Shown here one piece after another: positions 1 through 64,000 of a DNA stretch of 64,000 bases (within the stretch, counting starts at the first letter, position 1; each line of letters starts with the position of its first letter). Source of the stretch: Solibacillus daqui (GTDB lineage: Bacteria; Bacillota; Bacilli; Bacillales_A; Planococcaceae); the NCBI RefSeq assembly GCF_028747805.1, contig NZ_CP114887.1, forward strand, positions 1,047,501 to 1,111,500, written 5' to 3'. Made by a program: the position numbers and the translations under genes. The notes below the pieces were generated by a model that worked only from the letters and a program-made list of their open reading frames with translations, did not search any database and was not told where the DNA came from.

Positions 1-1
1 A

Positions 2-493
2 ACAGTTGTACCAATTATTACACCGTCAGTTTTACATGCCGCAACACGTTTTGGAACAGGTGAAGAATGGATTGAAAAAATCGAAGCGCTTGCCGGGGAA
101 AAAGTGGTAAGCTCGATTGCTGAAGCAGAGCCATTCGGACCGAAAAATCCACTTGATTGTATGGTTATTGCTCCGTTAACAGGGAATTCCCTGAGTAAAT
201 TTGCCAACGCTTCAACTGATAGTGCAGTATTAATGGCTGCTAAGGCTACACTTCGTAATGGTTCACCTGTTGTCCTCGGTATTTCTACAAACGATGCACT
301 TGGATTAAACGGTATGAATTTAATGAAATTAATGAATGCCAAAAACATTTTCTTTATTCCATTCGGTCAAGATGATCCAATAAAAAAACCTACGTCCTGT
401 ATATCAGACTTCACGAAAATGCTCGAAACTGTCGCATATACGCTCGCTCATAAAAAACAAATACAACCTATATTTATACAATATTTTAAATAG
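2..493 (+). CDS. spoVFB: Dipicolinate synthase subunit B, 3' part
   Basis: The reading frame is open from the window edge and ends at TAG 491-493, giving the last 163 residues. With subunit A it makes dipicolinic acid from the dihydrodipicolinate pathway in the mother cell; DPA is then loaded into the spore core. The flavoprotein-like C-terminal half is visible, with the segments PFGPKNPLDCMVIAPLTGNS and VLGISTNDALGLNG typical of SpoVFB. It lies directly upstream of asd, as in Bacillus subtilis. The start is outside the window; the internal GTG at 104 is not a real start because the homology begins before it. Family assignment is by recognition of the sequence. Confidence 0.9.
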   Translation, partial: TVVPIITPSVLHAATRFGTGEEWIEKIEALAGEKVVSSIAEAEPFGPKNPLDCMVIAPLTGNSLSKFANASTDSAVLMAAKATLRNGSPVVLGISTNDALGLNGMNLMKLMNAKNIFFIPFGQDDPIKKPTSCISDFTKMLETVAYTLAHKKQIQPIFIQYFK

Positions 494-524
494 TCAAAAA
501 TTCTAGCGCAATTCAAATAATTTA

Positions 525-533
525 TGTTACAAT
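525..533 (+). promoter_or_regulatory. Possible extended -10 promoter of asd
   Basis: TGTTACAAT is an extended -10 (TGn plus TACAAT) 46 bp before the asd start. No good -35 is visible at the expected distance. It would let asd-dapA be expressed in vegetative cells apart from the sporulation genes upstream. Confidence 0.35.
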
Positions 534-578
534 ATCCAACATTATATACATACCGATTATTTATAGGAGAGATGAGAC

Positions 579-1619
579 ATGACGAAAAAATTAAATGTTG
601 CAGTAGTTGGTGCAACAGGAGCAGTAGGATCAAAAATGATGGAGAAGTTAGTGGAGCGTAATTTCCCAATCGAGACAATCAAATTTTTAGCCTCGGCTCG
701 TTCTGCAGGTAAAACAATTGAATTTAATGGAACACAATATAAAATCGAAGAAGCAACACCAGAAAGCTTTGAAGGTGTAGATGTAGCATTATTCTCTGCT
801 GGAGGCTCAGTGTCTGAGGTATTAGCACCAGAAGCAGCAAAACGTGGGGCAATCGTTATTGATAACACTAGTCACTTCCGTATGGACCCAGAAGTACCAC
901 TTGTTGTACCAGAAGTAAACCGCCATGCTTTAAAAACAATTCCTAAAGGGATTATTGCCAATCCAAACTGTTCAACAATCCAGATGGTAGCAGCTCTTCA
1001 ACCAATTCGTGAAAAATTTGGTTTAACAAAAATTATCGTCTCTACTTACCAAGCCGTTTCAGGTTCAGGTATTGCAGCAATTGAAGAATTACGCGAGCAA
1101 AGTGCACAGTGGGAAGCTGGCAAAAATGTAGAAGCAAACGTATTACCGGTTAAATCAGATGTAAAGCATTATCCAATCGCACGTAACGTCATTCCCCAAA
1201 TTGACAAGTTTACTGATAATGGCTTTACGTATGAAGAAATGAAAATGATTAACGAAACGAAAAAAATTATGGAAGCACCTGGCATGAAAGTAGCAGCTAC
1301 ATGTGTACGTGTACCAGTAGTTTCAGGTCACTCAGAATCTGTATATATCGAGGTAGAGCAAGAAACAACAGTACAAGAAATTTTTGAAGCCTTAAAAGCT
1401 GCACCAGGTATTACATTGCAAGATGACATTTCACAACAGCTTTACCCGATGCCAATTTTTGCAGAAAACGAAGAAGCAACATTCGTAGGCCGTATTCGCC
1501 AAGATCTAGATAACAAAAAAGGCTTCCACTTATGGATTGTTTCTGACAATTTACTAAAGGGTGCTGCACTAAATTCTATTCAAATTGCAGAAGCTATGTT
1601 AGAGGATAACTTACTATAA
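579..1619 (+). CDS. asd: Aspartate-semialdehyde dehydrogenase
   Basis: Cytosolic enzyme reducing aspartyl phosphate to aspartate semialdehyde with NADPH, the branch point to lysine/DAP, threonine and methionine. The 346 residues match the family length. The N-terminal Rossmann motif GATGAVG is at residues 11-17 and the catalytic cysteine lies in NPNCSTIQ (about Cys131); a later GHS supplies the expected histidine region. The ATG is preceded by AGGAGAG at a good distance. It sits between spoVFB and dapA, but the aspartokinase gene dapG found between asd and dapA in B. subtilis is absent here. Confidence 0.97.
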   Translation: MTKKLNVAVVGATGAVGSKMMEKLVERNFPIETIKFLASARSAGKTIEFNGTQYKIEEATPESFEGVDVALFSAGGSVSEVLAPEAAKRGAIVIDNTSHFRMDPEVPLVVPEVNRHALKTIPKGIIANPNCSTIQMVAALQPIREKFGLTKIIVSTYQAVSGSGIAAIEELREQSAQWEAGKNVEANVLPVKSDVKHYPIARNVIPQIDKFTDNGFTYEEMKMINETKKIMEAPGMKVAATCVRVPVVSGHSESVYIEVEQETTVQEIFEALKAAPGITLQDDISQQLYPMPIFAENEEATFVGRIRQDLDNKKGFHLWIVSDNLLKGAALNSIQIAEAMLEDNLL

Positions 1620-1634
1620 GAGGGGGATTTGCTA

Positions 1635-2546
1635 ATGGATTTTGGACGAATTGGTACAGCGATGATTACGCCATTTAAAAAAGATGGCACCATTAATTAT
1701 CCTGAACTTGAGCGTATTATAAATCATCTAATTGAAAATGGAACAGATTGCATTGTCGCGTGCGGTACAACTTCAGAAAACCCGACAATGTCAACAGAAG
1801 AAAAAATTGAAGTAGTACGTTTCACAGTTGAAAAATCAGCAGGTCGTGTGCCGGTTATTGCGGGAACAGGGGATAACGAAACGGCATATTCAATTATGAT
1901 GACACATAAAGCTGAAGAAAACGGTGCAGATGGTATTATGCTTGTAACACCATACTACAATAAGCCTAACCAACGCGGTATGTATGCCCACTTTGAAACA
2001 ATCGCAAAAGAAACGCAACTGCCAGTCATGCTATATAATGTACCAGGTCGTACAGGTGCCAATATTTTAGCTGACACGACAATATCATTAAGCCGTGATG
2101 TTGAAAATATTACATGTATTAAAGAAGCGAGCGGTAACTTGGACCAAATGGGTGACATTATCGAAAATGTTGAGCCAGACTTTTACGTATATTCTGGTGA
2201 TGACGGCTTAACCTTACCGTTACTTGCGATTGGTGGTCGCGGTATAATCTCAGTAGCCTCACATGTAGTCGGAAAAGATATGCAGCAAATGATTCGAGCG
2301 TTTGAGGAAGGTCGTCATCAGGAGGCGGCTCAAATTCACCGAGCTTTATTACCACTTGTCCGTGCGCTATTTGCACAGCCAAATCCATCGCCAATTAAAT
2401 ATGCGATGACAAAGCTAGGCTTTGATACTTTAGATGTACGCATGCCGATGATGGAAATGCTTCCAGAAGAAAAAGAAGCATTTGACGTGATTTGGGATAC
2501 GTATCAAGCAAAAGCCGATAAATTCCGTGCCTTACAAAACAGTTAA
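1635..2546 (+). CDS. dapA: 4-hydroxy-tetrahydrodipicolinate synthase
   Basis: Condenses pyruvate with aspartate semialdehyde, the first step of DAP/lysine and, in the mother cell, dipicolinate synthesis. The TIM-barrel family marks are GTTSENPT near residue 45, the catalytic tyrosine in LYNVPGRTG (about Tyr134) and the Schiff-base lysine in IKEASG (about Lys163). I chose ATG 1635 over the in-frame TTG at 1629 because GAGGGGG (1620-1626) is 8 nt from the ATG and only 2 nt from the TTG. The 303 residues are slightly longer than usual at the C-terminus. It follows asd by 15 nt and is closed by a terminator. Confidence 0.96.
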   Translation: MDFGRIGTAMITPFKKDGTINYPELERIINHLIENGTDCIVACGTTSENPTMSTEEKIEVVRFTVEKSAGRVPVIAGTGDNETAYSIMMTHKAEENGADGIMLVTPYYNKPNQRGMYAHFETIAKETQLPVMLYNVPGRTGANILADTTISLSRDVENITCIKEASGNLDQMGDIIENVEPDFYVYSGDDGLTLPLLAIGGRGIISVASHVVGKDMQQMIRAFEEGRHQEAAQIHRALLPLVRALFAQPNPSPIKYAMTKLGFDTLDVRMPMMEMLPEEKEAFDVIWDTYQAKADKFRALQNS

Positions 2547-2556
2547 CACAAAATAT

Positions 2557-2587
2557 CACCAACTTCGTAATGGAGTTGGTGTTTTTT
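2557..2587 (+). terminator. Rho-independent terminator after dapA
   Basis: Perfect 8-bp stem CACCAACT / AGTTGGTG (2557-2564 / 2574-2581) followed by a T-run. It ends the spoVF-asd-dapA unit. Confidence 0.9.
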
Positions 2588-2666
2588 ACTTCTATCATTA
2601 GTTTTGATCGAAAATGAAGTACATAAAGTATATAGCTCAATAAATAGATAAATAACATTTTTTTAT

Positions 2667-2695
2667 TTGTACTAACACCGTTTCCACCGTATAAT
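2667..2695 (+). promoter_or_regulatory. Sigma-A promoter of rnjB
   Basis: TTGTAC (2667-2672), a 17-bp spacer and a perfect TATAAT (2690-2695). Its position 46 bp before the GTG start and after the dapA terminator fits a promoter for the RNase J2 gene. Confidence 0.75.
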
Positions 2696-2740
2696 GAAAT
2701 TTAAGTGGTTGCTGTTCGGAACATTTTAGGAGGAAACAAA

Positions 2741-4408
2741 GTGACAAAGACAAAAAACGAATTAATCCGTGTCATCCCGCTTGGCGGCGTTGGCGAAATC
2801 GGAAAATCAATGTATGTAATTGAAATCGACGAAGAGCTTTTCGTAGTAGACAGTGGGTTAATGTTCCCAGAGGACGAGATGCTTGGAATTGATATCGTCA
2901 TTCCAGATATTACGTATCTAGAAGAAAATAAAGAACGCGTAAAAGGGATTTTCTTAACGCACGGACACGAAGACGCAATTGGTTCGATCGCGTATGTGTT
3001 AAGAAAAGTAAAAGCACCTGTTTACGGCTCAAAATTATCAATCGCACTAGCAAAAGAGCATTTGAAAGAATTACCAGCACCTTACCAAGTGAAGTTCTTC
3101 GAGGTAACGAGCAATAGTCGCATGAACTTCAATTCAACGTATGTAACGTTTTTCCATACAACACACAGTATTCCGGATTCACTAGGGATTGTGTTCCATA
3201 CGTCTGAAGGGGCAATCGTTCACACAGGTGAATTTAAATTTGACCAAGCTGCTAAAGGCAAATTCAAGCCGGACTTAGCAAAAATGGCGATGGTAGGGGA
3301 AGAAGGTGTATTTATGCTTCTTTCAGAGTCGATTGAAGCAGAACGCCCAGGCTATACAACGAGTGAAGCAGTCATCGCAGAGGAGTTACAAAAAACATTT
3401 CATTCTGCGCCAGGCCGTATTATTGTAGCACTTTATGCATCAAACTTTATCCGCATTCAACAAATATTCACACAAGCAGCCGAGTCTTATCGTAAAGTAG
3501 CGGTAGTTGGAAAATCATTAGAGAAAATTGTTGATATTGGTGTGAATTTAGGCTATTTAGAAGTCGATGAAGATACAATTATTCCAGTAAACGAAATCAG
3601 CAAATACGAAGACGATGAAATAATTATTATGGCAACAGGTAACAAAGGTGAACCACTTGATGCGCTAGACAAAATCGTGCGCAAACACCACCGTGATGTC
3701 AAAATTAAAAATACAGATACTGTTTTAATTACTTTCACGCCATCACCATCGATGGAAGTGCAAATGTATAACACTATGAACCAATTAGCAAAAGCCGGTG
3801 CAAATGTCTTAACATCTAACAAAAAAGTACATGTATCGGGGCATGGTAGCGCAGAAGATTTAAAATTAATGTTAAACTTCATGAAACCAAAGTATTTTGT
3901 GCCGATTCAAGGTGAATACCGTATGTTAATTGCGCACTCAAAATTAGCACAAGAAATAGGGCTACAAAAATCACAAATTTTCATCGCAGATAAAGGCGAT
4001 ATTATAGAATACAAAAGTGGCAAAATGCGCATGACTGGTCGTGTACAAGCTGGTAATGTTTTAATCGACGGAATCGGCGTTGGTGATGTTGGAAATATCG
4101 TATTGCGTGATCGTAAGTTATTATCACAAGATGGTATTTTTATTGTTGTTGTGACACTTAACCGTGCGCAAAAGAAAATTGCATCAGGTCCAGAAATTTT
4201 ATCACGTGGTTTCGTTTACGTTCGTGAGTCAGAGCAGCTAATGGAAGAAGCTTCAGACATTGCACGTGAAGTTATCGAAAAATACGTTGGTAAAGAAACA
4301 TTTGAATGGACAAACATTAAGCAAGAAATTCGTGACACTTTAAATCAATATCTATTCCAAAAAACAAAGCGTCGTCCAATGATTATTCCAATTATTATGG
4401 AATACTAG
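2741..4408 (+). CDS. rnjB: Ribonuclease J2 (beta-CASP RNase J family)
   Basis: Metallo-beta-lactamase/beta-CASP RNase that pairs with RNase J1 in RNA decay and processing. The start is GTG 2741 behind AGGAGG; the GTG at 2705 has no SD. 555 residues. The metal motif reads HGHEDA (residues 74-79): the final histidine of HxHxDH is alanine, the signature that separates J2 from J1. The beta-CASP region and C-terminal domain are intact, including GHGSAEDLKLML and PVQGEY-like PIQGEYRML. Position between dapA and spoIIIE matches B. subtilis ymfA/rnjB; tepA, which lies between rnjB and spoIIIE there, is missing. Loss of the metal ligand is directly seen; weak own activity is known from B. subtilis J2. 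Confidence 0.93.
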   Translation: MTKTKNELIRVIPLGGVGEIGKSMYVIEIDEELFVVDSGLMFPEDEMLGIDIVIPDITYLEENKERVKGIFLTHGHEDAIGSIAYVLRKVKAPVYGSKLSIALAKEHLKELPAPYQVKFFEVTSNSRMNFNSTYVTFFHTTHSIPDSLGIVFHTSEGAIVHTGEFKFDQAAKGKFKPDLAKMAMVGEEGVFMLLSESIEAERPGYTTSEAVIAEELQKTFHSAPGRIIVALYASNFIRIQQIFTQAAESYRKVAVVGKSLEKIVDIGVNLGYLEVDEDTIIPVNEISKYEDDEIIIMATGNKGEPLDALDKIVRKHHRDVKIKNTDTVLITFTPSPSMEVQMYNTMNQLAKAGANVLTSNKKVHVSGHGSAEDLKLMLNFMKPKYFVPIQGEYRMLIAHSKLAQEIGLQKSQIFIADKGDIIEYKSGKMRMTGRVQAGNVLIDGIGVGDVGNIVLRDRKLLSQDGIFIVVVTLNRAQKKIASGPEILSRGFVYVRESEQLMEEASDIAREVIEKYVGKETFEWTNIKQEIRDTLNQYLFQKTKRRPMIIPIIMEY

Positions 4409-4423
4409 GATTAGCGAAAATTG

Positions 4424-4463
4424 AAAAGGGTTTTCTTACAGCAGTGTGAGAAAGCCTTTTTTG
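4424..4463 (+). terminator. Terminator after rnjB
   Basis: Imperfect long stem AAAAGGGTTTTCTTACA against TGTGAGAAAGCCTTTT with one bulge, followed by T residues. It is 16 nt after the rnjB stop. Confidence 0.7.
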
Positions 4464-4501
4464 TTACTATGAAAGCAACGAAGAAGTAGGTGAATGAACT
4501 A

Positions 4502-6799
4502 TTGGAACGAAAATCAAAATCGGGAAAAGCGAAAGCAAAACCAAAACAAAAAAACAAGCCCAAGTTAAAGGCTGATAGTAAAAAAGAGTTACATCCACTC
4601 GCATATGAAATTATCGGTATTGTTTTAATCGCACTGGCCTTAATTGAGTTTTTGGAATTTGGACTAGTCGGTAGATGGATGCATTCGATTGCGATGTTTA
4701 TCTTTGGTAATCTGCATTTTATTGTGCCGTTATTATGTTTTATCATTTCGGGCATGTTAATGGTCAAACGTCGTGGAGTAGCATTTAAGACACGTATCAT
4801 TTATGGTGTGTTATTTGTTGGTATGAGCTTAACAATTTTTAGTCACAGTATGTTATTTGAACAGTTGCATAATACGAATGGATTGTTATCAAATTCAGTA
4901 TTAAAAGAAACGTGGCGAATTTTAATTAGCACAGATGGAATTGTCAATCGCAGTAATGCGTTGGGTGGCGGTATGATTGGTGGCTTATTATTTAGTATTT
5001 TGCACGTTCTATTCGACGCGGGTGGTGCAAAAATTGCTGCCTTTGTGTTGTTTGTAATAGGCGTGATTTTAATTACAGGAAAAGCACTTGTACCATTTTT
5101 AGTTGAAAAAGCACCTTCTGTAAAAGGAAAAATAAAATTACCAAAGCGTCGTGCCAAAGTAGAGCAGCCACAGGAAACAAAGAAACGTGCGCGTCGTCCG
5201 CAGCAAGAAATCGAGGAAGATCAATTCGCACAAAATTATGAAGAAATTGTAATCACGGCGGCAAATCATGAGCCTGCAAATGTGTCGAATTTTACTGAAG
5301 AAAAGCTGTCACCACAAGTAATAGAGTTAGAAGAAGTAGAGGTAGATGTAACGCCGCTTGTTCAGGAACCTCCTACAACGCAGCAGTCATATAAATTACC
5401 GTCTATTCAACTATTGAATGCGCCACCGCAACATGATCAAAGTGGAGAGTATTCCATCATTCAGATGAATGCCAAAAAACTTGAACAAACCTTTGCAAGC
5501 TTTGGTGTAAAGGCCAAAGTGACACAGGCTCATTTAGGACCGGCTGTTACGAAATACGAGGTGATGCCAGATACGGGAGTTAAGGTTAGCAAAATTGTGG
5601 GCTTGCAGGATGATTTAGCATTGGCACTAGCCGCAAAGGATATTCGAATTGAAGCGCCAATTCCAGGGAAATCGGCAGTAGGAATTGAAGTGCCCAATAG
5701 TGAAATTGCAATGGTAACATTACGTGAAGTAATCGAATCCAATGAAATAGTAAAGCCTGATTCAAAACTGTTTGTCAGTTTAGGTCGAGATGTAACAGGG
5801 CAAGCGATCTCTGCAGAGCTAAACAGAATGCCGCACTTATTAGTTGCTGGTTCGACAGGTAGTGGTAAAAGTGTATGTATTAATGGCATTATTGTGTCAC
5901 TTTTAATGCGTGCTACACCGAGTGAAGTTCGCTTGATGATGATTGACCCGAAAATGGTTGAATTAAGTGTATATAACGGAATTCCTCACTTGTTAGCGCC
6001 TGTTGTAACAGATGCTAGAAAAGCGTCACAAGCTTTACAAAAGGTAGTAGCTGAAATGGAACGTCGTTATGATCTCTTTTCGATGTCAGGTACACGGAAT
6101 ATTGAAGGTTATAATGCTTACATTATGCGTCATAATATGGAAACAGGAGAGGAACAACCGAAGCTACCGTTCATCGTCGTGATTGTCGATGAGTTAGCGG
6201 ATTTAATGATGGTTGCCTCACATGAGGTGGAGGATGCGATTACACGATTAGCGCAAATGGCACGTGCTGCAGGGATTCATTTAATTATTGCCACACAGCG
6301 ACCATCTGTAGATGTCATTACTGGTATTATTAAAGCGAATATTCCATCACGAATTGCCTTTGCAGTATCATCAGCAGTTGATTCACGTACAATATTAGAT
6401 ATGGGCGGTGCGGAACGATTATTAGGACGTGGCGATATGCTGTATTTACCGGCTGGTGCATCAAAACCAGTCCGTGTACAAGGTGCATTTGTAAGCGATC
6501 AAGAAGTGGAAAAGGTAATTGACAGCGTAGTAGAGCAGCAAAAAGCACAATACGAAGAGGCGATGATTCCAACTGATGAACCAGTAGCAAATGAATTAGA
6601 TGACACGGATGAGCTTTATGATGAAGCCGTACAGCTTGTAATAGAAATGCAAACCGCTTCGGTGTCATTATTACAGCGTCGATTCCGTATAGGCTATTCT
6701 CGTGCTGCGCGAATCGTTGATCAAATGGAAGCGCGCGGAGTTGTCGGACCTCCTGAAGGAAGTAAACCAAGACAAGTATTAGGAAATCGTTATAATTAA
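4502..6799 (+). CDS. spoIIIE: DNA translocase FtsK/SpoIIIE
   Basis: Septal membrane ATPase that pumps chromosome DNA through the closing or sporulation septum. A lysine-rich N-terminus is followed by several membrane segments within about the first 200 residues, an acidic linker, and the motor: Walker A GSTGSGKS near residue 452, Walker B region [13 protein letters not shown], and the C-terminal gamma winged helix ([20 protein letters not shown]) that reads KOPS/SRS sequences. Length (765 residues) fits SpoIIIE. AGGTGA at 4488-4493 is well placed for TTG 4502; the upstream in-frame GTG 4490 lacks a good SD but cannot be excluded. Synteny with rnjB and ymfC favours SpoIIIE over a second FtsK paralogue. 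Confidence 0.92.
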
Positions 6800-6961
6800 G
6801 TAAAAATTAAAGTAAATTATTTTTTCAGAAATGAATTATTTTTGTAGATTTTTTAAATAATTTCGCTCAATATTTCATTTAACATAACACATTATTAGAA
6901 ATATGTTTTCTTTTTGTGTTTAAAGTGTTATATTATTTACGAATTAGTAGGAATGTTGTAC

Positions 6962-6975
6962 ATCAGATGTCTGAT
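6962..6975 (+). promoter_or_regulatory. Perfect palindrome, candidate operator of the GntR gene
   Basis: ATCAGA-TG-TCTGAT is a perfect inverted repeat 25 bp before the GntR gene. It falls exactly between TTGTAC (6956-6961) and TATGTT (6979-6984), which are 17 bp apart, so a bound regulator would block that promoter. The leader from this promoter would be only about 10 nt, so the promoter reading is weaker than the palindrome itself. Autoregulation is an inference. Confidence 0.45.
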
Positions 6976-7000
6976 CTCTATGTTATGGTGGTGATATTAA

Positions 7001-7729
7001 GTGTCCATTAAAGCTGATCATCGTCATTTATACCTGCAAGTAATTGACCGTTTAAAGTCAGATATTGAAAAAGGGACTTATCGTGAAAACGAAAAATTAC
7101 CTTCTGAGTTTGAATTATCAAAGACACTAGGTGTAAGTCGTGCAACGCTTCGTGAAGCACTTCGACTTTTGGAAGAAGAAAACATCATCGTGCGTCGTCA
7201 TGGTGTTGGCACATTTGTAAATCCAAAACCGTTGTTTACATCTGGTATTGAGCATTTATCGAGTGTGTCTTCTATGATTGAAAATGCCGGAATGCGACCT
7301 GGTACGATTTTTATTAGTGCCAAGGAAGAAAAGGCAACAGAAGATGATGTGGAACGTTTCCAAACTGACATTGATGACAATGTTATAACGATTGAACGTG
7401 TAAGAACGGCAGATAATGAGCCGGTAGTTTACTGTGTGGACAGAGTGCCAGCGAATCTTTTGCCAAGTGAATTTTTAAACAATCAAAATGTTTCAATTTT
7501 TTCGGCTTTAGAGCAAACGGGCAATATTCGTGTTGCTTATGCAGTTACTTATATTGATCCGGTGGGCTTCCATGACGAAGTATCTCCAATTTTGAAATGT
7601 GGTCCAGAAACCGCTCTACTTGTTTTGAAACAGCTACATTATGATGAAAATGATCGTGTAGTACTTTATTCGAAAAATTATTTCAGAGCTGATAAATTCA
7701 GCTTCCATGTAGTACGTAAACGGGTGTAG
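7001..7729 (+). CDS. ymfC: GntR-family (HutC/YmfC-like) transcriptional regulator
   Basis: One-component repressor-type protein. The N-terminal winged helix covers roughly residues 8-72 ([24 protein letters not shown]) and is followed by a UTRA/chorismate-lyase-like effector domain with the expected [19 protein letters not shown] core. Length 242 is typical. GTG 7001 has GGTGGTGA upstream. It immediately precedes the BMP-lipoprotein ABC importer genes, so a nucleoside-type ligand and control of that importer are likely, but no ligand can be read from the sequence. A perfect palindrome just upstream may be its own operator. Confidence 0.88.
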
Positions 7730-7792
7730 AACAAATTTTTTAATTATTCCTGCTAATATCATCAATCAATTACCTTTGAGGGGGACTCATTT

Positions 7793-8869
7793 ATGAAAAA
7801 GCGTAAATTTGGTTTATTAATTTCTTCTGTAGTAGCAACTGGTGCTATCTTAGCTGCATGTGGTAGCGACGAAGCTAAAGAAAAAGACACAAACAAAGGC
7901 TCTGGTAACGAAGGTGATAATTTCTCAGTAGCCATGGTAACAGACGTTGGTGGTGTTGATGACAAATCATTCAACCAATCAGCTTGGGAAGGTGTTCAAA
8001 AATTTGGTGCTGACAACGGCCTATCTAAAGGCGATGGCGGTTTCGATTACTTACAATCTCAATCAGACGCTGACTACAACACAAACTTAAACAACTTATT
8101 ACGTCGTGACTTCGACTTAGTATTCGGTGTTGGTTTCATGATGGGTGACGCGATTGGTGAAGTAGCAACTGAAAATCCAGATGCTCAAATCGCACTTATT
8201 GACGCTGAAGTAGATGCGCCAAACGTAGCAAGCATCCTGTTCAAAGAGCAAGAAGGTGCATTCTTAGCAGGTGTTGTTGCTGCTGAAATGTCTAAATCAG
8301 GTAAAATTGGTTTCGTAGGTGGCGTTGATATCCCAGTTATCAACCGTTTCCATGCTGGTTTCGTTCAAGGTGCTAAAGCAGTAAACCCTGACATCGAAAT
8401 CCAAGTAAACTACACAGAAGCATTTGATGACGCTTCTAAAGGTAAAATCGCTGCAAACTCTATGTACTCTTCAGGCGTAGATATTATCTTCCACGCTGCT
8501 GGTGGTACTGGTAACGGTGTATTCTCTGAAGCAAAAGAACGTAAAGCAAAAGACCCTAACGCTAACGTATGGGTAATCGGTGTAGACGCTGACCAATACG
8601 CTGAAGGACAAGTTGATGGTTCAACAAACATCACATTAACTTCTATGTTAAAAGGTGTTAACAACGCAGTAGTAGATATCTCTAATAAAGCTAAAGAAGG
8701 TAAATTCCCTGGTGGTGAAACAACTGTTTACGGTTTAGCTGAAGATGGTGTTGGCTTAGCAGATTCTCGTGGCGCAATTCCACAAGAAATTTTAGATGAT
8801 GTAGAAGATTACAAACAAAAAATTTCTTCTGGCGAAATTAAGGTTTCTGAAGAAAAACCTAAAGAATAG
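7793..8869 (+). CDS. nupN: BMP-family substrate-binding lipoprotein of nucleoside ABC importer
   Basis: Extracellular lipid-anchored binding protein of the Bmp/Med/PnrA family, which bind purine nucleosides. A signal peptide with lipobox ILAAC puts the lipidated cysteine at residue 23. Family segments include DKSFNQSAWEGV near residue 59 and FVGGVDIPVINRFHAGF. 358 residues is usual. ATG 7793 follows GAGGGGG. It is followed by a strong hairpin and about 300 bp before the ATPase gene, so the binding protein is probably made in excess over the transporter. B. subtilis NupNOPQ (guanosine) is the closest described system I know; the exact nucleoside here is inferred. Confidence 0.9.
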   Translation: MKKRKFGLLISSVVATGAILAACGSDEAKEKDTNKGSGNEGDNFSVAMVTDVGGVDDKSFNQSAWEGVQKFGADNGLSKGDGGFDYLQSQSDADYNTNLNNLLRRDFDLVFGVGFMMGDAIGEVATENPDAQIALIDAEVDAPNVASILFKEQEGAFLAGVVAAEMSKSGKIGFVGGVDIPVINRFHAGFVQGAKAVNPDIEIQVNYTEAFDDASKGKIAANSMYSSGVDIIFHAAGGTGNGVFSEAKERKAKDPNANVWVIGVDADQYAEGQVDGSTNITLTSMLKGVNNAVVDISNKAKEGKFPGGETTVYGLAEDGVGLADSRGAIPQEILDDVEDYKQKISSGEIKVSEEKPKE

Positions 8870-8887
8870 TTCGTTTATTATTGGAGG

Positions 8888-8926
8888 AAATCATCATAGG
8901 TGGCAAAGGTCGCCTATGATGATTTT
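8888..8926 (+). terminator. Hairpin terminator/attenuator after nupN
   Basis: Perfect 13-bp stem AAATCATCATAGG / CCTATGATGATTT with a 12-nt loop and a short T tract. It likely ends most nupN transcripts and lets limited read-through reach the transporter genes. Confidence 0.7.
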
Positions 8927-9167
8927 GTGATTTAAAGAACAGTTCGAAAAATTCTGATAAACATTGTGGTAGGATTTGAAAAGGTGTTTATTTGATTGAT
9001 AGATAAATGAAAGCGTTCTATTTAGAAGTGTAATATAAAGGGAATATTCAATCTTTATCGAATAATATAAAATTGATAGATGAAAGATTTTCTTGAAAAA
9101 TCTTTCATGTGTTAATTTTAAACTAATACTAATTTTTATTTTTAAATAGCCTAAAGGAGTGAATTGA

Positions 9168-10700
9168 GTGGAACATGTGATTGAGATGCTTGGAATCCGA
9201 AAAGAATTCGGAAACTTTGTAGCAAATAACAATATCACCCTCCAATTAAAAAAAGGCGAAATTCATGCACTGTTAGGAGAAAACGGTGCAGGTAAGTCGA
9301 CTTTAATGAATGTGCTTTTCGGTCTTTACCAACCAGAAGCTGGTGAAATAAAAGTACGTGGGAAAGTAGAAAAAATTACAGATCCAAACAAAGCGAATGA
9401 TTTAGGAATCGGGATGGTTCACCAACACTTCATGTTAGTGGAAAACTTCACGGTAACAGAAAATATCATTTTAGGTAGTGAGCCAACAAAATTTGGTTCT
9501 ATCAACATTAAAGATGCAGCAAAGAAAATTGCAGATTTATCGAAGCAATACAATTTAGATGTAGATCCATACGCAAAAATTGAAGATATTTCTGTTGGGA
9601 TGCAGCAACGTGTAGAAATTTTAAAAACGTTATACCGTGGAGCTGAAATTTTAATTTTCGACGAGCCAACAGCGTCACTAACTCCTCAAGAAATTACAGA
9701 ATTAATGGCGATTTTAAAACTTCTTATTAAAGAGGGGAAATCAATCATCATTATTACACACAAACTAAAAGAAATTATGGAGGTATCAGACCGCGTTACG
9801 ATTATTCGTAAAGGTGAAGGTATTGGTACAGTTGTTACAGCTGAAACGAATCCAGATCAGCTAGCTGAATTAATGGTTGGACGTCAAGTGGAGTTCAAAA
9901 CAGAAAAGACAGAAGCACATCCTACTGAAGAAGTACTTTCAGTTGAAAACTTAGTTGTAACGGATTACCGTAATATTGAGAAGGTAAAAGGCTTAAATTT
10001 ATCAGTGCGCCGTGGTGAAATTGTGGGTATCGCAGGGATTGATGGAAATGGTCAATCTGAATTGATCGAAGCAATTACAGGACTTCGTAAAATTAAGAGC
10101 GGTAAAGTGACGCTAAACGGTAAAGAAATTACAGGCTTAAAGCCACGTGAAATTACTGAAACAGGCTTAGGGCATATCCCACAAGACCGTCATAAGCATG
10201 GACTTGTACTGGATTTCCCGATTGGTCATAATATTGCACTGCAAACTTATTACAAAGAACCAATTTCAAAAGGTTTTGTAATGAACTATAAAAAAATTAA
10301 CGAAAAAGCACGTCAAGTTATTGAAGAGTTCGACGTTCGTACGGGTCAAGGTGAAATGACGCCAGCCCGTGCACTTTCTGGTGGTAACCAACAAAAGGCG
10401 ATTATTGGTCGTGAGGTTGATCGAGACCCGGATTTATTAATTGCGGCACTTCCTACACGTGGTCTTGATGTTGGTGCGATTGAATTTATTCATTCACGCT
10501 TAATCGAACAACGTGATAAAGGAAAAGCGGTATTACTAATTTCGTTTGAGTTGGATGAAGTTATGAATGTTTCCGACAAAATTGCTGTTATTTATGATGG
10601 AACAATTATTGATACAGTCAATCCAAAAGAAACAACTGAACAAGAGCTAGGTCTATTAATGGCCGGCGAAAAGCGTAAGGCGAAGGAGGGGAACGAATAA
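9168..10700 (+). CDS. nupO: Nucleoside ABC importer, tandem ATPase
   Basis: Cytoplasmic ATPase with two ABC modules (510 residues), the RbsA/YufO type. Module 1 has a canonical Walker A GENGAGKST near residue 39, signature SVGMQQRVEI and Walker B LIFDEPTASLTP. Module 2 has a degenerate Walker A GIDGNGQSE, where lysine is replaced by glutamine, and an altered Walker B region LLIAALPTRGLD, while its signature LSGGNQQK is good; this asymmetry is usual in the family. GTG 9168 follows AAAGGAGTGAA. Its stop codon overlaps the next start (TAATG), showing translational coupling with the permease. Confidence 0.93.
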   Translation: MEHVIEMLGIRKEFGNFVANNNITLQLKKGEIHALLGENGAGKSTLMNVLFGLYQPEAGEIKVRGKVEKITDPNKANDLGIGMVHQHFMLVENFTVTENIILGSEPTKFGSINIKDAAKKIADLSKQYNLDVDPYAKIEDISVGMQQRVEILKTLYRGAEILIFDEPTASLTPQEITELMAILKLLIKEGKSIIIITHKLKEIMEVSDRVTIIRKGEGIGTVVTAETNPDQLAELMVGRQVEFKTEKTEAHPTEEVLSVENLVVTDYRNIEKVKGLNLSVRRGEIVGIAGIDGNGQSELIEAITGLRKIKSGKVTLNGKEITGLKPREITETGLGHIPQDRHKHGLVLDFPIGHNIALQTYYKEPISKGFVMNYKKINEKARQVIEEFDVRTGQGEMTPARALSGGNQQKAIIGREVDRDPDLLIAALPTRGLDVGAIEFIHSRLIEQRDKGKAVLLISFELDEVMNVSDKIAVIYDGTIIDTVNPKETTEQELGLLMAGEKRKAKEGNE

Positions 10701-11749
10701 TGTCTAATCGTACAATCAATATTCTCGTTCCTGTCATCTCCGTTATTTTAGGTTTATTAGTAGGTGGAATCGTGATGATAGTCAGTGGTTACAATGCCAT
10801 TGATGGCTACATCGCGTTATGGAACGGTATTTTTGGTGATGCGTATTCAATAGGGAATACAATTCGTCAAATTACACCATATATTTTATCTGGTCTTGCG
10901 GTAGCGTTTGCGTTCCGTACAGGGCTATTTAATATCGGGGTAGAAGGTCAATTATTAATGGGATGGGTAGCAGCGGCATATGTTGGTTATGCAATTGAGG
11001 GCTTACCTCGTATTATCCATTTACCATTGGCTTTACTTGCAGCGGCAGCAGCGGGTGCTTTCTGGGCATTTATTGTTGGTTATTTAAAGGCCAAGCTTCA
11101 TGTTCATGAAGTAATTGCTTCCATCATGTTAAACTATACAGCACTTTATGTTACAAATGCAGTCATTAGATCATTATCAGACGGTGGCTTTAAAACACCA
11201 ACTGTTTTAGAATCGGCAACTTTACGTAATCAATGGCTACGTGAGTTTACAGATAACTCTAGTATGCATTTAGGGATTATTGTTGCCATTTTAATGGTAT
11301 TTATTATGTGGTTCTTACTTGAAAAAACAACACGTGGTTACGAACTAAAGGCAGTAGGTTTTAACAAAAATGCTGCTGAATATGCAGGGATGAATGTAAA
11401 GAAAAACATCATTTTAGCAATGACAATTTCAGGTGTTTTTGCAGGTCTTGCTGGTGCGATGGAAGCCCTTGGTACATACCAAAACGCTTCGATTAAAGCA
11501 GCGCAATCTGGCATTGGTTTTGACGGAATCGCAGTAGCGTTACTTGGTGCCAATAACCCAATTGGTGTATTCTTCGGGGCATCATTATTTGGTTCTTTAA
11601 AATATGGGGCATTAAATATGCCAAACGCTGCTGGAATTCCAGAAGAAATCGTGTCAATTATTATTGCTGTAATTATTATATTCGTAGCTTCTGGCTATAT
11701 TTTACGCGTTGGTTTAGAGAAATTCGGAAAGAAAAAGGAGGGCAAGTAA
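10700..11749 (+). CDS. nupP: Nucleoside ABC importer permease 1
   Basis: Integral membrane permease of the BPD_transp_2 (RbsC/YufP) family, 349 residues with about ten hydrophobic segments. The family core FAFRTGLFNIGVEGQLLMG lies near residue 70. It starts within the stop of the ATPase gene and ends 1 nt before the next permease, so the two permeases and the ATPase are made together and should form a heterodimeric channel. Substrate is inferred from the BMP-type binding protein. Confidence 0.92.
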   Translation: MSNRTINILVPVISVILGLLVGGIVMIVSGYNAIDGYIALWNGIFGDAYSIGNTIRQITPYILSGLAVAFAFRTGLFNIGVEGQLLMGWVAAAYVGYAIEGLPRIIHLPLALLAAAAAGAFWAFIVGYLKAKLHVHEVIASIMLNYTALYVTNAVIRSLSDGGFKTPTVLESATLRNQWLREFTDNSSMHLGIIVAILMVFIMWFLLEKTTRGYELKAVGFNKNAAEYAGMNVKKNIILAMTISGVFAGLAGAMEALGTYQNASIKAAQSGIGFDGIAVALLGANNPIGVFFGASLFGSLKYGALNMPNAAGIPEEIVSIIIAVIIIFVASGYILRVGLEKFGKKKEGK

Positions 11750-11750
11750 C

Positions 11751-12710
11751 ATGAGCTTTTTAGAGGTGTTATACTTTATCGTCCCTTCTGCTCTACTTTA
11801 TGCAACACCACTTATTTTTACAGGTATAGGCGCATTATTTTCTGAGCGTGCTGGGGTAATTGGTCTTGGTGTTGAAGGTTTAATGGTTGTTGGTGCGTTT
11901 ACAGGGATTTATGTAAACTTAGAATTTTACGATCAATTTGGTAAAGCGGTTATTTGGGTCGCATTACTTGCCGCTTTAGTAGCAGGCGCCATCTTCTCTT
12001 TAATCATCGCTATAGCGGCAGTAACATTCCGCGCAGACCAAACTGTTACAGGGGTAGCGTCCAATTTGTTAGCCGCTGCGATTACAGTATTCTTAGTAAA
12101 ATTAATTTATGATAAAGGCCAAACGGATATGATCCAGGCACCGATTCGTCGTTTTGAAGTGCCATATTTATCAGATATACCGTTCTTTGGTAAGCTACTA
12201 TTCCATGATGTATATGCAACAACGATTATCGCGTTAATCGTAGCAATTGGTGCTTGGTACATTTTATTCAAAACGCCATTTGGTTTACGTATTCGTGCAG
12301 TTGGGGAACATCCAATGGCAGCAGATACGATGGGGATTAACGTAGCAAAAATGCGTTATATCGGTGTTATGATTTCAGGTGCATTAGCGGCAGTTGGTGG
12401 TGCGTCATTAGCAATGACTGTATCAGGCGACTTCTCAGCTTCAACAATTGCGGGGCAAGGGTTCATTGCCATCGCAGCGATGATCTTTGGTAAATGGCAT
12501 CCACTTGGTACATTAGGTGCCGCACTATTCTTCGGTTTAGCGCAAACACTAAGTATCGCAGGTGGTAATATTCCATTCATCCAGGACATCCCACCAGTAA
12601 TTCTACAAATTTTACCGTATATATTAACGATTCTTGCATTAGCAGGTTTCATCGGTAAAGCAGTAGCACCAAAAGCGTCAGGTATACCTTACATTAAAGG
12701 TAAGCGATAA
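11751..12710 (+). CDS. nupQ: Nucleoside ABC importer permease 2
   Basis: Second BPD_transp_2 permease, 319 residues, YufQ-like. Typical segments are ALFSERAGVIGLGVEGLM near residue 30 and RAVGEHPMAADTMGI near residue 180. The ATG is 1 nt after the previous stop with AAGGAGGG inside the upstream gene's end. It is the last gene of the importer unit and is closed by a strong terminator. Confidence 0.92.
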   Translation: MSFLEVLYFIVPSALLYATPLIFTGIGALFSERAGVIGLGVEGLMVVGAFTGIYVNLEFYDQFGKAVIWVALLAALVAGAIFSLIIAIAAVTFRADQTVTGVASNLLAAAITVFLVKLIYDKGQTDMIQAPIRRFEVPYLSDIPFFGKLLFHDVYATTIIALIVAIGAWYILFKTPFGLRIRAVGEHPMAADTMGINVAKMRYIGVMISGALAAVGGASLAMTVSGDFSASTIAGQGFIAIAAMIFGKWHPLGTLGAALFFGLAQTLSIAGGNIPFIQDIPPVILQILPYILTILALAGFIGKAVAPKASGIPYIKGKR

Positions 12711-12720
12711 AATGAATTTC

Positions 12721-12755
12721 AAACCTCTGTACAATTTCATTGTACAGAGGTTTTT
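12721..12755 (+). terminator. Terminator after the nucleoside importer operon
   Basis: Perfect stem AAACCTCTGTACA / TGTACAGAGGTTT followed by T residues, 10 nt after the nupQ stop. Confidence 0.93.
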
Positions 12756-12757
12756 GC

Positions 12758-13046
12758 ATTAGTTGCGGAGTAAATGCTCATATGTGCGAAATAGTGAGAG
12801 ATGTGCACGAGTTTATGTCAAGCGTGGATACGTGCGATAATTCATAAATTATGTGCGCTTTTCAGAATTTACGTGCGAATACCCATAAAACACCACTCCG
12901 CGCAATCCCAATCTCCAGCAACCAAACGGCTAGAAAAGCAATATTCACTACGTAGAATATTTATTGTCCAAATCGCCATACTAAAACGAAAAACAGATGA
13001 ATTTCATGGATTTCTTGCCGGTTTCGACAACTTTTGGATAATAATT
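12758..13046 (+). other. Gene-free stretch holding a short-repeat array
   Basis: No convincing gene. An open frame at 12801-13127 has no SD, unusual composition and mostly reads through the repeat array, so I reject it. The left part carries the repeat array described separately; the right part (about 12895-13046) shows no clear structure. The promoter of the M16 gene follows. Confidence 0.6.
12782..12890 (+). repeat. AYGTGCGA-type degenerate array, + orientation
   Basis: Cores ATGTGCG (12782), ATGTGCA (12801), ACGTGCG (12830), ATGTGCG (12851) and ACGTGCG (12871) are separated mostly by 20-21 bp; the gap 12801-12830 is 29. Similar arrays occur inverted at 26807-26875 and 22034-22081. Each lies downstream of a gene end. 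Function unknown. Confidence 0.65.
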
Positions 13047-13076
13047 TTGCACAAAGCGATACAACACATGTATAGT
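13047..13076 (+). promoter_or_regulatory. Sigma-A promoter of the M16 peptidase pair
   Basis: TTGCAC (13047-13052), an 18-bp spacer and TATAGT (13071-13076), about 42 bp before the TTG start of the next gene. Confidence 0.55.
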
Positions 13077-13117
13077 AGAAGAAGAATGATTTTATTAGGT
13101 AGTCAGGAGGAGTTTTT

Positions 13118-14380
13118 TTGTTTTTAACGACTGAAATTGCGAAAGGTGTTTCGCTTCATATACGACAAACGGCTCAATTTAAAACTATCAATTTTTCAAT
13201 TAAGTGGAGAGCCCCACTTTCTGAAAAAACAGCATCAGAGCGCACGGTACTTTCAAATGTCTTGCAGCATAGTAACGAAAAATTCCCAACTTCAGCAAGC
13301 TACCGTAGCTATTTAGATGATCTATTTGGCACAGTGTTATACTTTGATACAACAAAGCGTGGCGCGGAGCATACGCTTTTATTCAATGTGGAAACGGTTA
13401 ATGACCAGTATTTATCGCACGGTAATGTATTAAATGAAGCAATTGAGTTAATTCATGAAGCAATCTTTAAACCGAATTTTGAAAATGGCCAATTTAAAGA
13501 AGCAATTGTAGAACGCGAAAAAAGTATGGTTGTGCAGCGTATTCAATCTATATTTGATGACAAATCACGCTATGCACAAAAGCGTTTAACTGAAATTTTA
13601 CGTCCTAATTCGCCGGCTTCATTTTCAGCGAACGGTACGATTGGCGATGTAAAAGCAATTACACCTGCCACATTAACAAAAACTTATGAAGAAATGCTAA
13701 AAAACGACGTTATCGACATTTATGTAGTAGGTGATGTCGATGTAGAGGAAATGACAGCCAAAATTAAAAAGACGTTACCATTTGCAGATCGTGGAACCGT
13801 CAACTTACCAAAAGTACCAGCATTTAATGATCAAGTACAACAATACACAAAAGAAACACAAGAAATGAAGCAAGGTAAGCTGCATATTGGTTATTCAACA
13901 CCTGTGAGCTTTGGCGATGAAGATTTTGCGAAAATGCAAATCTTTAACGGTATTTTCGGCGGCTATGCCCATTCGAAAATTTTTATGAATGTGCGTGAAA
14001 AGGAAAGTTTAGCGTATTATGCCTCAAGTTCGTATTCTTCACACTATGGTTTACTATTTGTTGTATCAGGAATTGAGCCTACAAATGAAGAAAAAGCGCG
14101 CTTAGTAATCGTAGAGCAGTTAACTTCGATTCAAAATGGAGAAATTACCGATCTGGAGTTAGCGCAAACAAAAGCGATGCTTATTAACCAATTAAAAGAA
14201 GCATTAGATTCATCGCGCGGTCAAATTGAAATTTTTGACCAATATAAAGAACTGCAAGAGTCATTTTCATTAGACACATGGGTTACGCGCTGGTCAAATG
14301 TGACAAAACAAGATGTACAAGAAATGGCAAAGCAAATTAAATTACAGGCAACGTATTTCTTATGCGGTAAGGAGGAGTAA
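13118..14380 (+). CDS. ymfF: M16-family peptidase-like protein without the zinc motif
   Basis: 420 residues with the two-lobed M16 (insulinase) fold pattern, but the HxxEH zinc motif is missing: the equivalent stretch near residue 50 reads VLQHSNEKFP. It is therefore probably the non-catalytic partner of the next gene's product. The C-terminal half has the usual substrate-barrel segment with NVREKESLAYYASSSYSSHY. TTG 13118 follows CAGGAGGAG. The pair matches B. subtilis YmfF/YmfH and resembles AlbE/AlbF-type pairs that process peptides, but no peptide precursor is visible here. Confidence 0.88.
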   Translation: MFLTTEIAKGVSLHIRQTAQFKTINFSIKWRAPLSEKTASERTVLSNVLQHSNEKFPTSASYRSYLDDLFGTVLYFDTTKRGAEHTLLFNVETVNDQYLSHGNVLNEAIELIHEAIFKPNFENGQFKEAIVEREKSMVVQRIQSIFDDKSRYAQKRLTEILRPNSPASFSANGTIGDVKAITPATLTKTYEEMLKNDVIDIYVVGDVDVEEMTAKIKKTLPFADRGTVNLPKVPAFNDQVQQYTKETQEMKQGKLHIGYSTPVSFGDEDFAKMQIFNGIFGGYAHSKIFMNVREKESLAYYASSSYSSHYGLLFVVSGIEPTNEEKARLVIVEQLTSIQNGEITDLELAQTKAMLINQLKEALDSSRGQIEIFDQYKELQESFSLDTWVTRWSNVTKQDVQEMAKQIKLQATYFLCGKEE

Positions 14381-14383
14381 CAC

Positions 14384-15685
14384 TTGCAAACGATTGAATT
14401 TAAACAACTAGAAGAAACCCTTTATTATAAAAAATTAAACAATGGCTTAGACGTTTACATTTTGCCCAAAAAAGGCTTTTCAAAAGCATTTGTAACGTTT
14501 ACGACAAAGTATGGTTCGACTGATCGTACATTCGTGCCAATTGGTGAAACAGAAGCGATTACTGTTCCAGACGGGATTGCGCACTTTTTAGAGCACAAAA
14601 TGTTCGAAAAAGAAGATGGCGACGTATTCCAAAAATTTAGCGAAGTCGGCGCGCAAGCAAATGCCTTCACGTCATTTACACGAACAGCTTATTTATTTTC
14701 GGCAACCGATCATATTAAGAAAAGCACAGAAACACTATTAAACTTCGTGCAGGAGCCTTATTTCACAGAAGAAACAGTAAACAAAGAGAAGGGCATTATC
14801 GGACAGGAAATTACGATGTATGATGATCAACCAGATTGGCGTTTATACTTTGGCGCAATCGAGAACATGTACCACAATCATCCTGTAAAAATTGATATCG
14901 CCGGTACAATTGAAACGATAGGTGGCATTACAGCCGAGCATTTATATACATGCTACAACACGTTTTACCATCCATCGAATATGCTGCTATTTGTCATTGG
15001 TGCAGTAGACCCAACAGAAATGATGACATTTATCGAAAACAACCAAAACGAAAAAACATTCCCTGAAGCGACACCGTTAAAGCGTCTATTTGATGAAGAG
15101 CCATCAACAGTTGCGATAAAAGAACGTGAACTTCATATGGATGTCCAAAAACCGAAAGTATATGTAGGATTGAAAGCAAAAGATGTGAATTTAAGCGGTG
15201 AAGCGATGCTAAAGCATGAGCTATCAGTACAAATTGCATTAGAATGCCTATTTGGTCGTGCTTCACAATTCTACACAGACATTTATGAAAATGACTTAAT
15301 TGATGAATCATATGGCTATGATTTCTCATTAGAACAGGGCTATGGCTTTGCATTAATCGGTTCTGATACAGAGCAACCAGATAAGTTAATAGAAGTTATT
15401 AAAGAAAAATTAGCGCAAGCAGAAAATGCAAACGTATTTACAGCAGAAGATGTAGAGCGAATCAAACGTAAAAAAATCGGCTTCTTCTTACGTGCATTAA
15501 ATTCAATCGAATTTATCGCCAACCAATTTACACGCTATAAATTTAACGATATGAACTTATTTGATGTTGTGCCAATGTTAGAAACACTCACAGTAGAAGA
15601 TATCGTGCAAGCATTCAAAACTATACAAGGTGAAGAACAGCAAACCGTATTCACGATTTTACCGGTTAGTCAGCGCAAGGCATAA
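14384..15685 (+). CDS. ymfH: M16-family zinc metallopeptidase
   Basis: Catalytic partner of the preceding gene product. The inverted zinc motif HFLEH is at residues 67-71, with the downstream acidic helix (ETVNKEKGIIGQEITMYDD) that supplies the third ligand. 433 residues. TTG 14384 is behind GGAGGAG that overlaps the end of the previous gene, 3 nt apart, so the two are coupled. The substrate is unknown; the family cuts short or unfolded peptides. Its stop overlaps the next ATG. Confidence 0.9.
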   Translation: MQTIEFKQLEETLYYKKLNNGLDVYILPKKGFSKAFVTFTTKYGSTDRTFVPIGETEAITVPDGIAHFLEHKMFEKEDGDVFQKFSEVGAQANAFTSFTRTAYLFSATDHIKKSTETLLNFVQEPYFTEETVNKEKGIIGQEITMYDDQPDWRLYFGAIENMYHNHPVKIDIAGTIETIGGITAEHLYTCYNTFYHPSNMLLFVIGAVDPTEMMTFIENNQNEKTFPEATPLKRLFDEEPSTVAIKERELHMDVQKPKVYVGLKAKDVNLSGEAMLKHELSVQIALECLFGRASQFYTDIYENDLIDESYGYDFSLEQGYGFALIGSDTEQPDKLIEVIKEKLAQAENANVFTAEDVERIKRKKIGFFLRALNSIEFIANQFTRYKFNDMNLFDVVPMLETLTVEDIVQAFKTIQGEEQQTVFTILPVSQRKA

Positions 15686-16413
15686 TGAAGAAATTTGCAT
15701 TAGTTTGTGGATCGTCTGGTGCGATTGGCGAAGCAATTTGTCGAAGTCTCGCACAAGACGGCTGGTCGTTGTATTTGCATTACAACGCGAGTAGAGAAAA
15801 GGTACAAGTGTTGTATGCGCAATTAGCGGAAAGTTATCCACAGCAAGAATTTATTCCGGTGCAAGCTGATTTTAGTGCTGAAACAAGTGCAGAACAGCTT
15901 GCAGCACAAATTTTTTCATTGCAGGCAATTATATTTGCAAATGGCCATGCGTATTACGGGTTACTTGAAGATACATCAAGTGCCGATATGAACAAATTAT
16001 GGTGTGTACATGTTCAAAATCCGATGCGAACTACGGCTCTTTTAGCAAGTAAATTACGAGCTCATAAAGTAAGCTATGTACTTGTCATTGGGTCCATTTG
16101 GGGCGATGTTGGCGCGGCAGGAGAAGTTGTGTATTCTGCAGTAAAAGGGGCACAACATAGTTTTGTGAAGGCCTATGCACAAGAGGTCGCCTTTAATGGC
16201 ATTCGAGTTAATGCGATTGCACCGGGAATTATTGATACAGCAATGAATGCAAAATTAGATGCGACTGAACGCGAAGAGCTTGAGAGCCAGATTCCACTGC
16301 AGGCTTTTGGTGAAGCACGTGATATTGCCAATATGGTCGCATTTTATGTGAGTGGTAAAGCCGATTATGTTACGGGTCAAATTATTCGAGTAAACGGTGG
16401 ATGGTACATATAA
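15685..16413 (+). CDS. ymfI: Short-chain dehydrogenase/reductase YmfI
   Basis: Classical SDR of 242 residues. The nucleotide-binding glycine motif appears as GSSGAIGEA near residue 9 (normally GxxxGxG), the catalytic tyrosine and lysine are in YSAVK near residue 151, and the C-terminal VTGQIIRVNGGWYI is typical. It overlaps the stop of the peptidase gene by one base (TAATG) as in the B. subtilis ymfF-ymfH-ymfI order. FabG-like substrates are possible; the real one is not known to me. Confidence 0.9.
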   Translation: MKKFALVCGSSGAIGEAICRSLAQDGWSLYLHYNASREKVQVLYAQLAESYPQQEFIPVQADFSAETSAEQLAAQIFSLQAIIFANGHAYYGLLEDTSSADMNKLWCVHVQNPMRTTALLASKLRAHKVSYVLVIGSIWGDVGAAGEVVYSAVKGAQHSFVKAYAQEVAFNGIRVNAIAPGIIDTAMNAKLDATEREELESQIPLQAFGEARDIANMVAFYVSGKADYVTGQIIRVNGGWYI

Positions 16414-16458
16414 TTCCCTCTTCTTGTTCATACTAAGTGTGCGAGAGGAGGGAAACGT

Positions 16459-16716
16459 ATGGGTATATTGCAAAACTGGGAGCAATGGACAAGTTTTTTA
16501 GGGCAGCAAGTATCGGATGCAAAGGATAGTGGCGTACCGAAAAAGATGATCGAAAAAGCAGCAGTTCAAATTGGGGAATACTTAGCAAAAAATGTAGATC
16601 CGCAAAATGAACAGGAACGCGTGCTTTCAGATTTATGGGCTGTCGCTGAAAAAGATGAAAAGCAAGCGTTAGCGAGTTGTGTTATGAAACTTGTTCAACA
16701 AAAACCGACAAATTAA
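16459..16716 (+). CDS. ymfJ: DUF3243 protein YmfJ
   Basis: Small 85-residue soluble helical protein of the DUF3243 family (QNWEQWTSFLGQQVSDAK at its start). ATG 16459 follows GAGAGGAGGG. It lies in the position of B. subtilis ymfJ between the SDR and DUF3388 genes. No function is established. A strong terminator follows. Confidence 0.9.
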   Translation: MGILQNWEQWTSFLGQQVSDAKDSGVPKKMIEKAAVQIGEYLAKNVDPQNEQERVLSDLWAVAEKDEKQALASCVMKLVQQKPTN

Positions 16717-16732
16717 CTGAATAGCAAAGAAG

Positions 16733-16772
16733 GATGTCACTCACAAAATATGTGTGAGTGGCATCTTTTTTT
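16733..16772 (+). terminator. Terminator after ymfJ
   Basis: Stem GATGTCACTCACA / TGTGAGTGGCATC with one wobble pair, followed by seven T. Confidence 0.9.
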
Positions 16773-16898
16773 AGTGAAGAAAGGAACAAATTTTTACATT
16801 CATAGCAATAAAATTTCATTTTGCCATTATAATTTTTAGAAATAGCATATTTTTCATTAGAAATTTCTAGAAAACTAACAAAAACAATGTTTTCGAAC

Positions 16899-16927
16899 TT
16901 TTCAATAGGTACAAAATCCGCTATGAT
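16899..16927 (+). promoter_or_regulatory. Possible promoter of ymfK
   Basis: TTTTCA (16899-16904), 17 bp, TATGAT (16922-16927), 50 bp before the ATG of the DUF3388 gene and after the ymfJ terminator. The -35 is weak. Confidence 0.4.
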
Positions 16928-16977
16928 GGAACTTAGAAGAAATAATTACGTTTCTATTATGAGGGGACAGATAAAAA

Positions 16978-17775
16978 ATGGGCGAATGGTATTTCGAATA
17001 TGAAATTCAAGTGAATCGACCAGGCTTATTGGGGGATATTTCGTCGTTATTGGGGATGCTGCGTGTAAATATCGTATCCATTAATGGGGTAGATGAGGAC
17101 CGCCGTGGCATGCTATTATCGACGGACAATGAAGAATCGATACAGCGTTTTATTTCCATCGTTTCGACAATGGAAAACATTAATGTCACTAGATTTCGTC
17201 AACCAAAGCTTCGCGATCATTTAGCACTTCGCCATGGCCATTATATTCCACGCGATGCGGATGAAAAAAATACATTCCGCTTTGTTCGAGATGAGCTCGG
17301 CATATTAGTTGATTTCATGGCCGAATTATTTAAGAAAGAAGGTCATAAGTTAATAGGGATTCGTGGAATGCCTCGCGTAGGGAAAACCGAATCCATCGTA
17401 GCAGCAAGTGTCTGTGCCAATAAACGCTGGCTGTTTATATCTTCAACAATGATTAAACAAACTGTTCGTAGCTCACTGATGGGCGACGAATTTAATGGCA
17501 ATAATATTTTCATTTTAGATGGTGCGGTTACTCGTCGATCGAATGATGAACGTCACCAACAATTAGTGCGTGAAATTATGGGGATGCCAATGATTAAAGT
17601 AATTGAACATCCGGACCTTTTTGTACAGCATTCATCTTATAAATTAGAGGATTTCGATTATATTATTGAATTGCGCAATCACCCAGACGAAGAAATTACG
17701 TACGAAATCATTCAAAAAAATGATGTATTTCCTGATACGAATGATTTAGGGGGTTTCGGGGGATTTAGTTTTTAG
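16978..17775 (+). CDS. ymfK: DUF3388 protein YmfK with ACT-like N-terminus
   Basis: 265 residues. The first 75 or so look like an ACT ligand-binding domain (NRPGLLGDISSLLGMLRVNI). The rest holds a P-loop-like GMPRVGKTESIVA near residue 130. This is the DUF3388 family (B. subtilis YmfK), of unknown function; the pattern suggests a ligand-sensing nucleotide-binding protein, which is inference. ATG 16978 follows GAGGGG. The C-terminus ends in a glycine/phenylalanine-rich tail. Confidence 0.85.
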   Translation: MGEWYFEYEIQVNRPGLLGDISSLLGMLRVNIVSINGVDEDRRGMLLSTDNEESIQRFISIVSTMENINVTRFRQPKLRDHLALRHGHYIPRDADEKNTFRFVRDELGILVDFMAELFKKEGHKLIGIRGMPRVGKTESIVAASVCANKRWLFISSTMIKQTVRSSLMGDEFNGNNIFILDGAVTRRSNDERHQQLVREIMGMPMIKVIEHPDLFVQHSSYKLEDFDYIIELRNHPDEEITYEIIQKNDVFPDTNDLGGFGGFSF

Positions 17776-17812
17776 TTAATAGCAAATTTTAACGACAATG
17801 TTTGTTAAAATG

Positions 17813-17821
17813 ATTATTTGA
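17813..17821 (+). promoter_or_regulatory. Possible extended -10 before rodZ-like gene
   Basis: TGTTAAAAT is an extended -10 (TGn TAAAAT) 25 bp before the TTG start. It also forms the right arm of an 8-bp inverted repeat ATTTTAAC / GTTAAAAT (17786-17793 / 17814-17821), so it could instead be part of a hairpin. Confidence 0.3.
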
Positions 17822-17845
17822 ATATATTAAAAGTAGGTGTTTTTT

Positions 17846-18736
17846 TTGACGGAACTAGGAGCTCGCTTAAAAGAGGCGAGATTAGCGAAGGGATATAGCT
17901 TAGATGATTTGCAAGAAATTACGAAAATTCAAAAGCGCTATTTAATCGGAATTGAAGAAGGTAACTATTCGATTATGCCGGGTTCTTTTTACGTACGTGC
18001 ATTTATTAAGCAATATGCAGAAGCTGTGGGGTTAGATGCAGAACAAATTTTAACTGAATATCGTAGTGATATTCCAATGGTGCAAAAAGAAGAAGTGGCA
18101 CAATCGTTTACACATAGTCCAAGTCGACGTAAAATGACTTCTTCATCGAATAGTAAAATGATGGAGGCTATGCCGAAATTGATTGTCGCATTATTTGCGA
18201 TTGTTATTTTAGTGGTCATTACAACACTTTATATGCAAAAAACAAGCAATGTTTCGGATGTAGTAGAAGATGATAATAAACCAATCGAATATGAACAAAA
18301 TCAAAATTCTTTGCAAAATAAACCACAAACACCTGAAGAAGATGAAAAAGATCCTGAAGAGGACGTGCAACCAGAAGAGCCTGTGCAACAAGAGCCGGAA
18401 GTTGTTCAAGTCATCAGCCCTGGGGTTGCAGATGGTGAAAATACAACATATGAAGTAACAGGTACAGATACATTAAATATTCGAATTGAAGTATCAGGTT
18501 TAACATGGGTAGGGATTCGTAACGAACAGCGTCGAGAGCAGGTAGAAGCAAGATCATATAATGCCGGAGATGTTGTTGAGCACGATTCAACTGAAAATGG
18601 TTATGCTCGAATTCGTTTAGGAAATGCAAAAGCGGCTAAAGTATATGTAAATGATGAAGAAGTGCAATACGCTCAAGATCGTACGACACAAAATATTATT
18701 ATTAAGTTAGTGAAAGAAGAACAACAAGGAGAGTAG
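17846..18736 (+). CDS. ymfM: RodZ-like cell-shape protein (HTH, one TM, DUF4115)
   Basis: Bitopic membrane protein that ties MreB to the wall synthesis machinery. An N-terminal Xre-type helix-turn-helix (residues about 1-75, GARLKEARLAKGYSLDDLQE), a positively charged linker, one membrane segment near residues 112-133, a long acidic proline/glutamate-rich stretch, and a C-terminal beta-rich DUF4115 domain. I chose TTG 17846, 6 nt after AAGTAGGTG, because it gives the family's MTELGARLK start; the GTG at 17837 lies inside the SD. It precedes pgsA as in Bacillus. Confidence 0.9.
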   Translation: MTELGARLKEARLAKGYSLDDLQEITKIQKRYLIGIEEGNYSIMPGSFYVRAFIKQYAEAVGLDAEQILTEYRSDIPMVQKEEVAQSFTHSPSRRKMTSSSNSKMMEAMPKLIVALFAIVILVVITTLYMQKTSNVSDVVEDDNKPIEYEQNQNSLQNKPQTPEEDEKDPEEDVQPEEPVQQEPEVVQVISPGVADGENTTYEVTGTDTLNIRIEVSGLTWVGIRNEQRREQVEARSYNAGDVVEHDSTENGYARIRLGNAKAAKVYVNDEEVQYAQDRTTQNIIIKLVKEEQQGE

Positions 18737-18783
18737 TCATCTATTAGGATGGCTCTTTTCTTTCGGATGAAAGGTGTTAACAA

Positions 18784-19362
18784 ATGAATATTCCAAATAA
18801 GATTACAGTGTCACGAATTTTGCTAATCCCGGTATTTGTCATTGTAATGATGTTTGACTTTGGTTGGGGAAATATGACGCTATTTGGTGCGGAAATGCAA
18901 GTAAACTATTTTGTAGGGGCACTCATCTTTATCATCGCATCTGCTACAGACTGGGTGGACGGATACTATGCGCGTAAATACAATTTAGTTACAAACTTAG
19001 GGAAGTTTTTAGATCCACTAGCCGATAAATTATTAGTATCAGCTGCGTTTATTTTACTAGTAGAAATTGACTTAGCACCTGCATGGATTGTTATTGTCAT
19101 TATTTCTCGTGAATTTGCAGTAACAGGCTTGCGTTTAATTTTAGCGGGGCAAGGAGAAGTTGTTGCAGCCAACCAATTAGGTAAAATTAAAACATGGGCG
19201 CAAATTGTTGCAATCTCAGCGTTAATTTTACACAATACGATTTTTACATTAATCGGTATTCCGTTTGATGTCATTATGCTTTATGTAGCGTTATTCTTCA
19301 CATTATGGTCTGGATGGGATTACTTCTATCTAAACCGTCGCGTATTATTAGATTCAAAATAA
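18784..19362 (+). CDS. pgsA: CDP-diacylglycerol-glycerol-3-phosphate phosphatidyltransferase
   Basis: Membrane enzyme making phosphatidylglycerol phosphate, precursor of PG and lipoteichoic acid. 192 residues with several membrane helices. The CDP-alcohol phosphatidyltransferase signature DG(x2)AR(x8)G(x3)D(x3)D is visible starting in DWVDGYYARK (near residue 57) through LGKFLDPLADK. The order ymfM-pgsA-cinA-recA is the standard Bacillus arrangement. Confidence 0.96.
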   Translation: MNIPNKITVSRILLIPVFVIVMMFDFGWGNMTLFGAEMQVNYFVGALIFIIASATDWVDGYYARKYNLVTNLGKFLDPLADKLLVSAAFILLVEIDLAPAWIVIVIISREFAVTGLRLILAGQGEVVAANQLGKIKTWAQIVAISALILHNTIFTLIGIPFDVIMLYVALFFTLWSGWDYFYLNRRVLLDSK

Positions 19363-19393
19363 AACAAGTAAGCTTTAGTTTTTTTGTTTTAAC

Positions 19394-19424
19394 AACTCGT
19401 ACTATAATTAGTGCGAGTTTTCTT
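19394..19424 (+). terminator. Terminator after pgsA
   Basis: AACTCGTAC / GTGCGAGTT stem with one wobble pair and an 8-nt loop, then TTTTCTT. The loop contains TATAAT, which may be coincidence. Confidence 0.6.
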
Positions 19425-19444
19425 AAATTTAAGGAGGAAATCTA

Positions 19445-20698
19445 ATGAATGTAGAGATTATTGCGGTTGGTTCGGAATTATTATTAGGGCAAATCGCAAA
19501 TACCAATGCAAAATATATTTCCAGTCAGCTTTCCGAGCTCGGTATTAATGTGTATTATCATACGGTTGTTGGTGATAATAGTGCGCGATTAGTTGAAGCG
19601 ATTCAAATTGCGGAGCAGCGCGCAGATTTAATTATCTTTTCGGGTGGCTTAGGGCCGACGAAAGATGACCTAACAAAAGAAACTATTGCCAAGCACTTAA
19701 ATCGTGAACTTATAATGGATGACATGGCGCTACAAGCAATTGAACAATTTTTTAACAAGCAAAACCGAGTGATGACAGAAAATAATCGCAAACAGGCGCT
19801 TGTGTTAGAAGGCTGTGACGTATTAACAAATCATCATGGCATGGCACCGGGGATGTTGTTAAAGGAAGGAAAGCAACTATATATGCTACTGCCTGGTCCC
19901 CCGAAGGAACTTGAGCCAATGTTTCAGTTTGAAGCGAAGCCAAAGCTTGCGGCATTACTTCATGATGGTGGGGTCATTACCTCGCATGTGCTTCGTTTTT
20001 ATGGAATTGGAGAAGCTGAGCTAGAGGTGCGTGTACAGCATATATTAGATGCGCAAACGAATCCGACTGTTGCACCACTTGCTTCTGACGGAGAAGTCAC
20101 GTTGCGTATTACCGCAAAAGCTAATAACGAACAACAAGCTTACATTTTAATAGAAGATAAAAAGCGTGAAATTCTTGATATTGTAGGTGACTATCATTAT
20201 GGTGACAATGATGATTCGCTTGCGTCAAAGCTTGTAGAAATGTTGCTCGAAAATAAATTAACAATCGCTGCTGCAGAAAGTTTAACGGCGGGGTTATTCC
20301 AATCCGAGCTTGCTGAGATTTCTGGAGTATCTTCAGTGTTAGAAGGTGGCGTTGTAACTTATTCAGAACAAGCAAAGACAATGCAATTAGGCATTTCTGC
20401 ACAATTAATTAATCGTTACAGTGTTGTAAGTAGTGAGTGTGCATCTGAAATGGCATTAAAGGTACGGGAAAAATTAGGCACGGATATTGGAGTTGGCTTA
20501 ACAGGTGTAGCTGGCCCAGGAAGTCATTACGATCAGCCGGCAGGTACGGTTTGGATAGGCCTTGCGATTGGGAATAATCCCCCAGTAACGCATCGCTTAC
20601 AATTATCAGGTGCGCGTAATACGAATCGCTTACGTGCAGTGAAATTTACATGTAGCTATTTAATGCGTGAGTTGGCCAAGCTTGGCTATAAAAAATAG
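19445..20698 (+). CDS. cinA: CinA: MoCF-like domain plus NMN deamidase
   Basis: 417 residues. The N-terminal molybdopterin-binding-like/ADP-ribose pyrophosphatase domain starts MNVEIIAVGSELLLGQI and carries FSGGLGPTKDD near residue 60. The C-terminal CinA domain begins around residue 258 with TIAAAESLTAG and has GLTGVAGPG, the nicotinamide-nucleotide amidase active region. It takes part in pyridine nucleotide salvage and, in Bacillus, is co-expressed with recA in competence. ATG 19445 follows AAGGAGGAAA. Confidence 0.95.
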   Translation: MNVEIIAVGSELLLGQIANTNAKYISSQLSELGINVYYHTVVGDNSARLVEAIQIAEQRADLIIFSGGLGPTKDDLTKETIAKHLNRELIMDDMALQAIEQFFNKQNRVMTENNRKQALVLEGCDVLTNHHGMAPGMLLKEGKQLYMLLPGPPKELEPMFQFEAKPKLAALLHDGGVITSHVLRFYGIGEAELEVRVQHILDAQTNPTVAPLASDGEVTLRITAKANNEQQAYILIEDKKREILDIVGDYHYGDNDDSLASKLVEMLLENKLTIAAAESLTAGLFQSELAEISGVSSVLEGGVVTYSEQAKTMQLGISAQLINRYSVVSSECASEMALKVREKLGTDIGVGLTGVAGPGSHYDQPAGTVWIGLAIGNNPPVTHRLQLSGARNTNRLRAVKFTCSYLMRELAKLGYKK

Positions 20699-20771
20699 TT
20701 CAATAATAAAACACTGGCAAATAGGAAATTTAGTCGTTTAAAATAGGATAAACAGAGAGTTTAAAAGAAAC

Positions 20772-20785
20772 CGAAAATATGTTCG
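20772..20785 (+). promoter_or_regulatory. SOS box (LexA/DinR site) upstream of recA
   Basis: CGAAAATATGTTCG matches the Bacillus consensus CGAAC-N4-GTTCG with one mismatch in the left arm. It lies 9 bp before the recA -35. Confidence 0.8.
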
Positions 20786-20793
20786 CTTTTTTC

Positions 20794-20822
20794 TTGAATG
20801 TTATCTCATTAGCAAGTATAAT
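20794..20822 (+). promoter_or_regulatory. Sigma-A promoter of recA
   Basis: TTGAAT (20794-20799), 17 bp, perfect TATAAT (20817-20822), 44 bp before the recA start. Confidence 0.85.
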
Positions 20823-20865
20823 AGAGACATAAAACAATAAAGCTTTTTCTTAAGGAGGAAATGGT

Positions 20866-21936
20866 TTGAGCGATCGTAAAGCAGCGTTAGATATGGCACT
20901 AAAGCAAATTGAAAAACAATTCGGTAAAGGTTCTGTTATGAAGCTAGGAGAAAATACAGACCGTAAAATCGAAACATCTTCATCAGGTTCAATTGCAATT
21001 GATGCGGCATTAGGGGTTGGCGGTTATCCACGCGGACGTATTGTGGAAATCTATGGTCCAGAGTCTTCTGGTAAAACAACAGTTACATTACATGCCATTG
21101 CAGAAATTCAAGCAAATGGTGGTACTGCAGCATTTATCGATGCGGAGCACGCATTAGATCCAGTTTATGCACAAAAGCTAGGTGTCAATATTGACGAATT
21201 ATTATTAGCGCAGCCAGATACAGGTGAACAAGCCCTTGAAATCGCAGAAGCATTAGTACGTTCTGGTGCGATCGATATTATTGTTATCGACTCTGTAGCA
21301 GCACTAGTACCAAAAGCAGAGATTGAGGGCGAGATGGGTGACTCACATATGGGTCTTCAAGCTCGTTTAATGTCTCAAGCATTACGTAAATTATCAGGTG
21401 TTATTAACAAGTCAAACACACTTGCAATCTTCATCAACCAAGTACGTGAAAAAATCGGGGTAATGTTCGGGAACCCAGAAACAACTACAGGTGGACGTGC
21501 ATTAAAATTCTATTCATCTATCCGTTTAGAAGTACGTCGCGGTGAAGCGATTAAGCAAGGTACAGAAATCGTTGGTAACAAAACAAAAATTAAAGTCGTT
21601 AAAAATAAAGTTGCACCACCATTCCGCACAGCAGAAGTAGATATTATGTACGGTGAAGGGATTTCAAAAGAAGGTGAAATCGTTGACATTGGTGCAGAAT
21701 TAGAAATTATTCAAAAGAGCGGTTCTTGGTATTCTTACAATAATGAGCGAATCGGTCAAGGTCGTGAAAATGTAAAAGCCTTCTTAAAAGAAAATCCAGC
21801 AATTCGTGAAGAAGTTGCTGAGAAAATCCGTCAAAGCTTCGGCATCGGTGGCGATATTGGCTACACAATCGGCTCACACGATACAGCAGAAGAAGAGGAA
21901 ATTGACGAATTAGAATTATTCGAAGACAAAAAATAA
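20866..21936 (+). CDS. recA: Recombinase RecA
   Basis: ATP-dependent strand-exchange protein and LexA co-protease. 356 residues. Walker [10 protein letters not shown] near residue 66, Walker [11 protein letters not shown] near residue 141, and the L2/ATP-cap region [20 protein letters not shown]. The acidic C-terminal tail is present. The start is TTG 20866 behind AAGGAGGAA; an ATG at 20861 is out of frame. The SOS box and promoter show damage induction, and a terminator follows the gene. Confidence 0.98.
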
Positions 21937-21946
21937 GCTATTCTGG

Positions 21947-21981
21947 ACATGTCATGCGCAAAATGCATGGCATGTTTTTTT
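21947..21981 (+). terminator. Terminator after recA
   Basis: Stem ACATGTCATGC / GCATGGCATGT with one wobble pair and a T7 run. Confidence 0.92.
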
Positions 21982-21982
21982 G

Positions 21983-22153
21983 TTGACGAAATTCACCAAC
22001 ATCGAATCAGATGGAAGGGGATTACTGGGTATTGGCACATATATTTTGAAAAGCGTACATACCCACTATGATTTTGCGCATAAAATCCAAAAAGTACTTC
22101 AATTTTTGGATACAGGTAATAAGATTCAAAAAAGCGTGGAGTTATGGCTATTC
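21983..22153 (+). other. Gene-free stretch between recA and rny
   Basis: About 300 bp separate the recA terminator from rny. I see no gene: the open frame 21980-22162 has no SD and starts in the terminator. It contains a weak inverted copy of the 20-21 bp repeat array, then the rny promoter. Confidence 0.5.
22034..22081 (-). repeat. AYGTGCGA-type degenerate array, inverted, weak
   Basis: Read on the - strand, cores ATGCGCA, ATGTACG and ATGTGCC follow each other at 21 and 20 bp. One unit, ATGTACGCTTTTCAAAATAT, matches 17 of 20 bases of a unit in the 12782 array (ATGTGCGCTTTTCAGAATTT), which supports common origin. Confidence 0.45.
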
Positions 22154-22182
22154 TTGACATAGCTAAATTGGAACTATACAAT
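22154..22182 (+). promoter_or_regulatory. Sigma-A promoter of rny
   Basis: Perfect TTGACA (22154-22159), 17 bp, TACAAT (22177-22182). It gives an mRNA leader of roughly 110 nt before rny. Confidence 0.8.
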
Positions 22183-22297
22183 TAAACATGTATACTTTCT
22201 AAATTTTGAAATGAAATAGGCACTATGTTTGAAATTTAAACATATTAGGCCGACTGAAAGAACATCAGACATATAGGCTTAGGAGGGGGTTTTAAAG

Positions 22298-23851
22298 ATG
22301 GAGATCATTATCCCTGCTTTGCTAGGATTCGCTGTCGGTGTCGCTGTTATCTATTTCTACATGAAAAACGTGAATGAATCAAAGGTGACTGGTGCAAAGC
22401 ATGTTGCCGAGCAAATCGTTGATGAGGCGAAGCGTGAAGCAGATGCATTGAAAAAAGAAGCACTACTTGAAGCAAAAGATGAAACTCACAAATTTCGAAC
22501 TGAAGCCGAAAACGACATTCGTGAACGTCGCAACGAACTTCAGAAACAAGAGAACCGTTTATTGCAAAGAGAAGAAAATCTTGACCGCAAAGATGAGGCT
22601 CTGAACAAAAGAGAGACAGGTCTAGAGCGTAAGGAAGATGCTCTAGCAAACAGACAACAGCATATTGAACAGATGGAAAGCAAAGTGGAAGAATTAGTTG
22701 CAAGTCAAAAAACAGAGCTTGAGCGTATTGCAGCACTTACTCGTGATGAAGCGAAGGAAATTATCCTGAAGGAAGTTGAAGATGAACTGACAACGGATAT
22801 CGCGGTTATGACGAAGGAATCTGAAACACGCGCGAAAGAAGAGTCAGACAAAAAAGCACGCGAAATTTTATCGCTTGCACTACAACGCTTTGCAGCTGAC
22901 CATGTTGCCGAAACAACAGTGTCCGTTGTAAACTTACCAAACGATGAGATGAAAGGTCGCATCATTGGTCGAGAAGGTCGTAACATTCGAACACTGGAGA
23001 CACTTACAGGAATCGATTTAATCATCGATGATACACCTGAAGCAGTTATTCTATCTGGTTTCGATCCAATTCGTCGTGAAACAGCACGCCTTGCACTTGA
23101 AAAATTAGTACAAGATGGCCGTATCCACCCAGCACGCATTGAAGAAATGGTTGAAAAATCACGTCGTGAAGTGGATGAACAAATCCGCGAAACAGGTGAA
23201 CAAACAACATTCGAAGTAGGTATTCATAACCTACATCCGGATTTAATGAAAATTCTTGGTCGTATGAAATATCGTACAAGCTATGGTCAAAACGTGTTAA
23301 AGCACTCAATCGAGGTAGCGCATTTAGCTGGTTTACTTGCAGCTGAGCTAGGCGAAGATGTGACGTTAGCACGCCGAGCAGGTTTATTACATGATATTGG
23401 TAAAGCGATTGACCATGAAGTCGAAGGAAGCCACGTTGAAATTGGTGTTGAATTAGCAACCAAATATAAAGAACACCCAGTTGTTATTAACTCAATTGCA
23501 TCTCACCATGGTGATACAGAAGCAACTTCGGTTATTGCGGTACTTGTAGCAGCAGCAGATGCGTTATCAGCAGCTCGCCCAGGTGCACGTAGTGAGACTT
23601 TAGAAAACTATATTCGCCGCCTTGAAAAGCTTGAAGAAATTTCAGAAAGCTATGATGGTGTCGAAAAATCATTTGCGATTCAAGCTGGTCGTGAAGTACG
23701 TATTATCGTACAGCCAGAAAAAATTGATGATCTTGCATCACATCGCCTAGCTCGCGATATTCGTAAGCGTATCGAGGAAGAGTTGGACTACCCTGGACAT
23801 ATAAAAGTGACGGTTATCCGTGAAACACGCGCCGTTGAATACGCAAAATAA
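22298..23851 (+). CDS. rny: Ribonuclease Y
   Basis: Membrane-anchored endoribonuclease that starts bulk mRNA turnover. 517 residues: an N-terminal membrane helix (about residues 2-22), a long charged coiled coil to about residue 200, a KH domain ([16 protein letters not shown] near residue 215) and an HD domain whose metal pair is in LLHDIGKA near residue 365. ATG 22298 follows AGGAGGGGG. ymdB normally follows directly; here about 3.2 kb of polysaccharide-related DNA intervenes. Confidence 0.97.
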
Positions 23852-23860
23852 TAACGAAAA

Positions 23861-23914
23861 TTAAGCCTTAAACTAAGTGGGATTTTATAATCCTGCTTTA
23901 GTTTAAGGCTTTTG
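23861..23914 (+). terminator. Terminator after rny
   Basis: Long stem with arms AAGCCTTAAACTAA (23863-23876) and TTAGTTTAAGGCTT (23898-23911) followed by T residues. Confidence 0.92.
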
Positions 23915-24030
23915 TGTTTACTTTGTTATTATAATTTTCTAATAATATCCAAAGACATCTTCTGGTCAAAATTAATTTATTAACGTAACAAAAAAGATTA
24001 ATGCTGTGTAATAAATGATATAAAATTGGG

Positions 24031-24234
24031 ATGCAAAAAGTGAATCAAATAAAAGTTGGAGCAATGTTATCATATGTTTCATTTAAATTTACTCTTGTTA
24101 TATCATTAATCTATATTCCAATTTTAGTTAAAAACTTGGGACAAGCTGAATATGGTGTTTATTCATTGATGGCAGCCTTTGTATAATATTTAACAATTTT
24201 TGATATGGACCTAGGTAACAAAGCCAATGATTGA
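24031..24234 (+). pseudogene. Remnant of a polysaccharide flippase (Wzx) gene
   Basis: The frame from ATG 24031 reads as the N-terminus of a MOP-family oligosaccharide flippase: a lysine-rich start, then VGAMLSYVSFKFTLVISLIY, a loop with LVKNLGQAEYGVYSLMAAFV, an in-frame TAA at 24184-24186, and continuing homology YLTIFDMDLGN before TGA 24232-24234. The remaining some 400 residues are gone. This is a decayed, truncated gene, evidence that polysaccharide genes have come and gone at this site. Assignment rests on recognition of the conserved N-terminal pattern. Confidence 0.7.
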
Positions 24235-24548
24235 AAACAGCTAAACAATAATTAGTAAATTAATAGAATCGCAATGTAAGCATACAATTTTAGTTGTAAG
24301 CTTCAATTGCGCCCACCTGTTATTCGGGGGGGCGCTATTTGACGTTAATTTTTAATATAGGAAAAACCTATAATAGTAGTCATATATTAAATGATTCGAG
24401 ACTATACTATTAAAAAGATAGAAATTGACTTTATATTAATTCATCAAAAAATAAAACAAAGTATAAAAATACTCCATCACCACTATCCCTACTCTATTAT
24501 TCACAGTTAATTTCAACTAATCTACTTAATTTAGTACCAATTAGTCAT
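24235..24548 (+). other. Gene-free stretch with two hairpins
   Basis: AT-rich DNA without a supportable gene. Two adjacent inverted repeats stand out: an imperfect one from 24271 to 24310 (GCAAT ... ATTGC) and GCGCCC / GGGCGC (24309-24314 / 24330-24335) in an otherwise AT-rich setting. They could be a terminator remnant of the lost flippase gene or an edge of the insert. Confidence 0.45.
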
Positions 24549-24581
24549 GTGAAAAATAATAGGAGGAGGCGTAGTATATTC

Positions 24582-25490
24582 ATGAAATTACCAATACAGG
24601 CCAAGCGTTATGCATTTTCGCAAATCGTGAAGTTATCACCGATTGTCGGGAGTAAACTGTTGTTTTGGAAAACTTTTAAATACCGTTTGAATTTGGAAAA
24701 TCCGCAAACTTTTACTGAGAAATTGATGTGGTTGAAATTGTTTGAGGATGTAGAGTTTAAAAGAAGATTTACAGATAAGGTGAAGGCACGAGAATATATG
24801 ATTACGCTGGGCTATAGCCATTTGTTGGTGCCGACTATAGGGATATTTGATGAAGTAGACGATATTATATTTGAGCAATTGCCAAGAAAGTTTGTTTTGA
24901 AATGCTCGCATGGCGCTAGACTTACGATTGTTTGTGAAAATAAAAGAGAAATGGATTACAGACAAACAAGGCTACAATTAGCGGAAATGATGGCGATGGA
25001 TTATTCGTTGGAGCATGCGGAGCCTCATTATGCAATGATTCACCCTAGAATTATTATCGAGCATTTTATAGAACCTTCGACTAGCAATGTTTCGAATGAA
25101 TATAAAATTCATTGCTTCCACGGGGAGCCGAAGCTTATTGAAGCGACTGTGGATTGTTCTATTCCAAAGCAGCAGACGTTAATGCTGACGTCTGATTGGC
25201 AGAATACGGATTATATGAAGAAAAAGTCTTCGCATGATGAAGCAATAGCAAAGCCAGAGCAGCTCGAGGAATTGTTGGCAATTGCTAAAAAGCTGAGCAA
25301 GCCATTTACGTACGTACGGGTCGATTTGAAAATTGTAGATGAGAAAATTTATTTTAATAACTTTACTTTTTCACCTGAAGCATGCTTATATGTCAACATT
25401 CACGAAGAGGCCAATCAAAAGCTTGGGCAATGGCTAGAGCTGGACATCGGTAAAACAAAGCAGCAAGTTTCATACGCTCGTTCTAAATAG
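24582..25490 (+). CDS. TupA-like ATP-grasp family protein
   Basis: 302 residues of the teichuronopeptide-biosynthesis TupA-like ATP-grasp family, often found among surface-polysaccharide genes. Family marks are NPQTFTEKLMWLKLFE near residue 40, KFVLKCSHG near residue 107 and VRVDLKIVDEKIYFNNFTFSP near residue 245. In relatives I know, the last motif carries an acidic residue (GE before the threonine-phenylalanine); here it reads NN, so a metal ligand may be lost and activity is uncertain. ATG 24582 is preceded by AGGAGGAGG at a somewhat long 12 nt; the GTG at 24549 has no SD. It lies between the flippase remnant and galE. Confidence 0.75.
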   Translation: MKLPIQAKRYAFSQIVKLSPIVGSKLLFWKTFKYRLNLENPQTFTEKLMWLKLFEDVEFKRRFTDKVKAREYMITLGYSHLLVPTIGIFDEVDDIIFEQLPRKFVLKCSHGARLTIVCENKREMDYRQTRLQLAEMMAMDYSLEHAEPHYAMIHPRIIIEHFIEPSTSNVSNEYKIHCFHGEPKLIEATVDCSIPKQQTLMLTSDWQNTDYMKKKSSHDEAIAKPEQLEELLAIAKKLSKPFTYVRVDLKIVDEKIYFNNFTFSPEACLYVNIHEEANQKLGQWLELDIGKTKQQVSYARSK

Positions 25491-25811
25491 TAATCACCTT
25501 AACTTTCAAGGTGGATGTAGCATGATACTCATTGTGTCTATTATTGCTACTTATACTGTTGAATAAGCGATCAAAGGTTGTTTTTAAAGCCTTCAACAGC
25601 AAACATTGATATCGTTGGAAAGTCAAATTATTCGGGAATGCAAAATTTTATCTCAGCTACTATGGAAACGCCGGTTGATGAAGCCGCTAGTGAATCTGAG
25701 ACCGTATCTAACTTTTATCCGATTAGTGCATAATGTAAAAACTTGATCATAGATTTATCAACATTGTTACTGTACAACTAAATTTTAAAATAGTATATGG
25801 GGGCGTGTACG
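25491..25811 (+). other. Gene-poor stretch with an unidentified coding remnant
   Basis: Between the ATP-grasp gene and galE no complete gene is visible. A frame 25566-25733 encodes about 55 residues with protein-like composition (KSNYSGMQNFISATMETPVD, ending FYPISA) but has no start or SD and is cut by a stop upstream, so it looks like the 3' end of a lost gene of unknown family. A small CACCTT/AAGGTG hairpin at about 25495-25513 follows the ATP-grasp gene. Confidence 0.4.
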
Positions 25812-26783
25812 TTGATTTTAGTCGTTGGTGGAGCAGGCTATATTGGGAGCCATGTTGTTAAAGAACTTATTCAAACAGAGCAAGTTATCGTTTATGATAA
25901 TTTATCTACAGGGCATCGTGAGGCAGTGGATGAACGTGCTATTTTTGTACAAGGGGATATAAAGGATGAAGTAAAGTTAACACAATTGTTTACACTTTTT
26001 CCGATTACTGCAGTAGTACATTTTGCTGCGGCTAGTTCGGTTGAGGAATCCGTCCGAAATCCTTGGCATTATTATGAAAATAATGTAGGTGCAACACTAA
26101 ATTTACTAAAAGTGATGCGTGTCCATAAAGTAAATAAGTTAATTTTCTCTTCTACAGCTGCAACATATCAACCGATCGAGCAAGGGTTCCTCAATGAAGA
26201 CAGCGCAACTTGTCCAGCAAATCCATATGGGCGCTCAAAGCGAATGGTTGAACAAATTTTAGAAGATTATACAACTGCTTATGATTTTCAATGTACAGTT
26301 TTAAGATATTTTAATGTAGCTGGAGCAGATGCATTTGCGCAAATCGGCGAAAGTCATTTACCTGAAACGCATTTAATTCCTCTTGTATTGAAGAATTTAA
26401 ATGGCGAAACAGAGTCCATAAAGATTTACGGGGATGACTATGACACAGCGGATGGAACATGTATTCGAGATTTTGTACACGTTGAGGATTTGGCGACAGC
26501 ACATATCTTAGCGTTGGAGGCTTTAACTATTGAGCAAACACCTTTTACGATTTATAACGTAGGCAATGAGCATGGCTATTCTGTGAAAGAAATTATTAAG
26601 ACATGCGAACAGGTGACAAATAAAAAAGCGACGATTGAAAATGCTAAAAGACGTAGTGGCGATCCAGCGCGGCTTGTAGCATCATCTAAGAAAATAAGAC
26701 AAGCGCTTGGTTGGGATGCGGAAAGGGACCTACAAACGATGGTTGAGCACGCTTGGAACTGGCATCAACTTCAGAAGTATTAA
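25812..26783 (+). CDS. galE: UDP-glucose 4-epimerase (copy 1)
   Basis: SDR-type epimerase interconverting UDP-glucose and UDP-galactose (or the GlcNAc forms). NAD-binding GGAGYIGSH is at residues 6-14; the catalytic YGRSK lies near residue 143, with the upstream SSTAATY serine region. 323 residues. I chose TTG 25812, 8 nt after GGGGG, because it gives the family start MILVVGGAGYIG; ATG 25797 has no SD. A second epimerase gene lies 3 kb downstream in the main polysaccharide island. Confidence 0.92.
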   Translation: MILVVGGAGYIGSHVVKELIQTEQVIVYDNLSTGHREAVDERAIFVQGDIKDEVKLTQLFTLFPITAVVHFAAASSVEESVRNPWHYYENNVGATLNLLKVMRVHKVNKLIFSSTAATYQPIEQGFLNEDSATCPANPYGRSKRMVEQILEDYTTAYDFQCTVLRYFNVAGADAFAQIGESHLPETHLIPLVLKNLNGETESIKIYGDDYDTADGTCIRDFVHVEDLATAHILALEALTIEQTPFTIYNVGNEHGYSVKEIIKTCEQVTNKKATIENAKRRSGDPARLVASSKKIRQALGWDAERDLQTMVEHAWNWHQLQKY

Positions 26784-26806
26784 CCGATAAAAGCCTTCTG
26801 GGAATT

Positions 26807-26875
26807 CGCAAATAAACTCCGAAAATCGCACATGTCTCCCGTGAATTCGCACATATACGCCAAAAAACCACACAT
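26807..26875 (-). repeat. AYGTGCGA-type degenerate array, inverted
   Basis: On the + strand, cores CGCAAAT (26807), CGCACAT (26827), CGCACAT (26848) and CACACAT (26869) are spaced 20, 21 and 21 bp. On the - strand they read ATGTGCGAAT-like, the same unit as at 12782-12890. The array sits between the galE stop and its terminator, so it would be transcribed. Confidence 0.65.
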
Positions 26876-26895
26876 ATCCTTTCAAAGTGGTCGTA

Positions 26896-26925
26896 CTGCT
26901 GCATGGATCAAATGCAGCAGTTTTT
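26896..26925 (+). terminator. Terminator after galE copy 1
   Basis: Perfect stem CTGCTGCAT / ATGCAGCAG with a 7-nt loop and T-run. Confidence 0.92.
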
Positions 26926-26961
26926 ATTTTGCCAAAAGTACTGAATAACCTTATTCAATAA

Positions 26962-26991
26962 TTGCTTGCTTATCAGAAACAGTGGTAAAAT
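26962..26991 (+). promoter_or_regulatory. Promoter of ymdB
   Basis: TTGCTT (26962-26967), then TGGTAAAAT, an extended -10 with TAAAAT at 26986-26991. A separate promoter would be needed because the insert and its terminator cut ymdB off from rny. Confidence 0.55.
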
Positions 26992-27057
26992 GGAGTAATG
27001 TTTAGCTTATGGAATTATGCTAGGGCATATGGATTAGTAGAAAGTGTGGTTTTAAAA

Positions 27058-27855
27058 ATGAAAGTATTATTTATTGGTGATATCGTAGGTTCGATTGGTC
27101 GCGATGCGGTTGCGACGTATTTACCTCGTTTAAAAAAGAAATACAATTTAGATGTTGTGATTGCCAATGGTGAAAATGCAGCAGCAGGGCGCGGTATTAC
27201 ACGAAGCATTTACAATGATTTATTACAAATGGGTGTAGATGTTATCACGATGGGGAACCATACGTGGGATAACAAAGACATATTTGATTTTATCGACGAT
27301 GCGGATTATTTAGTGCGTCCAGCAAACTTTTCAAAAGATGCACCTGGTCGTGGCGTGACACAAGTGACGAAAAATGGTGTGACAATTTCAGTCATTAATC
27401 TACATGGACGTGTATTTTTGCCACCTCATGAAGATCCATTTGCAATGGGCTTAGAACTTGTCGAAGAAGCACGTAAAACGTCACCACTTGTATTCGTCGA
27501 TTTCCACGCTGAAGCAACAAGTGAGAAAATCGCGTTAAGCTGGCATTTAGAGGGCAAAGCGTCTGTCGTTGTTGGTACACATACGCATGTACAAACAGCG
27601 GATAACCGCATTTATCCAGGCGGAACAGCGTATATTACCGATGTTGGGATGACAGGCCCTTATGATGAAGTATTAGGAATGGGTAAAGACAATGTCATTT
27701 ATAAATTTTTAACGAATATGCCAGCGCGCTATGAAGTGCCAAAAAAGGGCCGCGAAGTGTTAAGTGCATTCTTCGTTGAAATTGATGACAAAACAGGTAA
27801 AGCAGTACGTCAAGAGCGCGTATTAATAAACGAAGATAATCCGTTTCAGGCATAA
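27058..27855 (+). CDS. ymdB: YmdB phosphodiesterase
   Basis: Metallophosphoesterase acting on 2',3'-cyclic nucleotides; in B. subtilis it controls the choice between biofilm and motility. Start ATG 27058 gives MKVLFIGDIVGSIGRD, the family N-terminus with the first metal aspartate; ANGENAAAGRG, MGNHTWDNK and GTHTHVQTAD carry the other ligands. 265 residues. The in-frame ATG at 26998 lacks an SD and adds an unrelated leader. It is adjacent to a polysaccharide island, which is suggestive given its known biofilm role, but no direct link is visible. Confidence 0.95.
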   Translation: MKVLFIGDIVGSIGRDAVATYLPRLKKKYNLDVVIANGENAAAGRGITRSIYNDLLQMGVDVITMGNHTWDNKDIFDFIDDADYLVRPANFSKDAPGRGVTQVTKNGVTISVINLHGRVFLPPHEDPFAMGLELVEEARKTSPLVFVDFHAEATSEKIALSWHLEGKASVVVGTHTHVQTADNRIYPGGTAYITDVGMTGPYDEVLGMGKDNVIYKFLTNMPARYEVPKKGREVLSAFFVEIDDKTGKAVRQERVLINEDNPFQA

Positions 27856-27881
27856 ATAAAAATAATAATATGAATCCAATA

Positions 27882-27915
27882 AACACCTATCAAATCAATG
27901 TATAGGTGTTTTTTC
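27882..27915 (+). terminator. Terminator after ymdB
   Basis: Stem AACACCTAT / ATAGGTGTT with an 11-nt loop and T6. Confidence 0.92.
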
Positions 27916-28039
27916 TTGTGAATAAGTAATTTAGTTTATTCGATATAGAAAATTAATATAAAATCGAGAACAAAAAGATAAAAAATAATATGCATATTAT
28001 TGGGTTTAAAAAGAATAAGTAATAGTAGAGGTGGGGATT

Positions 28040-28804
28040 ATGGTTGATATGCATTGTCATATAATATGGAATGAAGATGATGGTCCAAGGTCTATGGTAG
28101 AATCTATGAAGTTAATCGAACAGGCGGTGAAAGAAGGAATAACAGCACTCATTGCCACCTCACATAGCAATCATCCGCAATATGATGTGGGGTACAACGT
28201 AGTATCGGATCAAATTGACATTTTACAAAACGAAATAATAAACAACAAAATACCTCTCACACTATATACCGGTCATGAAGTACGGTTATCCGAAAAAATT
28301 ATTCCACTCTATCAAGCAAATCTCATTCATACACTAGCAAACTCACAATTTTTACTATTAGAATTACCTTCCTATACTGTACCTAGTTATACTAATCACA
28401 TCATTCATGCGTTGTTAATGGAAGGTATCACGCCCATTATTGCACATCCTGAGCGCAATAAAGCAATTGCCGAAAATCCAAATCGGTTAGTGCAGCTTAT
28501 TCGACAAGGGGCGTTTTCACAAATAACGGCCGGCAGTTTAACCGGTCATTTTGGGCGTGCCGTACAAAAGCTGTCGCTTGATTTAGTGAGGGCTAATCTC
28601 GTGCATGTGTATGGATCTGATGTCCATAATTTAACGACACGCCCATTTCTTTTTGATCAAGGTCTTTGCTATTTAGAAAAGAAAAAAGAATTAGAGACTG
28701 TGGACATTTTACTTGAAAATAATGCGAGGATTTTACAAAATATCCCCTTCATTATTAAAGAACCTGAAGAAACTGCTACAGCGAAGTGGTGGAAAATATA
28801 TTAA
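28040..28804 (+). CDS. cpsB: Tyrosine-protein phosphatase, CpsB/YwqE (PHP) family
   Basis: Manganese-dependent phosphatase that removes phosphate from the tyrosine cluster of the capsule BY-kinase. 254 residues with PHP metal motifs: DMHCHI near residue 3, ATSHSNH near residue 45, TGHEVRL, IAHPERN near residue 136 and GSDVHN near residue 195. ATG 28040 is behind GAGGTGGGG; the GTG at 28031 lies in the SD. It opens the polysaccharide island, some 20 kb away from its expected kinase partner at the far end. Confidence 0.92.
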   Translation: MVDMHCHIIWNEDDGPRSMVESMKLIEQAVKEGITALIATSHSNHPQYDVGYNVVSDQIDILQNEIINNKIPLTLYTGHEVRLSEKIIPLYQANLIHTLANSQFLLLELPSYTVPSYTNHIIHALLMEGITPIIAHPERNKAIAENPNRLVQLIRQGAFSQITAGSLTGHFGRAVQKLSLDLVRANLVHVYGSDVHNLTTRPFLFDQGLCYLEKKKELETVDILLENNARILQNIPFIIKEPEETATAKWWKIY

Positions 28805-28871
28805 CATGCAGTTGCAAGTACTATTAGTAAATCAACAGCGAATTTAAGCAATAACAAATAGGAGGCCATTG

Positions 28872-29777
28872 ATGAAAAAATGGAAGTGGGCGGTTGGCAT
28901 TGCCTTCGTAATATGCATTGCAAGCCTAATCGTTGTGATTAATGTTTATGGTGATATTAAAAGTACAGCAAATGAAATGTATGCCCCAATTAATAATGAA
29001 GTATCCGTAATTCGCCCACAACCAGTTGATATTACATCAAAAAAAGAGCCGTTTTCTGTCCTTGTTTTAGGAGTAGATGAACGAGAAGATGACACGGGTC
29101 GTTCTGATACGATGATTGTATTAACCGTTAACCCAACACTTCAAACAACGAAAATGCTTAGTATACCTCGTGATACGTATACGGAGATCATTGGTAAAAG
29201 CTATAAAGACAAGATTAATCATGCTTATGCATTTGGTGGGGTCGAAATGTCAATGAAAACAGTGGAAAATTTATTAGCCATTCCGATTGATTATGTTGCA
29301 AAGGTCAATATGGAAAGCTTTGTTGATATTGTAGACATTGTGGGAGGAATTACAGTTGATAACACATTAGATTTTCAATATGATGGGGAGCATTTTTCAA
29401 CTGGTGAATTGAAATTAGATGGAGAAAAGGCTCTAAAATATGTCCGAATGCGCTATGAGGATCCAGCAGGTGATTTTGGTCGGCAAAATCGACAAAAACA
29501 AGTCATTCAAGGTGTTTTAAAAGAGAGTTTGTCACTTAATACTTTATGGAACTATAAATCGATTTTCAAAACATTGGAAAAAAATGTTGAATTAAACGTG
29601 GCTTTTGAAGATCTTCTGAACATTCGAAAAAACTATGGCGATAGTTTCAAAACGATTGAGCAGCTTTATTTTAAAGAAGGCACTGGTACCATGATGAATG
29701 AGATTTATTATTATGTTCCGAATGAAGCTGAATTGCTCGATATTCAAAATATGCTTAAAGATCATATGGAAATGTAA
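28872..29777 (+). CDS. LytR-CpsA-Psr (LCP) family ligase
   Basis: Extracytoplasmic enzyme that transfers undecaprenyl-linked polymers to peptidoglycan. A single N-terminal membrane anchor (about residues 5-25) is followed by the LCP domain with LVLGVDEREDDTGRSDTM near residue 64, SIPRDTYTEI near residue 98 and the arginine-rich RMRYEDPAGDFGRQNRQKQV near residue 195, which bind the pyrophosphate lipid. 301 residues. ATG 28872 is 5 nt after TAGGAGG. It suggests that the product of this island is attached to the wall. Confidence 0.92.
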   Translation: MKKWKWAVGIAFVICIASLIVVINVYGDIKSTANEMYAPINNEVSVIRPQPVDITSKKEPFSVLVLGVDEREDDTGRSDTMIVLTVNPTLQTTKMLSIPRDTYTEIIGKSYKDKINHAYAFGGVEMSMKTVENLLAIPIDYVAKVNMESFVDIVDIVGGITVDNTLDFQYDGEHFSTGELKLDGEKALKYVRMRYEDPAGDFGRQNRQKQVIQGVLKESLSLNTLWNYKSIFKTLEKNVELNVAFEDLLNIRKNYGDSFKTIEQLYFKEGTGTMMNEIYYYVPNEAELLDIQNMLKDHMEM

Positions 29778-29947
29778 AAAAAGAGGATAGAGCTTTGTCG
29801 AATAATGGGTACTGCCCTTTTTATTGAGGGAAGTATGAATAGTCCCGTTTTTAAATGAATATGATAAAGCTTACAAACTCTTTTTTAAGAGATATAACTA
29901 AGTCTTTTTTACCTGATAAAAACATTAGAAATAGAGGGGGAACGACA

Positions 29948-30952
29948 ACGAATATTTTAGTAACTGGCGGTGCGGGATACATTGGTACACATACTTGTAT
30001 AGCGCTAATTGAATCAGGACATACAGTGGTTGTCGCTGACAATCTCAGTAATAGTAAAAGGGAGTCTATAGAAAAAATCAAACGGATTACAAACAAAGAA
30101 TTTCCTTTTTACGAAATTGATATATCCAATAAACAAGCAGTTGAGACTATTTTCGAAAATCATCGGATTGATGGCGTCATTCATTTTGCTGGGTTGAAAG
30201 CTGTCGGTGAATCCGTTGAGAAACCGTCTATGTATTATGAAAATAATCTTGTTAGTACACTTGTATTGGCTAATAGTTGTTTGAAGTTTGGAATAAATCG
30301 ATTTGTATTTAGTTCATCGGCCACAGTGTACGGTGAAAATGAAGTGCCGTTTGTTGAGACGATGGATTTATTACCCACTACCAATCCATATGGTGAAACA
30401 AAGGCAATGTGTGAGCGGATTTTGACAGATATCGCTAAAGCAAATCCGTCATTTTCAGTATCGTTACTACGTTATTTTAATCCAATTGGAGCACATGAAA
30501 GTGGGTTGATTGGTGAAGTACCGAATGGAATACCAAATAATTTAATGCCATTTATAACACAAGTCGCTAAAGGAATGCGAGAATATTTAAGCATCTTTGG
30601 CAACGATTATCCAACGATTGATGGCACGGGTGTTCGTGATTATATTCATGTGATGGATTTAGCAGAAGGGCATGTGGCTGCTATCAATTTTGTATCGGAA
30701 GGGGTCCATATATATAATCTTGGTACAGGTCAAGGAACAAGCGTATTGCAATTAGTAAAGGCATTTGAAGAAGCGAATGGCGTTACGATACGCTATGAAA
30801 TTGAGGATCGTAGGCCAGGAGACATTGCTTCTTGCTATGCGAATGTATTTAAAGCTAGACGAGAGTTGTGTTGGATAGCAAAGCGCGATGTTGTGACGAT
30901 GTGCAAAGACGCATGGCGATTTGAAAAAAATTATCAACATCAAGTAGTTTAA
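29948..30952 (+). CDS. galE: UDP-glucose 4-epimerase (copy 2), ACG at the expected start
   Basis: GalE with NILVTGGAGYIGTHT at the N-terminus, SSSATVYG and the catalytic YGETK near residue 150, and FNPIGAHESGLIGE typical of the longer GalE group. The family starts MNILVTGG, and GAGGGGG at 29934-29940 is ideally placed 7 nt before codon 29948-29950, but that codon is ACG. Translation may start at ACG, at a nearby ATT, or at ATG 29855 with a 31-residue unrelated leader and no SD. The rest of the gene (334 residues) is intact. It differs clearly from copy 1. Confidence 0.85.
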   Translation, partial: TNILVTGGAGYIGTHTCIALIESGHTVVVADNLSNSKRESIEKIKRITNKEFPFYEIDISNKQAVETIFENHRIDGVIHFAGLKAVGESVEKPSMYYENNLVSTLVLANSCLKFGINRFVFSSSATVYGENEVPFVETMDLLPTTNPYGETKAMCERILTDIAKANPSFSVSLLRYFNPIGAHESGLIGEVPNGIPNNLMPFITQVAKGMREYLSIFGNDYPTIDGTGVRDYIHVMDLAEGHVAAINFVSEGVHIYNLGTGQGTSVLQLVKAFEEANGVTIRYEIEDRRPGDIASCYANVFKARRELCWIAKRDVVTMCKDAWRFEKNYQHQVV

Positions 30953-31179
30953 AAAAAGTAAGGTAAAACAAAGACGAAGGGCAAACTTAATTCCAAACTT
31001 TGTATTGGGAAATGATCATTTTTAGTATTTAAGTAATATTACTCTTTTTACTTAGGACATTTCCTGTAAACCATTTGTAAAAATTTTTCAATACGAGGAA
31101 TAGAACTCTGTAACATAGTCATATAATATGAATCACGCATTATAATACTATGAACTATTATTTTGAGGGAGGATAGTTT

Positions 31180-33015
31180 GTGAATTATACAGTAAGGTAT
31201 ACAATATTTTTTATAATAGATTCACTTATTGTGTTATCAGCTATTTTTATTAGTTACTACTTATTGCATCCTACATTTCATATTTATTCTGACTCATTAA
31301 TCATCTTGAGTTCAATCACATTATTAATTAGTCATCATATTATGGCCTATTTTTTCCAACTGTATAATCGTATCTGGAGTTTAGCTTCAGTTAGAGAATT
31401 GTTAACGATAGCTTATGCGGTGACTATTTCAGTTATTGCAGCGAGTGTTATGCAACTTCTAATAAAAGGTGATATCTATTTCCGAGTTATGGTTGTTACA
31501 TGGCTATTGCATATTGTATTGATCGGTGGCTCGCGCTTTTTATTAAGAATTGTGCATGATAGGACATCATTTAAACCGAATGGCAATTTAAAACGAGTAT
31601 TAATCATCGGCGCTGGGGAGGCAGGAACAATGCTCCTCCGTAGTATTAAGAAGAATCCATCCGAATATCAAGTGGTGGCCGTTGTAGATGATGATCGAAA
31701 TAAAAAACATTTAAAATTAATGGATATTAATGTGTGTGGAACAACAAAAGATATTCCACGTATTGTGCAAGATAAAAAAATTGATGAAATTTTTTTAGCA
31801 ATCCCTTCCCTAAGTAAAAAGGAAATTCGAGAAGTTTATTCACGTTGCTTAGAGACGAAAGCAACTATCAAAATTATGCCAAAAATTGAGGATGTCATGA
31901 CAGGTAAAGTTTCGGTTAATGATATGCAAGAAATAAAAATCGAAGACCTACTAGGACGTGAAGAAATCAAACTCGATATGTTGGCGCTCTCCAATAATCT
32001 AACAAATAAAATAATCCTCGTAACAGGTGCTGGCGGATCCATAGGTTCTGAAATCTGCCGTCAAGTAGCACAATTCCAACCAACACAAGTCATTTTACTC
32101 GGTCACGGTGAAAACTCAATATACTCAATCCATATGGAATTATCAGAAAATATAGATTTTAAAGAAATAGAATTCATTCCAATTATTGCGGATGTACAAG
32201 ATAGAGAGCGAATTTTTGAAGTGGTCGAACATTTTCAGCCAGATGTAATTTATCATGCAGCTGCTCATAAACATGTACCGATGATGGAATATAACCCACG
32301 AGAAGCAGTGAAAAATAATATTTTTGGGACAAAAAATGTAGCAGATGCGGCACATACATTTGGTGTCTCTAATTTTGTCATGATTTCAACTGATAAAGCG
32401 GTGAATCCGCCAAACATTATGGGAGCAACGAAGCGAATTGCCGAAATGATTATTCAGAATTTAGCAAAATATAGCGATACGAACTTTGCTGCAGTCCGTT
32501 TTGGTAATGTACTTGGCTCACGTGGAAGTGTCATTCCAAGATTCAAGGCACAGATTGCTGCAGGAGGCCCAGTCACCGTTACACATCCGGAAATGACTCG
32601 GTATTTTATGACCATACCAGAAGCATCAAGACTCGTATTGCAAGCTGGGGTACTTGCGCGTGGCGGAGTAGTTTTCGTACTTGATATGGGGGAGCCGTTG
32701 AAAATTGTAGATTTAGCAAAAAATCTCATTCGCTTATCAGGATTTACCGAAGATGAAATCGGTATTGAATTTTCGGGTATTCGCCCCGGGGAAAAGATGT
32801 ATGAGGAATTACTAAATGCAGCGGAAATTCAGGAGGAACATGTTTATCCTAAAATCCATGTTGGCAAAGCAAATTGTATTAGCGAGCAACAATTAATGTC
32901 TATGCTAATCGAAATAGAAGAATGTGATTCAGAGAAATTAAAACAAAAGCTAGTTGATATCGCAAATGGAAGGTGGATGAAAAGTACTGATTTTCTACCT
33001 GAAATAATAGTTTGA
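31180..33015 (+). CDS. epsC: Membrane nucleotide-sugar 4,6-dehydratase (PglF/EpsC/CapD family)
   Basis: 611 residues: about four N-terminal membrane helices (to about residue 115), a CoA-binding-like Rossmann domain (IIGAGEAGTMLLRSI near residue 142) and a C-terminal SDR domain with VTGAGGSIGSEICRQ near residue 282. The catalytic loop reads STDKAVNPPNIMGATK, with methionine in place of the usual SDR tyrosine as in PglF/FlaA1-type enzymes. It should convert UDP-GlcNAc to the 4-keto-6-deoxy sugar. GTG 31180 follows GAGGGAGG. The aminotransferase and sugar transferase that would use its product follow directly. Confidence 0.92.
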   Translation: MNYTVRYTIFFIIDSLIVLSAIFISYYLLHPTFHIYSDSLIILSSITLLISHHIMAYFFQLYNRIWSLASVRELLTIAYAVTISVIAASVMQLLIKGDIYFRVMVVTWLLHIVLIGGSRFLLRIVHDRTSFKPNGNLKRVLIIGAGEAGTMLLRSIKKNPSEYQVVAVVDDDRNKKHLKLMDINVCGTTKDIPRIVQDKKIDEIFLAIPSLSKKEIREVYSRCLETKATIKIMPKIEDVMTGKVSVNDMQEIKIEDLLGREEIKLDMLALSNNLTNKIILVTGAGGSIGSEICRQVAQFQPTQVILLGHGENSIYSIHMELSENIDFKEIEFIPIIADVQDRERIFEVVEHFQPDVIYHAAAHKHVPMMEYNPREAVKNNIFGTKNVADAAHTFGVSNFVMISTDKAVNPPNIMGATKRIAEMIIQNLAKYSDTNFAAVRFGNVLGSRGSVIPRFKAQIAAGGPVTVTHPEMTRYFMTIPEASRLVLQAGVLARGGVVFVLDMGEPLKIVDLAKNLIRLSGFTEDEIGIEFSGIRPGEKMYEELLNAAEIQEEHVYPKIHVGKANCISEQQLMSMLIEIEECDSEKLKQKLVDIANGRWMKSTDFLPEIIV

Positions 33016-33050
33016 GTAAGTAATAGATACCGGAAAGGGAGATTTGCATA

Positions 33051-34184
33051 ATGGAGGATAAAATTTTTCTTTCATCTCCACATATGAGTGATGAAGGGTA
33101 TGAGATGCAATATATTAAGGAAGCTTTTGATACGAATTGGATTTCTCCACTCGGTGAAAATGTAAATCAGTTTGAAAAAGAGCTGGCAGAAAAAGTAGGA
33201 AGCAAATCTGCAGTAGCTTTATCGTCAGGAACGGCGGCAATTCACTTGGCATTAAAAGCTGCAGGAGTAATGGATGGAGATATCGTTTTTTGTTCAACAC
33301 TTACATTCGCAGCTACAGCCAATCCAATTATTTATCAAAATGCGATTCCAGTTTTCATTGATAGTGACTATGAAACTTGGAATATGTGCCCGAAATCTTT
33401 GGAAGAGGCATTTCTGAAATATCCAAATGTAAAGGCTGTTATTGTGGTCCATCTTTATGGCTTATCTGCAAATATGGAAAAAATCGTTCATCTCTGTCAA
33501 GAATATAATGTTGCATTGATCGAAGATGCTGCTGAATCACTTGGAAGCTACTATAGAGGTCAGCCTAGTGGAACGCATGGTGACTATGGTATTTATTCTT
33601 TTAACGGCAACAAAATCATTACGACCTCTGGCGGAGGGATGCTTGTTTCAAATAATGAAATGAAAATGGATAAGGTGAAATTTTGGGCAACGCAATCAAG
33701 AGACCCTGCAAGGCATTATCAACATAGCGAATTAGGATTCAACTATCGAATGAGCAATATTGTTGCTGGAATTGGGAGAGGGCAATTGAAAGTGTTAGAT
33801 CAAAGAGTAGAAAAAAAGAAATATATTTTTGAATATTATAGAAACGAATTAAGTTCTCTAAAGGATATTGAGTTTATGCCAATCAATGACTGGAATGAGC
33901 CTAATTACTGGTTAAGCGCTATAACAATGAATGGAAAGATAAGACCGCTAAATGTGATAGAGGCGTTAGAAAAAGAGAATATTGAATCGAGACCTATTTG
34001 GAAGCCAATGCATCTGCAACCGTTCTTTGAAAAATATGATTTTATTGGTACTAACGTGTCGGAAGAATTGTTTGAGAATGGCGTTTGTTTACCTTCTGAT
34101 ACAAAGATGACGGAAAAGGATTTGGAAAAAGTTGTGGACATCATTAAAACAGTTATGTTGGTAGGTACTCATGCAAGCATGTAA
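33051..34184 (+). CDS. epsN: DegT/DnrJ/EryC1/StrS aminotransferase (PglE/EpsN type)
   Basis: PLP-dependent sugar aminotransferase, 377 residues, expected to add an amino group at C4 of the 4-keto sugar made by the preceding enzyme. The PLP lysine is in FNGNKIITTSGGG near residue 185; EDAAESLGSYY near residue 160 and the N-terminal SGTAAIHLAL near residue 60 bind cofactor. It ends 14 bp inside the next gene, so the two are translationally coupled. Confidence 0.93.
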   Translation: MEDKIFLSSPHMSDEGYEMQYIKEAFDTNWISPLGENVNQFEKELAEKVGSKSAVALSSGTAAIHLALKAAGVMDGDIVFCSTLTFAATANPIIYQNAIPVFIDSDYETWNMCPKSLEEAFLKYPNVKAVIVVHLYGLSANMEKIVHLCQEYNVALIEDAAESLGSYYRGQPSGTHGDYGIYSFNGNKIITTSGGGMLVSNNEMKMDKVKFWATQSRDPARHYQHSELGFNYRMSNIVAGIGRGQLKVLDQRVEKKKYIFEYYRNELSSLKDIEFMPINDWNEPNYWLSAITMNGKIRPLNVIEALEKENIESRPIWKPMHLQPFFEKYDFIGTNVSEELFENGVCLPSDTKMTEKDLEKVVDIIKTVMLVGTHASM

Positions 34185-34824
34185 CCTTTCAATTTATAGC
34201 AGATTTGTAAAAAGGCCAATGGATTTCATATTAGCATTATTAGCAATTATAATACTTAGTCCAATTTTTTTTATTGTTACTATATTAGTGCGTATTAACC
34301 TTGGAAGATCTGTGATATTTAAACAGAAAAGGCCTGGCAAAGATGAACAAATTTTTACTTTGTATAAGTTTAGAACAATGACAGATGAAAGAGATGAACA
34401 GGGAGAGTTATTACCAAATAGTTTGAGGTTAACAAAATTTGGTAGGTTTCTTCGTTCAACATCACTTGATGAGCTTCCTGAACTTTTCAATATTTTAAAG
34501 GGGGATATGTCAATTATTGGACCAAGGCCTTTGGTTATCGAATATTTACCCCATTATACGGAGCAAGAAAGAATTAGGCATTCCGTGAGGCCAGGATTAT
34601 CAGGATTAGCTCAGATTAATGGTAGAAATACTGTTAACTGGGAAATGCGTTTTGCTTATGATATTAAATACGTTGATAAAATTACTTTTATCGGAGATTT
34701 AAAGATAATTATAAAAACAATTATCCAAGTTATTAAGAGAGCTGATATTGGGGAGAGTGGTGTGGATACTCCAATAGACTTTGATCAGTATAGACAAGGG
34801 AAACTCGAAGTAAGTGATTCTTAA
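34171..34824 (+). CDS. epsL: Initiating sugar transferase (PglC/EpsL type)
   Basis: Small polyprenyl-phosphate phosphoglycosyl transferase, 217 residues. One hydrophobic re-entrant helix (residues about 15-38), then QKRPGKDEQIFTLYKFRTM, LRSTSLDELPELFNILKGDM with the catalytic Asp-Glu pair, and IGPRPLVIEYLPHY. It loads the first sugar phosphate onto undecaprenyl phosphate. With the two genes before it, it forms a PglF-PglE-PglC-like set, but no PglD/EpsM-type acetyltransferase is present. The start overlaps the aminotransferase end by 14 bp. Confidence 0.93.
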   Translation: MQACNLSIYSRFVKRPMDFILALLAIIILSPIFFIVTILVRINLGRSVIFKQKRPGKDEQIFTLYKFRTMTDERDEQGELLPNSLRLTKFGRFLRSTSLDELPELFNILKGDMSIIGPRPLVIEYLPHYTEQERIRHSVRPGLSGLAQINGRNTVNWEMRFAYDIKYVDKITFIGDLKIIIKTIIQVIKRADIGESGVDTPIDFDQYRQGKLEVSDS

Positions 34825-34880
34825 ATTGTTTGAGTAAGTATAGCTTAATAAGAAATGTGTTGAAAATGGGGGATAAAGAG

Positions 34881-35939
34881 ATGTTAACAATGATTACATT
34901 TGATGAAACAGAAAAATGGAATACGATTGTTGAAAAATTTAAAGATTTTGATGTTTATTATCTATCTACCTATTTAGAGGCATTTAAAATTCATGGCGAT
35001 GGGGAACCGATACTCTTTTATTACGAGGATGAAAATATTACGGCGATCAATGTAGTGATGAAACGAGATATAGCAGCAGATGTAAGGTTTCACAACAAAG
35101 TAAATCCCCACACCTTTTATGACATCGCTACGCCATATGGTTATGGTGGCTTTTTAATAGAAGGAACGATAACAGAAGCGAATTTGCAAAAATTGAACGA
35201 TGAATACAATGAACTATGTGCGAAAGAGGGCATTGTGAGCGAAATTGTTCGATTTCACCCAGTTCTAAATAATTGCGAATATGTAAGCAGCATGTATGAA
35301 ATCTCTAATCTTGGTAAAACCATTACTTTAACGTTGGCTTCACAAGAAGAAATTTGGAATAACCTAAATACGAATAAAAAGAGATGGATAAAGAAGGCTT
35401 TAAAATCAGGCGTCCAAATATACTGGGGAAGGAGTCCAGAATTATTTACTGAATTTAGGAGCTTGTATCATCAGACAATGGAAAAGAATAATGCTAAAAA
35501 TTACTACAATTTTAATGATGATTTTTTTCAAAGTGTGCTACAGGATATGCCCTATAATTCATTAATTTTTTATGCGCAATTTGAAAAAAGAACAATTGCA
35601 ATGGTTATAACAACATTTGGAAATGGACAAATCCATCACCATTTGTCTGCATCGGATATTAACTTTCAACATCTTGGCCCAACCAATCTATTAATGTATG
35701 AAATCGCATGTTGGGGAAATGCGAATGGATTTAAAACCTTTCATTTAGGCGGAGGGGTTGGTAGTAAAGCAGATAGCCTTTATGAATTTAAACAAGGCTT
35801 TAATAAAAATTCGGATACGATTTTTTCAATAGGAAAGAAAATATTTGATGTAGAAAAATACAACCATTTGCTGAGAATTAGAAAAAAAGATGAAAATTTC
35901 GACGAATCGGAAGCTTTCTTCCCGAGCTATAGAATTTAG
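34881..35939 (+). CDS. FemAB/BioF2-like GNAT-fold acyl- or aminoacyl-transferase
   Basis: 352 residues with the double-GNAT pattern of FemAB/BioF2-type (lipid II glycyltransferase-like) proteins: FDVYYLSTYLEAFKIHGDG near residue 18, NKKRWIKKALKSGVQIYWG near residue 155 and FHLGGGVGSKADSLYEFKQG near residue 292. Family members move amino acids or acyl groups onto amines. It directly follows the PglF/E/C set and could acylate the 4-amino group in place of a PglD-type acetyltransferase, or decorate a later intermediate; both are inference. ATG 34881 is favoured (GGGGGA upstream); in-frame starts at 34830, 34866 and 34890 are possible. Confidence 0.75.
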   Translation: MLTMITFDETEKWNTIVEKFKDFDVYYLSTYLEAFKIHGDGEPILFYYEDENITAINVVMKRDIAADVRFHNKVNPHTFYDIATPYGYGGFLIEGTITEANLQKLNDEYNELCAKEGIVSEIVRFHPVLNNCEYVSSMYEISNLGKTITLTLASQEEIWNNLNTNKKRWIKKALKSGVQIYWGRSPELFTEFRSLYHQTMEKNNAKNYYNFNDDFFQSVLQDMPYNSLIFYAQFEKRTIAMVITTFGNGQIHHHLSASDINFQHLGPTNLLMYEIACWGNANGFKTFHLGGGVGSKADSLYEFKQGFNKNSDTIFSIGKKIFDVEKYNHLLRIRKKDENFDESEAFFPSYRI

Positions 35940-35983
35940 TTTTAATAATCAGCATTCGATTATTAAAGGTGGGGTTTAAATAA

Positions 35984-37186
35984 ATGAAAATATTATTTCT
36001 TTCAATTAGTTACATCAAGACAATAGAGGAAAAAGGAATCTACACCGATCTGATTAGACAGTTTCGAGATGGCGGTCACCAGGTGTATGTAGTTAATCCG
36101 ATTGAAAAACGCTTGAACAAACCTACTCAGTATGTGATAGAAAATGGTGTGCATTTTCTTAGGGTGAGAATAGGTAATATTACGCAAAATAATCTGATTG
36201 AAAAAGGGTTATCCACTCTAATAATTGAACGCCAATTTTTGAACGCTATTAAGCACCATTATAGGGAAGTAGTTTTTGATTTGATCATCAATTCAACTCC
36301 GCCGATCACATTTGAAAAAGTAATAAGGTTCGTTAAAAAAAGGGATAATGCGAAATCTTACTTATTACTTAAAGATATTTTTCCGCAAAATGCTGTTGAT
36401 TTAAACATGTTTCGTAAAAATGGTTTGATTTATAAGTATTTTAGGATGAAGGAAAAGAGATTATACCAAATTTCCGATTATATAGGCTGTATGTCACAGG
36501 CGAATGTCGATTATATAAAGAAACATAATCCAAGAATTTCTGCTAATAAAATTGAAATATGCCCAAATAGTATCGATATTTTATCGATAAATAATAACGA
36601 TGACAGCGTAAAACAGATTAGGGAAAAGTATAACATTCCTTCTGATAAAACAATTTTCATCTATGGAGGCAACCTAGGTAAACCCCAAGGAATTGATTTT
36701 CTAATCGAATGCTTGAAAGGGAATAATTATATACATCAGGCATTTTTTGTTATTGCAGGGGCTGGGACAGAATTTAACAAACTCAAACATTACTTTGATG
36801 CCGAGAAACCTACAAATGCGCGATTGCTTGAAGAATTACCAAAAGATGAATATGAGCTGTTAGCAAATTCATGTGATGTCGGTTTAATTTTTCTTGACCA
36901 TCGATTTACAATCCCGAATTTCCCATCACGATTACTTTCTTACATGCAATCTTCCATGCCAGTGTTAGCTGCTACGGACGTTCATACGGATATTGGGCAA
37001 GTGATTGAACAAGGAAAATTTGGTCTGTGGTGTGAGAGTAATAATGTTGAGCAATTCAACAAAAAGATAAATCAATTTGTTGATTCAACATTAAGAGAAT
37101 CAATGGGGAAAAATGCGAAAACCTATTTAGAACAAAATTATTCTAGCAAACACTCATATGAAATAATAATGAACCATTTTAAATAA
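35984..37186 (+). CDS. Glycosyltransferase family 4
   Basis: 400 residues, GT-B fold. The N-terminal Rossmann-like half has GGHQVYVVNPIEKR near residue 30; the C-terminal nucleotide-sugar domain shows ICPNSIDILS near residue 195, FIYGGNLGKPQGIDFLIE near residue 225 and FPSRLLSYMQSSMPVLAAT near residue 308. It should add a sugar to the lipid-linked intermediate in the cytoplasm. Donor and linkage cannot be read. ATG 35984 has AAGGTGGGG upstream. Confidence 0.87.
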   Translation: MKILFLSISYIKTIEEKGIYTDLIRQFRDGGHQVYVVNPIEKRLNKPTQYVIENGVHFLRVRIGNITQNNLIEKGLSTLIIERQFLNAIKHHYREVVFDLIINSTPPITFEKVIRFVKKRDNAKSYLLLKDIFPQNAVDLNMFRKNGLIYKYFRMKEKRLYQISDYIGCMSQANVDYIKKHNPRISANKIEICPNSIDILSINNNDDSVKQIREKYNIPSDKTIFIYGGNLGKPQGIDFLIECLKGNNYIHQAFFVIAGAGTEFNKLKHYFDAEKPTNARLLEELPKDEYELLANSCDVGLIFLDHRFTIPNFPSRLLSYMQSSMPVLAATDVHTDIGQVIEQGKFGLWCESNNVEQFNKKINQFVDSTLRESMGKNAKTYLEQNYSSKHSYEIIMNHFK

Positions 37187-37204
37187 CTGAAAAGAGGTTA
37201 TTGG

Positions 37205-38242
37205 ATGTTTAAAGATAATATTTTATTGATTACAGGTGGTACGGGTTCGTTCGGAAATGCCGTGATGGAGAGATTTTTAGACACAGATATCAAAGAAATT
37301 CGTATTTTTTCTCGCGATGAAAAGAAACAAGATGATATGCGGAAAAAATATAACAACGATAAACTAAAATTCTATCTTGGAGATGTGCGCAATATAGATA
37401 GTTTAAAAAATGCTATGTACGGTGTTAATTATATATTTCATGCAGCGGCCTTAAAGCAAGTACCATCATGTGAGTTTTTCCCACTTGAAGCAGTAAAAAC
37501 AAATATTTTAGGAACTGAAAATGTATTAAATGCTGCAATTGAAAGTGGAGTAAAAAAAGTAATTTGTCTTTCAACAGATAAGGCGGCTTATCCAATCAAT
37601 GCAATGGGGATTTCAAAGGCAATGATGGAAAAGGTTTTTGTCGCAAAATCAAAAACAGTTTCTCCAGAAAATACACTCATTTGTGGAACAAGATACGGCA
37701 ATGTAATGGCCTCACGTGGTTCAGTCATACCGTTATTTATTGAACAAATAAAAAAAGGATTTCCTTTGACAATAACAGATCCCCATATGACAAGGTTTCT
37801 TATGAGTTTAGAAGAGGCAGTAGAACTCGTATTATTTGCTTTTGAACATGCAGAAGCAGGTGATATTATGGTCCAAAAATCTCCAGCTAGTACAATAGGT
37901 GATCTTGCTCAGGCCTTGAAGGAGCTATTTAACGTTGACAACGAAATAAAAATTATTGGGACACGACATGGGGAAAAACGCTATGAAACGCTACTTACTA
38001 AAGAAGAATATGCAGTCGCAGTGGACTTAGCTGGATTCTTTAAGGTCCCTGCTGATCAAAGAAATCTCAACTACAATAAATATTTTGTAGAAGGTCATCC
38101 GGAACTTACAAATATCAAAGAGTACAATTCAGACAATACTAGGCAATTAAATATAGAAGAAATTAAAGAAACATTAATGCAATTAGATTACATTCAGGCA
38201 GAACTAAAGGAATGGAATAAAAATATTCATATCATGAACTAA
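37205..38242 (+). CDS. capE: CapE: UDP-GlcNAc 4,6-dehydratase/5-epimerase
   Basis: First enzyme of UDP-L-FucNAc synthesis. 345 residues, NAD-binding TGGTGSFGNAV near residue 10 and catalytic stretch LSTDKAAYPINAMGISKAMM near residue 122, with methionine instead of tyrosine before the lysine as described for CapE-type enzymes. The C-terminal RHGEKRYETLLTKEEY is characteristic of this subgroup. The next two genes are CapF and CapG, so the whole pathway is present in order. Confidence 0.93.
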   Translation: MFKDNILLITGGTGSFGNAVMERFLDTDIKEIRIFSRDEKKQDDMRKKYNNDKLKFYLGDVRNIDSLKNAMYGVNYIFHAAALKQVPSCEFFPLEAVKTNILGTENVLNAAIESGVKKVICLSTDKAAYPINAMGISKAMMEKVFVAKSKTVSPENTLICGTRYGNVMASRGSVIPLFIEQIKKGFPLTITDPHMTRFLMSLEEAVELVLFAFEHAEAGDIMVQKSPASTIGDLAQALKELFNVDNEIKIIGTRHGEKRYETLLTKEEYAVAVDLAGFFKVPADQRNLNYNKYFVEGHPELTNIKEYNSDNTRQLNIEEIKETLMQLDYIQAELKEWNKNIHIMN

Positions 38243-38257
38243 GGTGGGATTGGATAG

Positions 38258-39367
38258 ATGAACATTCTTGTAACAGGTGCAAAAGGATTTATAGGTAAAA
38301 ATCTAATTGCAGAACTCAAAAACTGCGGAATAAATCAAATATTTGAGTATTCAAGAGATAGCGATCCATCGCTGCTCGAAAAATATGCTAAAGAATGTGA
38401 CTTTGTCTTTCATTTAGCTGGTGTAAATAGACCTCAAAATGAAAATGATTTTTTTGAAGGAAATACTAACTTTACTTCTCAGCTGTTAGAGCTACTAAAA
38501 AAATTCGAAAATAATACACCTATTGTCGTAACTTCTTCTATTCAAGCTGAATTGGATAATCCTTATGGGAGAAGCAAAAAGGCAATGGAACAGTTGTTGT
38601 TTCAATATCAACAGCAAACAGGTGCCCCTGTTTATATGTATCGATTACCAAATGTATTTGGAAAATGGAGTAAACCGAATTACAACAGCGTAGTTGCTAC
38701 TTTTTGTTATAACATCGCAAGAAATTTAGAAATTCAAGTAAACAACCCTGATACAGAGTTAAACCTTTGTTATATCGATGATGTTTTAGAAGAAATGTTA
38801 CGAGCGTTAGTCGGAACACCAACAGAACAAGGAGAATTCTGTGTGATACCTATTACACACCAAATTGAACTTGGAACATTAGCAAATCTAGTAAAAAGTT
38901 TCAAGGATAGTAGAACGAATTTAAACATTGTAAATATGGATGATCCTCTCACGAAAAAGCTGTATAGTACGTATTTAAGTTTTTTACCTGTAGATCAATT
39001 TTCATATGACTTAAAAATGAATCTAGACAATCGTGGTTCATTTACTGAATTTATTCGAACTCCGAATCAAGGTCAAGTTTCGGTTAATGTATCAAAGCCT
39101 GGAATTACAAAAGGAAATCATTGGCACCATACTAAAAATGAAAAGTTTTTAGTTGTTAGTGGTGAAGGGTTAATACGGTTCAGAAAGTTAGGAGCCGAGG
39201 ACATTATTGAATATAGGGTGAGTGGAGAAAAGCTACAGGTCGTTGATATACCTACTGGATATACACATTCCATTGTTAACGTAGGAGAAACAGATCTAAT
39301 AACAGTGATGTGGGCAAATGAATGTTTCGACCCAGTAAAGCCGGATACGTACTATTTGGAGGTTTAA
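38258..39367 (+). CDS. capF: CapF: bifunctional UDP-FucNAc pathway reductase/epimerase
   Basis: Two-domain enzyme of 369 residues. The N-terminal SDR domain starts MNILVTGAKGFIGKNL and has the catalytic YGRSK near residue 105; the C-terminal cupin begins around residue 245 and carries the zinc-site pattern KGNHWHHTKNEKFLVVSGEG near residue 286. The cupin epimerises the CapE product and the SDR domain reduces it. The gene is 15 nt after capE. Confidence 0.94.
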   Translation: MNILVTGAKGFIGKNLIAELKNCGINQIFEYSRDSDPSLLEKYAKECDFVFHLAGVNRPQNENDFFEGNTNFTSQLLELLKKFENNTPIVVTSSIQAELDNPYGRSKKAMEQLLFQYQQQTGAPVYMYRLPNVFGKWSKPNYNSVVATFCYNIARNLEIQVNNPDTELNLCYIDDVLEEMLRALVGTPTEQGEFCVIPITHQIELGTLANLVKSFKDSRTNLNIVNMDDPLTKKLYSTYLSFLPVDQFSYDLKMNLDNRGSFTEFIRTPNQGQVSVNVSKPGITKGNHWHHTKNEKFLVVSGEGLIRFRKLGAEDIIEYRVSGEKLQVVDIPTGYTHSIVNVGETDLITVMWANECFDPVKPDTYYLEV

Positions 39368-39370
39368 ATC

Positions 39371-40504
39371 TTGAAAAAACTAAAAGTGATGACGGTAGTA
39401 GGGACTAGACCAGAAATTATTCGATTGTCTGCAGTAATCAATAAGTTAGAACAGTCTAATGTAGTGGAACATACGCTTGTTCATACAGGGCAAAATTATG
39501 ATTACGAATTGAATGAAGTTTTCTTTCAAGATTTCGGTTTGAAAAAGCCAGATTTTTTCTTAAATGCAGCTACTGGGTCAGCAACTGAAACAATCGGCAA
39601 TATTTTGAGTAAAATCGATCCTGTATTAGAAGAAGTACAGCCAGAGGCCTTTTTAGTATTAGGGGACACAAATAGTTGTCTATGTGCAATCGCTGCGAAA
39701 AGAAAGCAAATCCCAATTTTCCATATGGAAGCTGGTAATAGATGTTTTGACCAACGCGTACCGGAAGAGACGAATCGAAAAATTGTCGATCATATTTCAG
39801 ATGTTAACTTAACGTACAGTGATATCGCTCGAGAATATCTCCTAAGGGAAGGTTTTCCAGCCGATCGAATTATTAAGACAGGTAGTCCAATGTTTGAAGT
39901 ACTTCATTCGAAAAAAGCGGATATTGAAAAATCGGATGTACTCCAAAGATTAGAACTTGAGGGTGGGAAGTATTTTGTTGTTTCGGCACACCGTGAAGAA
40001 AATATTAATTCCACCCGAAATTTTCTTCATTTAGTTGAAAGTTTAAATGCTGTTGCAGAAAAGTACCAACTACCGGTCATTGTGAGTACACATCCTCGTA
40101 CACAGAAAATGATTGAAGCGAAAGAAATCGAATTTAATCCGCTAGTAAAAATAATGAAGCCTTTAGGTTTTAACGATTATGTAAAACTGCAACTAAAATC
40201 AAAAGCCGTTCTGAGTGATAGTGGAACAATTAGTGAAGAGTCCTCCATTCTTGGATTCAACGCACTTAATATTCGCCAAGCGCATGAACGACCAGAGGCG
40301 ATGGAAGAAGCTTCGGTGATGATGGTTGGGCTTGAAAAGGAAAGAATATTACAAGGGTTAGAAATATTAGAAACACAGGAAACAGATACATTAAGACTTG
40401 TGGGAGATTATGGGATGCCGAATGTTTCAGATAAAATGTTAAGAATTATTTTGTCGTATACACATTATGTGAATCGGGTTGTATGGGGGAGTACGTATCC
40501 ATGA
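39371..40504 (+). CDS. capG: CapG: UDP-N-acetyl sugar 2-epimerase (WecB family)
   Basis: Last step to UDP-L-FucNAc. 377 residues with the WecB family pattern: VGTRPEIIRLSAVI near residue 10, HTGQNYDYELNEVFF near residue 40, VLGDTNSCLCAIAAKR near residue 97, MEAGNRCFDQRVPEETNRKI near residue 120 and SDSGTISEESSILG near residue 280. TTG 39371 follows GGAGG that overlaps the capF end. Its TGA overlaps the next ATG (ATGA). Confidence 0.94.
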   Translation: MKKLKVMTVVGTRPEIIRLSAVINKLEQSNVVEHTLVHTGQNYDYELNEVFFQDFGLKKPDFFLNAATGSATETIGNILSKIDPVLEEVQPEAFLVLGDTNSCLCAIAAKRKQIPIFHMEAGNRCFDQRVPEETNRKIVDHISDVNLTYSDIAREYLLREGFPADRIIKTGSPMFEVLHSKKADIEKSDVLQRLELEGGKYFVVSAHREENINSTRNFLHLVESLNAVAEKYQLPVIVSTHPRTQKMIEAKEIEFNPLVKIMKPLGFNDYVKLQLKSKAVLSDSGTISEESSILGFNALNIRQAHERPEAMEEASVMMVGLEKERILQGLEILETQETDTLRLVGDYGMPNVSDKMLRIILSYTHYVNRVVWGSTYP

Positions 40505-41547
40505 AAATTGCATTAATTTGCCCATCAAATATGCTATTTATGCCATACGTAAAAAGTTACGAGCAAATATTAGATGAACAACATATAGACTATGACATTA
40601 TTAATTGGGATAGGTTTCAGATGGAGGAAGAAAAAGAAAATACGTATAAGGATAACAAAATCGGACATCATAGAAATTTTTTTGAATATTTAAAATTTCG
40701 GAGATTTGTGATAGAAAGATTAAGAATGGACCGGTACAACAAAATTGTCGTGTTTGGAATTCAATTAGCGTATTTACTTCATGGAATACTAAAGAAAAAA
40801 TTTAAAGGTGCATATGTGCTGGATATTCGAGATTTTCATAAACTTCATCAATTTTTTAATATAAAGAAGACAATTGAGGGTTCCGCCTTTACCGTAATAT
40901 CTTCGCCAGGCTTTGAAGAATGGCTGCCACATAGCAAGAAATATATCACCAATCATAATACGCAAATTAAAAGCATAAATGAAATAGAGACGGTTGAAAA
41001 TATGTCCTACAAAGAACAAATTTCGGTTGCAAATATTGGTGCACTAAGGGACTTTTCGATTAATAAGGACTTCATTAGTGTCTTAAAAAATAACCGAAAG
41101 TTTGTGTTGAATTACTATGGGGAAGGCAATAGTAATCAACATATAAACGACTATTTGGTTGGCAATCAGATTCGAAATGTTAGATTAACAGGAAGGTATT
41201 ATCCTGAGGAGGAAGAACAATTTTATCATCAAAACGATTTTATCAATGTTCTTCGATACAATGATGGCATCAATAATAAAACGGCATTACCGAATCGATT
41301 ATATAATGCCTTAATTTATGGGAAACCCTTAATCGCATTCAAAGGAACCTATTTAGCAGAAATTATCTCCTTGAATCATATTGGGGTTGTTTTACATTCC
41401 TTTGAATTCGCAGAGAATGACCTTTTGCAATATGCATCGAAATTTAATTCAGCTAACTATTACAAAGGTAGAAAAAATTTTTTGGAGAAAGTTTTACAAG
41501 ATAATATTCTCTTTGAAAAGCAGTTCAAAACATTCATCCGATATTGA
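40501..41547 (+). CDS. Glycosyltransferase (GT4-like)
   Basis: 348 residues, GT-B-like. It begins MKIALICPSNMLFMPYVKSY; the C-terminal half has SVANIGALRDFSINKDF near residue 180 and ALPNRLYNALIYGKPLIAF near residue 262, which resembles the sugar-nucleotide site of GT4 enzymes. I chose ATG 40501, which overlaps the capG stop and has GGGGGAG upstream; ATG 40483 would lie in that SD. The position straight after capG suggests a FucNAc transferase, but that is inference. Confidence 0.75.
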   Translation: MKIALICPSNMLFMPYVKSYEQILDEQHIDYDIINWDRFQMEEEKENTYKDNKIGHHRNFFEYLKFRRFVIERLRMDRYNKIVVFGIQLAYLLHGILKKKFKGAYVLDIRDFHKLHQFFNIKKTIEGSAFTVISSPGFEEWLPHSKKYITNHNTQIKSINEIETVENMSYKEQISVANIGALRDFSINKDFISVLKNNRKFVLNYYGEGNSNQHINDYLVGNQIRNVRLTGRYYPEEEEQFYHQNDFINVLRYNDGINNKTALPNRLYNALIYGKPLIAFKGTYLAEIISLNHIGVVLHSFEFAENDLLQYASKFNSANYYKGRKNFLEKVLQDNILFEKQFKTFIRY

Positions 41548-41569
41548 AATAGATTGAGGAGCAACTTAC

Positions 41570-42655
41570 ATGGTTTTTTATTGTTTTTTTCTTTTCGTAA
41601 TCATGGGTGTCATGGTCTTAGATAAAATGAGCACCTTTATCCATTGTAGCAATGTACAACTTAGTGATGATAGTAGAATTCTTCCAAATGAATATGCTAA
41701 AAAGAATGTCTTTTTAATGGTTGCCTTTCTTTTGTTATTTTGCTTTTCTGCCTTTCGTTTCGATGTTGGTTGGGATTATTTAGCGTATTATGACACGGTT
41801 AAATATAATATCCAAACGAATATTGTCGGTGGTGAAGAGTTCGCAACCATTCTATTGATTGAGCTTTCTAGGTCGATAGGTATCTATAATTTGTTTTTCG
41901 TAGTCAATTCATTTATTTGCCTTTTTTTAATTTACAAAACGATTAATAAATATAGTGTAGATCCATGGCTTAGTTTACTGTTTTTTTTATGTTTTCCACT
42001 TTACTTTTTAAATTCCTTAAGCGTCATCCGTTTTTTTACTGCATTAGCGATTACCTTTTATGGATTTAAATACATTGAACAAAAGCGACCGATTCCATAC
42101 ATTGTTTTAGTAGTGATAGCTATTTTATTTCATAAAGCATCATTAATAGCATTTGTCTTTTATTTAGCAAGATATATAAAGTTAGGCACCTTTAAGCTGG
42201 TAATCCTTTTAGCCTCACTTCCTGTTATTGCGAATCTGTTAAATGGCCTAGTTTTAAATTATTTACCTAAATATGCTGTTTATACGAAAGAAACAGCAAG
42301 TCAGGAAGGTACTAAGGCAATTGTTTTTTTCTTAATCCTAGCTTTTATTGCACTATTATTAAGAAAGAAAATTACAGATGATGATGAGCCATCAAGGATT
42401 TACTTAAATATTTTTTTCATGGGAATCGCGATTTATTTAATGTTCTATGCCCAGGGAACAATGGGACATCGATTATCGCTGTTTGGTACGATTTATGGAT
42501 TATTAGTTGTACCAAAGATGATTTCTTTATTTAACAATGCAATCGTTCATTTTTATTTGAAGTTACTATTTTATACGTTATTAGTCGCCATGTTTCTATA
42601 TATCATAAATAGCGGAGCAGCTACGTACATCCCATATCGAACCATTTTTGAGTAA
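41570..42655 (+). CDS. epsG: EpsG-family polysaccharide polymerase (Wzy-like)
   Basis: Integral membrane protein, 361 residues with about ten hydrophobic segments. The EpsG family hallmark FSAFRFDVGWDYLAYYD is near residue 58 and SVIRFFTALAITFYGFKY lies near residue 150. It should join lipid-linked repeat units on the outer face of the membrane. The flippase gene follows, completing a Wzx/Wzy system with the Wzz-like CpsC at the island's end. Confidence 0.87.
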   Translation: MVFYCFFLFVIMGVMVLDKMSTFIHCSNVQLSDDSRILPNEYAKKNVFLMVAFLLLFCFSAFRFDVGWDYLAYYDTVKYNIQTNIVGGEEFATILLIELSRSIGIYNLFFVVNSFICLFLIYKTINKYSVDPWLSLLFFLCFPLYFLNSLSVIRFFTALAITFYGFKYIEQKRPIPYIVLVVIAILFHKASLIAFVFYLARYIKLGTFKLVILLASLPVIANLLNGLVLNYLPKYAVYTKETASQEGTKAIVFFLILAFIALLLRKKITDDDEPSRIYLNIFFMGIAIYLMFYAQGTMGHRLSLFGTIYGLLVVPKMISLFNNAIVHFYLKLLFYTLLVAMFLYIINSGAATYIPYRTIFE

Positions 42656-42731
42656 TCGTTTTAGCTGTAGTAGTGAATTGAAGTAGATAAGAAGTGATCA
42701 TTCGTAGGTTTTGTAAAAAGGGGTGTATGAA

Positions 42732-44231
42732 TTGGGCAATGAAGTAACAAAGGCAAAAATCGTTTCCTCATTATTATGGAGTTTATTGCAACGAAGCGGG
42801 GTTCAAGGAATTCAACTACTGATAACTCTTATATTAGCTCGATTGCTTTTGCCAGAAGATTTTGGATTAATTGTGATTGTGACGATCTTTAATACATTTG
42901 CTATCGTGATAGTACAAAGTGGATTTACGACGGCGCTCATTCAAAAGAAAAAAGTCGATCATGTCGATTTGTCCTCCGTTTTTTATGTGAATATAATATC
43001 TAGCAGTATCATTTATATGCTCCTTTTTTATCTTGCTCCTACTATTGCCTTCTTTTTTGAGCAACAGCAATTAATTTTAATTTTAAGAGTCTTATCTTTA
43101 TCACTATTTTTGAGTGCATTTCATTCAATCCAATATGTGATTGTTTCTCGTAATATGCAATTTAAAGATTTGTTTCTTGCAAGCTCTATCGCCCACGCAC
43201 TTTCGGGCATGATCGCAGTTGGAATGGCATACGCTGACTTTGGCGTTTGGGCACTTGTATTTCAACAATTAGCTAGTCATCTAATAACGCCTTTTTTATT
43301 AAGCTTTAAAGTAGAGTGGAGACCACAATTATTTTTTTCAATGCGAAACGTAATGCAGCTTTTTTCATTCGGTTGGAAAATACTGGTATCATCGTTATTG
43401 AATGCAATTTATAGCAATATGCACAGTGTGATTATCGGCAAACTGTTTAGCCCAGCAATGATCGGTTATTACAATAAAGCAGATCAGTTTCCGAATATTA
43501 TTGTAAGTAATGTGAACGGCTCCATACAAGCTGTCATGTTACCGGCCTTGTCTTCTTATCAAGATAATCGTCAAAGGGTCAAAGAAATGGTACGGCGAAC
43601 GATTGTTACAAGTTCATACGTTGTATTTCCAATGATGATAGGTTTGGCAATGATTGCTGAACCATTAGTAAGGCTATTATTGACGGATAAATGGTTACCA
43701 ACAGTTCCGTTTTTACAAATTTTTTGTATGGTTTATGCGTTATATCCAATTCAAACCGCCAATTTACAGGCAATCAATGCTCTTGGGCGTAGTGATGTGT
43801 TTTTGAAACTCGAAGTACTAAAAACATTGCTTGGACTAGGAATTCTGATTATTTCAATACAATTTGGTCTCTATGTCATGGTCTTTGGTGTGTTTATTAG
43901 TAGCGTCCTATTTACTATTATTGATGCTTATCCAAATAAGCAGTTATTAAATTACGGAATGCTGGAGCAACTTCGCGATGTATTCCCGTCCTTGTTAATC
44001 GCGTTAGCAATGGGAGGCTTATTATTTTTAACTCATGGACTTGAATTTTCTATGCTCACAACCGTTTTTATTCAAATTATTTTAGGGTCCATCATCTATG
44101 TAGTTCTATCCCGGATATTTAAACTCGAATGTTATGAGTACTTACGATCGACGCTACTTAGTATTTTAGGGTCTAGTACAAAGAAATATAACTTAACTTT
44201 TTATAACAAAGAGGACAACAAAGAAATATAA
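42732..44231 (+). CDS. Polysaccharide flippase (Wzx, PST/TuaB-like)
   Basis: MOP-superfamily exporter of 499 residues with 12-14 hydrophobic segments. The N-terminus has SLLWSLLQRSGVQGIQLLIT followed by LARLLLPEDFGLIVIVTIFN, the classic PST/TuaB pattern; AMIGYYNKADQFPNIIVSNV near residue 245 is also typical. It flips the lipid-linked repeat unit. TTG 42732 is favoured, 7 nt after AAAAGGGGTG; an in-frame GTG at 42723 lies in the SD. It is unrelated in detail to the flippase remnant at 24031. Confidence 0.9.
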   Translation: MGNEVTKAKIVSSLLWSLLQRSGVQGIQLLITLILARLLLPEDFGLIVIVTIFNTFAIVIVQSGFTTALIQKKKVDHVDLSSVFYVNIISSSIIYMLLFYLAPTIAFFFEQQQLILILRVLSLSLFLSAFHSIQYVIVSRNMQFKDLFLASSIAHALSGMIAVGMAYADFGVWALVFQQLASHLITPFLLSFKVEWRPQLFFSMRNVMQLFSFGWKILVSSLLNAIYSNMHSVIIGKLFSPAMIGYYNKADQFPNIIVSNVNGSIQAVMLPALSSYQDNRQRVKEMVRRTIVTSSYVVFPMMIGLAMIAEPLVRLLLTDKWLPTVPFLQIFCMVYALYPIQTANLQAINALGRSDVFLKLEVLKTLLGLGILIISIQFGLYVMVFGVFISSVLFTIIDAYPNKQLLNYGMLEQLRDVFPSLLIALAMGGLLFLTHGLEFSMLTTVFIQIILGSIIYVVLSRIFKLECYEYLRSTLLSILGSSTKKYNLTFYNKEDNKEI

Positions 44232-44319
44232 CTTTGTTTGAGGACTCTGTATATTCAATTTGATTTTGCAGATTTCTTTAATAAAAAATGATTTTAGTTT
44301 AGACAGGAGGTACAAATGA

Positions 44320-45582
44320 TTGAAGAAACTTTTAATGTTAGGTGGGGCTTTATCCCAAGTTGCAGCGATTAAAAAAGCTCGGGAAATGGGCTGCTATGTG
44401 ATAGTCTGTGACGGTAATGGGAATGCTCCTGGTAAACAATTCGCCCAAGAATTTTATGAAGTTTGTACGACCGACAAAGAATTAATTTTAAGCTTAGCGA
44501 AATCTTTGCAAATTGATGGAATTGTATGTTATGCAGCTGAGTCAGGGGCAGCAACAGTCGCATATGTTGCAGAAAAATTAGGTTTACCAACACATCCATA
44601 TAATTCTGTAGAGATACTAACGAATAAAGAATTATTTCGAAATTTCCAAAGAAAAAATAATTTCAATGTTCCAAGGGCAGAAGGATTTCATACGTATGAA
44701 GAGGCTAAAGCCCAAATTCATAAATTTAATATGCCGGTCATGATAAAACCCGTTGATTCTTCGGGCAGTAAAGGCGTTTCGAAAATAGATTCAATTGATC
44801 AACTTGAACAAAATGCATTCGATGCCTTACGTTTTTCAAAAGTAAAACGATTTATTATAGAAGAATATATTGAAAATTATGGTCCACATATTGGCGGAGA
44901 TGGATTTTCGGTAGATGGTAAACTTGTGTTTCGGTGTTTTTCGAATGAATATTTTTCAACAGATTGTATCAATCCCTTTGTTCCAGTTATAACAACTTGG
45001 CCATACACAATGCCAGAACAAATCCAAAAAAATGTTCATAACGAGATTCAGAAAGTTTTGGATTTATTAAATATGAAAACAGGTTCTTATAATTTCGATA
45101 TTCGAATCGATGAAAATAAGAACGTCTATTTGATTGAGGTCACGCCGAGAAATGGTGGTGATTGGAATCCAGAGGCAATCCAATATGCCACTAAAATCGA
45201 TTTAATGGAAAATACAATTAAAGCAGCTTTAGGCAAAGATTGTAGTGATGTAAAGATGGTTAAACCTACAGGATATTGGGCCACATATGTACTAAACAGT
45301 GAAAAGAGTGGCATATTTGAAGGATTAGAAATACAAGAGGACTTCTTAGAAAAAAATGTAGTGGAGTATGAATTATTAGTGAATCCAGATGACCCGATTT
45401 CAGACCTTTCTGGATCTCACGAAAAAATTGGATTAATGATACTGAAATATCAATCTGAAAAAGAGATGATGGAAAAAATGAATAATATAAAAAAATTAGT
45501 GAAGGTAAAAGTGAATGATCTTTTGATTTCGGGAAGCATTCCATTTTTATTACTACAAGAAAGAGTAGCTAATCTAATATAA
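44320..45582 (+). CDS. ATP-grasp ligase, tandem copy 1
   Basis: 420 residues. N-terminal Rossmann-like pre-ATP-grasp domain (KKLLMLGGALSQVAAIKKA), glycine-rich loop MIKPVDSSGSKGVSK near residue 143, hinge region FIIEEYIENYG near residue 185 and metal-binding IEVTPRNGGDW near residue 272 with Glu and Arg intact. The CarB/PurK-like family joins a carboxylate to an amine using ATP. It has a close paralogue next door. Start TTG 44320 is 9 nt after AGGAGG; a better-placed ATG at 44316 opens a short out-of-frame ORF of 18 codons, so initiation may be divided. Confidence 0.83.
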   Translation: MKKLLMLGGALSQVAAIKKAREMGCYVIVCDGNGNAPGKQFAQEFYEVCTTDKELILSLAKSLQIDGIVCYAAESGAATVAYVAEKLGLPTHPYNSVEILTNKELFRNFQRKNNFNVPRAEGFHTYEEAKAQIHKFNMPVMIKPVDSSGSKGVSKIDSIDQLEQNAFDALRFSKVKRFIIEEYIENYGPHIGGDGFSVDGKLVFRCFSNEYFSTDCINPFVPVITTWPYTMPEQIQKNVHNEIQKVLDLLNMKTGSYNFDIRIDENKNVYLIEVTPRNGGDWNPEAIQYATKIDLMENTIKAALGKDCSDVKMVKPTGYWATYVLNSEKSGIFEGLEIQEDFLEKNVVEYELLVNPDDPISDLSGSHEKIGLMILKYQSEKEMMEKMNNIKKLVKVKVNDLLISGSIPFLLLQERVANLI

Positions 45583-45639
45583 AAGATGAGCTCGCATAAT
45601 TTGATTCAAAAATAAACCCAATTGAGAATGAGGTAAATT

Positions 45640-46854
45640 ATGAAAAAACTATTAATCCTTAGTGGAGACCCATACCATGTACCCTTTATTAAAAAGGCAA
45701 TAGAGATGGGCTATTATACGATTACATGTGATTTTTTTGAACATAACCCAGGTCATAAATTGGCGCATGAGTATCACAATGTTAGCTATATGGATAAAGA
45801 AGCAGTTCTTTCTTTAGCTAGAGATTTAAAAATTGATGGAATCACTTGTTTTGCTGCCGATGAAGCCATGACTACAGTTTCTTACGTTGCTGAAAAGTTG
45901 GGATTACCGTCCTATTCATATGAGTCCATTAAAATAATTAATAATAAGGACTTGTTTAGAGACTTTTTAATGAAAAATAACTTTAATGTCCCTAAAGCAA
46001 AAGGATATACCTCATTTGAAGAAGCAAAATCTGAAATACTCCATTACAAAATGCCAGTGATGATCAAACCAGTGGATTCATCTGGAAGTAGAGGAATTTC
46101 AAAAATAGATACCATTGAATATCTTGAAGAAAAGATAGAATATGCTTTAAGTTTCTCAAAAGCTAAACGCTTTATCATAGAAGAGTATATTGATCGAAAA
46201 GGATATCAAGTCGGAGGCGATGGCTTCTCGGTTAATGGTGAACTCGTATTTCGATGCTTCACAAATAATCATCTTAATCCTACAAATATCAATCCGTTTG
46301 CACCAATAGGAGGAAGCTGGCCAAGTGTATTGCCGGAACATATTCAAAATAAAATTCATAGGGAAATTCAAAGATTAATCCATTTACTTGAAATGAAAAC
46401 AGGTCCTTATGATTTTGATATACAAGTAGATAAACATGATCGTGTTTTTTTTATAGAAATGGGTGCAAGAGTTGGAGGGAATTTGATTCCTCATATAACG
46501 AAAAAGGCAACAGGTGTCGATTTAATTGAATATACGATAAAGGCTGCCTTAGGGGAAGATTGTAGTGATTTGAAAATGGTAGAACCTACAGGCTATTGGT
46601 CATGTTATGTGTTAAATAGTCAGAAAAGCGGGATATTTGAAGGGCTCGAAATGGACAAAGAGTTTGAGGAAAATAATATTGTAGAATATGAACTCTCCAT
46701 TAAACCGAAGGATAGTTTATCTGCTTTTACAGGATCAGATAAAAAAATAGGAACAATGGTGCTGAAATATTCATCACTAGAAGAAATGCTAAGAAAAATG
46801 GATAGTATCACAGATTTTATCAATGTGAACGTAGAAGATTCTTTCGTATATTAG
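45640..46854 (+). CDS. ATP-grasp ligase, tandem copy 2
   Basis: 404 residues, collinear with the preceding protein along its whole length, so a tandem duplication. Shared blocks are FNVPKAKGY near residue 118, MIKPVDSSGSRGISK near residue 143, GGDGFSVNGELVFRCF near residue 192 and IKAALGEDCSD near residue 300. The metal site IEMGARVGGNL keeps Glu and Arg. Differences cluster at the N-terminus (SGDPYHVPFI against GGALSQVAAI) and around residues 205-225, likely substrate sites. ATG 45640 has GAGG upstream. The unknown substrates may be an amino acid and an amino sugar or sugar acid (inference). Confidence 0.83.
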   Translation: MKKLLILSGDPYHVPFIKKAIEMGYYTITCDFFEHNPGHKLAHEYHNVSYMDKEAVLSLARDLKIDGITCFAADEAMTTVSYVAEKLGLPSYSYESIKIINNKDLFRDFLMKNNFNVPKAKGYTSFEEAKSEILHYKMPVMIKPVDSSGSRGISKIDTIEYLEEKIEYALSFSKAKRFIIEEYIDRKGYQVGGDGFSVNGELVFRCFTNNHLNPTNINPFAPIGGSWPSVLPEHIQNKIHREIQRLIHLLEMKTGPYDFDIQVDKHDRVFFIEMGARVGGNLIPHITKKATGVDLIEYTIKAALGEDCSDLKMVEPTGYWSCYVLNSQKSGIFEGLEMDKEFEENNIVEYELSIKPKDSLSAFTGSDKKIGTMVLKYSSLEEMLRKMDSITDFINVNVEDSFVY

Positions 46855-46875
46855 ATACTGAAGAAATATGAAATG

Positions 46876-46912
46876 AAATCCCAAAGTATGATCGATACTA
46901 TGGGATTTTTTT
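46876..46912 (+). terminator. Terminator after the ATP-grasp pair
   Basis: AAATCCCA-A-AGTAT / ATACT-A-TGGGATTT with T7. It splits the last three genes of the island from the rest. Confidence 0.85.
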
Positions 46913-47030
46913 AGAGGATAAGCGTAAAATGTCAAATACTTTTTTTAGTTTTTAGACAATTTAAATACACCTACCGTAATTGGTATTTCTTACAGGTAAC
47001 ATAGTAGCATGATACGACAATTAGATTAAC

Positions 47031-47058
47031 AGATACCGGTTAATAGATACCGGTTAAT
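47031..47058 (+). repeat. Tandem 14-bp direct repeat
   Basis: AGATACCGGTTAAT occurs twice with no spacer, 34 bp before the next start. Each copy contains the palindrome ACCGGT. It could be a binding site for a regulator of the downstream gene or a slippage product. Confidence 0.6.
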
Positions 47059-47091
47059 GAATTGTGAAAATTAATTTTTGGAAGTGATTGA

Positions 47092-48042
47092 TTGTTAAAA
47101 ATATCAGTCTTAATGAGTGTATATAATAAAGAAGCAAGATTAAAAGAAAGTATTTCTAGTGTATTATCTCAAAGCTTTCAGGATTTTGAATTAATAATTA
47201 TAAATGATGGCTCGACAGATAAAAGTGGGGAAATATGTGAATATTTCAGAAAAAAAGATAGTAGGGTTAGAGTATATCATCAGGAAAATAAAGGTGTGTC
47301 CTATACACGTAATTTATCAATAAAAATGGCGGAAACCGAATTTATTAGTTTTCTAGATGCAGATGATACTTACGAGAAAACATTTTTAGAAAATATGCTA
47401 AGGAAAATTGGAAATAAGGATGTTTGTTATTGTGGTCATTTTTATATAGGTAATAAGAAAAGAAAAGCTAAAATTAATTTTAAGTCAGGGTTTATATTAA
47501 TGAATTATTTAAAAAATACCACAACGCCTAACACTAATTCTTGGTTGATTAGAAAAAGTTTTTTGTTAAAACATGATTTATTGTTTAGAGAAGATTTGAA
47601 CTTTGGAGAAGATATGTTGTTTTTCGCTAACTTACTTAAGCAATCTAAAGATGTCCAATGCGTTAAGAAGAGGCTTACTAATTATCATTTAGAAATCGAG
47701 GGTAGTCTTAGTGAAAATAATATTGATAAAATTAACTTAGATTTAAAATGGATGAATATTCTTATCAATGATATTTTACATTCAAAATTGTTAGTAGAAG
47801 AAAAAATGAAATTGACTAAAATTATGATAAACTACAGAATTCCGGGTGGCATAATTTACAGGGTATATCAAAATTGTGAGTTTTTAATTGAAAATAATCT
47901 CTTGGAAGAGATTATATTAAACAATACCCCACATATTGTAAATCTGAAATCAATTAATGGAATTAGGAGTTTAAAACTTATTTATTTTAAAAAAAAGATC
48001 TTGAAAATTTATAAAAATAGAATTCTCCACTCCACAAATTAA
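47092..48042 (+). CDS. Glycosyltransferase family 2
   Basis: 316 residues, GT-A fold. KISVLMSVYNKEARLKESI at the start, IINDGSTDKS near residue 37 and the DxD-type FLDADDTYEKTFLENML near residue 85 are the family marks; WLIRKSFLLKHDLLFREDL and FGEDMLFFANLL complete the acceptor region. TTG 47092 with GGAAGTGA upstream. The gene is noticeably richer in A and T than its neighbours and is set off by a terminator on its left, which suggests a later addition to the island. Confidence 0.88.
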   Translation: MLKISVLMSVYNKEARLKESISSVLSQSFQDFELIIINDGSTDKSGEICEYFRKKDSRVRVYHQENKGVSYTRNLSIKMAETEFISFLDADDTYEKTFLENMLRKIGNKDVCYCGHFYIGNKKRKAKINFKSGFILMNYLKNTTTPNTNSWLIRKSFLLKHDLLFREDLNFGEDMLFFANLLKQSKDVQCVKKRLTNYHLEIEGSLSENNIDKINLDLKWMNILINDILHSKLLVEEKMKLTKIMINYRIPGGIIYRVYQNCEFLIENNLLEEIILNNTPHIVNLKSINGIRSLKLIYFKKKILKIYKNRILHSTN

Positions 48043-48097
48043 AATTGGGTTTAATGTCAAAACTTTTATTGCTTAAAAAGACAGCCCTATTTAATAA

Positions 48098-48120
48098 ATA
48101 CAATTGATTATACAATTGAT
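48098..48120 (+). repeat. Paired ATACAATTGAT repeats
   Basis: ATACAATTGAT at 48098-48108 and again at 48110-48120, a 12-bp period. Each contains the palindrome CAATTG. It lies about 140 bp before the cpsC start and upstream of a TATAAT at 48158-48163; a regulator site is possible. Confidence 0.4.
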
Positions 48121-48256
48121 CGAAATGGCTAAAGTGATAATTTTACTTTTCAATTCATATAATAAGTGAGATATCATGTCTTGTTAATTTATTGAAATTT
48201 GATTGATATTATTGGAGGCTAATAAATTGTAAATGTTTTTCAAGGAGGCAACAGTA

Positions 48257-48991
48257 TTGGAAGAACTAATCCGTTTACAAGAAATAATCAAAATAATAAA
48301 AAAACGAATATTACTAATTATTACCTTTACTGTTATTAGTATTGGCATTGCAGCAGCTGTAAGTTTTTATTTATTGACTCCAATGTATCAAGCACAAACA
48401 CAAATTTTAGTAAATCAAAAAAGCAACAGCGAGGAAACGTATTCATGGTCGCAAATGGAAACAGATTTACAATTAATAAAAACCTATAATGTGATCATTA
48501 CAACCCCTGCTATTTTAAGTAAAGTAATTGAGAATTTAGAGATAAACATAATGCCAGAAGTATTGAAAAATCAAATTTCTATATCTCATGAAAATGAATC
48601 AAAGGTTGTAAATATTATAGTAGAAGATCAAAGCCCAGAGCAAGCTGTGGAAATTTCGAACACGGTGGCGGAAGTATTTAAAGAGGAAATTCCAAAGCTG
48701 ATGAATGTTGATAATATAAATATTTTAACTGTTGCAAAATTAAGCGGAAATCCTACCCCGGTAAAACCAAATAAAATGCTTAATATGGCTATTGCGGCAG
48801 TTATTGGTCTAATGGTAGGTATTGGGTTGGTATTTCTACTAGAATTTTTAGACACTACAATTAAGAGCGAGAAAGACATCGAAGAACAATATGGTTTACC
48901 TGTCATAGGTGTAGTTGGCTTCATTGATGAAAAAAAAGAAAAGAAAATTTCCCTTAAATCTCGTAGAGTTAGGAGGAACGAAAATGTTTAG
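48257..48991 (+). CDS. cpsC: Wzz/CpsC-type chain-length and kinase-activator protein
   Basis: Membrane protein with two helices (about residues 18-40 and 173-195) around an extracellular domain, the CpsC/YwqC/CapA pattern, with a proline-rich stretch (NPTPVKPNKM) before the second helix. It activates the BY-kinase encoded next and sets polymer length. I chose TTG 48257, 8 nt after AAGGAGG, giving MEELIRLQEIIKII; ATG 48233 lies before this SD. 244 residues. It overlaps the kinase gene by 8 bp. Confidence 0.9.
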   Translation: MEELIRLQEIIKIIKKRILLIITFTVISIGIAAAVSFYLLTPMYQAQTQILVNQKSNSEETYSWSQMETDLQLIKTYNVIITTPAILSKVIENLEINIMPEVLKNQISISHENESKVVNIIVEDQSPEQAVEISNTVAEVFKEEIPKLMNVDNINILTVAKLSGNPTPVKPNKMLNMAIAAVIGLMVGIGLVFLLEFLDTTIKSEKDIEEQYGLPVIGVVGFIDEKKEKKISLKSRRVRRNENV

Positions 48992-49706
48992 CTTGAGAAG
49001 TAGAAAAAAGAAAAAACAATTAATGTTATCAAAAACAGCTCGAAATTTAATTACTGTTTCAGATACGAAATCAATTATTTCAGAGCAATTTCGTACGATT
49101 CGTGCAAACATCACATTTTCAATGCCAGATCAAGAATTAAAAACGATTTTGGTCACTTCGTCTACTCCAGGCGAAGGAAAATCCACTAATGCTGCAAATT
49201 TAGGGGTTGTATTTGCGCAAGAGGGGAAAAGGGTACTGATCATCGATGGAGATTTGCGAAAACCGACTTTGCATCAAACTTTTAAAACCTTCAATAATGT
49301 CGGGCTATCTAACGTAATTGCAAAAAAGGCTACTTTAAATGAAGCGATACAGGAGACATTTATATTTAGGCTTCATGTATTAACAAGTGGTCCTATTCCA
49401 CCAAATCCTGCTGAATTACTTTCTTCAAAATCGATGGATGCGTTGATTCTTGATGTGAAGAGGGATTTTGACATCGTAATTATTGATGCACCTCCATTAT
49501 TATCTGTATCGGATGCGCAAATATTGGCGAATAAATGCGATGGTACAGTATTAATCGTAAATACAGGTGTTGTCGAAAAGGAAGCTGTTCGAAAAGCGCA
49601 TGTAATTTTGTCTAACTCTCAATCAATAATTATAGGTGTAGTATTAAATAATTATGTAACACCAAAACATCAGCATTATTATAAGGAATATAGTTTAAGT
49701 GAATAA
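48984..49706 (+). CDS. cpsD: Tyrosine-protein kinase CpsD/CapB family
   Basis: Cytoplasmic bacterial tyrosine kinase, 240 residues. Walker A TPGEGKST near residue 62, A' motif LIIDGDLRKPT near residue 85 and Walker B VIIDAPPLL near residue 165. The C-terminus ends in a short tyrosine cluster (HYYKEYSLSE) that would be autophosphorylated. ATG 48984 is behind AGGAGG and overlaps cpsC by 8 bp. Its phosphatase partner is the first gene of the island (28040). Confidence 0.92.
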   Translation: MFSLRSRKKKKQLMLSKTARNLITVSDTKSIISEQFRTIRANITFSMPDQELKTILVTSSTPGEGKSTNAANLGVVFAQEGKRVLIIDGDLRKPTLHQTFKTFNNVGLSNVIAKKATLNEAIQETFIFRLHVLTSGPIPPNPAELLSSKSMDALILDVKRDFDIVIIDAPPLLSVSDAQILANKCDGTVLIVNTGVVEKEAVRKAHVILSNSQSIIIGVVLNNYVTPKHQHYYKEYSLSE

Positions 49707-49818
49707 TTTTCTGAAGAGTTATAATTTTCGGATTCTAAAGTATAATCATACCGCATACAATGACGTACAGGCAATAAAAATTGTCTAAAAAGCAGTACTA
49801 GATGAGGAGGAAATAGCT

Positions 49819-50085
49819 GTGGATTCATTAAAAGTATCATCTCGTTCTAATCCTAATTCTGTTGCAGGAGCACTTGTGGCGGTCATAAGAGAACAGGGCT
49901 TTGCAGAAATGCAAGCGGTAGGTGCAGGCGCGCTCAACCAAGCAATTAAAGCTGTAGCCATTGCACGAGGGTTTGTGGCACCGAGTGGAACGGATTTGAT
50001 TTGTGCACCAGCCTTCGCAGACATTACTATTGCAGGGGAAGATCGAACGGCGTTAAAATTACTTGTTGAAAAAAGATCACGATAA
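49819..50085 (+). CDS. spoVS: Stage V sporulation protein S
   Basis: 88-residue DNA/RNA-binding-like (Alba-fold) protein needed for spore coat and septum stages. The sequence MDSLKVSSRSNPNSVAGAL onward is the nearly invariant SpoVS. GTG 49819 follows GAGGAGG. In Bacillus it sits just after ymdB; here about 22 kb of polysaccharide genes separate the two. Confidence 0.97.
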   Translation: MDSLKVSSRSNPNSVAGALVAVIREQGFAEMQAVGAGALNQAIKAVAIARGFVAPSGTDLICAPAFADITIAGEDRTALKLLVEKRSR

Positions 50086-50091
50086 ATAAAC

Positions 50092-50136
50092 AAACACTTA
50101 CGCAAATGAAACAAATTTGCGTGAGTGTTTTTTATT
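50092..50136 (+). terminator. Terminator after spoVS
   Basis: Perfect 16-bp arms AAACACTTACGCAAAT / ATTTGCGTGAGTGTTT apart from one wobble pair, followed by T. Confidence 0.93.
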
Positions 50137-50530
50137 TTGAGGTTTTAAGTGCCAGACTGCTTTTTTGAGTGGCTCTCCAATAAATCTATGCCGTTATTTT
50201 TTAAATTGTTTAGGAACAAAATAACGATAAATTCGTTTCATTACTTAACAAAATTGATTTCAAACTAATTTGTGTACAAAACCTTCCGTCAAAGGTCTGA
50301 TTTTTTTACGCTTTATGACATTTGCAATAGTAGGAACTTACACTTCATGTTAAACTAATGAAGGAAATTTAACTAAATTCATTGGTTCTTTCCATGAATG
50401 CAGTTAAGCCTTTGGTAATCATGCACAGAGGTGTAATGGAGTTTACATAGCTGTAGCGTTATCCAGCTACCTAATAAAGTAATAACAACTACTTTATTTA
50501 TATAAATAGAAAACTTAAGGAGATGTTGAT
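50137..50530 (+). other. Gene-free leader region before korA with hairpins
   Basis: No gene is visible. Two hairpins lie close to korA: TAGCTG / CAGCTA (50448-50453 / 50464-50469) and a perfect 9-bp AATAAAGTA / TACTTTATT (50473-50481 / 50490-50498), the latter 32 bp before the start. No T-run follows, so they are not simple terminators. I do not recognise a known riboswitch class and no clear promoter stands out. Confidence 0.4.
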
Positions 50531-52264
50531 ATGTTACATCAGCTTTCATGGAAAGTCGGTGGGCAACAAGGTGAAGGGATCGAGAGTACAGGTGAAATTT
50601 TCTCAATGGCAATGAATCGTTTAGGTTATTTCCTATACGGTTACCGTCATTTCTCTTCTCGTATTAAAGGTGGCCATACGAATAATAAAATTACAGTTCG
50701 TCCAACAGAAGTACGTTCGATTGCGGACGATTTAGATATTTTAGTGGCGTTCGATCAAGAAACAATCGACGTGAACTATAAAGAATTAACGGCATCAAGT
50801 ATCATTTTAGCTGATGCAAAATTTAATCCAACAAACCCAGAGGACTGTGTAGCACCTCTATATTCAGTACCATTTACAGAAATCGCAGCTGAACTAGGTA
50901 CGTCATTAATGAAAAACATGGTGGCGATTGGGGCAACTGCAGCACTTTTAAACTTAAATGAAGAAGTATTCCAAAGTGTAGTAGATGAAATCTTTGGTCG
51001 TAAAGGCGAAGAGGTTGTTGCGAAAAACATCGAAGCGATTCAACGTGGGCGTGAAGCAATTGCTGAACAAATCGGTGATCGTGTAGGTGCATGGGAGTTA
51101 GAACCAGCAGACGGAAAACGTCGAATGTTCATGATTGGGAATGATGCAGCGGCATTAGGTGCACTAGCGGCAGGCTCTCGCTTCATGGCAGCTTACCCAA
51201 TTACACCGGCTTCTGAAATTATGGAGTACATGATTAAAAAGCTACCATTAGTTGGTGGTGCGGTCATTCAAACAGAAGATGAAATCGCAGCAGCTACAAT
51301 GGCAATTGGTGCAAACTACGGTGGTGTCCGTGCGTTTACTGCATCGGCAGGTCCTGGTCTATCACTTATGATGGAAGCAATCGGTCTTTCAGGTATGACA
51401 GAGCAACCGTTAGTTATTTTTGATACGCAGCGTGGTGGCCCATCAACAGGTTTACCAACAAAACAAGAGCAATCGGATTTAATGGCCATGATTTACGGTA
51501 CACACGGTGAAATTCCGAAAGTCGTAATCGCACCTTCTACAATTGAAGAGGCATTCTACGATACAATCCAAGCATTTAACATCGCAGAGGAACTACAATT
51601 ACCGGTTATCGTTATGACTGATTTACAATTAGCATTAGGTAAACAAACGGTGGAGCCATTTGATTACAGCAAAATTGAAATCCGTCGCGGTAAAATTGTC
51701 GATGCGGTTGAAGATGAAGAATCAAAAGATTACTTCAAACGTTATGAAAACACAGCAGATGGAGTGTCACCTCGTGTATTACCAGGCTTAAAAGGTGGTA
51801 TTCACCACGTAACAGGTGTAGAGCATGATGAGACAGGGAAGCCATCTGAAGCAACGGGCAACCGTCGTACACAAATGGATAAACGTATGCGCAAGCTTAA
51901 CTACTTACGTTTTGATAACGCCGTATATGTAAACGCGCCACACGAAGAAGCAGACGTATTATTAGTAGGCTTTAACTCAACGCGCGGTGCATTAGAAGAA
52001 GTACAAGAAACGTTAAATAATGAAGGCTTAAAAGTAAACCACGCTCACATCAAATTAGTGCATCCATTCCCAGCAGACGAAATGACTGCTTTAATGGATC
52101 GTGCTAAAAAGGTCATTGTGGTAGAAAATAATGCTACAGGTCAATTAGCGAACATTATGAAAATGAACATCGGTGGTCACGCGAAGACAAAATCGATTTT
52201 AAAATACGATGGTACACCATTCCTACCACGTGAATTAACAAACTTAGTGAAGGAGGAAATTTAA
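50531..52264 (+). CDS. korA: 2-oxoacid:ferredoxin oxidoreductase, alpha subunit
   Basis: 577 residues with the gamma domain fused in front of the alpha domain. The gamma part has VGGQQGEGIESTGEIFS near residue 10; the alpha part has AAYPITPASEIMEYM near residue 218, FTASAGPGLSLMMEAIG near residue 270 and QRGGPSTGLPTKQEQSDL near residue 302. With KorB it turns a 2-oxoacid (2-oxoglutarate in characterised relatives) and CoA into acyl-CoA with ferredoxin as acceptor. ATG 50531 follows AAGGAGATG. The pair follows spoVS as in the B. cereus group. Confidence 0.94.
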   Translation: MLHQLSWKVGGQQGEGIESTGEIFSMAMNRLGYFLYGYRHFSSRIKGGHTNNKITVRPTEVRSIADDLDILVAFDQETIDVNYKELTASSIILADAKFNPTNPEDCVAPLYSVPFTEIAAELGTSLMKNMVAIGATAALLNLNEEVFQSVVDEIFGRKGEEVVAKNIEAIQRGREAIAEQIGDRVGAWELEPADGKRRMFMIGNDAAALGALAAGSRFMAAYPITPASEIMEYMIKKLPLVGGAVIQTEDEIAAATMAIGANYGGVRAFTASAGPGLSLMMEAIGLSGMTEQPLVIFDTQRGGPSTGLPTKQEQSDLMAMIYGTHGEIPKVVIAPSTIEEAFYDTIQAFNIAEELQLPVIVMTDLQLALGKQTVEPFDYSKIEIRRGKIVDAVEDEESKDYFKRYENTADGVSPRVLPGLKGGIHHVTGVEHDETGKPSEATGNRRTQMDKRMRKLNYLRFDNAVYVNAPHEEADVLLVGFNSTRGALEEVQETLNNEGLKVNHAHIKLVHPFPADEMTALMDRAKKVIVVENNATGQLANIMKMNIGGHAKTKSILKYDGTPFLPRELTNLVKEEI

Positions 52265-52266
52265 TC

Positions 52267-53133
52267 ATGGCAACATTTAAAGATTTCCGAAATTCAGTAA
52301 AACCGAACTGGTGCCCAGGCTGTGGTGACTTCTCTGTGCAAGCAGCGATTCAACGTGCAGCAGCAAATGTAGGTTACGAGCCAAATGAATTAGCGGTTAT
52401 TTCTGGTATTGGCTGTTCAGGTCGTATTTCAGGTTACATTAACTCATACGGCTTCCACGGGATTCACGGGCGCGCATTACCAATCGCACAAGGCTTAAAA
52501 ATGGCCAACAAAGATTTAAAAGTTATCGCCTCTGGTGGTGACGGTGACGGCTTTGCAATCGGTATGGGACACACAATCCATGCAATTCGCCGTAACATCG
52601 ACATTACGTACGTAGTAATGGATAACCAAATTTACGGTTTAACAAAGGGACAAACATCGCCACGTTCAGCAGCTGGTTTCATTACGAAATCAACGCCAGG
52701 TGGGGCAATTGAGCCATCATTAAAACCATTAGAAGTTGCACTTACAAGCGGCGCAACATTTGTGGCACAAGGCTTCTCAACAGATATTAAAGAATTAACA
52801 GCTATAATCGAAGCAGGCTTAAATCATAAAGGCTTCTCATTCATCAACGTATTCTCACCATGTGTCACTTACAACAAAGTGAACACATATGAATGGTTCA
52901 AGGAGCATATAACGAAATTAGCGGATATCGAAGGTTATGATAACTCAAATCGTGAGCAAGCGATGCAAACTGTTATGAAACATGAAGGTTTAGTAACAGG
53001 GATTATTTATCAAGATACTGAAACAAAATCATATCAAGAAAAAATCCAAGGCTATTCGGAGTTGCCATTAACAGACATCGATATTAGCTTATCAGAAGTG
53101 CAATTCGATAAATTAGTAAAAGAATTTATGTAA
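52267..53133 (+). CDS. korB: 2-oxoacid:ferredoxin oxidoreductase, beta subunit
   Basis: TPP- and iron-sulfur-binding subunit, 288 residues. NWCPGCGDFSVQAA near residue 14 and GIGCSGRISGYI near residue 46 hold cluster cysteines, and GGDGDGFAIGMGHTIHAIRR near residue 90 is the TPP/magnesium motif; a later cysteine is in FSPCVTYN near residue 198. It starts 2 nt after korA with AGGAGG overlapping the korA end, so it is coupled. No ferredoxin subunit is encoded nearby. Confidence 0.95.
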   Translation: MATFKDFRNSVKPNWCPGCGDFSVQAAIQRAAANVGYEPNELAVISGIGCSGRISGYINSYGFHGIHGRALPIAQGLKMANKDLKVIASGGDGDGFAIGMGHTIHAIRRNIDITYVVMDNQIYGLTKGQTSPRSAAGFITKSTPGGAIEPSLKPLEVALTSGATFVAQGFSTDIKELTAIIEAGLNHKGFSFINVFSPCVTYNKVNTYEWFKEHITKLADIEGYDNSNREQAMQTVMKHEGLVTGIIYQDTETKSYQEKIQGYSELPLTDIDISLSEVQFDKLVKEFM

Positions 53134-53140
53134 TCTTTAC

Positions 53141-53171
53141 AGCACAGGGCATCTTCGCTCTGTGCTTTTTT
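53141..53171 (+). terminator. Terminator after korB
   Basis: AGCACAGGGC / GCTCTGTGCT with one mismatch, then T6. Confidence 0.9.
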
Positions 53172-53262
53172 GATTTACAAGGAATTAACAATTCTCCTAA
53201 AGTCTCTTTACACAAATTTCCTATAGTAATAATTAAAAATAAATGTAAAGAGGTAAAGTGCC

Positions 53263-54789
53263 GTGCGCTTTTATAAAGCAGTGAAAGTAAAAGATCGACT
53301 AGCAGTTTTAATGATTATTTGTATTTTATCGAATATCATATTAACCGTTTTTAGCTTGGATTATTTACGCAAAATGGAGCGTGAAACCGCGAGTATGTAT
53401 CATGAAAAATTACTAGCGACACAGGTGTTACAGGAAGTAATGCTGCAAGTTGAAACAACAAACTCCATTTCTAATGAAACGCGGCAACAATTAAAATCCA
53501 TTGCGTTTGATGGAAAGATGGAGCATTACATCAAGCAAGTATCTGCAAATCCGTCACCGAGCTTACTTGTGGAAATCAATACATATATATTAGAACGTGC
53601 GCAAAAGCAACTCGAAAACCACGAGCAGGATATTGCATTTGGCTATCGGTTAATTGTAAGCATTTCTGTTATTTTAATGGCGCTCATTTTATTTTTTGGC
53701 TTTCAAGCGATTCAATCGATTAACAAGCCGACCCGTGAGTTAAAGCGGTTATTTAAGCTTGCACAGCAGGGGGATTTAACAAAATATGCAACCTATAGTG
53801 CACGCGATGAGCTAGGGGAAACAACGAAGTACTACAACTTAATGATTGCGGATATGAAAGAGCTCCTAAAAACGGTTCGTCACGGAGCAAGTGAAGCAAC
53901 AGGGGCCAATCAAGAATTAACCTATAATTTTGAGCAGATTACTAAGGGCGCGGTGCATATTGCGTCAAATGCAGATGTCATGACAAGCTCGCTACATTAT
54001 GCAACGGCACAGCTTGCAGATAATACAGCATCGATTCAACAGGTGGCAGCAGGTGTTGAAGAAATTTCGCAACGAATGCATGAAATCGAGCGTGTTGTTC
54101 AAACAACCGTTTATAAAGCTTCCGATGGCGAAATTCTTGTAGAGCAAAATTTGTCACAAATGCAATCGATTGAGCATACGATGGAACAGTCTAGTAACAA
54201 GTTAATGCAATTAAAGGGGCAGTCACAAGAAATATCACAGGCGGTCCATATTATTCATGAAATTGCCGATCAAACAAATTTATTAGCATTAAATGCCTCC
54301 ATTGAAGCAGCACGCGCCGGGGAGCATGGTAAAGGCTTTGCGGTTGTTGCTCAGGAAGTACGCAAACTAGCAGAACAATCGAAGCGCTTTACAAATTCCA
54401 TTGCTACGATTGTCAAAGACATTCAGCAAGGCACAATTGATGCATCGCAAAGTATGGAACAGGCGATGAAAAGTGTTATGACAGGGGCAAAATATACAGA
54501 GCAGAGTGCCTATAAATTTAGAGAAATTACCGATGAAGTACATCAAATTGGGCCGCAAATCGAACAGATGGCACAGGTAATGGGCGAAATTGTGAGCCAT
54601 ACACACGAGGTCTCAATTAGTGCAGTGGAACTTAGCAATCGCTCCGAGGAAAATTTAGCGTCTATGCAGAAAATTCAGCAGCAAGTCGAGCTTCAAAAAC
54701 AATCAACTAGTGAAATATCTGATGAAATTCGCAGCATTGCAAAAAATATGCGTTCATTGACACATGCTGTGGACAGATTCCAAGTATAA
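53263..54789 (+). CDS. Methyl-accepting chemotaxis protein
   Basis: Membrane chemoreceptor, 508 residues. First membrane helix at about residues 10-32, a small helical ligand domain (about 100 residues, 4HB-type), second helix at about 127-150, a HAMP domain, and a cytoplasmic signalling rod with the hairpin tip [20 protein letters not shown] near residue 345 and VRKLAEQS after it. The ligand cannot be predicted. GTG 53263 has AAAGAGGTAAAG upstream. It stands alone between terminators. Confidence 0.93.
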
Positions 54790-54795
54790 ACCCAA

Positions 54796-54834
54796 AAAAC
54801 TTTTGACGGTCTCATAAACGTCAGAAGTTTTTTG
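54796..54834 (+). terminator. Terminator after the chemoreceptor gene
   Basis: AAAACTTTTGACG / CGTCAGAAGTTTT (one wobble) with T6. Confidence 0.9.
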
Positions 54835-55308
54835 CTGTTATAATTTCTCATCTAATAATTCCCAAGGAAATTAATCTACTTTGTGGGAAAAGAGGTTATT
54901 ATCAAAAAAATATGAAAATTTTAAAAAAATAGTGAAATTTATTGGGATAATTGATATTATATAATTATTAAGTCATGATACTGCTCAATAAGTGAAAGTT
55001 ACATAAGATTAATTTACTAGAAAAATATGTAAAATACGAAAAGTAGCTATAAAATTGACGCTATTATTAAATTATTGATTGTAGTAAAATGGTTTTAATT
55101 GTTTTATAGATGCGTTAGTTAATAAGGATTTGGAACCTAATTGATATATAGTAAAATACGCATGTATAAATTGCATTAAAAATTGTGAATGACTAGTCGT
55201 TTGCTGTTCAAAGGAATAGAATAAAGTTAATTGTGTTCAACGTTTTAAAATCATTGCTCGTACAATTTACGTAGCATAACACTTCATATTATCAGGGGGA
55301 TGAATTTT
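54835..55308 (+). other. Gene-free AT-rich stretch
   Basis: About 470 bp of very AT-rich DNA with no supportable ORF, no strong hairpin and no recognisable RNA. The right end must hold the promoter of the small gene; TACAAT at 55261-55266 is a candidate -10 without a convincing -35. Confidence 0.45.
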
Positions 55309-55632
55309 ATGAACAATCAAATTCAATTAATAGTTCCAGAGTGGTTTGTATTGGATGAACTACATATTATCGAAACGGTGGTCGGTGAATCGTCAACAGA
55401 AATTGGGCTTGTTATTGCAGGAGAAAATTTTGATTCAATGAAACAATGTTGTCCTACAGTTCGGTTATATATGATTCGCTTAATTGGAGAACAATATGAA
55501 CTGATGAAGGAACTTGACGCTTTTCAATTCCAGTCAGTAGAAGATGCCAAAGCTTTTAGTGAAAAATTGCCACAGTTAAATGCAATTGACTTAATTATGC
55601 TTATGAATAATCAAGAGCCGATGTTTGCTTAA
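55309..55632 (+). CDS. Hypothetical 107-residue protein
   Basis: I do not recognise a family. ATG 55309 is 9 nt after AGGGGG; the ATG at 55300 abuts the SD. The protein is acidic, soluble and apparently alpha/beta, with alternating hydrophobic stretches (QIQLIVPEWFVL, TEIGLVIAGEN), a Cys-Cys pair near residue 46 and no signal peptide. It has its own SD and terminator, so it is probably a real monocistronic gene. Confidence 0.65.
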   Translation: MNNQIQLIVPEWFVLDELHIIETVVGESSTEIGLVIAGENFDSMKQCCPTVRLYMIRLIGEQYELMKELDAFQFQSVEDAKAFSEKLPQLNAIDLIMLMNNQEPMFA

Positions 55633-55640
55633 TAATAATA

Positions 55641-55676
55641 TTTACCGTACTCCAAAATGGGTACGGTATTTTTTTG
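55641..55676 (+). terminator. Terminator after the hypothetical gene
   Basis: Perfect TACCGTAC / GTACGGTA stem with T7. Confidence 0.92.
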
Positions 55677-55708
55677 TGAAATTCAGGGCTAAGTGTAATT
55701 ATCTATTA

Positions 55709-55925
55709 AAATCCGTTCTGCTACGCTACGGGAGGCCAACACGATGTTGGTCATGAATGCGTTGCCACACGATGTGGCGATTTTAGCATTTGTTCCATTG
55801 TTCCTGAGGGCGTGGCTACAACTAACTTGTATGTGCCTCTTACGGTGGCACATACAAGTGGATTTTCCGCGCACGCTTAATCCTCTAGGAGTCGCCCCCT
55901 TCACTTCGCGGCACTCTACTATAAA
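55709..55925. repeat. GC-rich multi-hairpin element
   Basis: In an AT-rich setting, this block has three perfect inverted repeats: CCAACA-CGA-TGTTGG (55736-55750), GCCACA-CGA-TGTGGC (55764-55778) and ACTTGTATGTGCC / GGCACATACAAGT (55825-55837 / 55847-55859). The first two share the same CGA loop. The right end (GCGCACGCTTAATCC, then AGGAGTCGCCCC) resembles dispersed palindromic repeats that I recall from Bacillaceae intergenic regions; this is memory, not a search. Short ORFs on both strands here have no SD. Confidence 0.55.
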
Positions 55926-56093
55926 GTTAATATTGGATTCTATTACAAAGAAATTGAATAAAATGTACTGAATTAACTTCGTTATTGAAATAAAGTCTAA
56001 GGATGTTTTTACTTTGACGCAATAAAAGTAGCTAATTTCTATCATTTAATCAAAGATACAATATTGTATACAGCGTACTATTTTATTCATCCC

Positions 56094-56245
56094 CGCCGCC
56101 TCGCGATAGCGCAAGCGGTAGCATTGGACTCTTTTAACTAAATTAAGACGCAACATTTTAGTTTGGCGGGCCTTGCATGCGGCATTAAAGACAGTAGTAT
56201 GGACACGTACCACTTGGCCATAATGCTGTCATGCCGTAGCCCGCC
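56094..56245. repeat. Second structured non-coding block
   Basis: Three hairpins in a row: CCGC-CT-CGC-GATA-GCG-CAA-GCGG (56096-56118), AACTAAA / TTTAGTT (56136-56142 / 56157-56163) and a long interrupted stem closed by GGCGGGC / GCCCGCC (56165-56171 / 56239-56245) with inner pairs GCGGCAT/ATGCCGT, GACAG/CTGTC and TATGG/CCATA. It could be a structured RNA or a mobile repeat. I do not recognise a class. It ends about 190 bp before hemW. Confidence 0.5.
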
Positions 56246-56435
56246 GAAATAACACTGATTTAATCTATTTTTTGTTAGTAAATTTGCTCAATGTGAGTAA
56301 AATCACAATATTAGGGCACAATTTGTGTTTTTCTAGTGCAATTTGAAATGGTAATGACTATGATGTGCTTTCTAACTAGACATTGCTTTATAATGGAGAG
56401 AGTATTTAAGATATTTTCTAAAGGAAGTGATTTTA

Positions 56436-57584
56436 ATGGCTAGAGGTGTATATATTCACATTCCTTTTTGTCATCAAATTTGTAATTACTGTGATTTTAA
56501 TAAGGTGTTTTTTAAAAACCAACCTGTTGATGAATATATTGAAGCGCTAGGCCGTGAAATGGAGTTAACAGTTCAGCAAATGCCTGAAGCGTTCGCAAAT
56601 GTTGAAACGATTTTTTTAGGTGGTGGCACACCGACTGCTTTATCAGCTGTGCAAATTGAAAAATTATTAGCACTTATTGCGAAACATATTCCACTGTCAA
56701 ACGTAAAAGAATTTAGTAGTGAAGCAAACCCAGATGAATTAACTGTAGAAAAATTACAGGCCCTTTTTAACGGCGGTGTAAATCGTTTAAGCATGGGCGT
56801 ACAATCGTTTGATCAAGATTTACTAAAGAAAATTGGTCGTACACATTCTAACGAGCATGTGTATAAAACAATTCAAAACGCTAAGGATGTTGGCTTTACG
56901 AATATTAGTATCGATTTAATGTACGGTTTACCTGGGCAAACGATGGAGCAATGGCAACATACGTTAGAAAAGGCACTGGCACTAAAGTTACCACATTATT
57001 CGGCGTATTCATTAATCGTTGAGCCGAAAACGATTTTTTATATTCAATATGCGAAAGGAAAGCTGAACTTACCGACCGAGGATTTAGAGGCGGATATGTA
57101 TGGTGTGCTTATTGACACAATGGTAGCACACGGTGTACATCAATATGAAATTAGTAATTTTGCGCATGAAGGATTTGAGTCAACGCATAATAAAATTTAT
57201 TGGGATAATGATGAATACGCAGGTTTTGGAGCAGGTGCACATGGCTACTTACAAGGTGTGCGCTATTCTAATGTTGCCCCGATTAAAAAGTATATTGAAC
57301 TTGTGATGGAAGGCAATCGCCCTTTATTGCATGAGCATAGTGTTACAAAAGCTGAAAAGCTTGAGGAGCAAATGTTTTTAGGTTTGCGTAAAGCAGTAGG
57401 TGTAACGCATGGAGAGTTTGAACAAAAATTTGGTCAGTCAATGGCTTCGGTATATGGAGAGACGATTCCTAAGTTACAGCGGGAAGGTTTGCTAGAAACA
57501 GACGCGCAAGGAGTACGTTTAACACGCAAAGGTCGCTTTGTTGGCAATGAAGTTTTCCAACGCTTTTTAATAGAAGATGAATGA
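56436..57584 (+). CDS. hemW: HemW (HemN-like radical SAM, heme chaperone)
   Basis: Radical SAM protein that carries heme to respiratory enzymes; older annotations call it oxygen-independent coproporphyrinogen oxidase. 382 residues. The cluster motif CHQICNYC is near residue 11 without the extra N-terminal cysteine of true HemN; GGGTPTALS near residue 64 and SMGVQSFDQDLLKKIGRTH near residue 125 are family marks. ATG 56436 is 5 nt after AAGGAAGTGA. It precedes hrcA as usual, but lepA, its normal upstream neighbour, is not in this window. Confidence 0.94.
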   Translation: MARGVYIHIPFCHQICNYCDFNKVFFKNQPVDEYIEALGREMELTVQQMPEAFANVETIFLGGGTPTALSAVQIEKLLALIAKHIPLSNVKEFSSEANPDELTVEKLQALFNGGVNRLSMGVQSFDQDLLKKIGRTHSNEHVYKTIQNAKDVGFTNISIDLMYGLPGQTMEQWQHTLEKALALKLPHYSAYSLIVEPKTIFYIQYAKGKLNLPTEDLEADMYGVLIDTMVAHGVHQYEISNFAHEGFESTHNKIYWDNDEYAGFGAGAHGYLQGVRYSNVAPIKKYIELVMEGNRPLLHEHSVTKAEKLEEQMFLGLRKAVGVTHGEFEQKFGQSMASVYGETIPKLQREGLLETDAQGVRLTRKGRFVGNEVFQRFLIEDE

Positions 57585-57713
57585 CTTAATTCAGCCGAGA
57601 TTCAAACCCCGGCTGAATTAAGTCAAGCTCCCGGCGGATGTCACAGATTTTTTAGAGGGGTTTTCAAGCGAGCTTGAAAAAAATCTGGACGCAATTACGC
57701 TGAGGCGTAATTG
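57583..57713. repeat. Composite three-hairpin repeat, copy 1
   Basis: Left hairpin with 15-bp perfect arms GACTTAATTCAGCCG / CGGCTGAATTAAGTC (57583-57597 / 57610-57624), which may also end hemW transcripts; conserved core CCCGGCGGATGTCACAG starting at 57630; middle hairpin CAGATTTTTT / AAAAAATCTG (57644-57653 / 57678-57687); right hairpin CAATTACGC-TGAG-GCGTAATTG (57692-57713). A second copy with the same layout lies at 61440-61551. Confidence 0.65.
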
Positions 57714-57748
57714 ATTGAAAAAGATTTGAAAAAAGTTGGGCGATTTCG

Positions 57749-57784
57749 TTGACATCAATTTAGGGATTTGTTAATTTATATAAT
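57749..57784 (+). promoter_or_regulatory. Sigma-A promoter of the hrcA operon
   Basis: Perfect TTGACA (57749-57754) with TAATTT (57772-57777) after 17 bp; a TATAAT at 57779-57784 follows closely. Either -10 places the transcript start at the CIRCE element. Confidence 0.6.
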
Positions 57785-57787
57785 ATA

Positions 57788-57814
57788 TTAGCACTCCATT
57801 TGAACGAGTGCTAA
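57788..57814 (+). promoter_or_regulatory. CIRCE operator (HrcA binding site)
   Basis: Exact consensus TTAGCACTC-N9-GAGTGCTAA. It controls hrcA-grpE-dnaK by HrcA, whose folding depends on GroEL. It ends 14 bp before the hrcA start, and the in-frame GTG at 57808 lies inside it, which rules that start out. Confidence 0.98.
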
Positions 57815-57828
57815 CAGAGGTGAAAAAG

Positions 57829-58872
57829 ATGTTAACAAATCGGCAGTTACAAATATTGCAAGTGATTGTAGATGATTTTGTGATGTCTGCTCAGCCTGTT
57901 GGTTCGCGTCAATTATCTAAAAAGGATGGCATTACGTATAGTGCAGCTACGATTCGTAATGAGATGGCAGATTTAGAGGAATTAGGCTTTTTAGAAAAAA
58001 CGCACACTTCTTCAGGACGAGTTCCATCAGAAAAGGGCTACCGTTATTACGTAGACCATTTATTACAGCCTCAGATTATTACATCTGGGGAAGTTGAACA
58101 AATCCACTCACTATTTGAAAAACAAATGTTAGAGGCCGAACAACTAATTAAAGAATCGGCCAATATTTTATCAGAACTAACAACCTATACAACGATTTTG
58201 CTTGGCCCAGATGTTGCTAAGCACCGTGTAAAGAAATTTCAAATTGTTCCATTAACCGAACAAACTGCGGTTGCCATTATAGTGACAGATAACGGACATG
58301 TAGAAAATCGCACATTAACATTACCACCTGGTTTTAGCCCAGTAGACATTGAAAAGACCGTGAACATTTTAAATGAACGCTTAGTAGGGATTCCGTTATT
58401 TGAATTGCCAATAAAGCTTCAAACAGAGGCATTGTCTGTCTTGAAACAGCATGTGAATGCATCGGAATCCGTTGTACGCTCATTGCTATCCATTTCATCA
58501 GGTCAATCGGAAAACAAAGTGTATTATGGTGGTAAAACGAACATGTTAAATCAGCCTGAATTCCATGATTTGAATAAAATGCGCATGTTGATGGATTTAA
58601 TGGATAAAGACAGCCAAGTGCAATCTTTATTTGATCCACAAGACTATCGTATTAGTAACAATCTGGGTATTCAAATTCGCATAGGCTCAGAAAATAATCA
58701 TTTGGCTATGGAAAATTGTAGCGTCATTACCGCTTCGTTTTTAGTTGGTCAAGAACAGCAAGGAGCGATAGCCATTATCGGTCCAACACGCATGGATTAT
58801 CGCCGTGTAGTGACGTTACTTGACGTGATGCGCAACAGTTTATCACAGGCCTTTTTCGAACAGAAAAAATGA
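57829..58872 (+). CDS. hrcA: Heat-inducible transcription repressor HrcA
   Basis: CIRCE-binding repressor of class I heat-shock genes. 347 residues: an N-terminal winged helix (LTNRQLQILQVIVDDFVMSA, then VGSRQLSKKDGITYSAATIR), then a GAF-like domain and the C-terminal IGPTRMDYRRVVTLLDVMR. ATG 57829 is 5 nt after AGAGGTGA; upstream in-frame GTGs at 57808 and 57820 lie in the CIRCE or SD. It heads the hrcA-grpE-dnaK unit and represses itself. Confidence 0.97.
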   Translation: MLTNRQLQILQVIVDDFVMSAQPVGSRQLSKKDGITYSAATIRNEMADLEELGFLEKTHTSSGRVPSEKGYRYYVDHLLQPQIITSGEVEQIHSLFEKQMLEAEQLIKESANILSELTTYTTILLGPDVAKHRVKKFQIVPLTEQTAVAIIVTDNGHVENRTLTLPPGFSPVDIEKTVNILNERLVGIPLFELPIKLQTEALSVLKQHVNASESVVRSLLSISSGQSENKVYYGGKTNMLNQPEFHDLNKMRMLMDLMDKDSQVQSLFDPQDYRISNNLGIQIRIGSENNHLAMENCSVITASFLVGQEQQGAIAIIGPTRMDYRRVVTLLDVMRNSLSQAFFEQKK

Positions 58873-58895
58873 TGTAGATCCGAGGAGGAAAAGAA

Positions 58896-59435
58896 GTGAC
58901 AGAAACTACAAAGACACCAGAAGAATTGCAACAAGAAACAACTACAGAAACAGAAGTAGTAGAAGAAATTGTTGTAGATGAAAACGAATTAAAAATTGCT
59001 GATTTAGAAACAAAAATAGCAGAAGAAGAAGCGAAATACTTACGTTTACGCGCTGACTACGATAACTTATCTCGTCGCAATCGTTTAGACCGTGAAGCAT
59101 CAGAAAAATATCGCGCACAAAGTTTGTTAACAGAGCTTTTACCAGTATTAGATAACTTAGATCGCGCTTTACAAGTAGAAGTAACATCAGAAGAAGCGAC
59201 TTCATTATTTAAAGGTGTAGAAATGGTCTACCAACAACTACTTGCTGCTACCGAAAAAGAAGGCTTAGAATTAATCGCAGCAGAAGGGGAAGCATTTGAT
59301 CCAAACTTCCACCAAGCAGTAATGCAAGAACAAGATAGCGAAAAAGAAGCGGGTACAGTATTACGTGAGCTACAAAAAGGCTACAAGCTAAAAGACCGCG
59401 TCCTAAGACCATCAATGGTTTCGGTGAATGAATAA
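58896..59435 (+). CDS. grpE: Nucleotide exchange factor GrpE
   Basis: DnaK co-chaperone, 179 residues. An acidic disordered N-terminus, a long coiled coil (about residues 30-90, [15 protein letters not shown]) and a C-terminal beta domain with [11 protein letters not shown] and [19 protein letters not shown] 58896 follows GAGGAGG, 23 nt after hrcA. A hairpin TTGCCAT / ATGGCAA (59442-59448 / 59463-59469) lies between it and dnaK without a T-run and may mark mRNA processing. Confidence 0.96.
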
Positions 59436-59482
59436 AATTCTTTGCCATGCTTAGAGCAAAGTATGGCAACATTTGAATATAA

Positions 59483-61378
<1,896 letters not shown>

Positions 61379-61400
61379 TCAACGTACACATATTTAATTG

Positions 61401-61436
61401 AAAGCCAAAGACCGCTCGCGGCTTTGGCTTTTAATT
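61401..61436 (+). terminator. Terminator after dnaK
   Basis: AAAGCCAAAG-A-CCGC-TC-GCGG-CTTTGGCTTT (arms 61401-61410 and 61422-61431), then T-rich sequence. Confidence 0.9.
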
Positions 61437-61439
61437 TTT

Positions 61440-61551
61440 AACTTGCTTCAGAAGAAGTAAGTTAGAGCCCCGGCGGATGTCACAGATTTTTAGAGGATTT
61501 TTTCTTTTAATTTCGAAAAAATCTGAACAAAAGTTAGCCGAGGTGTAATTG
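61440..61551. repeat. Composite three-hairpin repeat, copy 2
   Basis: Left hairpin AACTTGCTTC / GAAGTAAGTT (61440-61449 / 61454-61463, one wobble), core CCCGGCGGATGTCACAG at 61469, middle hairpin CAGATTTTT / AAAAATCTG (61483-61491 / 61517-61525) and a degenerate right arm ending GTGTAATTG. Same order as copy 1; the left hairpin differs in sequence but keeps pairing. Confidence 0.65.
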
Positions 61552-61558
61552 ATAAAAT

Positions 61559-61590
61559 ATGATGTATCAAATGGTATACATCATTTTTTT
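61559..61590 (+). terminator. AT-rich hairpin with T-run before dnaJ
   Basis: Perfect 9-bp stem ATGATGTAT / ATACATCAT with an 8-nt loop and T7. It looks like a second terminator, 46 nt before dnaJ. Confidence 0.65.
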
Positions 61591-61617
61591 AACATGTTAA
61601 AATAGACGTTATGTAAA
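61589..61617 (+). promoter_or_regulatory. Possible separate promoter of dnaJ
   Basis: TTAACA (61589-61594), 17 bp, TGTAAA (61612-61617). The -35 is part of a perfect palindrome TTAACATGTTAA (61589-61600). Two terminators upstream make a separate promoter likely, but this match is modest. Confidence 0.35.
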
Positions 61618-61635
61618 TAGAGCGGAGAGTGGAAT

Positions 61636-62757
61636 ATGAGTAAGCGCGATTACTATGAAGTGCTAGGCATTAGTAAGGGTGCCAGCAAAGACGAAATTAA
61701 AAAAGCGTATCGTAAATTATCAAAACAATATCACCCTGACGTAAACAAAGAAGAAGGCGCAGACGAAAAATTCAAAGAAGTAGCAGAAGCATACGAAGTG
61801 CTTTCAGACGACCAAAAACGTGCACGCTACGACCAATTCGGCCATGAAGATCCAAATGCTGGCTTTGGTGGTGGTGGCTTCGGAGGCGGCGGTGGTTTCG
61901 GTGGCTTCGAGGACATTTTCAGTTCATTCTTCGGTGGTGGACGACGCCAAGATCCAAACGCACCTCGCAAAGGCGATGACCTACAATTCCGTATGAACAT
62001 CACGTTTGAGGAAGCGGTATTCGGTAAAGAAACAGAAATTGAAATTCCAAAAGAAGAAACATGTGATACGTGTCACGGTTCAGGTGCAAAACCTGGTACA
62101 CAACCACAAGCTTGTTCACAATGTAATGGAGCAGGTCAAATTAACCAAGCGGTGGATACGCCATTTGGTCGTATGATGAATAAACGCACATGTCCAAGTT
62201 GTCGTGGTGCAGGTAAAATCATCGTTGAAAAATGTACATCTTGTCGTGGTGCAGGTAGTGTAACGAAAAAGAAAAAAATTAAAATCACAATTCCTGCAGG
62301 TGTGGATGACGGTCAACAATTACGTGTAGCAGGTCAAGGTGAAGCCGGCTTTAACAATGGCCCAGCTGGTGATTTATACATTATTTTCTCTGTTCGTAAG
62401 CATGAATACTTCGAACGTGACGGTGACGATATTTTATATGAGTTAAATTTAACATTCTCACAAGCTGCATTAGGAGATGAAATTGAAGTCCCAACAATTC
62501 ACGGGAAAGTGAAGCTGAAAATTCCAGCAGGTACACAATCAGGAGCACAATTCCGTTTGAAAGATAAAGGGGTTAAAAACGTACATGGCTACGGTCTAGG
62601 TAACCAGTATGTAGTGGTGAAAGTAGTCATTCCGAAAAAGCTAACAGAAAAGCAAAAACAATTATTACGTGAATTCGCAGAAATTAGTGGCGACATTCCT
62701 GAAGAACATGGAAGCTCACTTTTCGATAAAATCAAGAAAAAAATAAAAGGTGACTAA
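61636..62757 (+). CDS. dnaJ: Chaperone DnaJ (Hsp40)
   Basis: Type I J-protein that stimulates DnaK, 373 residues. J domain with HPD at about residue 33 ([10 protein letters not shown]), a glycine/phenylalanine-rich linker (residues about 76-105), four zinc motifs [24 protein letters not shown] and CTSCRGAG between residues 140 and 210, and the C-terminal substrate domains. ATG 61636 follows GCGGAGAG. The 257-bp gap from dnaK with two terminators suggests partly separate expression. Confidence 0.98.
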
Positions 62758-62772
62758 AAGGGGAGATTGCAA

Positions 62773-63711
62773 GTGAAATGGACAGAACTTTCGATTTTAA
62801 CAACGCATGAAGCTGTTGATGCTGTGACGAACATTTTACATGAAGCCGGAGCTAGCGGTGTAGTTATTGAAGATTCAAAAGAATTAGATAAAGAAAGAAT
62901 CGATAAATTTGGTGAGATTTATGCACTAAATCCAGAGGACTTCCCAAAAACAGGTGTAGTTGTTAAAGCGTATTTATCAGCGTCTAGCTTCCTATCGGAG
63001 ACAATCGAAGAAATTAAGCTTGCAATTGCCAACCTTGTGAACTTTGATATTAATATCGGTGAAAACATTCTGACAATGTGTGAAGTAGATGATGAAGATT
63101 GGTCTACAGCGTGGAAGCAATATTACCATCCTGTAAAAATTTCTGAAAGATTTACAATTGTGCCGACATGGGAAGACTATGAGCCTGTTTCAACAGATGA
63201 ACTGATTATCGAACTTGACCCAGGTATGGCATTCGGTACAGGTACGCACCCAACGACGGTGATGTGTTTACAAGGACTTGAAAAGGTCGTAAATGAGGGG
63301 AACACAGTAATTGACGTTGGTACGGGTTCAGGTGTACTGTCAATTGGTGCAGCGATGCTTGGTGCAAAAAGCGTACATGCTTTAGATTTAGATGAGGTGG
63401 CCGTTACAGCAGCACGTGAAAACGTTGAGCTAAACAAAATGGAATCAATCGTAGAAGTATTCCACGGTAACTTATTGGATACGGTAAAAGAACCAGCAGA
63501 TGTTGTCGTAGCGAATATATTAGCAGAAATCATTATGTCATTTACGGACGATGCGTTTTCAATCGTAAAACCAGGTGGCGTTTATGTTACATCTGGTATT
63601 ATTGGCGCGAAAAAAGACGATGTTAAAGCAGCATTAAAAGCTTCAGGCTTTGTTATTGAAGAAATATTAATGATGGAAGACTGGGTAGCGATTATTTCTC
63701 GCCGTCCATAA
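62773..63711 (+). CDS. prmA: Ribosomal protein L11 methyltransferase
   Basis: SAM-dependent methylase of L11, 312 residues. N-terminal substrate domain ([20 protein letters not shown]), then [18 protein letters not shown] near residue 155, SAM motif [20 protein letters not shown] near residue 179 and the catalytic loop [10 protein letters not shown] near residue 245. GTG 62773 is 7 nt after AAAGGGGAG; the TTG at 62767 is too close to that SD. It follows dnaJ by 15 nt as in Bacillus. Confidence 0.95.
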
Positions 63712-63725
63712 AGTGAAACAATGCT

Positions 63726-63749
63726 TGGTGGGGAGATTCTCATCCACCA
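63726..63749 (+). other. Hairpin downstream of prmA
   Basis: TGGTGG-G-GAGA-T-TCTC-AT-CCACCA, a compact inverted repeat 14 nt after the prmA stop without a T-run. It may protect the mRNA 3' end. Confidence 0.45.
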
Positions 63750-63780
63750 CTTAACTGTCTCTTAATGCGGGATAAACTCT

Positions 63781-63813
63781 AGCAACAGCTGTTTTATACA
63801 GCTGTTGCTTTTG
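63781..63813 (+). terminator. Terminator between prmA and rsmE
   Basis: Perfect 11-bp stem AGCAACAGCTG / CAGCTGTTGCT with a 7-nt loop and T4. Only about 25 nt separate it from rsmE, so it may attenuate rather than end transcription. Confidence 0.75.
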
Positions 63814-63835
63814 TATAAAGGAGAATGACAAACTA

Positions 63836-64000
63836 ATGCAACGATATTTTGTAGAGCAGCAAAACAATGAGCAAAATGAATTTATTATTTCGGGTGAAAA
63901 TGCAAGGCATATTAGCAAAGTGATGCGTATGTCCGTTGGCGATGAAATCATTATCGTTCATGACAATACAGCAAACATATGCGAAATTACAGCAATCGAC
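63836..64000 (+). CDS. rsmE: 16S rRNA m3U1498 methyltransferase, 5' part
   Basis: The first 55 residues are in the window; the frame is open to the edge. MQRYFVEQQNNEQ, then ENARHISKVMRMSVGDEII is the N-terminal PUA-like domain of RsmE (YqeU), which methylates U1498 in 16S rRNA. ATG 63836 follows AAAGGAGAA. The dnaJ-prmA-rsmE order is standard in Bacillales. Confidence 0.9.
   Translation, partial: MQRYFVEQQNNEQNEFIISGENARHISKVMRMSVGDEIIIVHDNTANICEITAID

Follow-up and report, generated by a model that had tools for sequence, protein, structure and literature searches.

Tandem ATP-grasp ligases of a Solibacillus exopolysaccharide island as candidate amino-acid acylating enzymes for a 4-amino sugar

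An exopolysaccharide island of Solibacillus daqui carries two adjacent ATP-grasp ligases, here called A and B, and the question is what they join and to what. We analyzed 64,000 nucleotides of contig NZ_CP114887.1 (the window). A preliminary description had suggested that the pair, with a FemAB-like transferase, attaches amino acids or short peptides to a surface polysaccharide. Our reading, to which we assign a probability of roughly 0.57, is that A and B attach amino acids through amide bonds, possibly in succession, to the 4-amine of a sugar of the bacillosamine type.

The island is a Wzx/Wzy-type exopolysaccharide locus of a Lysinibacillus-group genome, flanked by genes that we take to be recA, rny and ymdB. 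Pfam and NCBIfam profiles identified the components of such a locus, namely a phosphoglycosyl transferase, glycosyltransferases, Wzx, a polymerase and CpsB/C/D (Table 1). The sugar aminotransferase, which a PglF/EpsC-like dehydratase precedes in related loci too, is expected to produce UDP-2-acetamido-4-amino-2,4,6-trideoxyglucose, and the FnlA-, FnlB/WbjC- and WecB-like genes are expected to form a UDP-N-acetyl-L-fucosamine route. No separate island ORF matches EpsM/PglD in Pfam or NCBIfam profiles; the sole PglD signal in the island is a 24-bit PglD_N match within the PglF-like protein. The FemAB-like gene of the earlier account is real, but it lies about 8.4 kb upstream of the ligases rather than beside them, and it occupies the place held by PglD in 22/52 related loci. 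One PglD/NeuD-type acetyltransferase, above cut-off, is encoded elsewhere in the genome (G000:2114187-2114804) next to YitT and ArsB/ArsA genes, and could act in trans on the sugar.

Table 1. Features of the exopolysaccharide island, in window coordinates, with supporting profile matches
Feature	Coordinates	Strand	Evidence and remarks
TupA-like gene	24549-25490		Distinct from A and B
CpsB/CapC-type protein (EPS regulation)	28031..28804	+	PF19567 174.6 bits
LytR-CpsA-Psr protein	28869..29777	+	PF03816 166.6 bits
GalE UDP-glucose 4-epimerase	29855..30952	+	TIGR01179 430.6 bits, above cut-off
PglF/EpsC-like UDP-GlcNAc 4,6-dehydratase, long N-terminal part	31180..33015	+	PF02719 414.2 bits
PglE/EpsN/LegC-type sugar aminotransferase	33051..34184	+	PF01041 322.2 bits; TIGR04181 391.6 (below cut-off of 420)
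PglC/EpsL-type phosphoglycosyl transferase	34171..34824	+	PF02397 207 bits
FemAB/GNAT-like acyltransferase	34830..35939	+	PF13480 45.4 bits; PF02388 39 bits; position
GT4 glycosyltransferase	35984..37186	+	PF00534 69 bits
FnlA-, FnlB/WbjC-, WecB-like genes	37205..40504	+	TIGR04130 548.7 (cut-off 730); NF047837 427.1 (cut-off 500); TIGR00236 243.6 (>210)
Possible glycosyltransferase	40483..41547	+	Weak PF13692, E 0.0027, below cut-off
EpsG-family protein (Wzy-like polymerase)	41570..42655	+	PF14897 142 bits
Wzx flippase	42723..44231	+	PF13440 315.8 bits
ATP-grasp ligase A	44320..45582	+	420 aa, TTG start; ATP-grasp_4 PF13535
ATP-grasp ligase B	45640..46854	+	404 aa, ATG start; ATP-grasp_4 PF13535
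GT2 glycosyltransferase	47092..48042	+	PF00535 116.3 bits; 25.6% GC
CpsC (Wzz) and CpsD (BY-kinase)	48233..49706	+	PF02706 65.1; TIGR01006 180.2 (below cut-off of 296); TIGR01007 223.5 (above cut-off)

Both ligase reading frames are complete and were confirmed in position and strand as the tandem ATP-grasp paralogues described earlier. The MKKLL start of ligase A agrees with its homologues, and PF13535 scores 52.5 bits against A and 42.9 bits against B, both above the Pfam cut-off of 27. The proteins do align from end to end, without gaps over 403 residues (56% identity, 475 bits), and the glycine-rich loop KPVDSSGS, previously placed near residue 145, occupies residues 143-150 in each. K103, K143, D146, S150, G152, E181 and R277 are invariant in all 57 aligned relatives; 49 of these have Glu and 8 have Asp at residue 273, and 54 have Gly at residue 280. 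A and B both keep K103, K143, E181, D260, E273 and R277, which includes the metal-binding Glu/Arg pair of the preliminary description; we take the conserved Lys, acidic residues and Arg of ATP-grasp_4 to be the ATP and metal residues. Divergence had been claimed for residues 205-225, where it was borne out (43% identity), and for the N-terminal domain, where it was not (53% over the first 100 residues against 56% overall); residues 231-300 form a second divergent stretch (47%).

Orthologues of both ligases occur in Lysinibacillus odysseyi G059, where they are paired, and in G061. In a tree drawn from a pool of 80 of at least 107 relatives (those with ATPgA or ATPgB as best label at >=36% identity, and two outgroup rows; eight named loci that duplicate G genomes were removed), support was 100/100 for the B group and 94/86 for the A group, and 33 positions are fixed differences between the groups. 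A and B are separate lineages of long standing whose fixed differences lie in patches, in agreement with the earlier picture of diverged paralogues that keep their active sites.

The models place A and B closest in fold to the L-amino acid ligases BL00235 and BacD, which favors the earlier idea of an amide-bond ligase. Predicted B matches BL00235 (3vot) with a Z score of 39.0 and an rmsd of 2.8 over 378 residues, and YwfE/BacD (3wnz) with a Z score of 34.9 and an rmsd of 2.6; predicted A matches, in order, 4dim, BL00235, BacD and RizA. PurK and PurT reach Z scores of 34.2 and 33.9 in the comparison, so that BacD and RizA are not set apart from these by fold. The nearest solved sequence to the ligases is 4dim, whose PDB title is phosphoribosylglycinamide synthetase; we know of no assay for that protein. 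BL00235, BacD/YwfE and RizA share a whole-length fold with A and B at about 19% identity, and B shares E-x-G-A-R-x-G-G with BL00235 where A reads E-V-T-P-R. Unlike the L-amino acid ligases, A and B have no match to LAL_C2 PF18603 (Pfam profiles, E<=0.001), and their presumed acceptor is a sugar amine. LAL_C2 was found in a different ATP-grasp (L034:2748-3938). The NCBIfam BacD equivalog scores only 30.7 bits for B against a cut-off of 850 and is absent for A among its best 25 matches. Among the best 25 of 38 and 40 matches, no NCBIfam model names A or B above its cut-off, the best scores being 77 and 89 bits against a cut-off of 625. With scores so far under the cut-offs, we dropped the idea that the pair is orthologous to PurD/PurT/CarB or belongs with the argininosuccinate lyase N-domain family, and no clear orthology to a characterized central-metabolism ligase emerged from these matches.

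Close relatives of the ligases (E<=1e-40) were found in 26/261 family genomes, with one copy in 14 loci, two in 10 and three in 2, leaving out of the count the more distant LAL_C2-bearing ATP-grasp of G018, which lies beside PglC. Copies are adjacent in 8/26 loci. Constant pairing of A and B, which the preliminary description had left to a survey, is ruled out by the single-copy loci; all 26 family loci are polysaccharide-type islands, with no frequent occurrence of the ligases away from polysaccharide genes. A DegT sugar aminotransferase lies within 13 kb of a ligase in every one. As controls we used 40 loci, one each from the 41 Wzx-positive genomes without an E<=1e-40 match, minus G015; two of these (L120 and L133) end early at contig ends. 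The DegT label was no commoner in ATP-grasp loci (21/26) than in controls (37/40), for which reason its presence was rejected as evidence in itself; it is absent from 8/22 close named loci within the stretch examined. FemAB, found in 11/26 ATP-grasp loci and 16/40 controls, is not a constant or obligate partner.

The window's pair stands ten genes away from the aminotransferase, so the link between acceptor and ligases rests on other loci. In these, ORFs were called by keeping the longest frames (>=110 aa) that do not overlap, and were labeled by BLAST against reference proteins (E<=1e-8; 1e-6 for type-1 loci), with an HMM check on representatives; at 20-35% identity, errors are possible among the PylC, PglD, GNAT and FemAB labels. 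All p-values given here are optimistic, in view of the relatedness of the loci and the lack of correction for 19 feature tests. Type-1 islands are the 52 loci whose aminotransferase resembles the window's. Within five genes downstream of it, PglD occurs in 22, a GNAT, FemAB, PylC or ATP-grasp in 22, neither in 8 and both in none (Fisher p 2.2e-8, with the grouping of alternatives picked after the loci had been inspected). Both states occur inside six genera. PglD holds the position in 1/10 type-1 loci with the window's ATP-grasp type and in 21/42 without it (p 0.03). That ATP-grasp type itself lies within the five genes in only 4/22 alternative loci (G239, G246, G248 and G244), so the exclusion rests mostly on GNAT, FemAB and PylC genes. 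G248 and G244 share the gene order PglF, aminotransferase, PglC, FemAB, ATP-grasp, PLP decarboxylase; in G163 a GNAT and an ATP-grasp share one position, and a formyltransferase is also present in the PglD locus G226.

Type-2 islands contain RmlA, RmlB and a DesI-like aminotransferase, and in this arrangement the ligase or ligases lie between Wzx and the aminotransferase in 15/26 ATP-grasp loci. Of the 32 controls with the type-2 arrangement, 17 have an empty gap, 8 a PylC-type ATP-grasp, 5 a GNAT (by itself or accompanied by c41/WbqC) and 2 RmlA/RmlB; eight additional rows, contributed by a second Wzx in g13 loci that the count already includes, were excluded. Neither Pfam nor NCBIfam profiles match the c41 family (L034:18494-19504). 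Across related islands, ATP-grasps, GNATs, FemABs or PglD occupy the place expected for the enzyme that acylates the 4-amino sugar.

Some related islands also contain genes that may supply the amino acid. EctB, the diaminobutyrate transaminase, lies directly upstream of three ATP-grasps in the congeneric genomes G156 and G157 and is the sole above-cut-off copy in each; ectoine synthase was not found in either genome by a search that was positive in 19/261 family genomes. EctB occurs in 2/26 loci with the window's ATP-grasp type and 0/40 controls (p 0.15). A PLP decarboxylase is present in 12/36 loci with any labeled ATP-grasp and 0/30 without (p 2.7e-4, the pooling of PylC with ATP-grasp having been chosen after the loci were seen), and in 7/26 loci against 5/40 controls for the window's type alone (p 0.19).

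It is hypothesized that A and B are amide-forming ATP-grasps acting in the manner of L-amino acid ligases, each using ATP to activate a carboxylate as an acyl phosphate that would then be transferred to an amine. The likely acceptor would be the free 4-amine of UDP-2-acetamido-4-amino-2,4,6-trideoxyglucose, the predicted product of the PglF-like and PglE/EpsN-like enzymes, or alternatively that of the lipid-linked sugar after PglC. The sugar would thereby receive an amino-acid acyl group in place of acetylation by PglD/EpsM. The ligases and FemAB would probably act sequentially, the second enzyme extending the first residue at its amine, and the short peptidyl amide would ride on the repeat unit that Wzx exports and EpsG polymerizes. 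We infer the acceptor, the identity of the amino acids, the reaction order and the use of two residues rather than one, the acceptor from the N-acylation positions held by the ligases' relatives. FemAB alone could instead acylate N4, with the ATP-grasps serving a different acceptor. More broadly and more tentatively, Gram-positive exopolysaccharide islands might carry an exchangeable cassette for N-acylation. Its one to three ATP-grasps, each adding one residue, would assemble a short peptide at the 4-amine of sugars of the bacillosamine or viosamine type; the cassette would bring its own supply genes (such as EctB, for diaminobutyrate), and formyl or FemAB additions would be optional. This would amount to cytoplasmic, template-free assembly of peptidyl sugars, akin to that by Mur ligases but for exopolysaccharide.

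Since positional evidence leaves the acyl group unnamed, the 4-amino sugar might be acylated by a hydroxy acid (3-hydroxybutyrate or glycerate, for instance), with no peptide formed. PMC9676051 describes Acinetobacter baumannii loci in which qhbC replaces qhbA and the same sugar bears 3-hydroxybutanoyl instead of acetyl (QuiNAc4NHb rather than QuiNAc4NAc). We consider this unlikely for A and B, whose nearest solved relatives of known reaction are amino-acid ligases; the EctB and PLP-decarboxylase neighbors also suggest amino acids, though outside the window itself. The same resemblance to dipeptide ligases would fit enzymes that, like BacD in bacilysin synthesis, form a free dipeptide or small molecule and lie in the island incidentally. 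That either or both ligases do so is quite improbable, given that all 26 family loci combine the nearby DegT with further polysaccharide genes and that ligases hold the acyltransferase position in syntenic loci.

Inactivity of one paralogue, as a drifting duplicate or partner subunit, has a precedent of sorts in a clade of five first-position paralogues with D260E and E273D, together with G279S or C, which indicates that some copies change at the metal site. For the pair itself we regard it as improbable, as both proteins retain D260, E273 and R277 and each has its own orthologues, supported group and fixed differences. Finally, the amide could join an amino-acid amine to the carboxylate of a hexuronic acid, as is known for Acinetobacter K17 (going by a title that PMC9676051 cites), and a UDP-sugar dehydrogenase does lie within 6/26 islands (G236, G248, G244, G256, G246 and G018). 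A uronic acid acceptor in the window is nevertheless disfavored and this reading highly improbable, as the UDP-sugar dehydrogenase profile PF03721 finds nothing with E<=1e-15 anywhere in the genome of the window, or in G160, G156, G157, G234 and G145.

TupA, the teichuronopeptide ATP-grasp (PF14305), presumably also joins amino acids to a wall polymer through amide bonds, but belongs to another family than A and B. The experimental precedent is the type B flagellin locus of Clostridioides difficile, which, according to PMC5207246, contains FemAB (CDR20291_0244), a PF13535 ATP-grasp (0245) and a DegT-type, FdtB-like aminotransferase (0247), and whose 0245 mutant is without the peptidylamido sugar. 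The glycan includes a peptidylamido-Fuc3N, an aminodideoxy sugar whose amine bears taurinyl-Ala-Gly in amide linkage (PMC5207245). The window shares FemAB, PF13535 ATP-grasp and DegT (34830, 44320/45640 and 33051) as well as glycosyltransferases with this locus, a likeness of protein families and gene set. C. difficile has one ATP-grasp and a flagellin glycan acylated at a 3-amine, whereas the window has two ATP-grasps, an exopolysaccharide and an expected QuiNAc4N with a 4-amine. An ornithine cyclodeaminase-like gene belongs to the C. difficile locus only; neither this gene nor a flagellin locus was found among 24 ORFs at 24549-54789 (Pfam and/or NCBIfam, with the ymdB-like ORF at 26998 outside the scan).

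Dehydratase, aminotransferase and phosphoglycosyl transferase homologues are shared with the Bacillus subtilis EpsC/EpsN/EpsM/EpsL and Campylobacter PglF/E/D/C pathway (PMC10653937), but where those systems have EpsM/PglD the window has FemAB, and two ATP-grasps further on. The A. baumannii case resembles ours in that exchange of the gene acylating N4 changes the N-acyl group that the sugar carries; it differs in its hydroxybutanoyl group, and the passages of PMC9676051 consulted name no ATP-grasp. Linked ATP-grasps that ligate successively, O-antigen included, were proposed in general terms in PMC4431377, which also mentions teichuronopeptides, and PMC3765264 (Shewanella sfm) mentions ATP-grasp once. 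Beyond these papers, literature listings revealed no case in which an ATP-grasp acylates the 4-amino sugar of an exopolysaccharide. "Undescribed route" was too strong a phrase; our analysis adds a likely acceptor, the 4-amine of a bacillosamine/viosamine-type sugar, and an interchangeable N-acylation position.

If our reading is true, many Lysinibacillus-group exopolysaccharides would bear amide-linked amino acids or short peptides, possibly including cationic diaminobutyrate in some strains, and charge, biofilm behavior and phage recognition would change. ATP-grasps that no NCBIfam model names above cut-off (best 25 matches) would gain a testable function, gene order could predict N-acyl groups on 4-amino sugars, and a structural oddity of C. 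difficile would become part of a wider pattern. As tools, the ligases could be of use in the synthesis of peptidyl amino sugars.

As the preliminary description had proposed, the tandem ATP-grasp ligases A and B are paralogues (56% identity over 403 residues) encoded by complete ORFs within a polysaccharide island, here a Wzx/Wzy-type exopolysaccharide island at 28031-49706 of the window, which belongs to one 4.1-Mb contig. The GC content of the island is 26-36% against 38-39% in its flanks; korAB lies downstream and a gene that we take to be ymdB-like precedes it. The island begins with genes for CpsB, LCP, GalE, a PglF/EpsC-like dehydratase, a LegC/PglE/EpsN-like aminotransferase, PglC, a FemAB/GNAT protein and GT4, and continues with FnlA-FnlB-WecB-like genes, a possible GT, EpsG, Wzx, A and B, GT2, CpsC and CpsD. 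The CpsC and CpsD ORFs as called overlap by 77 bases, and the TTG start called for CpsD is probably too far upstream. The window encodes a third ATP-grasp, TupA-like, which precedes a GalE-like gene and lies upstream of the main island; some relatives' islands also contain TupA-like genes.

Coordinates of the ligases and other features (Lnnn, positions in extracted locus stretches; others, window positions)
Feature	Position	Remark
ATP-grasp ligase A	44320-45582	complete ORF
ATP-grasp ligase B	45640-46854	complete ORF
D260E/E273D first-position paralogues	L034:15832-17046, L036:16212-17423, L041:13313-14557, L047:13788-15005, L134:8769-9968	change at presumed metal site
EctB-type transaminases	L041:11748-13028, L047:12422-13735	before three tandem ATP-grasps
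TupA-like ATP-grasp	24549-25490	PF14305, 137 bits
CpsC	48233-48991	
CpsD	48915-49706	
Orphan PglD/NeuD-type gene	L254:8173-8814	window genome, 2.114 Mb
PylC-like ATP-grasps	L131:8088-9149, L121:8151-9179, L038:11109-12077	PF21360 + PF02655
c41	L034:18494-19504	~320 aa, no Pfam match
705-aa protein	L102:3925-6039	no Pfam match
WbqC family	L053:5065-5787	PF08889

A and B belong to a common superfamily and are in an unusual and informative position. On our analysis, their most likely role would be the N-acylation of a 4-amino sugar, with amino acids as the acyl donors and perhaps two of them added one after the other. Gene position in relatives gives good support for N4-acylation; support for amino acids as the donor is moderate, and the addition of two successive residues is hypothesized.

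Both proteins passed the Pfam cut-off for ATP-grasp_4, and their matches to the 25 top-scoring NCBIfam models listed all fell well short of the cut-offs. By sequence, the closest solved proteins were 4dim and BL00235, an L-amino acid ligase. AlphaFold2 models were good (mean pLDDT 92.2 for A and 93.7 for B), and 4dim, BL00235, BacD and RizA were among the Foldseek matches listed for A. When the hits listed by Foldseek itself were re-examined with VIA-align, BL00235 came top for B (Z 39.0, rmsd 2.8, 378 aligned), with 4dim (37.9), YwfE/BacD (34.9; rmsd 2.6) and RizA (33.3) further down. The reaction is not fixed by fold alone, because PurK and PurT reached Z 34.2 and 33.9. K103, K143, D146, S150, G152, E181 and R277 were unchanged in 57/57 aligned rows; position 280 was Gly in 54/57, and position 273 was Glu in 49/57 and Asp in 8/57.

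The sugars expected from the island's genes are UDP-Gal, UDP-L-FucNAc and UDP-QuiNAc4N, of which only UDP-QuiNAc4N has a free amine. This follows established pathways, with EpsC/N/M as described in passages of PMC10653937. A uronic acid would be an alternative acceptor, and a UDP-sugar dehydrogenase occurs inside 6 of the 26 family loci with an A/B relative; this acceptor is disfavoured for the window, since no such gene (PF03721, E<=1e-15) was found in its entire genome. The genome does carry a single orphan PglD/NeuD-type acetyltransferase gene, beside YitT and ArsB/ArsA genes, whose product shares 28% identity with PglD from another family genome, G163; a strict lack of acetylation is counted against for this reason.

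A DegT sugar aminotransferase was found within 13 kb in all 26 ATP-grasp loci, and Wzx in 22. At a tighter 11 kb, DegT was present in 21/26 loci versus 37/40 Wzx controls that have no relative; DegT therefore marks only amino-sugar islands, and position is more informative. In type-2 islands (RmlA, RmlB and a DesI-like aminotransferase; dTDP-4-amino-4,6-dideoxyhexose route), the ligase or ligases lie between Wzx and the aminotransferase in 15/26 loci. The same slot in 32 controls of this arrangement was empty (17) or held a PylC-type ATP-grasp (8), a GNAT with or without c41/WbqC (5), or RmlA/RmlB (2). Type-1 islands (PglF, aminotransferase and mostly PglC) were represented by 52 loci, whose aminotransferases share at least 69% identity with the window's. 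Within five genes downstream of the aminotransferase, PglD, the acetyltransferase of the 4-amino sugar, was found in 22 loci, GNAT/FemAB/PylC/ATP-grasp in 22, neither in 8 and both in none (Fisher p 2.2e-8, for a grouping set after the loci had been seen). Both states occur within six genera, and the window's own ATP-grasp type makes up only 4 of the 22 alternatives; PglD was present in 1/10 type-1 loci with this type versus 21/42 without (p 0.03). One PglD locus, G226, has a formyltransferase as well. The window falls in the PglD-less class: FemAB stands where PglD would, and the ATP-grasps follow Wzx. G248 and G244 have dehydratase, aminotransferase, PglC, FemAB, ATP-grasp and PLP decarboxylase in unbroken succession. 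In G163, PglD accompanies the type-1 set, and ATP-grasp plus GNAT are part of the type-2 set.

Other islands have PylC-like ATP-grasps (NCBIfam PRK12767, 'carbamoyl phosphate synthase-like') at these N-acylation positions, where the unnamed family c41 recurs adjoining GNAT or ATP-grasp genes. A WbqC gene is repeatedly found between those for the sugar aminotransferase and RmlA, and a 705-aa protein recurs beside RmlB in one genus, g13.

A precedent is found in Clostridioides difficile, in whose type B flagellin N-3 of Fuc3N is substituted with taurinyl-Ala-Gly (PMC5207245, in part). Passages of PMC5207246 describe a locus of FemAB-like 0244, PF13535 ATP-grasp 0245, ornithine cyclodeaminase-like 0246 and FdtB-like 0247, and a 0245 mutant in which the peptidylamido sugar is missing. 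The likeness of 0245 to A and B lies in PF13535 membership and locus content. Successive ligation by linked ATP-grasps, O-antigen included, is an earlier general proposal (PMC4431377, in part).

Two genomes of the window's genus, G156 and G157, each encode, immediately before three tandem ATP-grasps, a diaminobutyrate transaminase of the EctB type that scores above the cut-off of 552.2 bits (583.6 and 596.1). Neither genome has a second EctB above cut-off, and ectoine synthase was not found in them by a search positive in 19/261 family genomes. The PLP decarboxylases near ligases are of the DAP/N-citrylornithine/BtrK type. In a set of 19 tests, uncorrected and run on related loci, PLP decarboxylase was found in 12/36 loci with any labelled ATP-grasp versus 0/30 without (p 2.7e-4), formyltransferase in 5/26 versus 0/40 (p 0.0074; p 0.058 with PylC loci pooled in) and EctB in 2/26 versus 0/40 (not significant, p 0.15). 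For the window's ATP-grasp type alone the decarboxylase association fails (7/26 versus 5/40, p 0.19), which slightly lowers confidence in our reading. Pfam and NCBIfam scans of the window's island found no EctB, PLP decarboxylase or formyltransferase.

A maximum-likelihood tree of 57 rows gave support of 100/100 to a group of B, G059_8 and G061_7, and of 94/86 to one of A, G059_9 and G061_8; the window shares its island gene order with these two genomes, G059 being Lysinibacillus odysseyi. From these orthologue groupings, the duplication is older than the split of the window's species from both. Five first-position copies make up a third clade (100/100) and share D260E and E273D. Comparison of the three A with the three B orthologues shows 33 fixed differences, in patches at 8-16, 71-76, 189-190, 210-212 and 281-287. 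BacD Trp332, a key binding-pocket residue according to passages of PMC6920838, falls near position 281 (approximate, from the profile-match offset 56-304 versus 92-355), where A has D281-W282-N283 and B has N281-L282-I283. Judged by sequence, A and B are not redundant.

Relatives (E<=1e-40) occur in 26/261 family genomes. The preliminary description had asked whether the pair always occurs together; it does not, with one copy in 14 loci, two in 10 and three in 2, and copies side by side in 8. The cassette varies even within the species, since G150, the other genome of that species, lacks a relative and has c41 plus GNAT at that place of its EPS locus. Among named genomes, at least 107 relatives were found and 80 stretches kept, 42 with a labelled DegT aminotransferase. 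DegT was labelled in 14 of the 22 closest stretches among the matches listed; three of the other eight are the G059, G236 and G060 loci, with the aminotransferase 12.5-12.7 kb off. Identities among the matches listed were 61% (Clostridium sp. N3C), 56% (a Microgenomates bacterium), 55% (Gastranaerophilales), 48% (Roizmanbacteria and Bacteroidales), 45% (a Helicobacter) and 44% (Prevotella), and sequence comparison suggests that A-like genes have moved across phyla by transfer. L140, L141, L144 and L146, from Gastranaerophilales, Microgenomates and Roizmanbacteria, encode ATP-grasps 48-56% identical to A.
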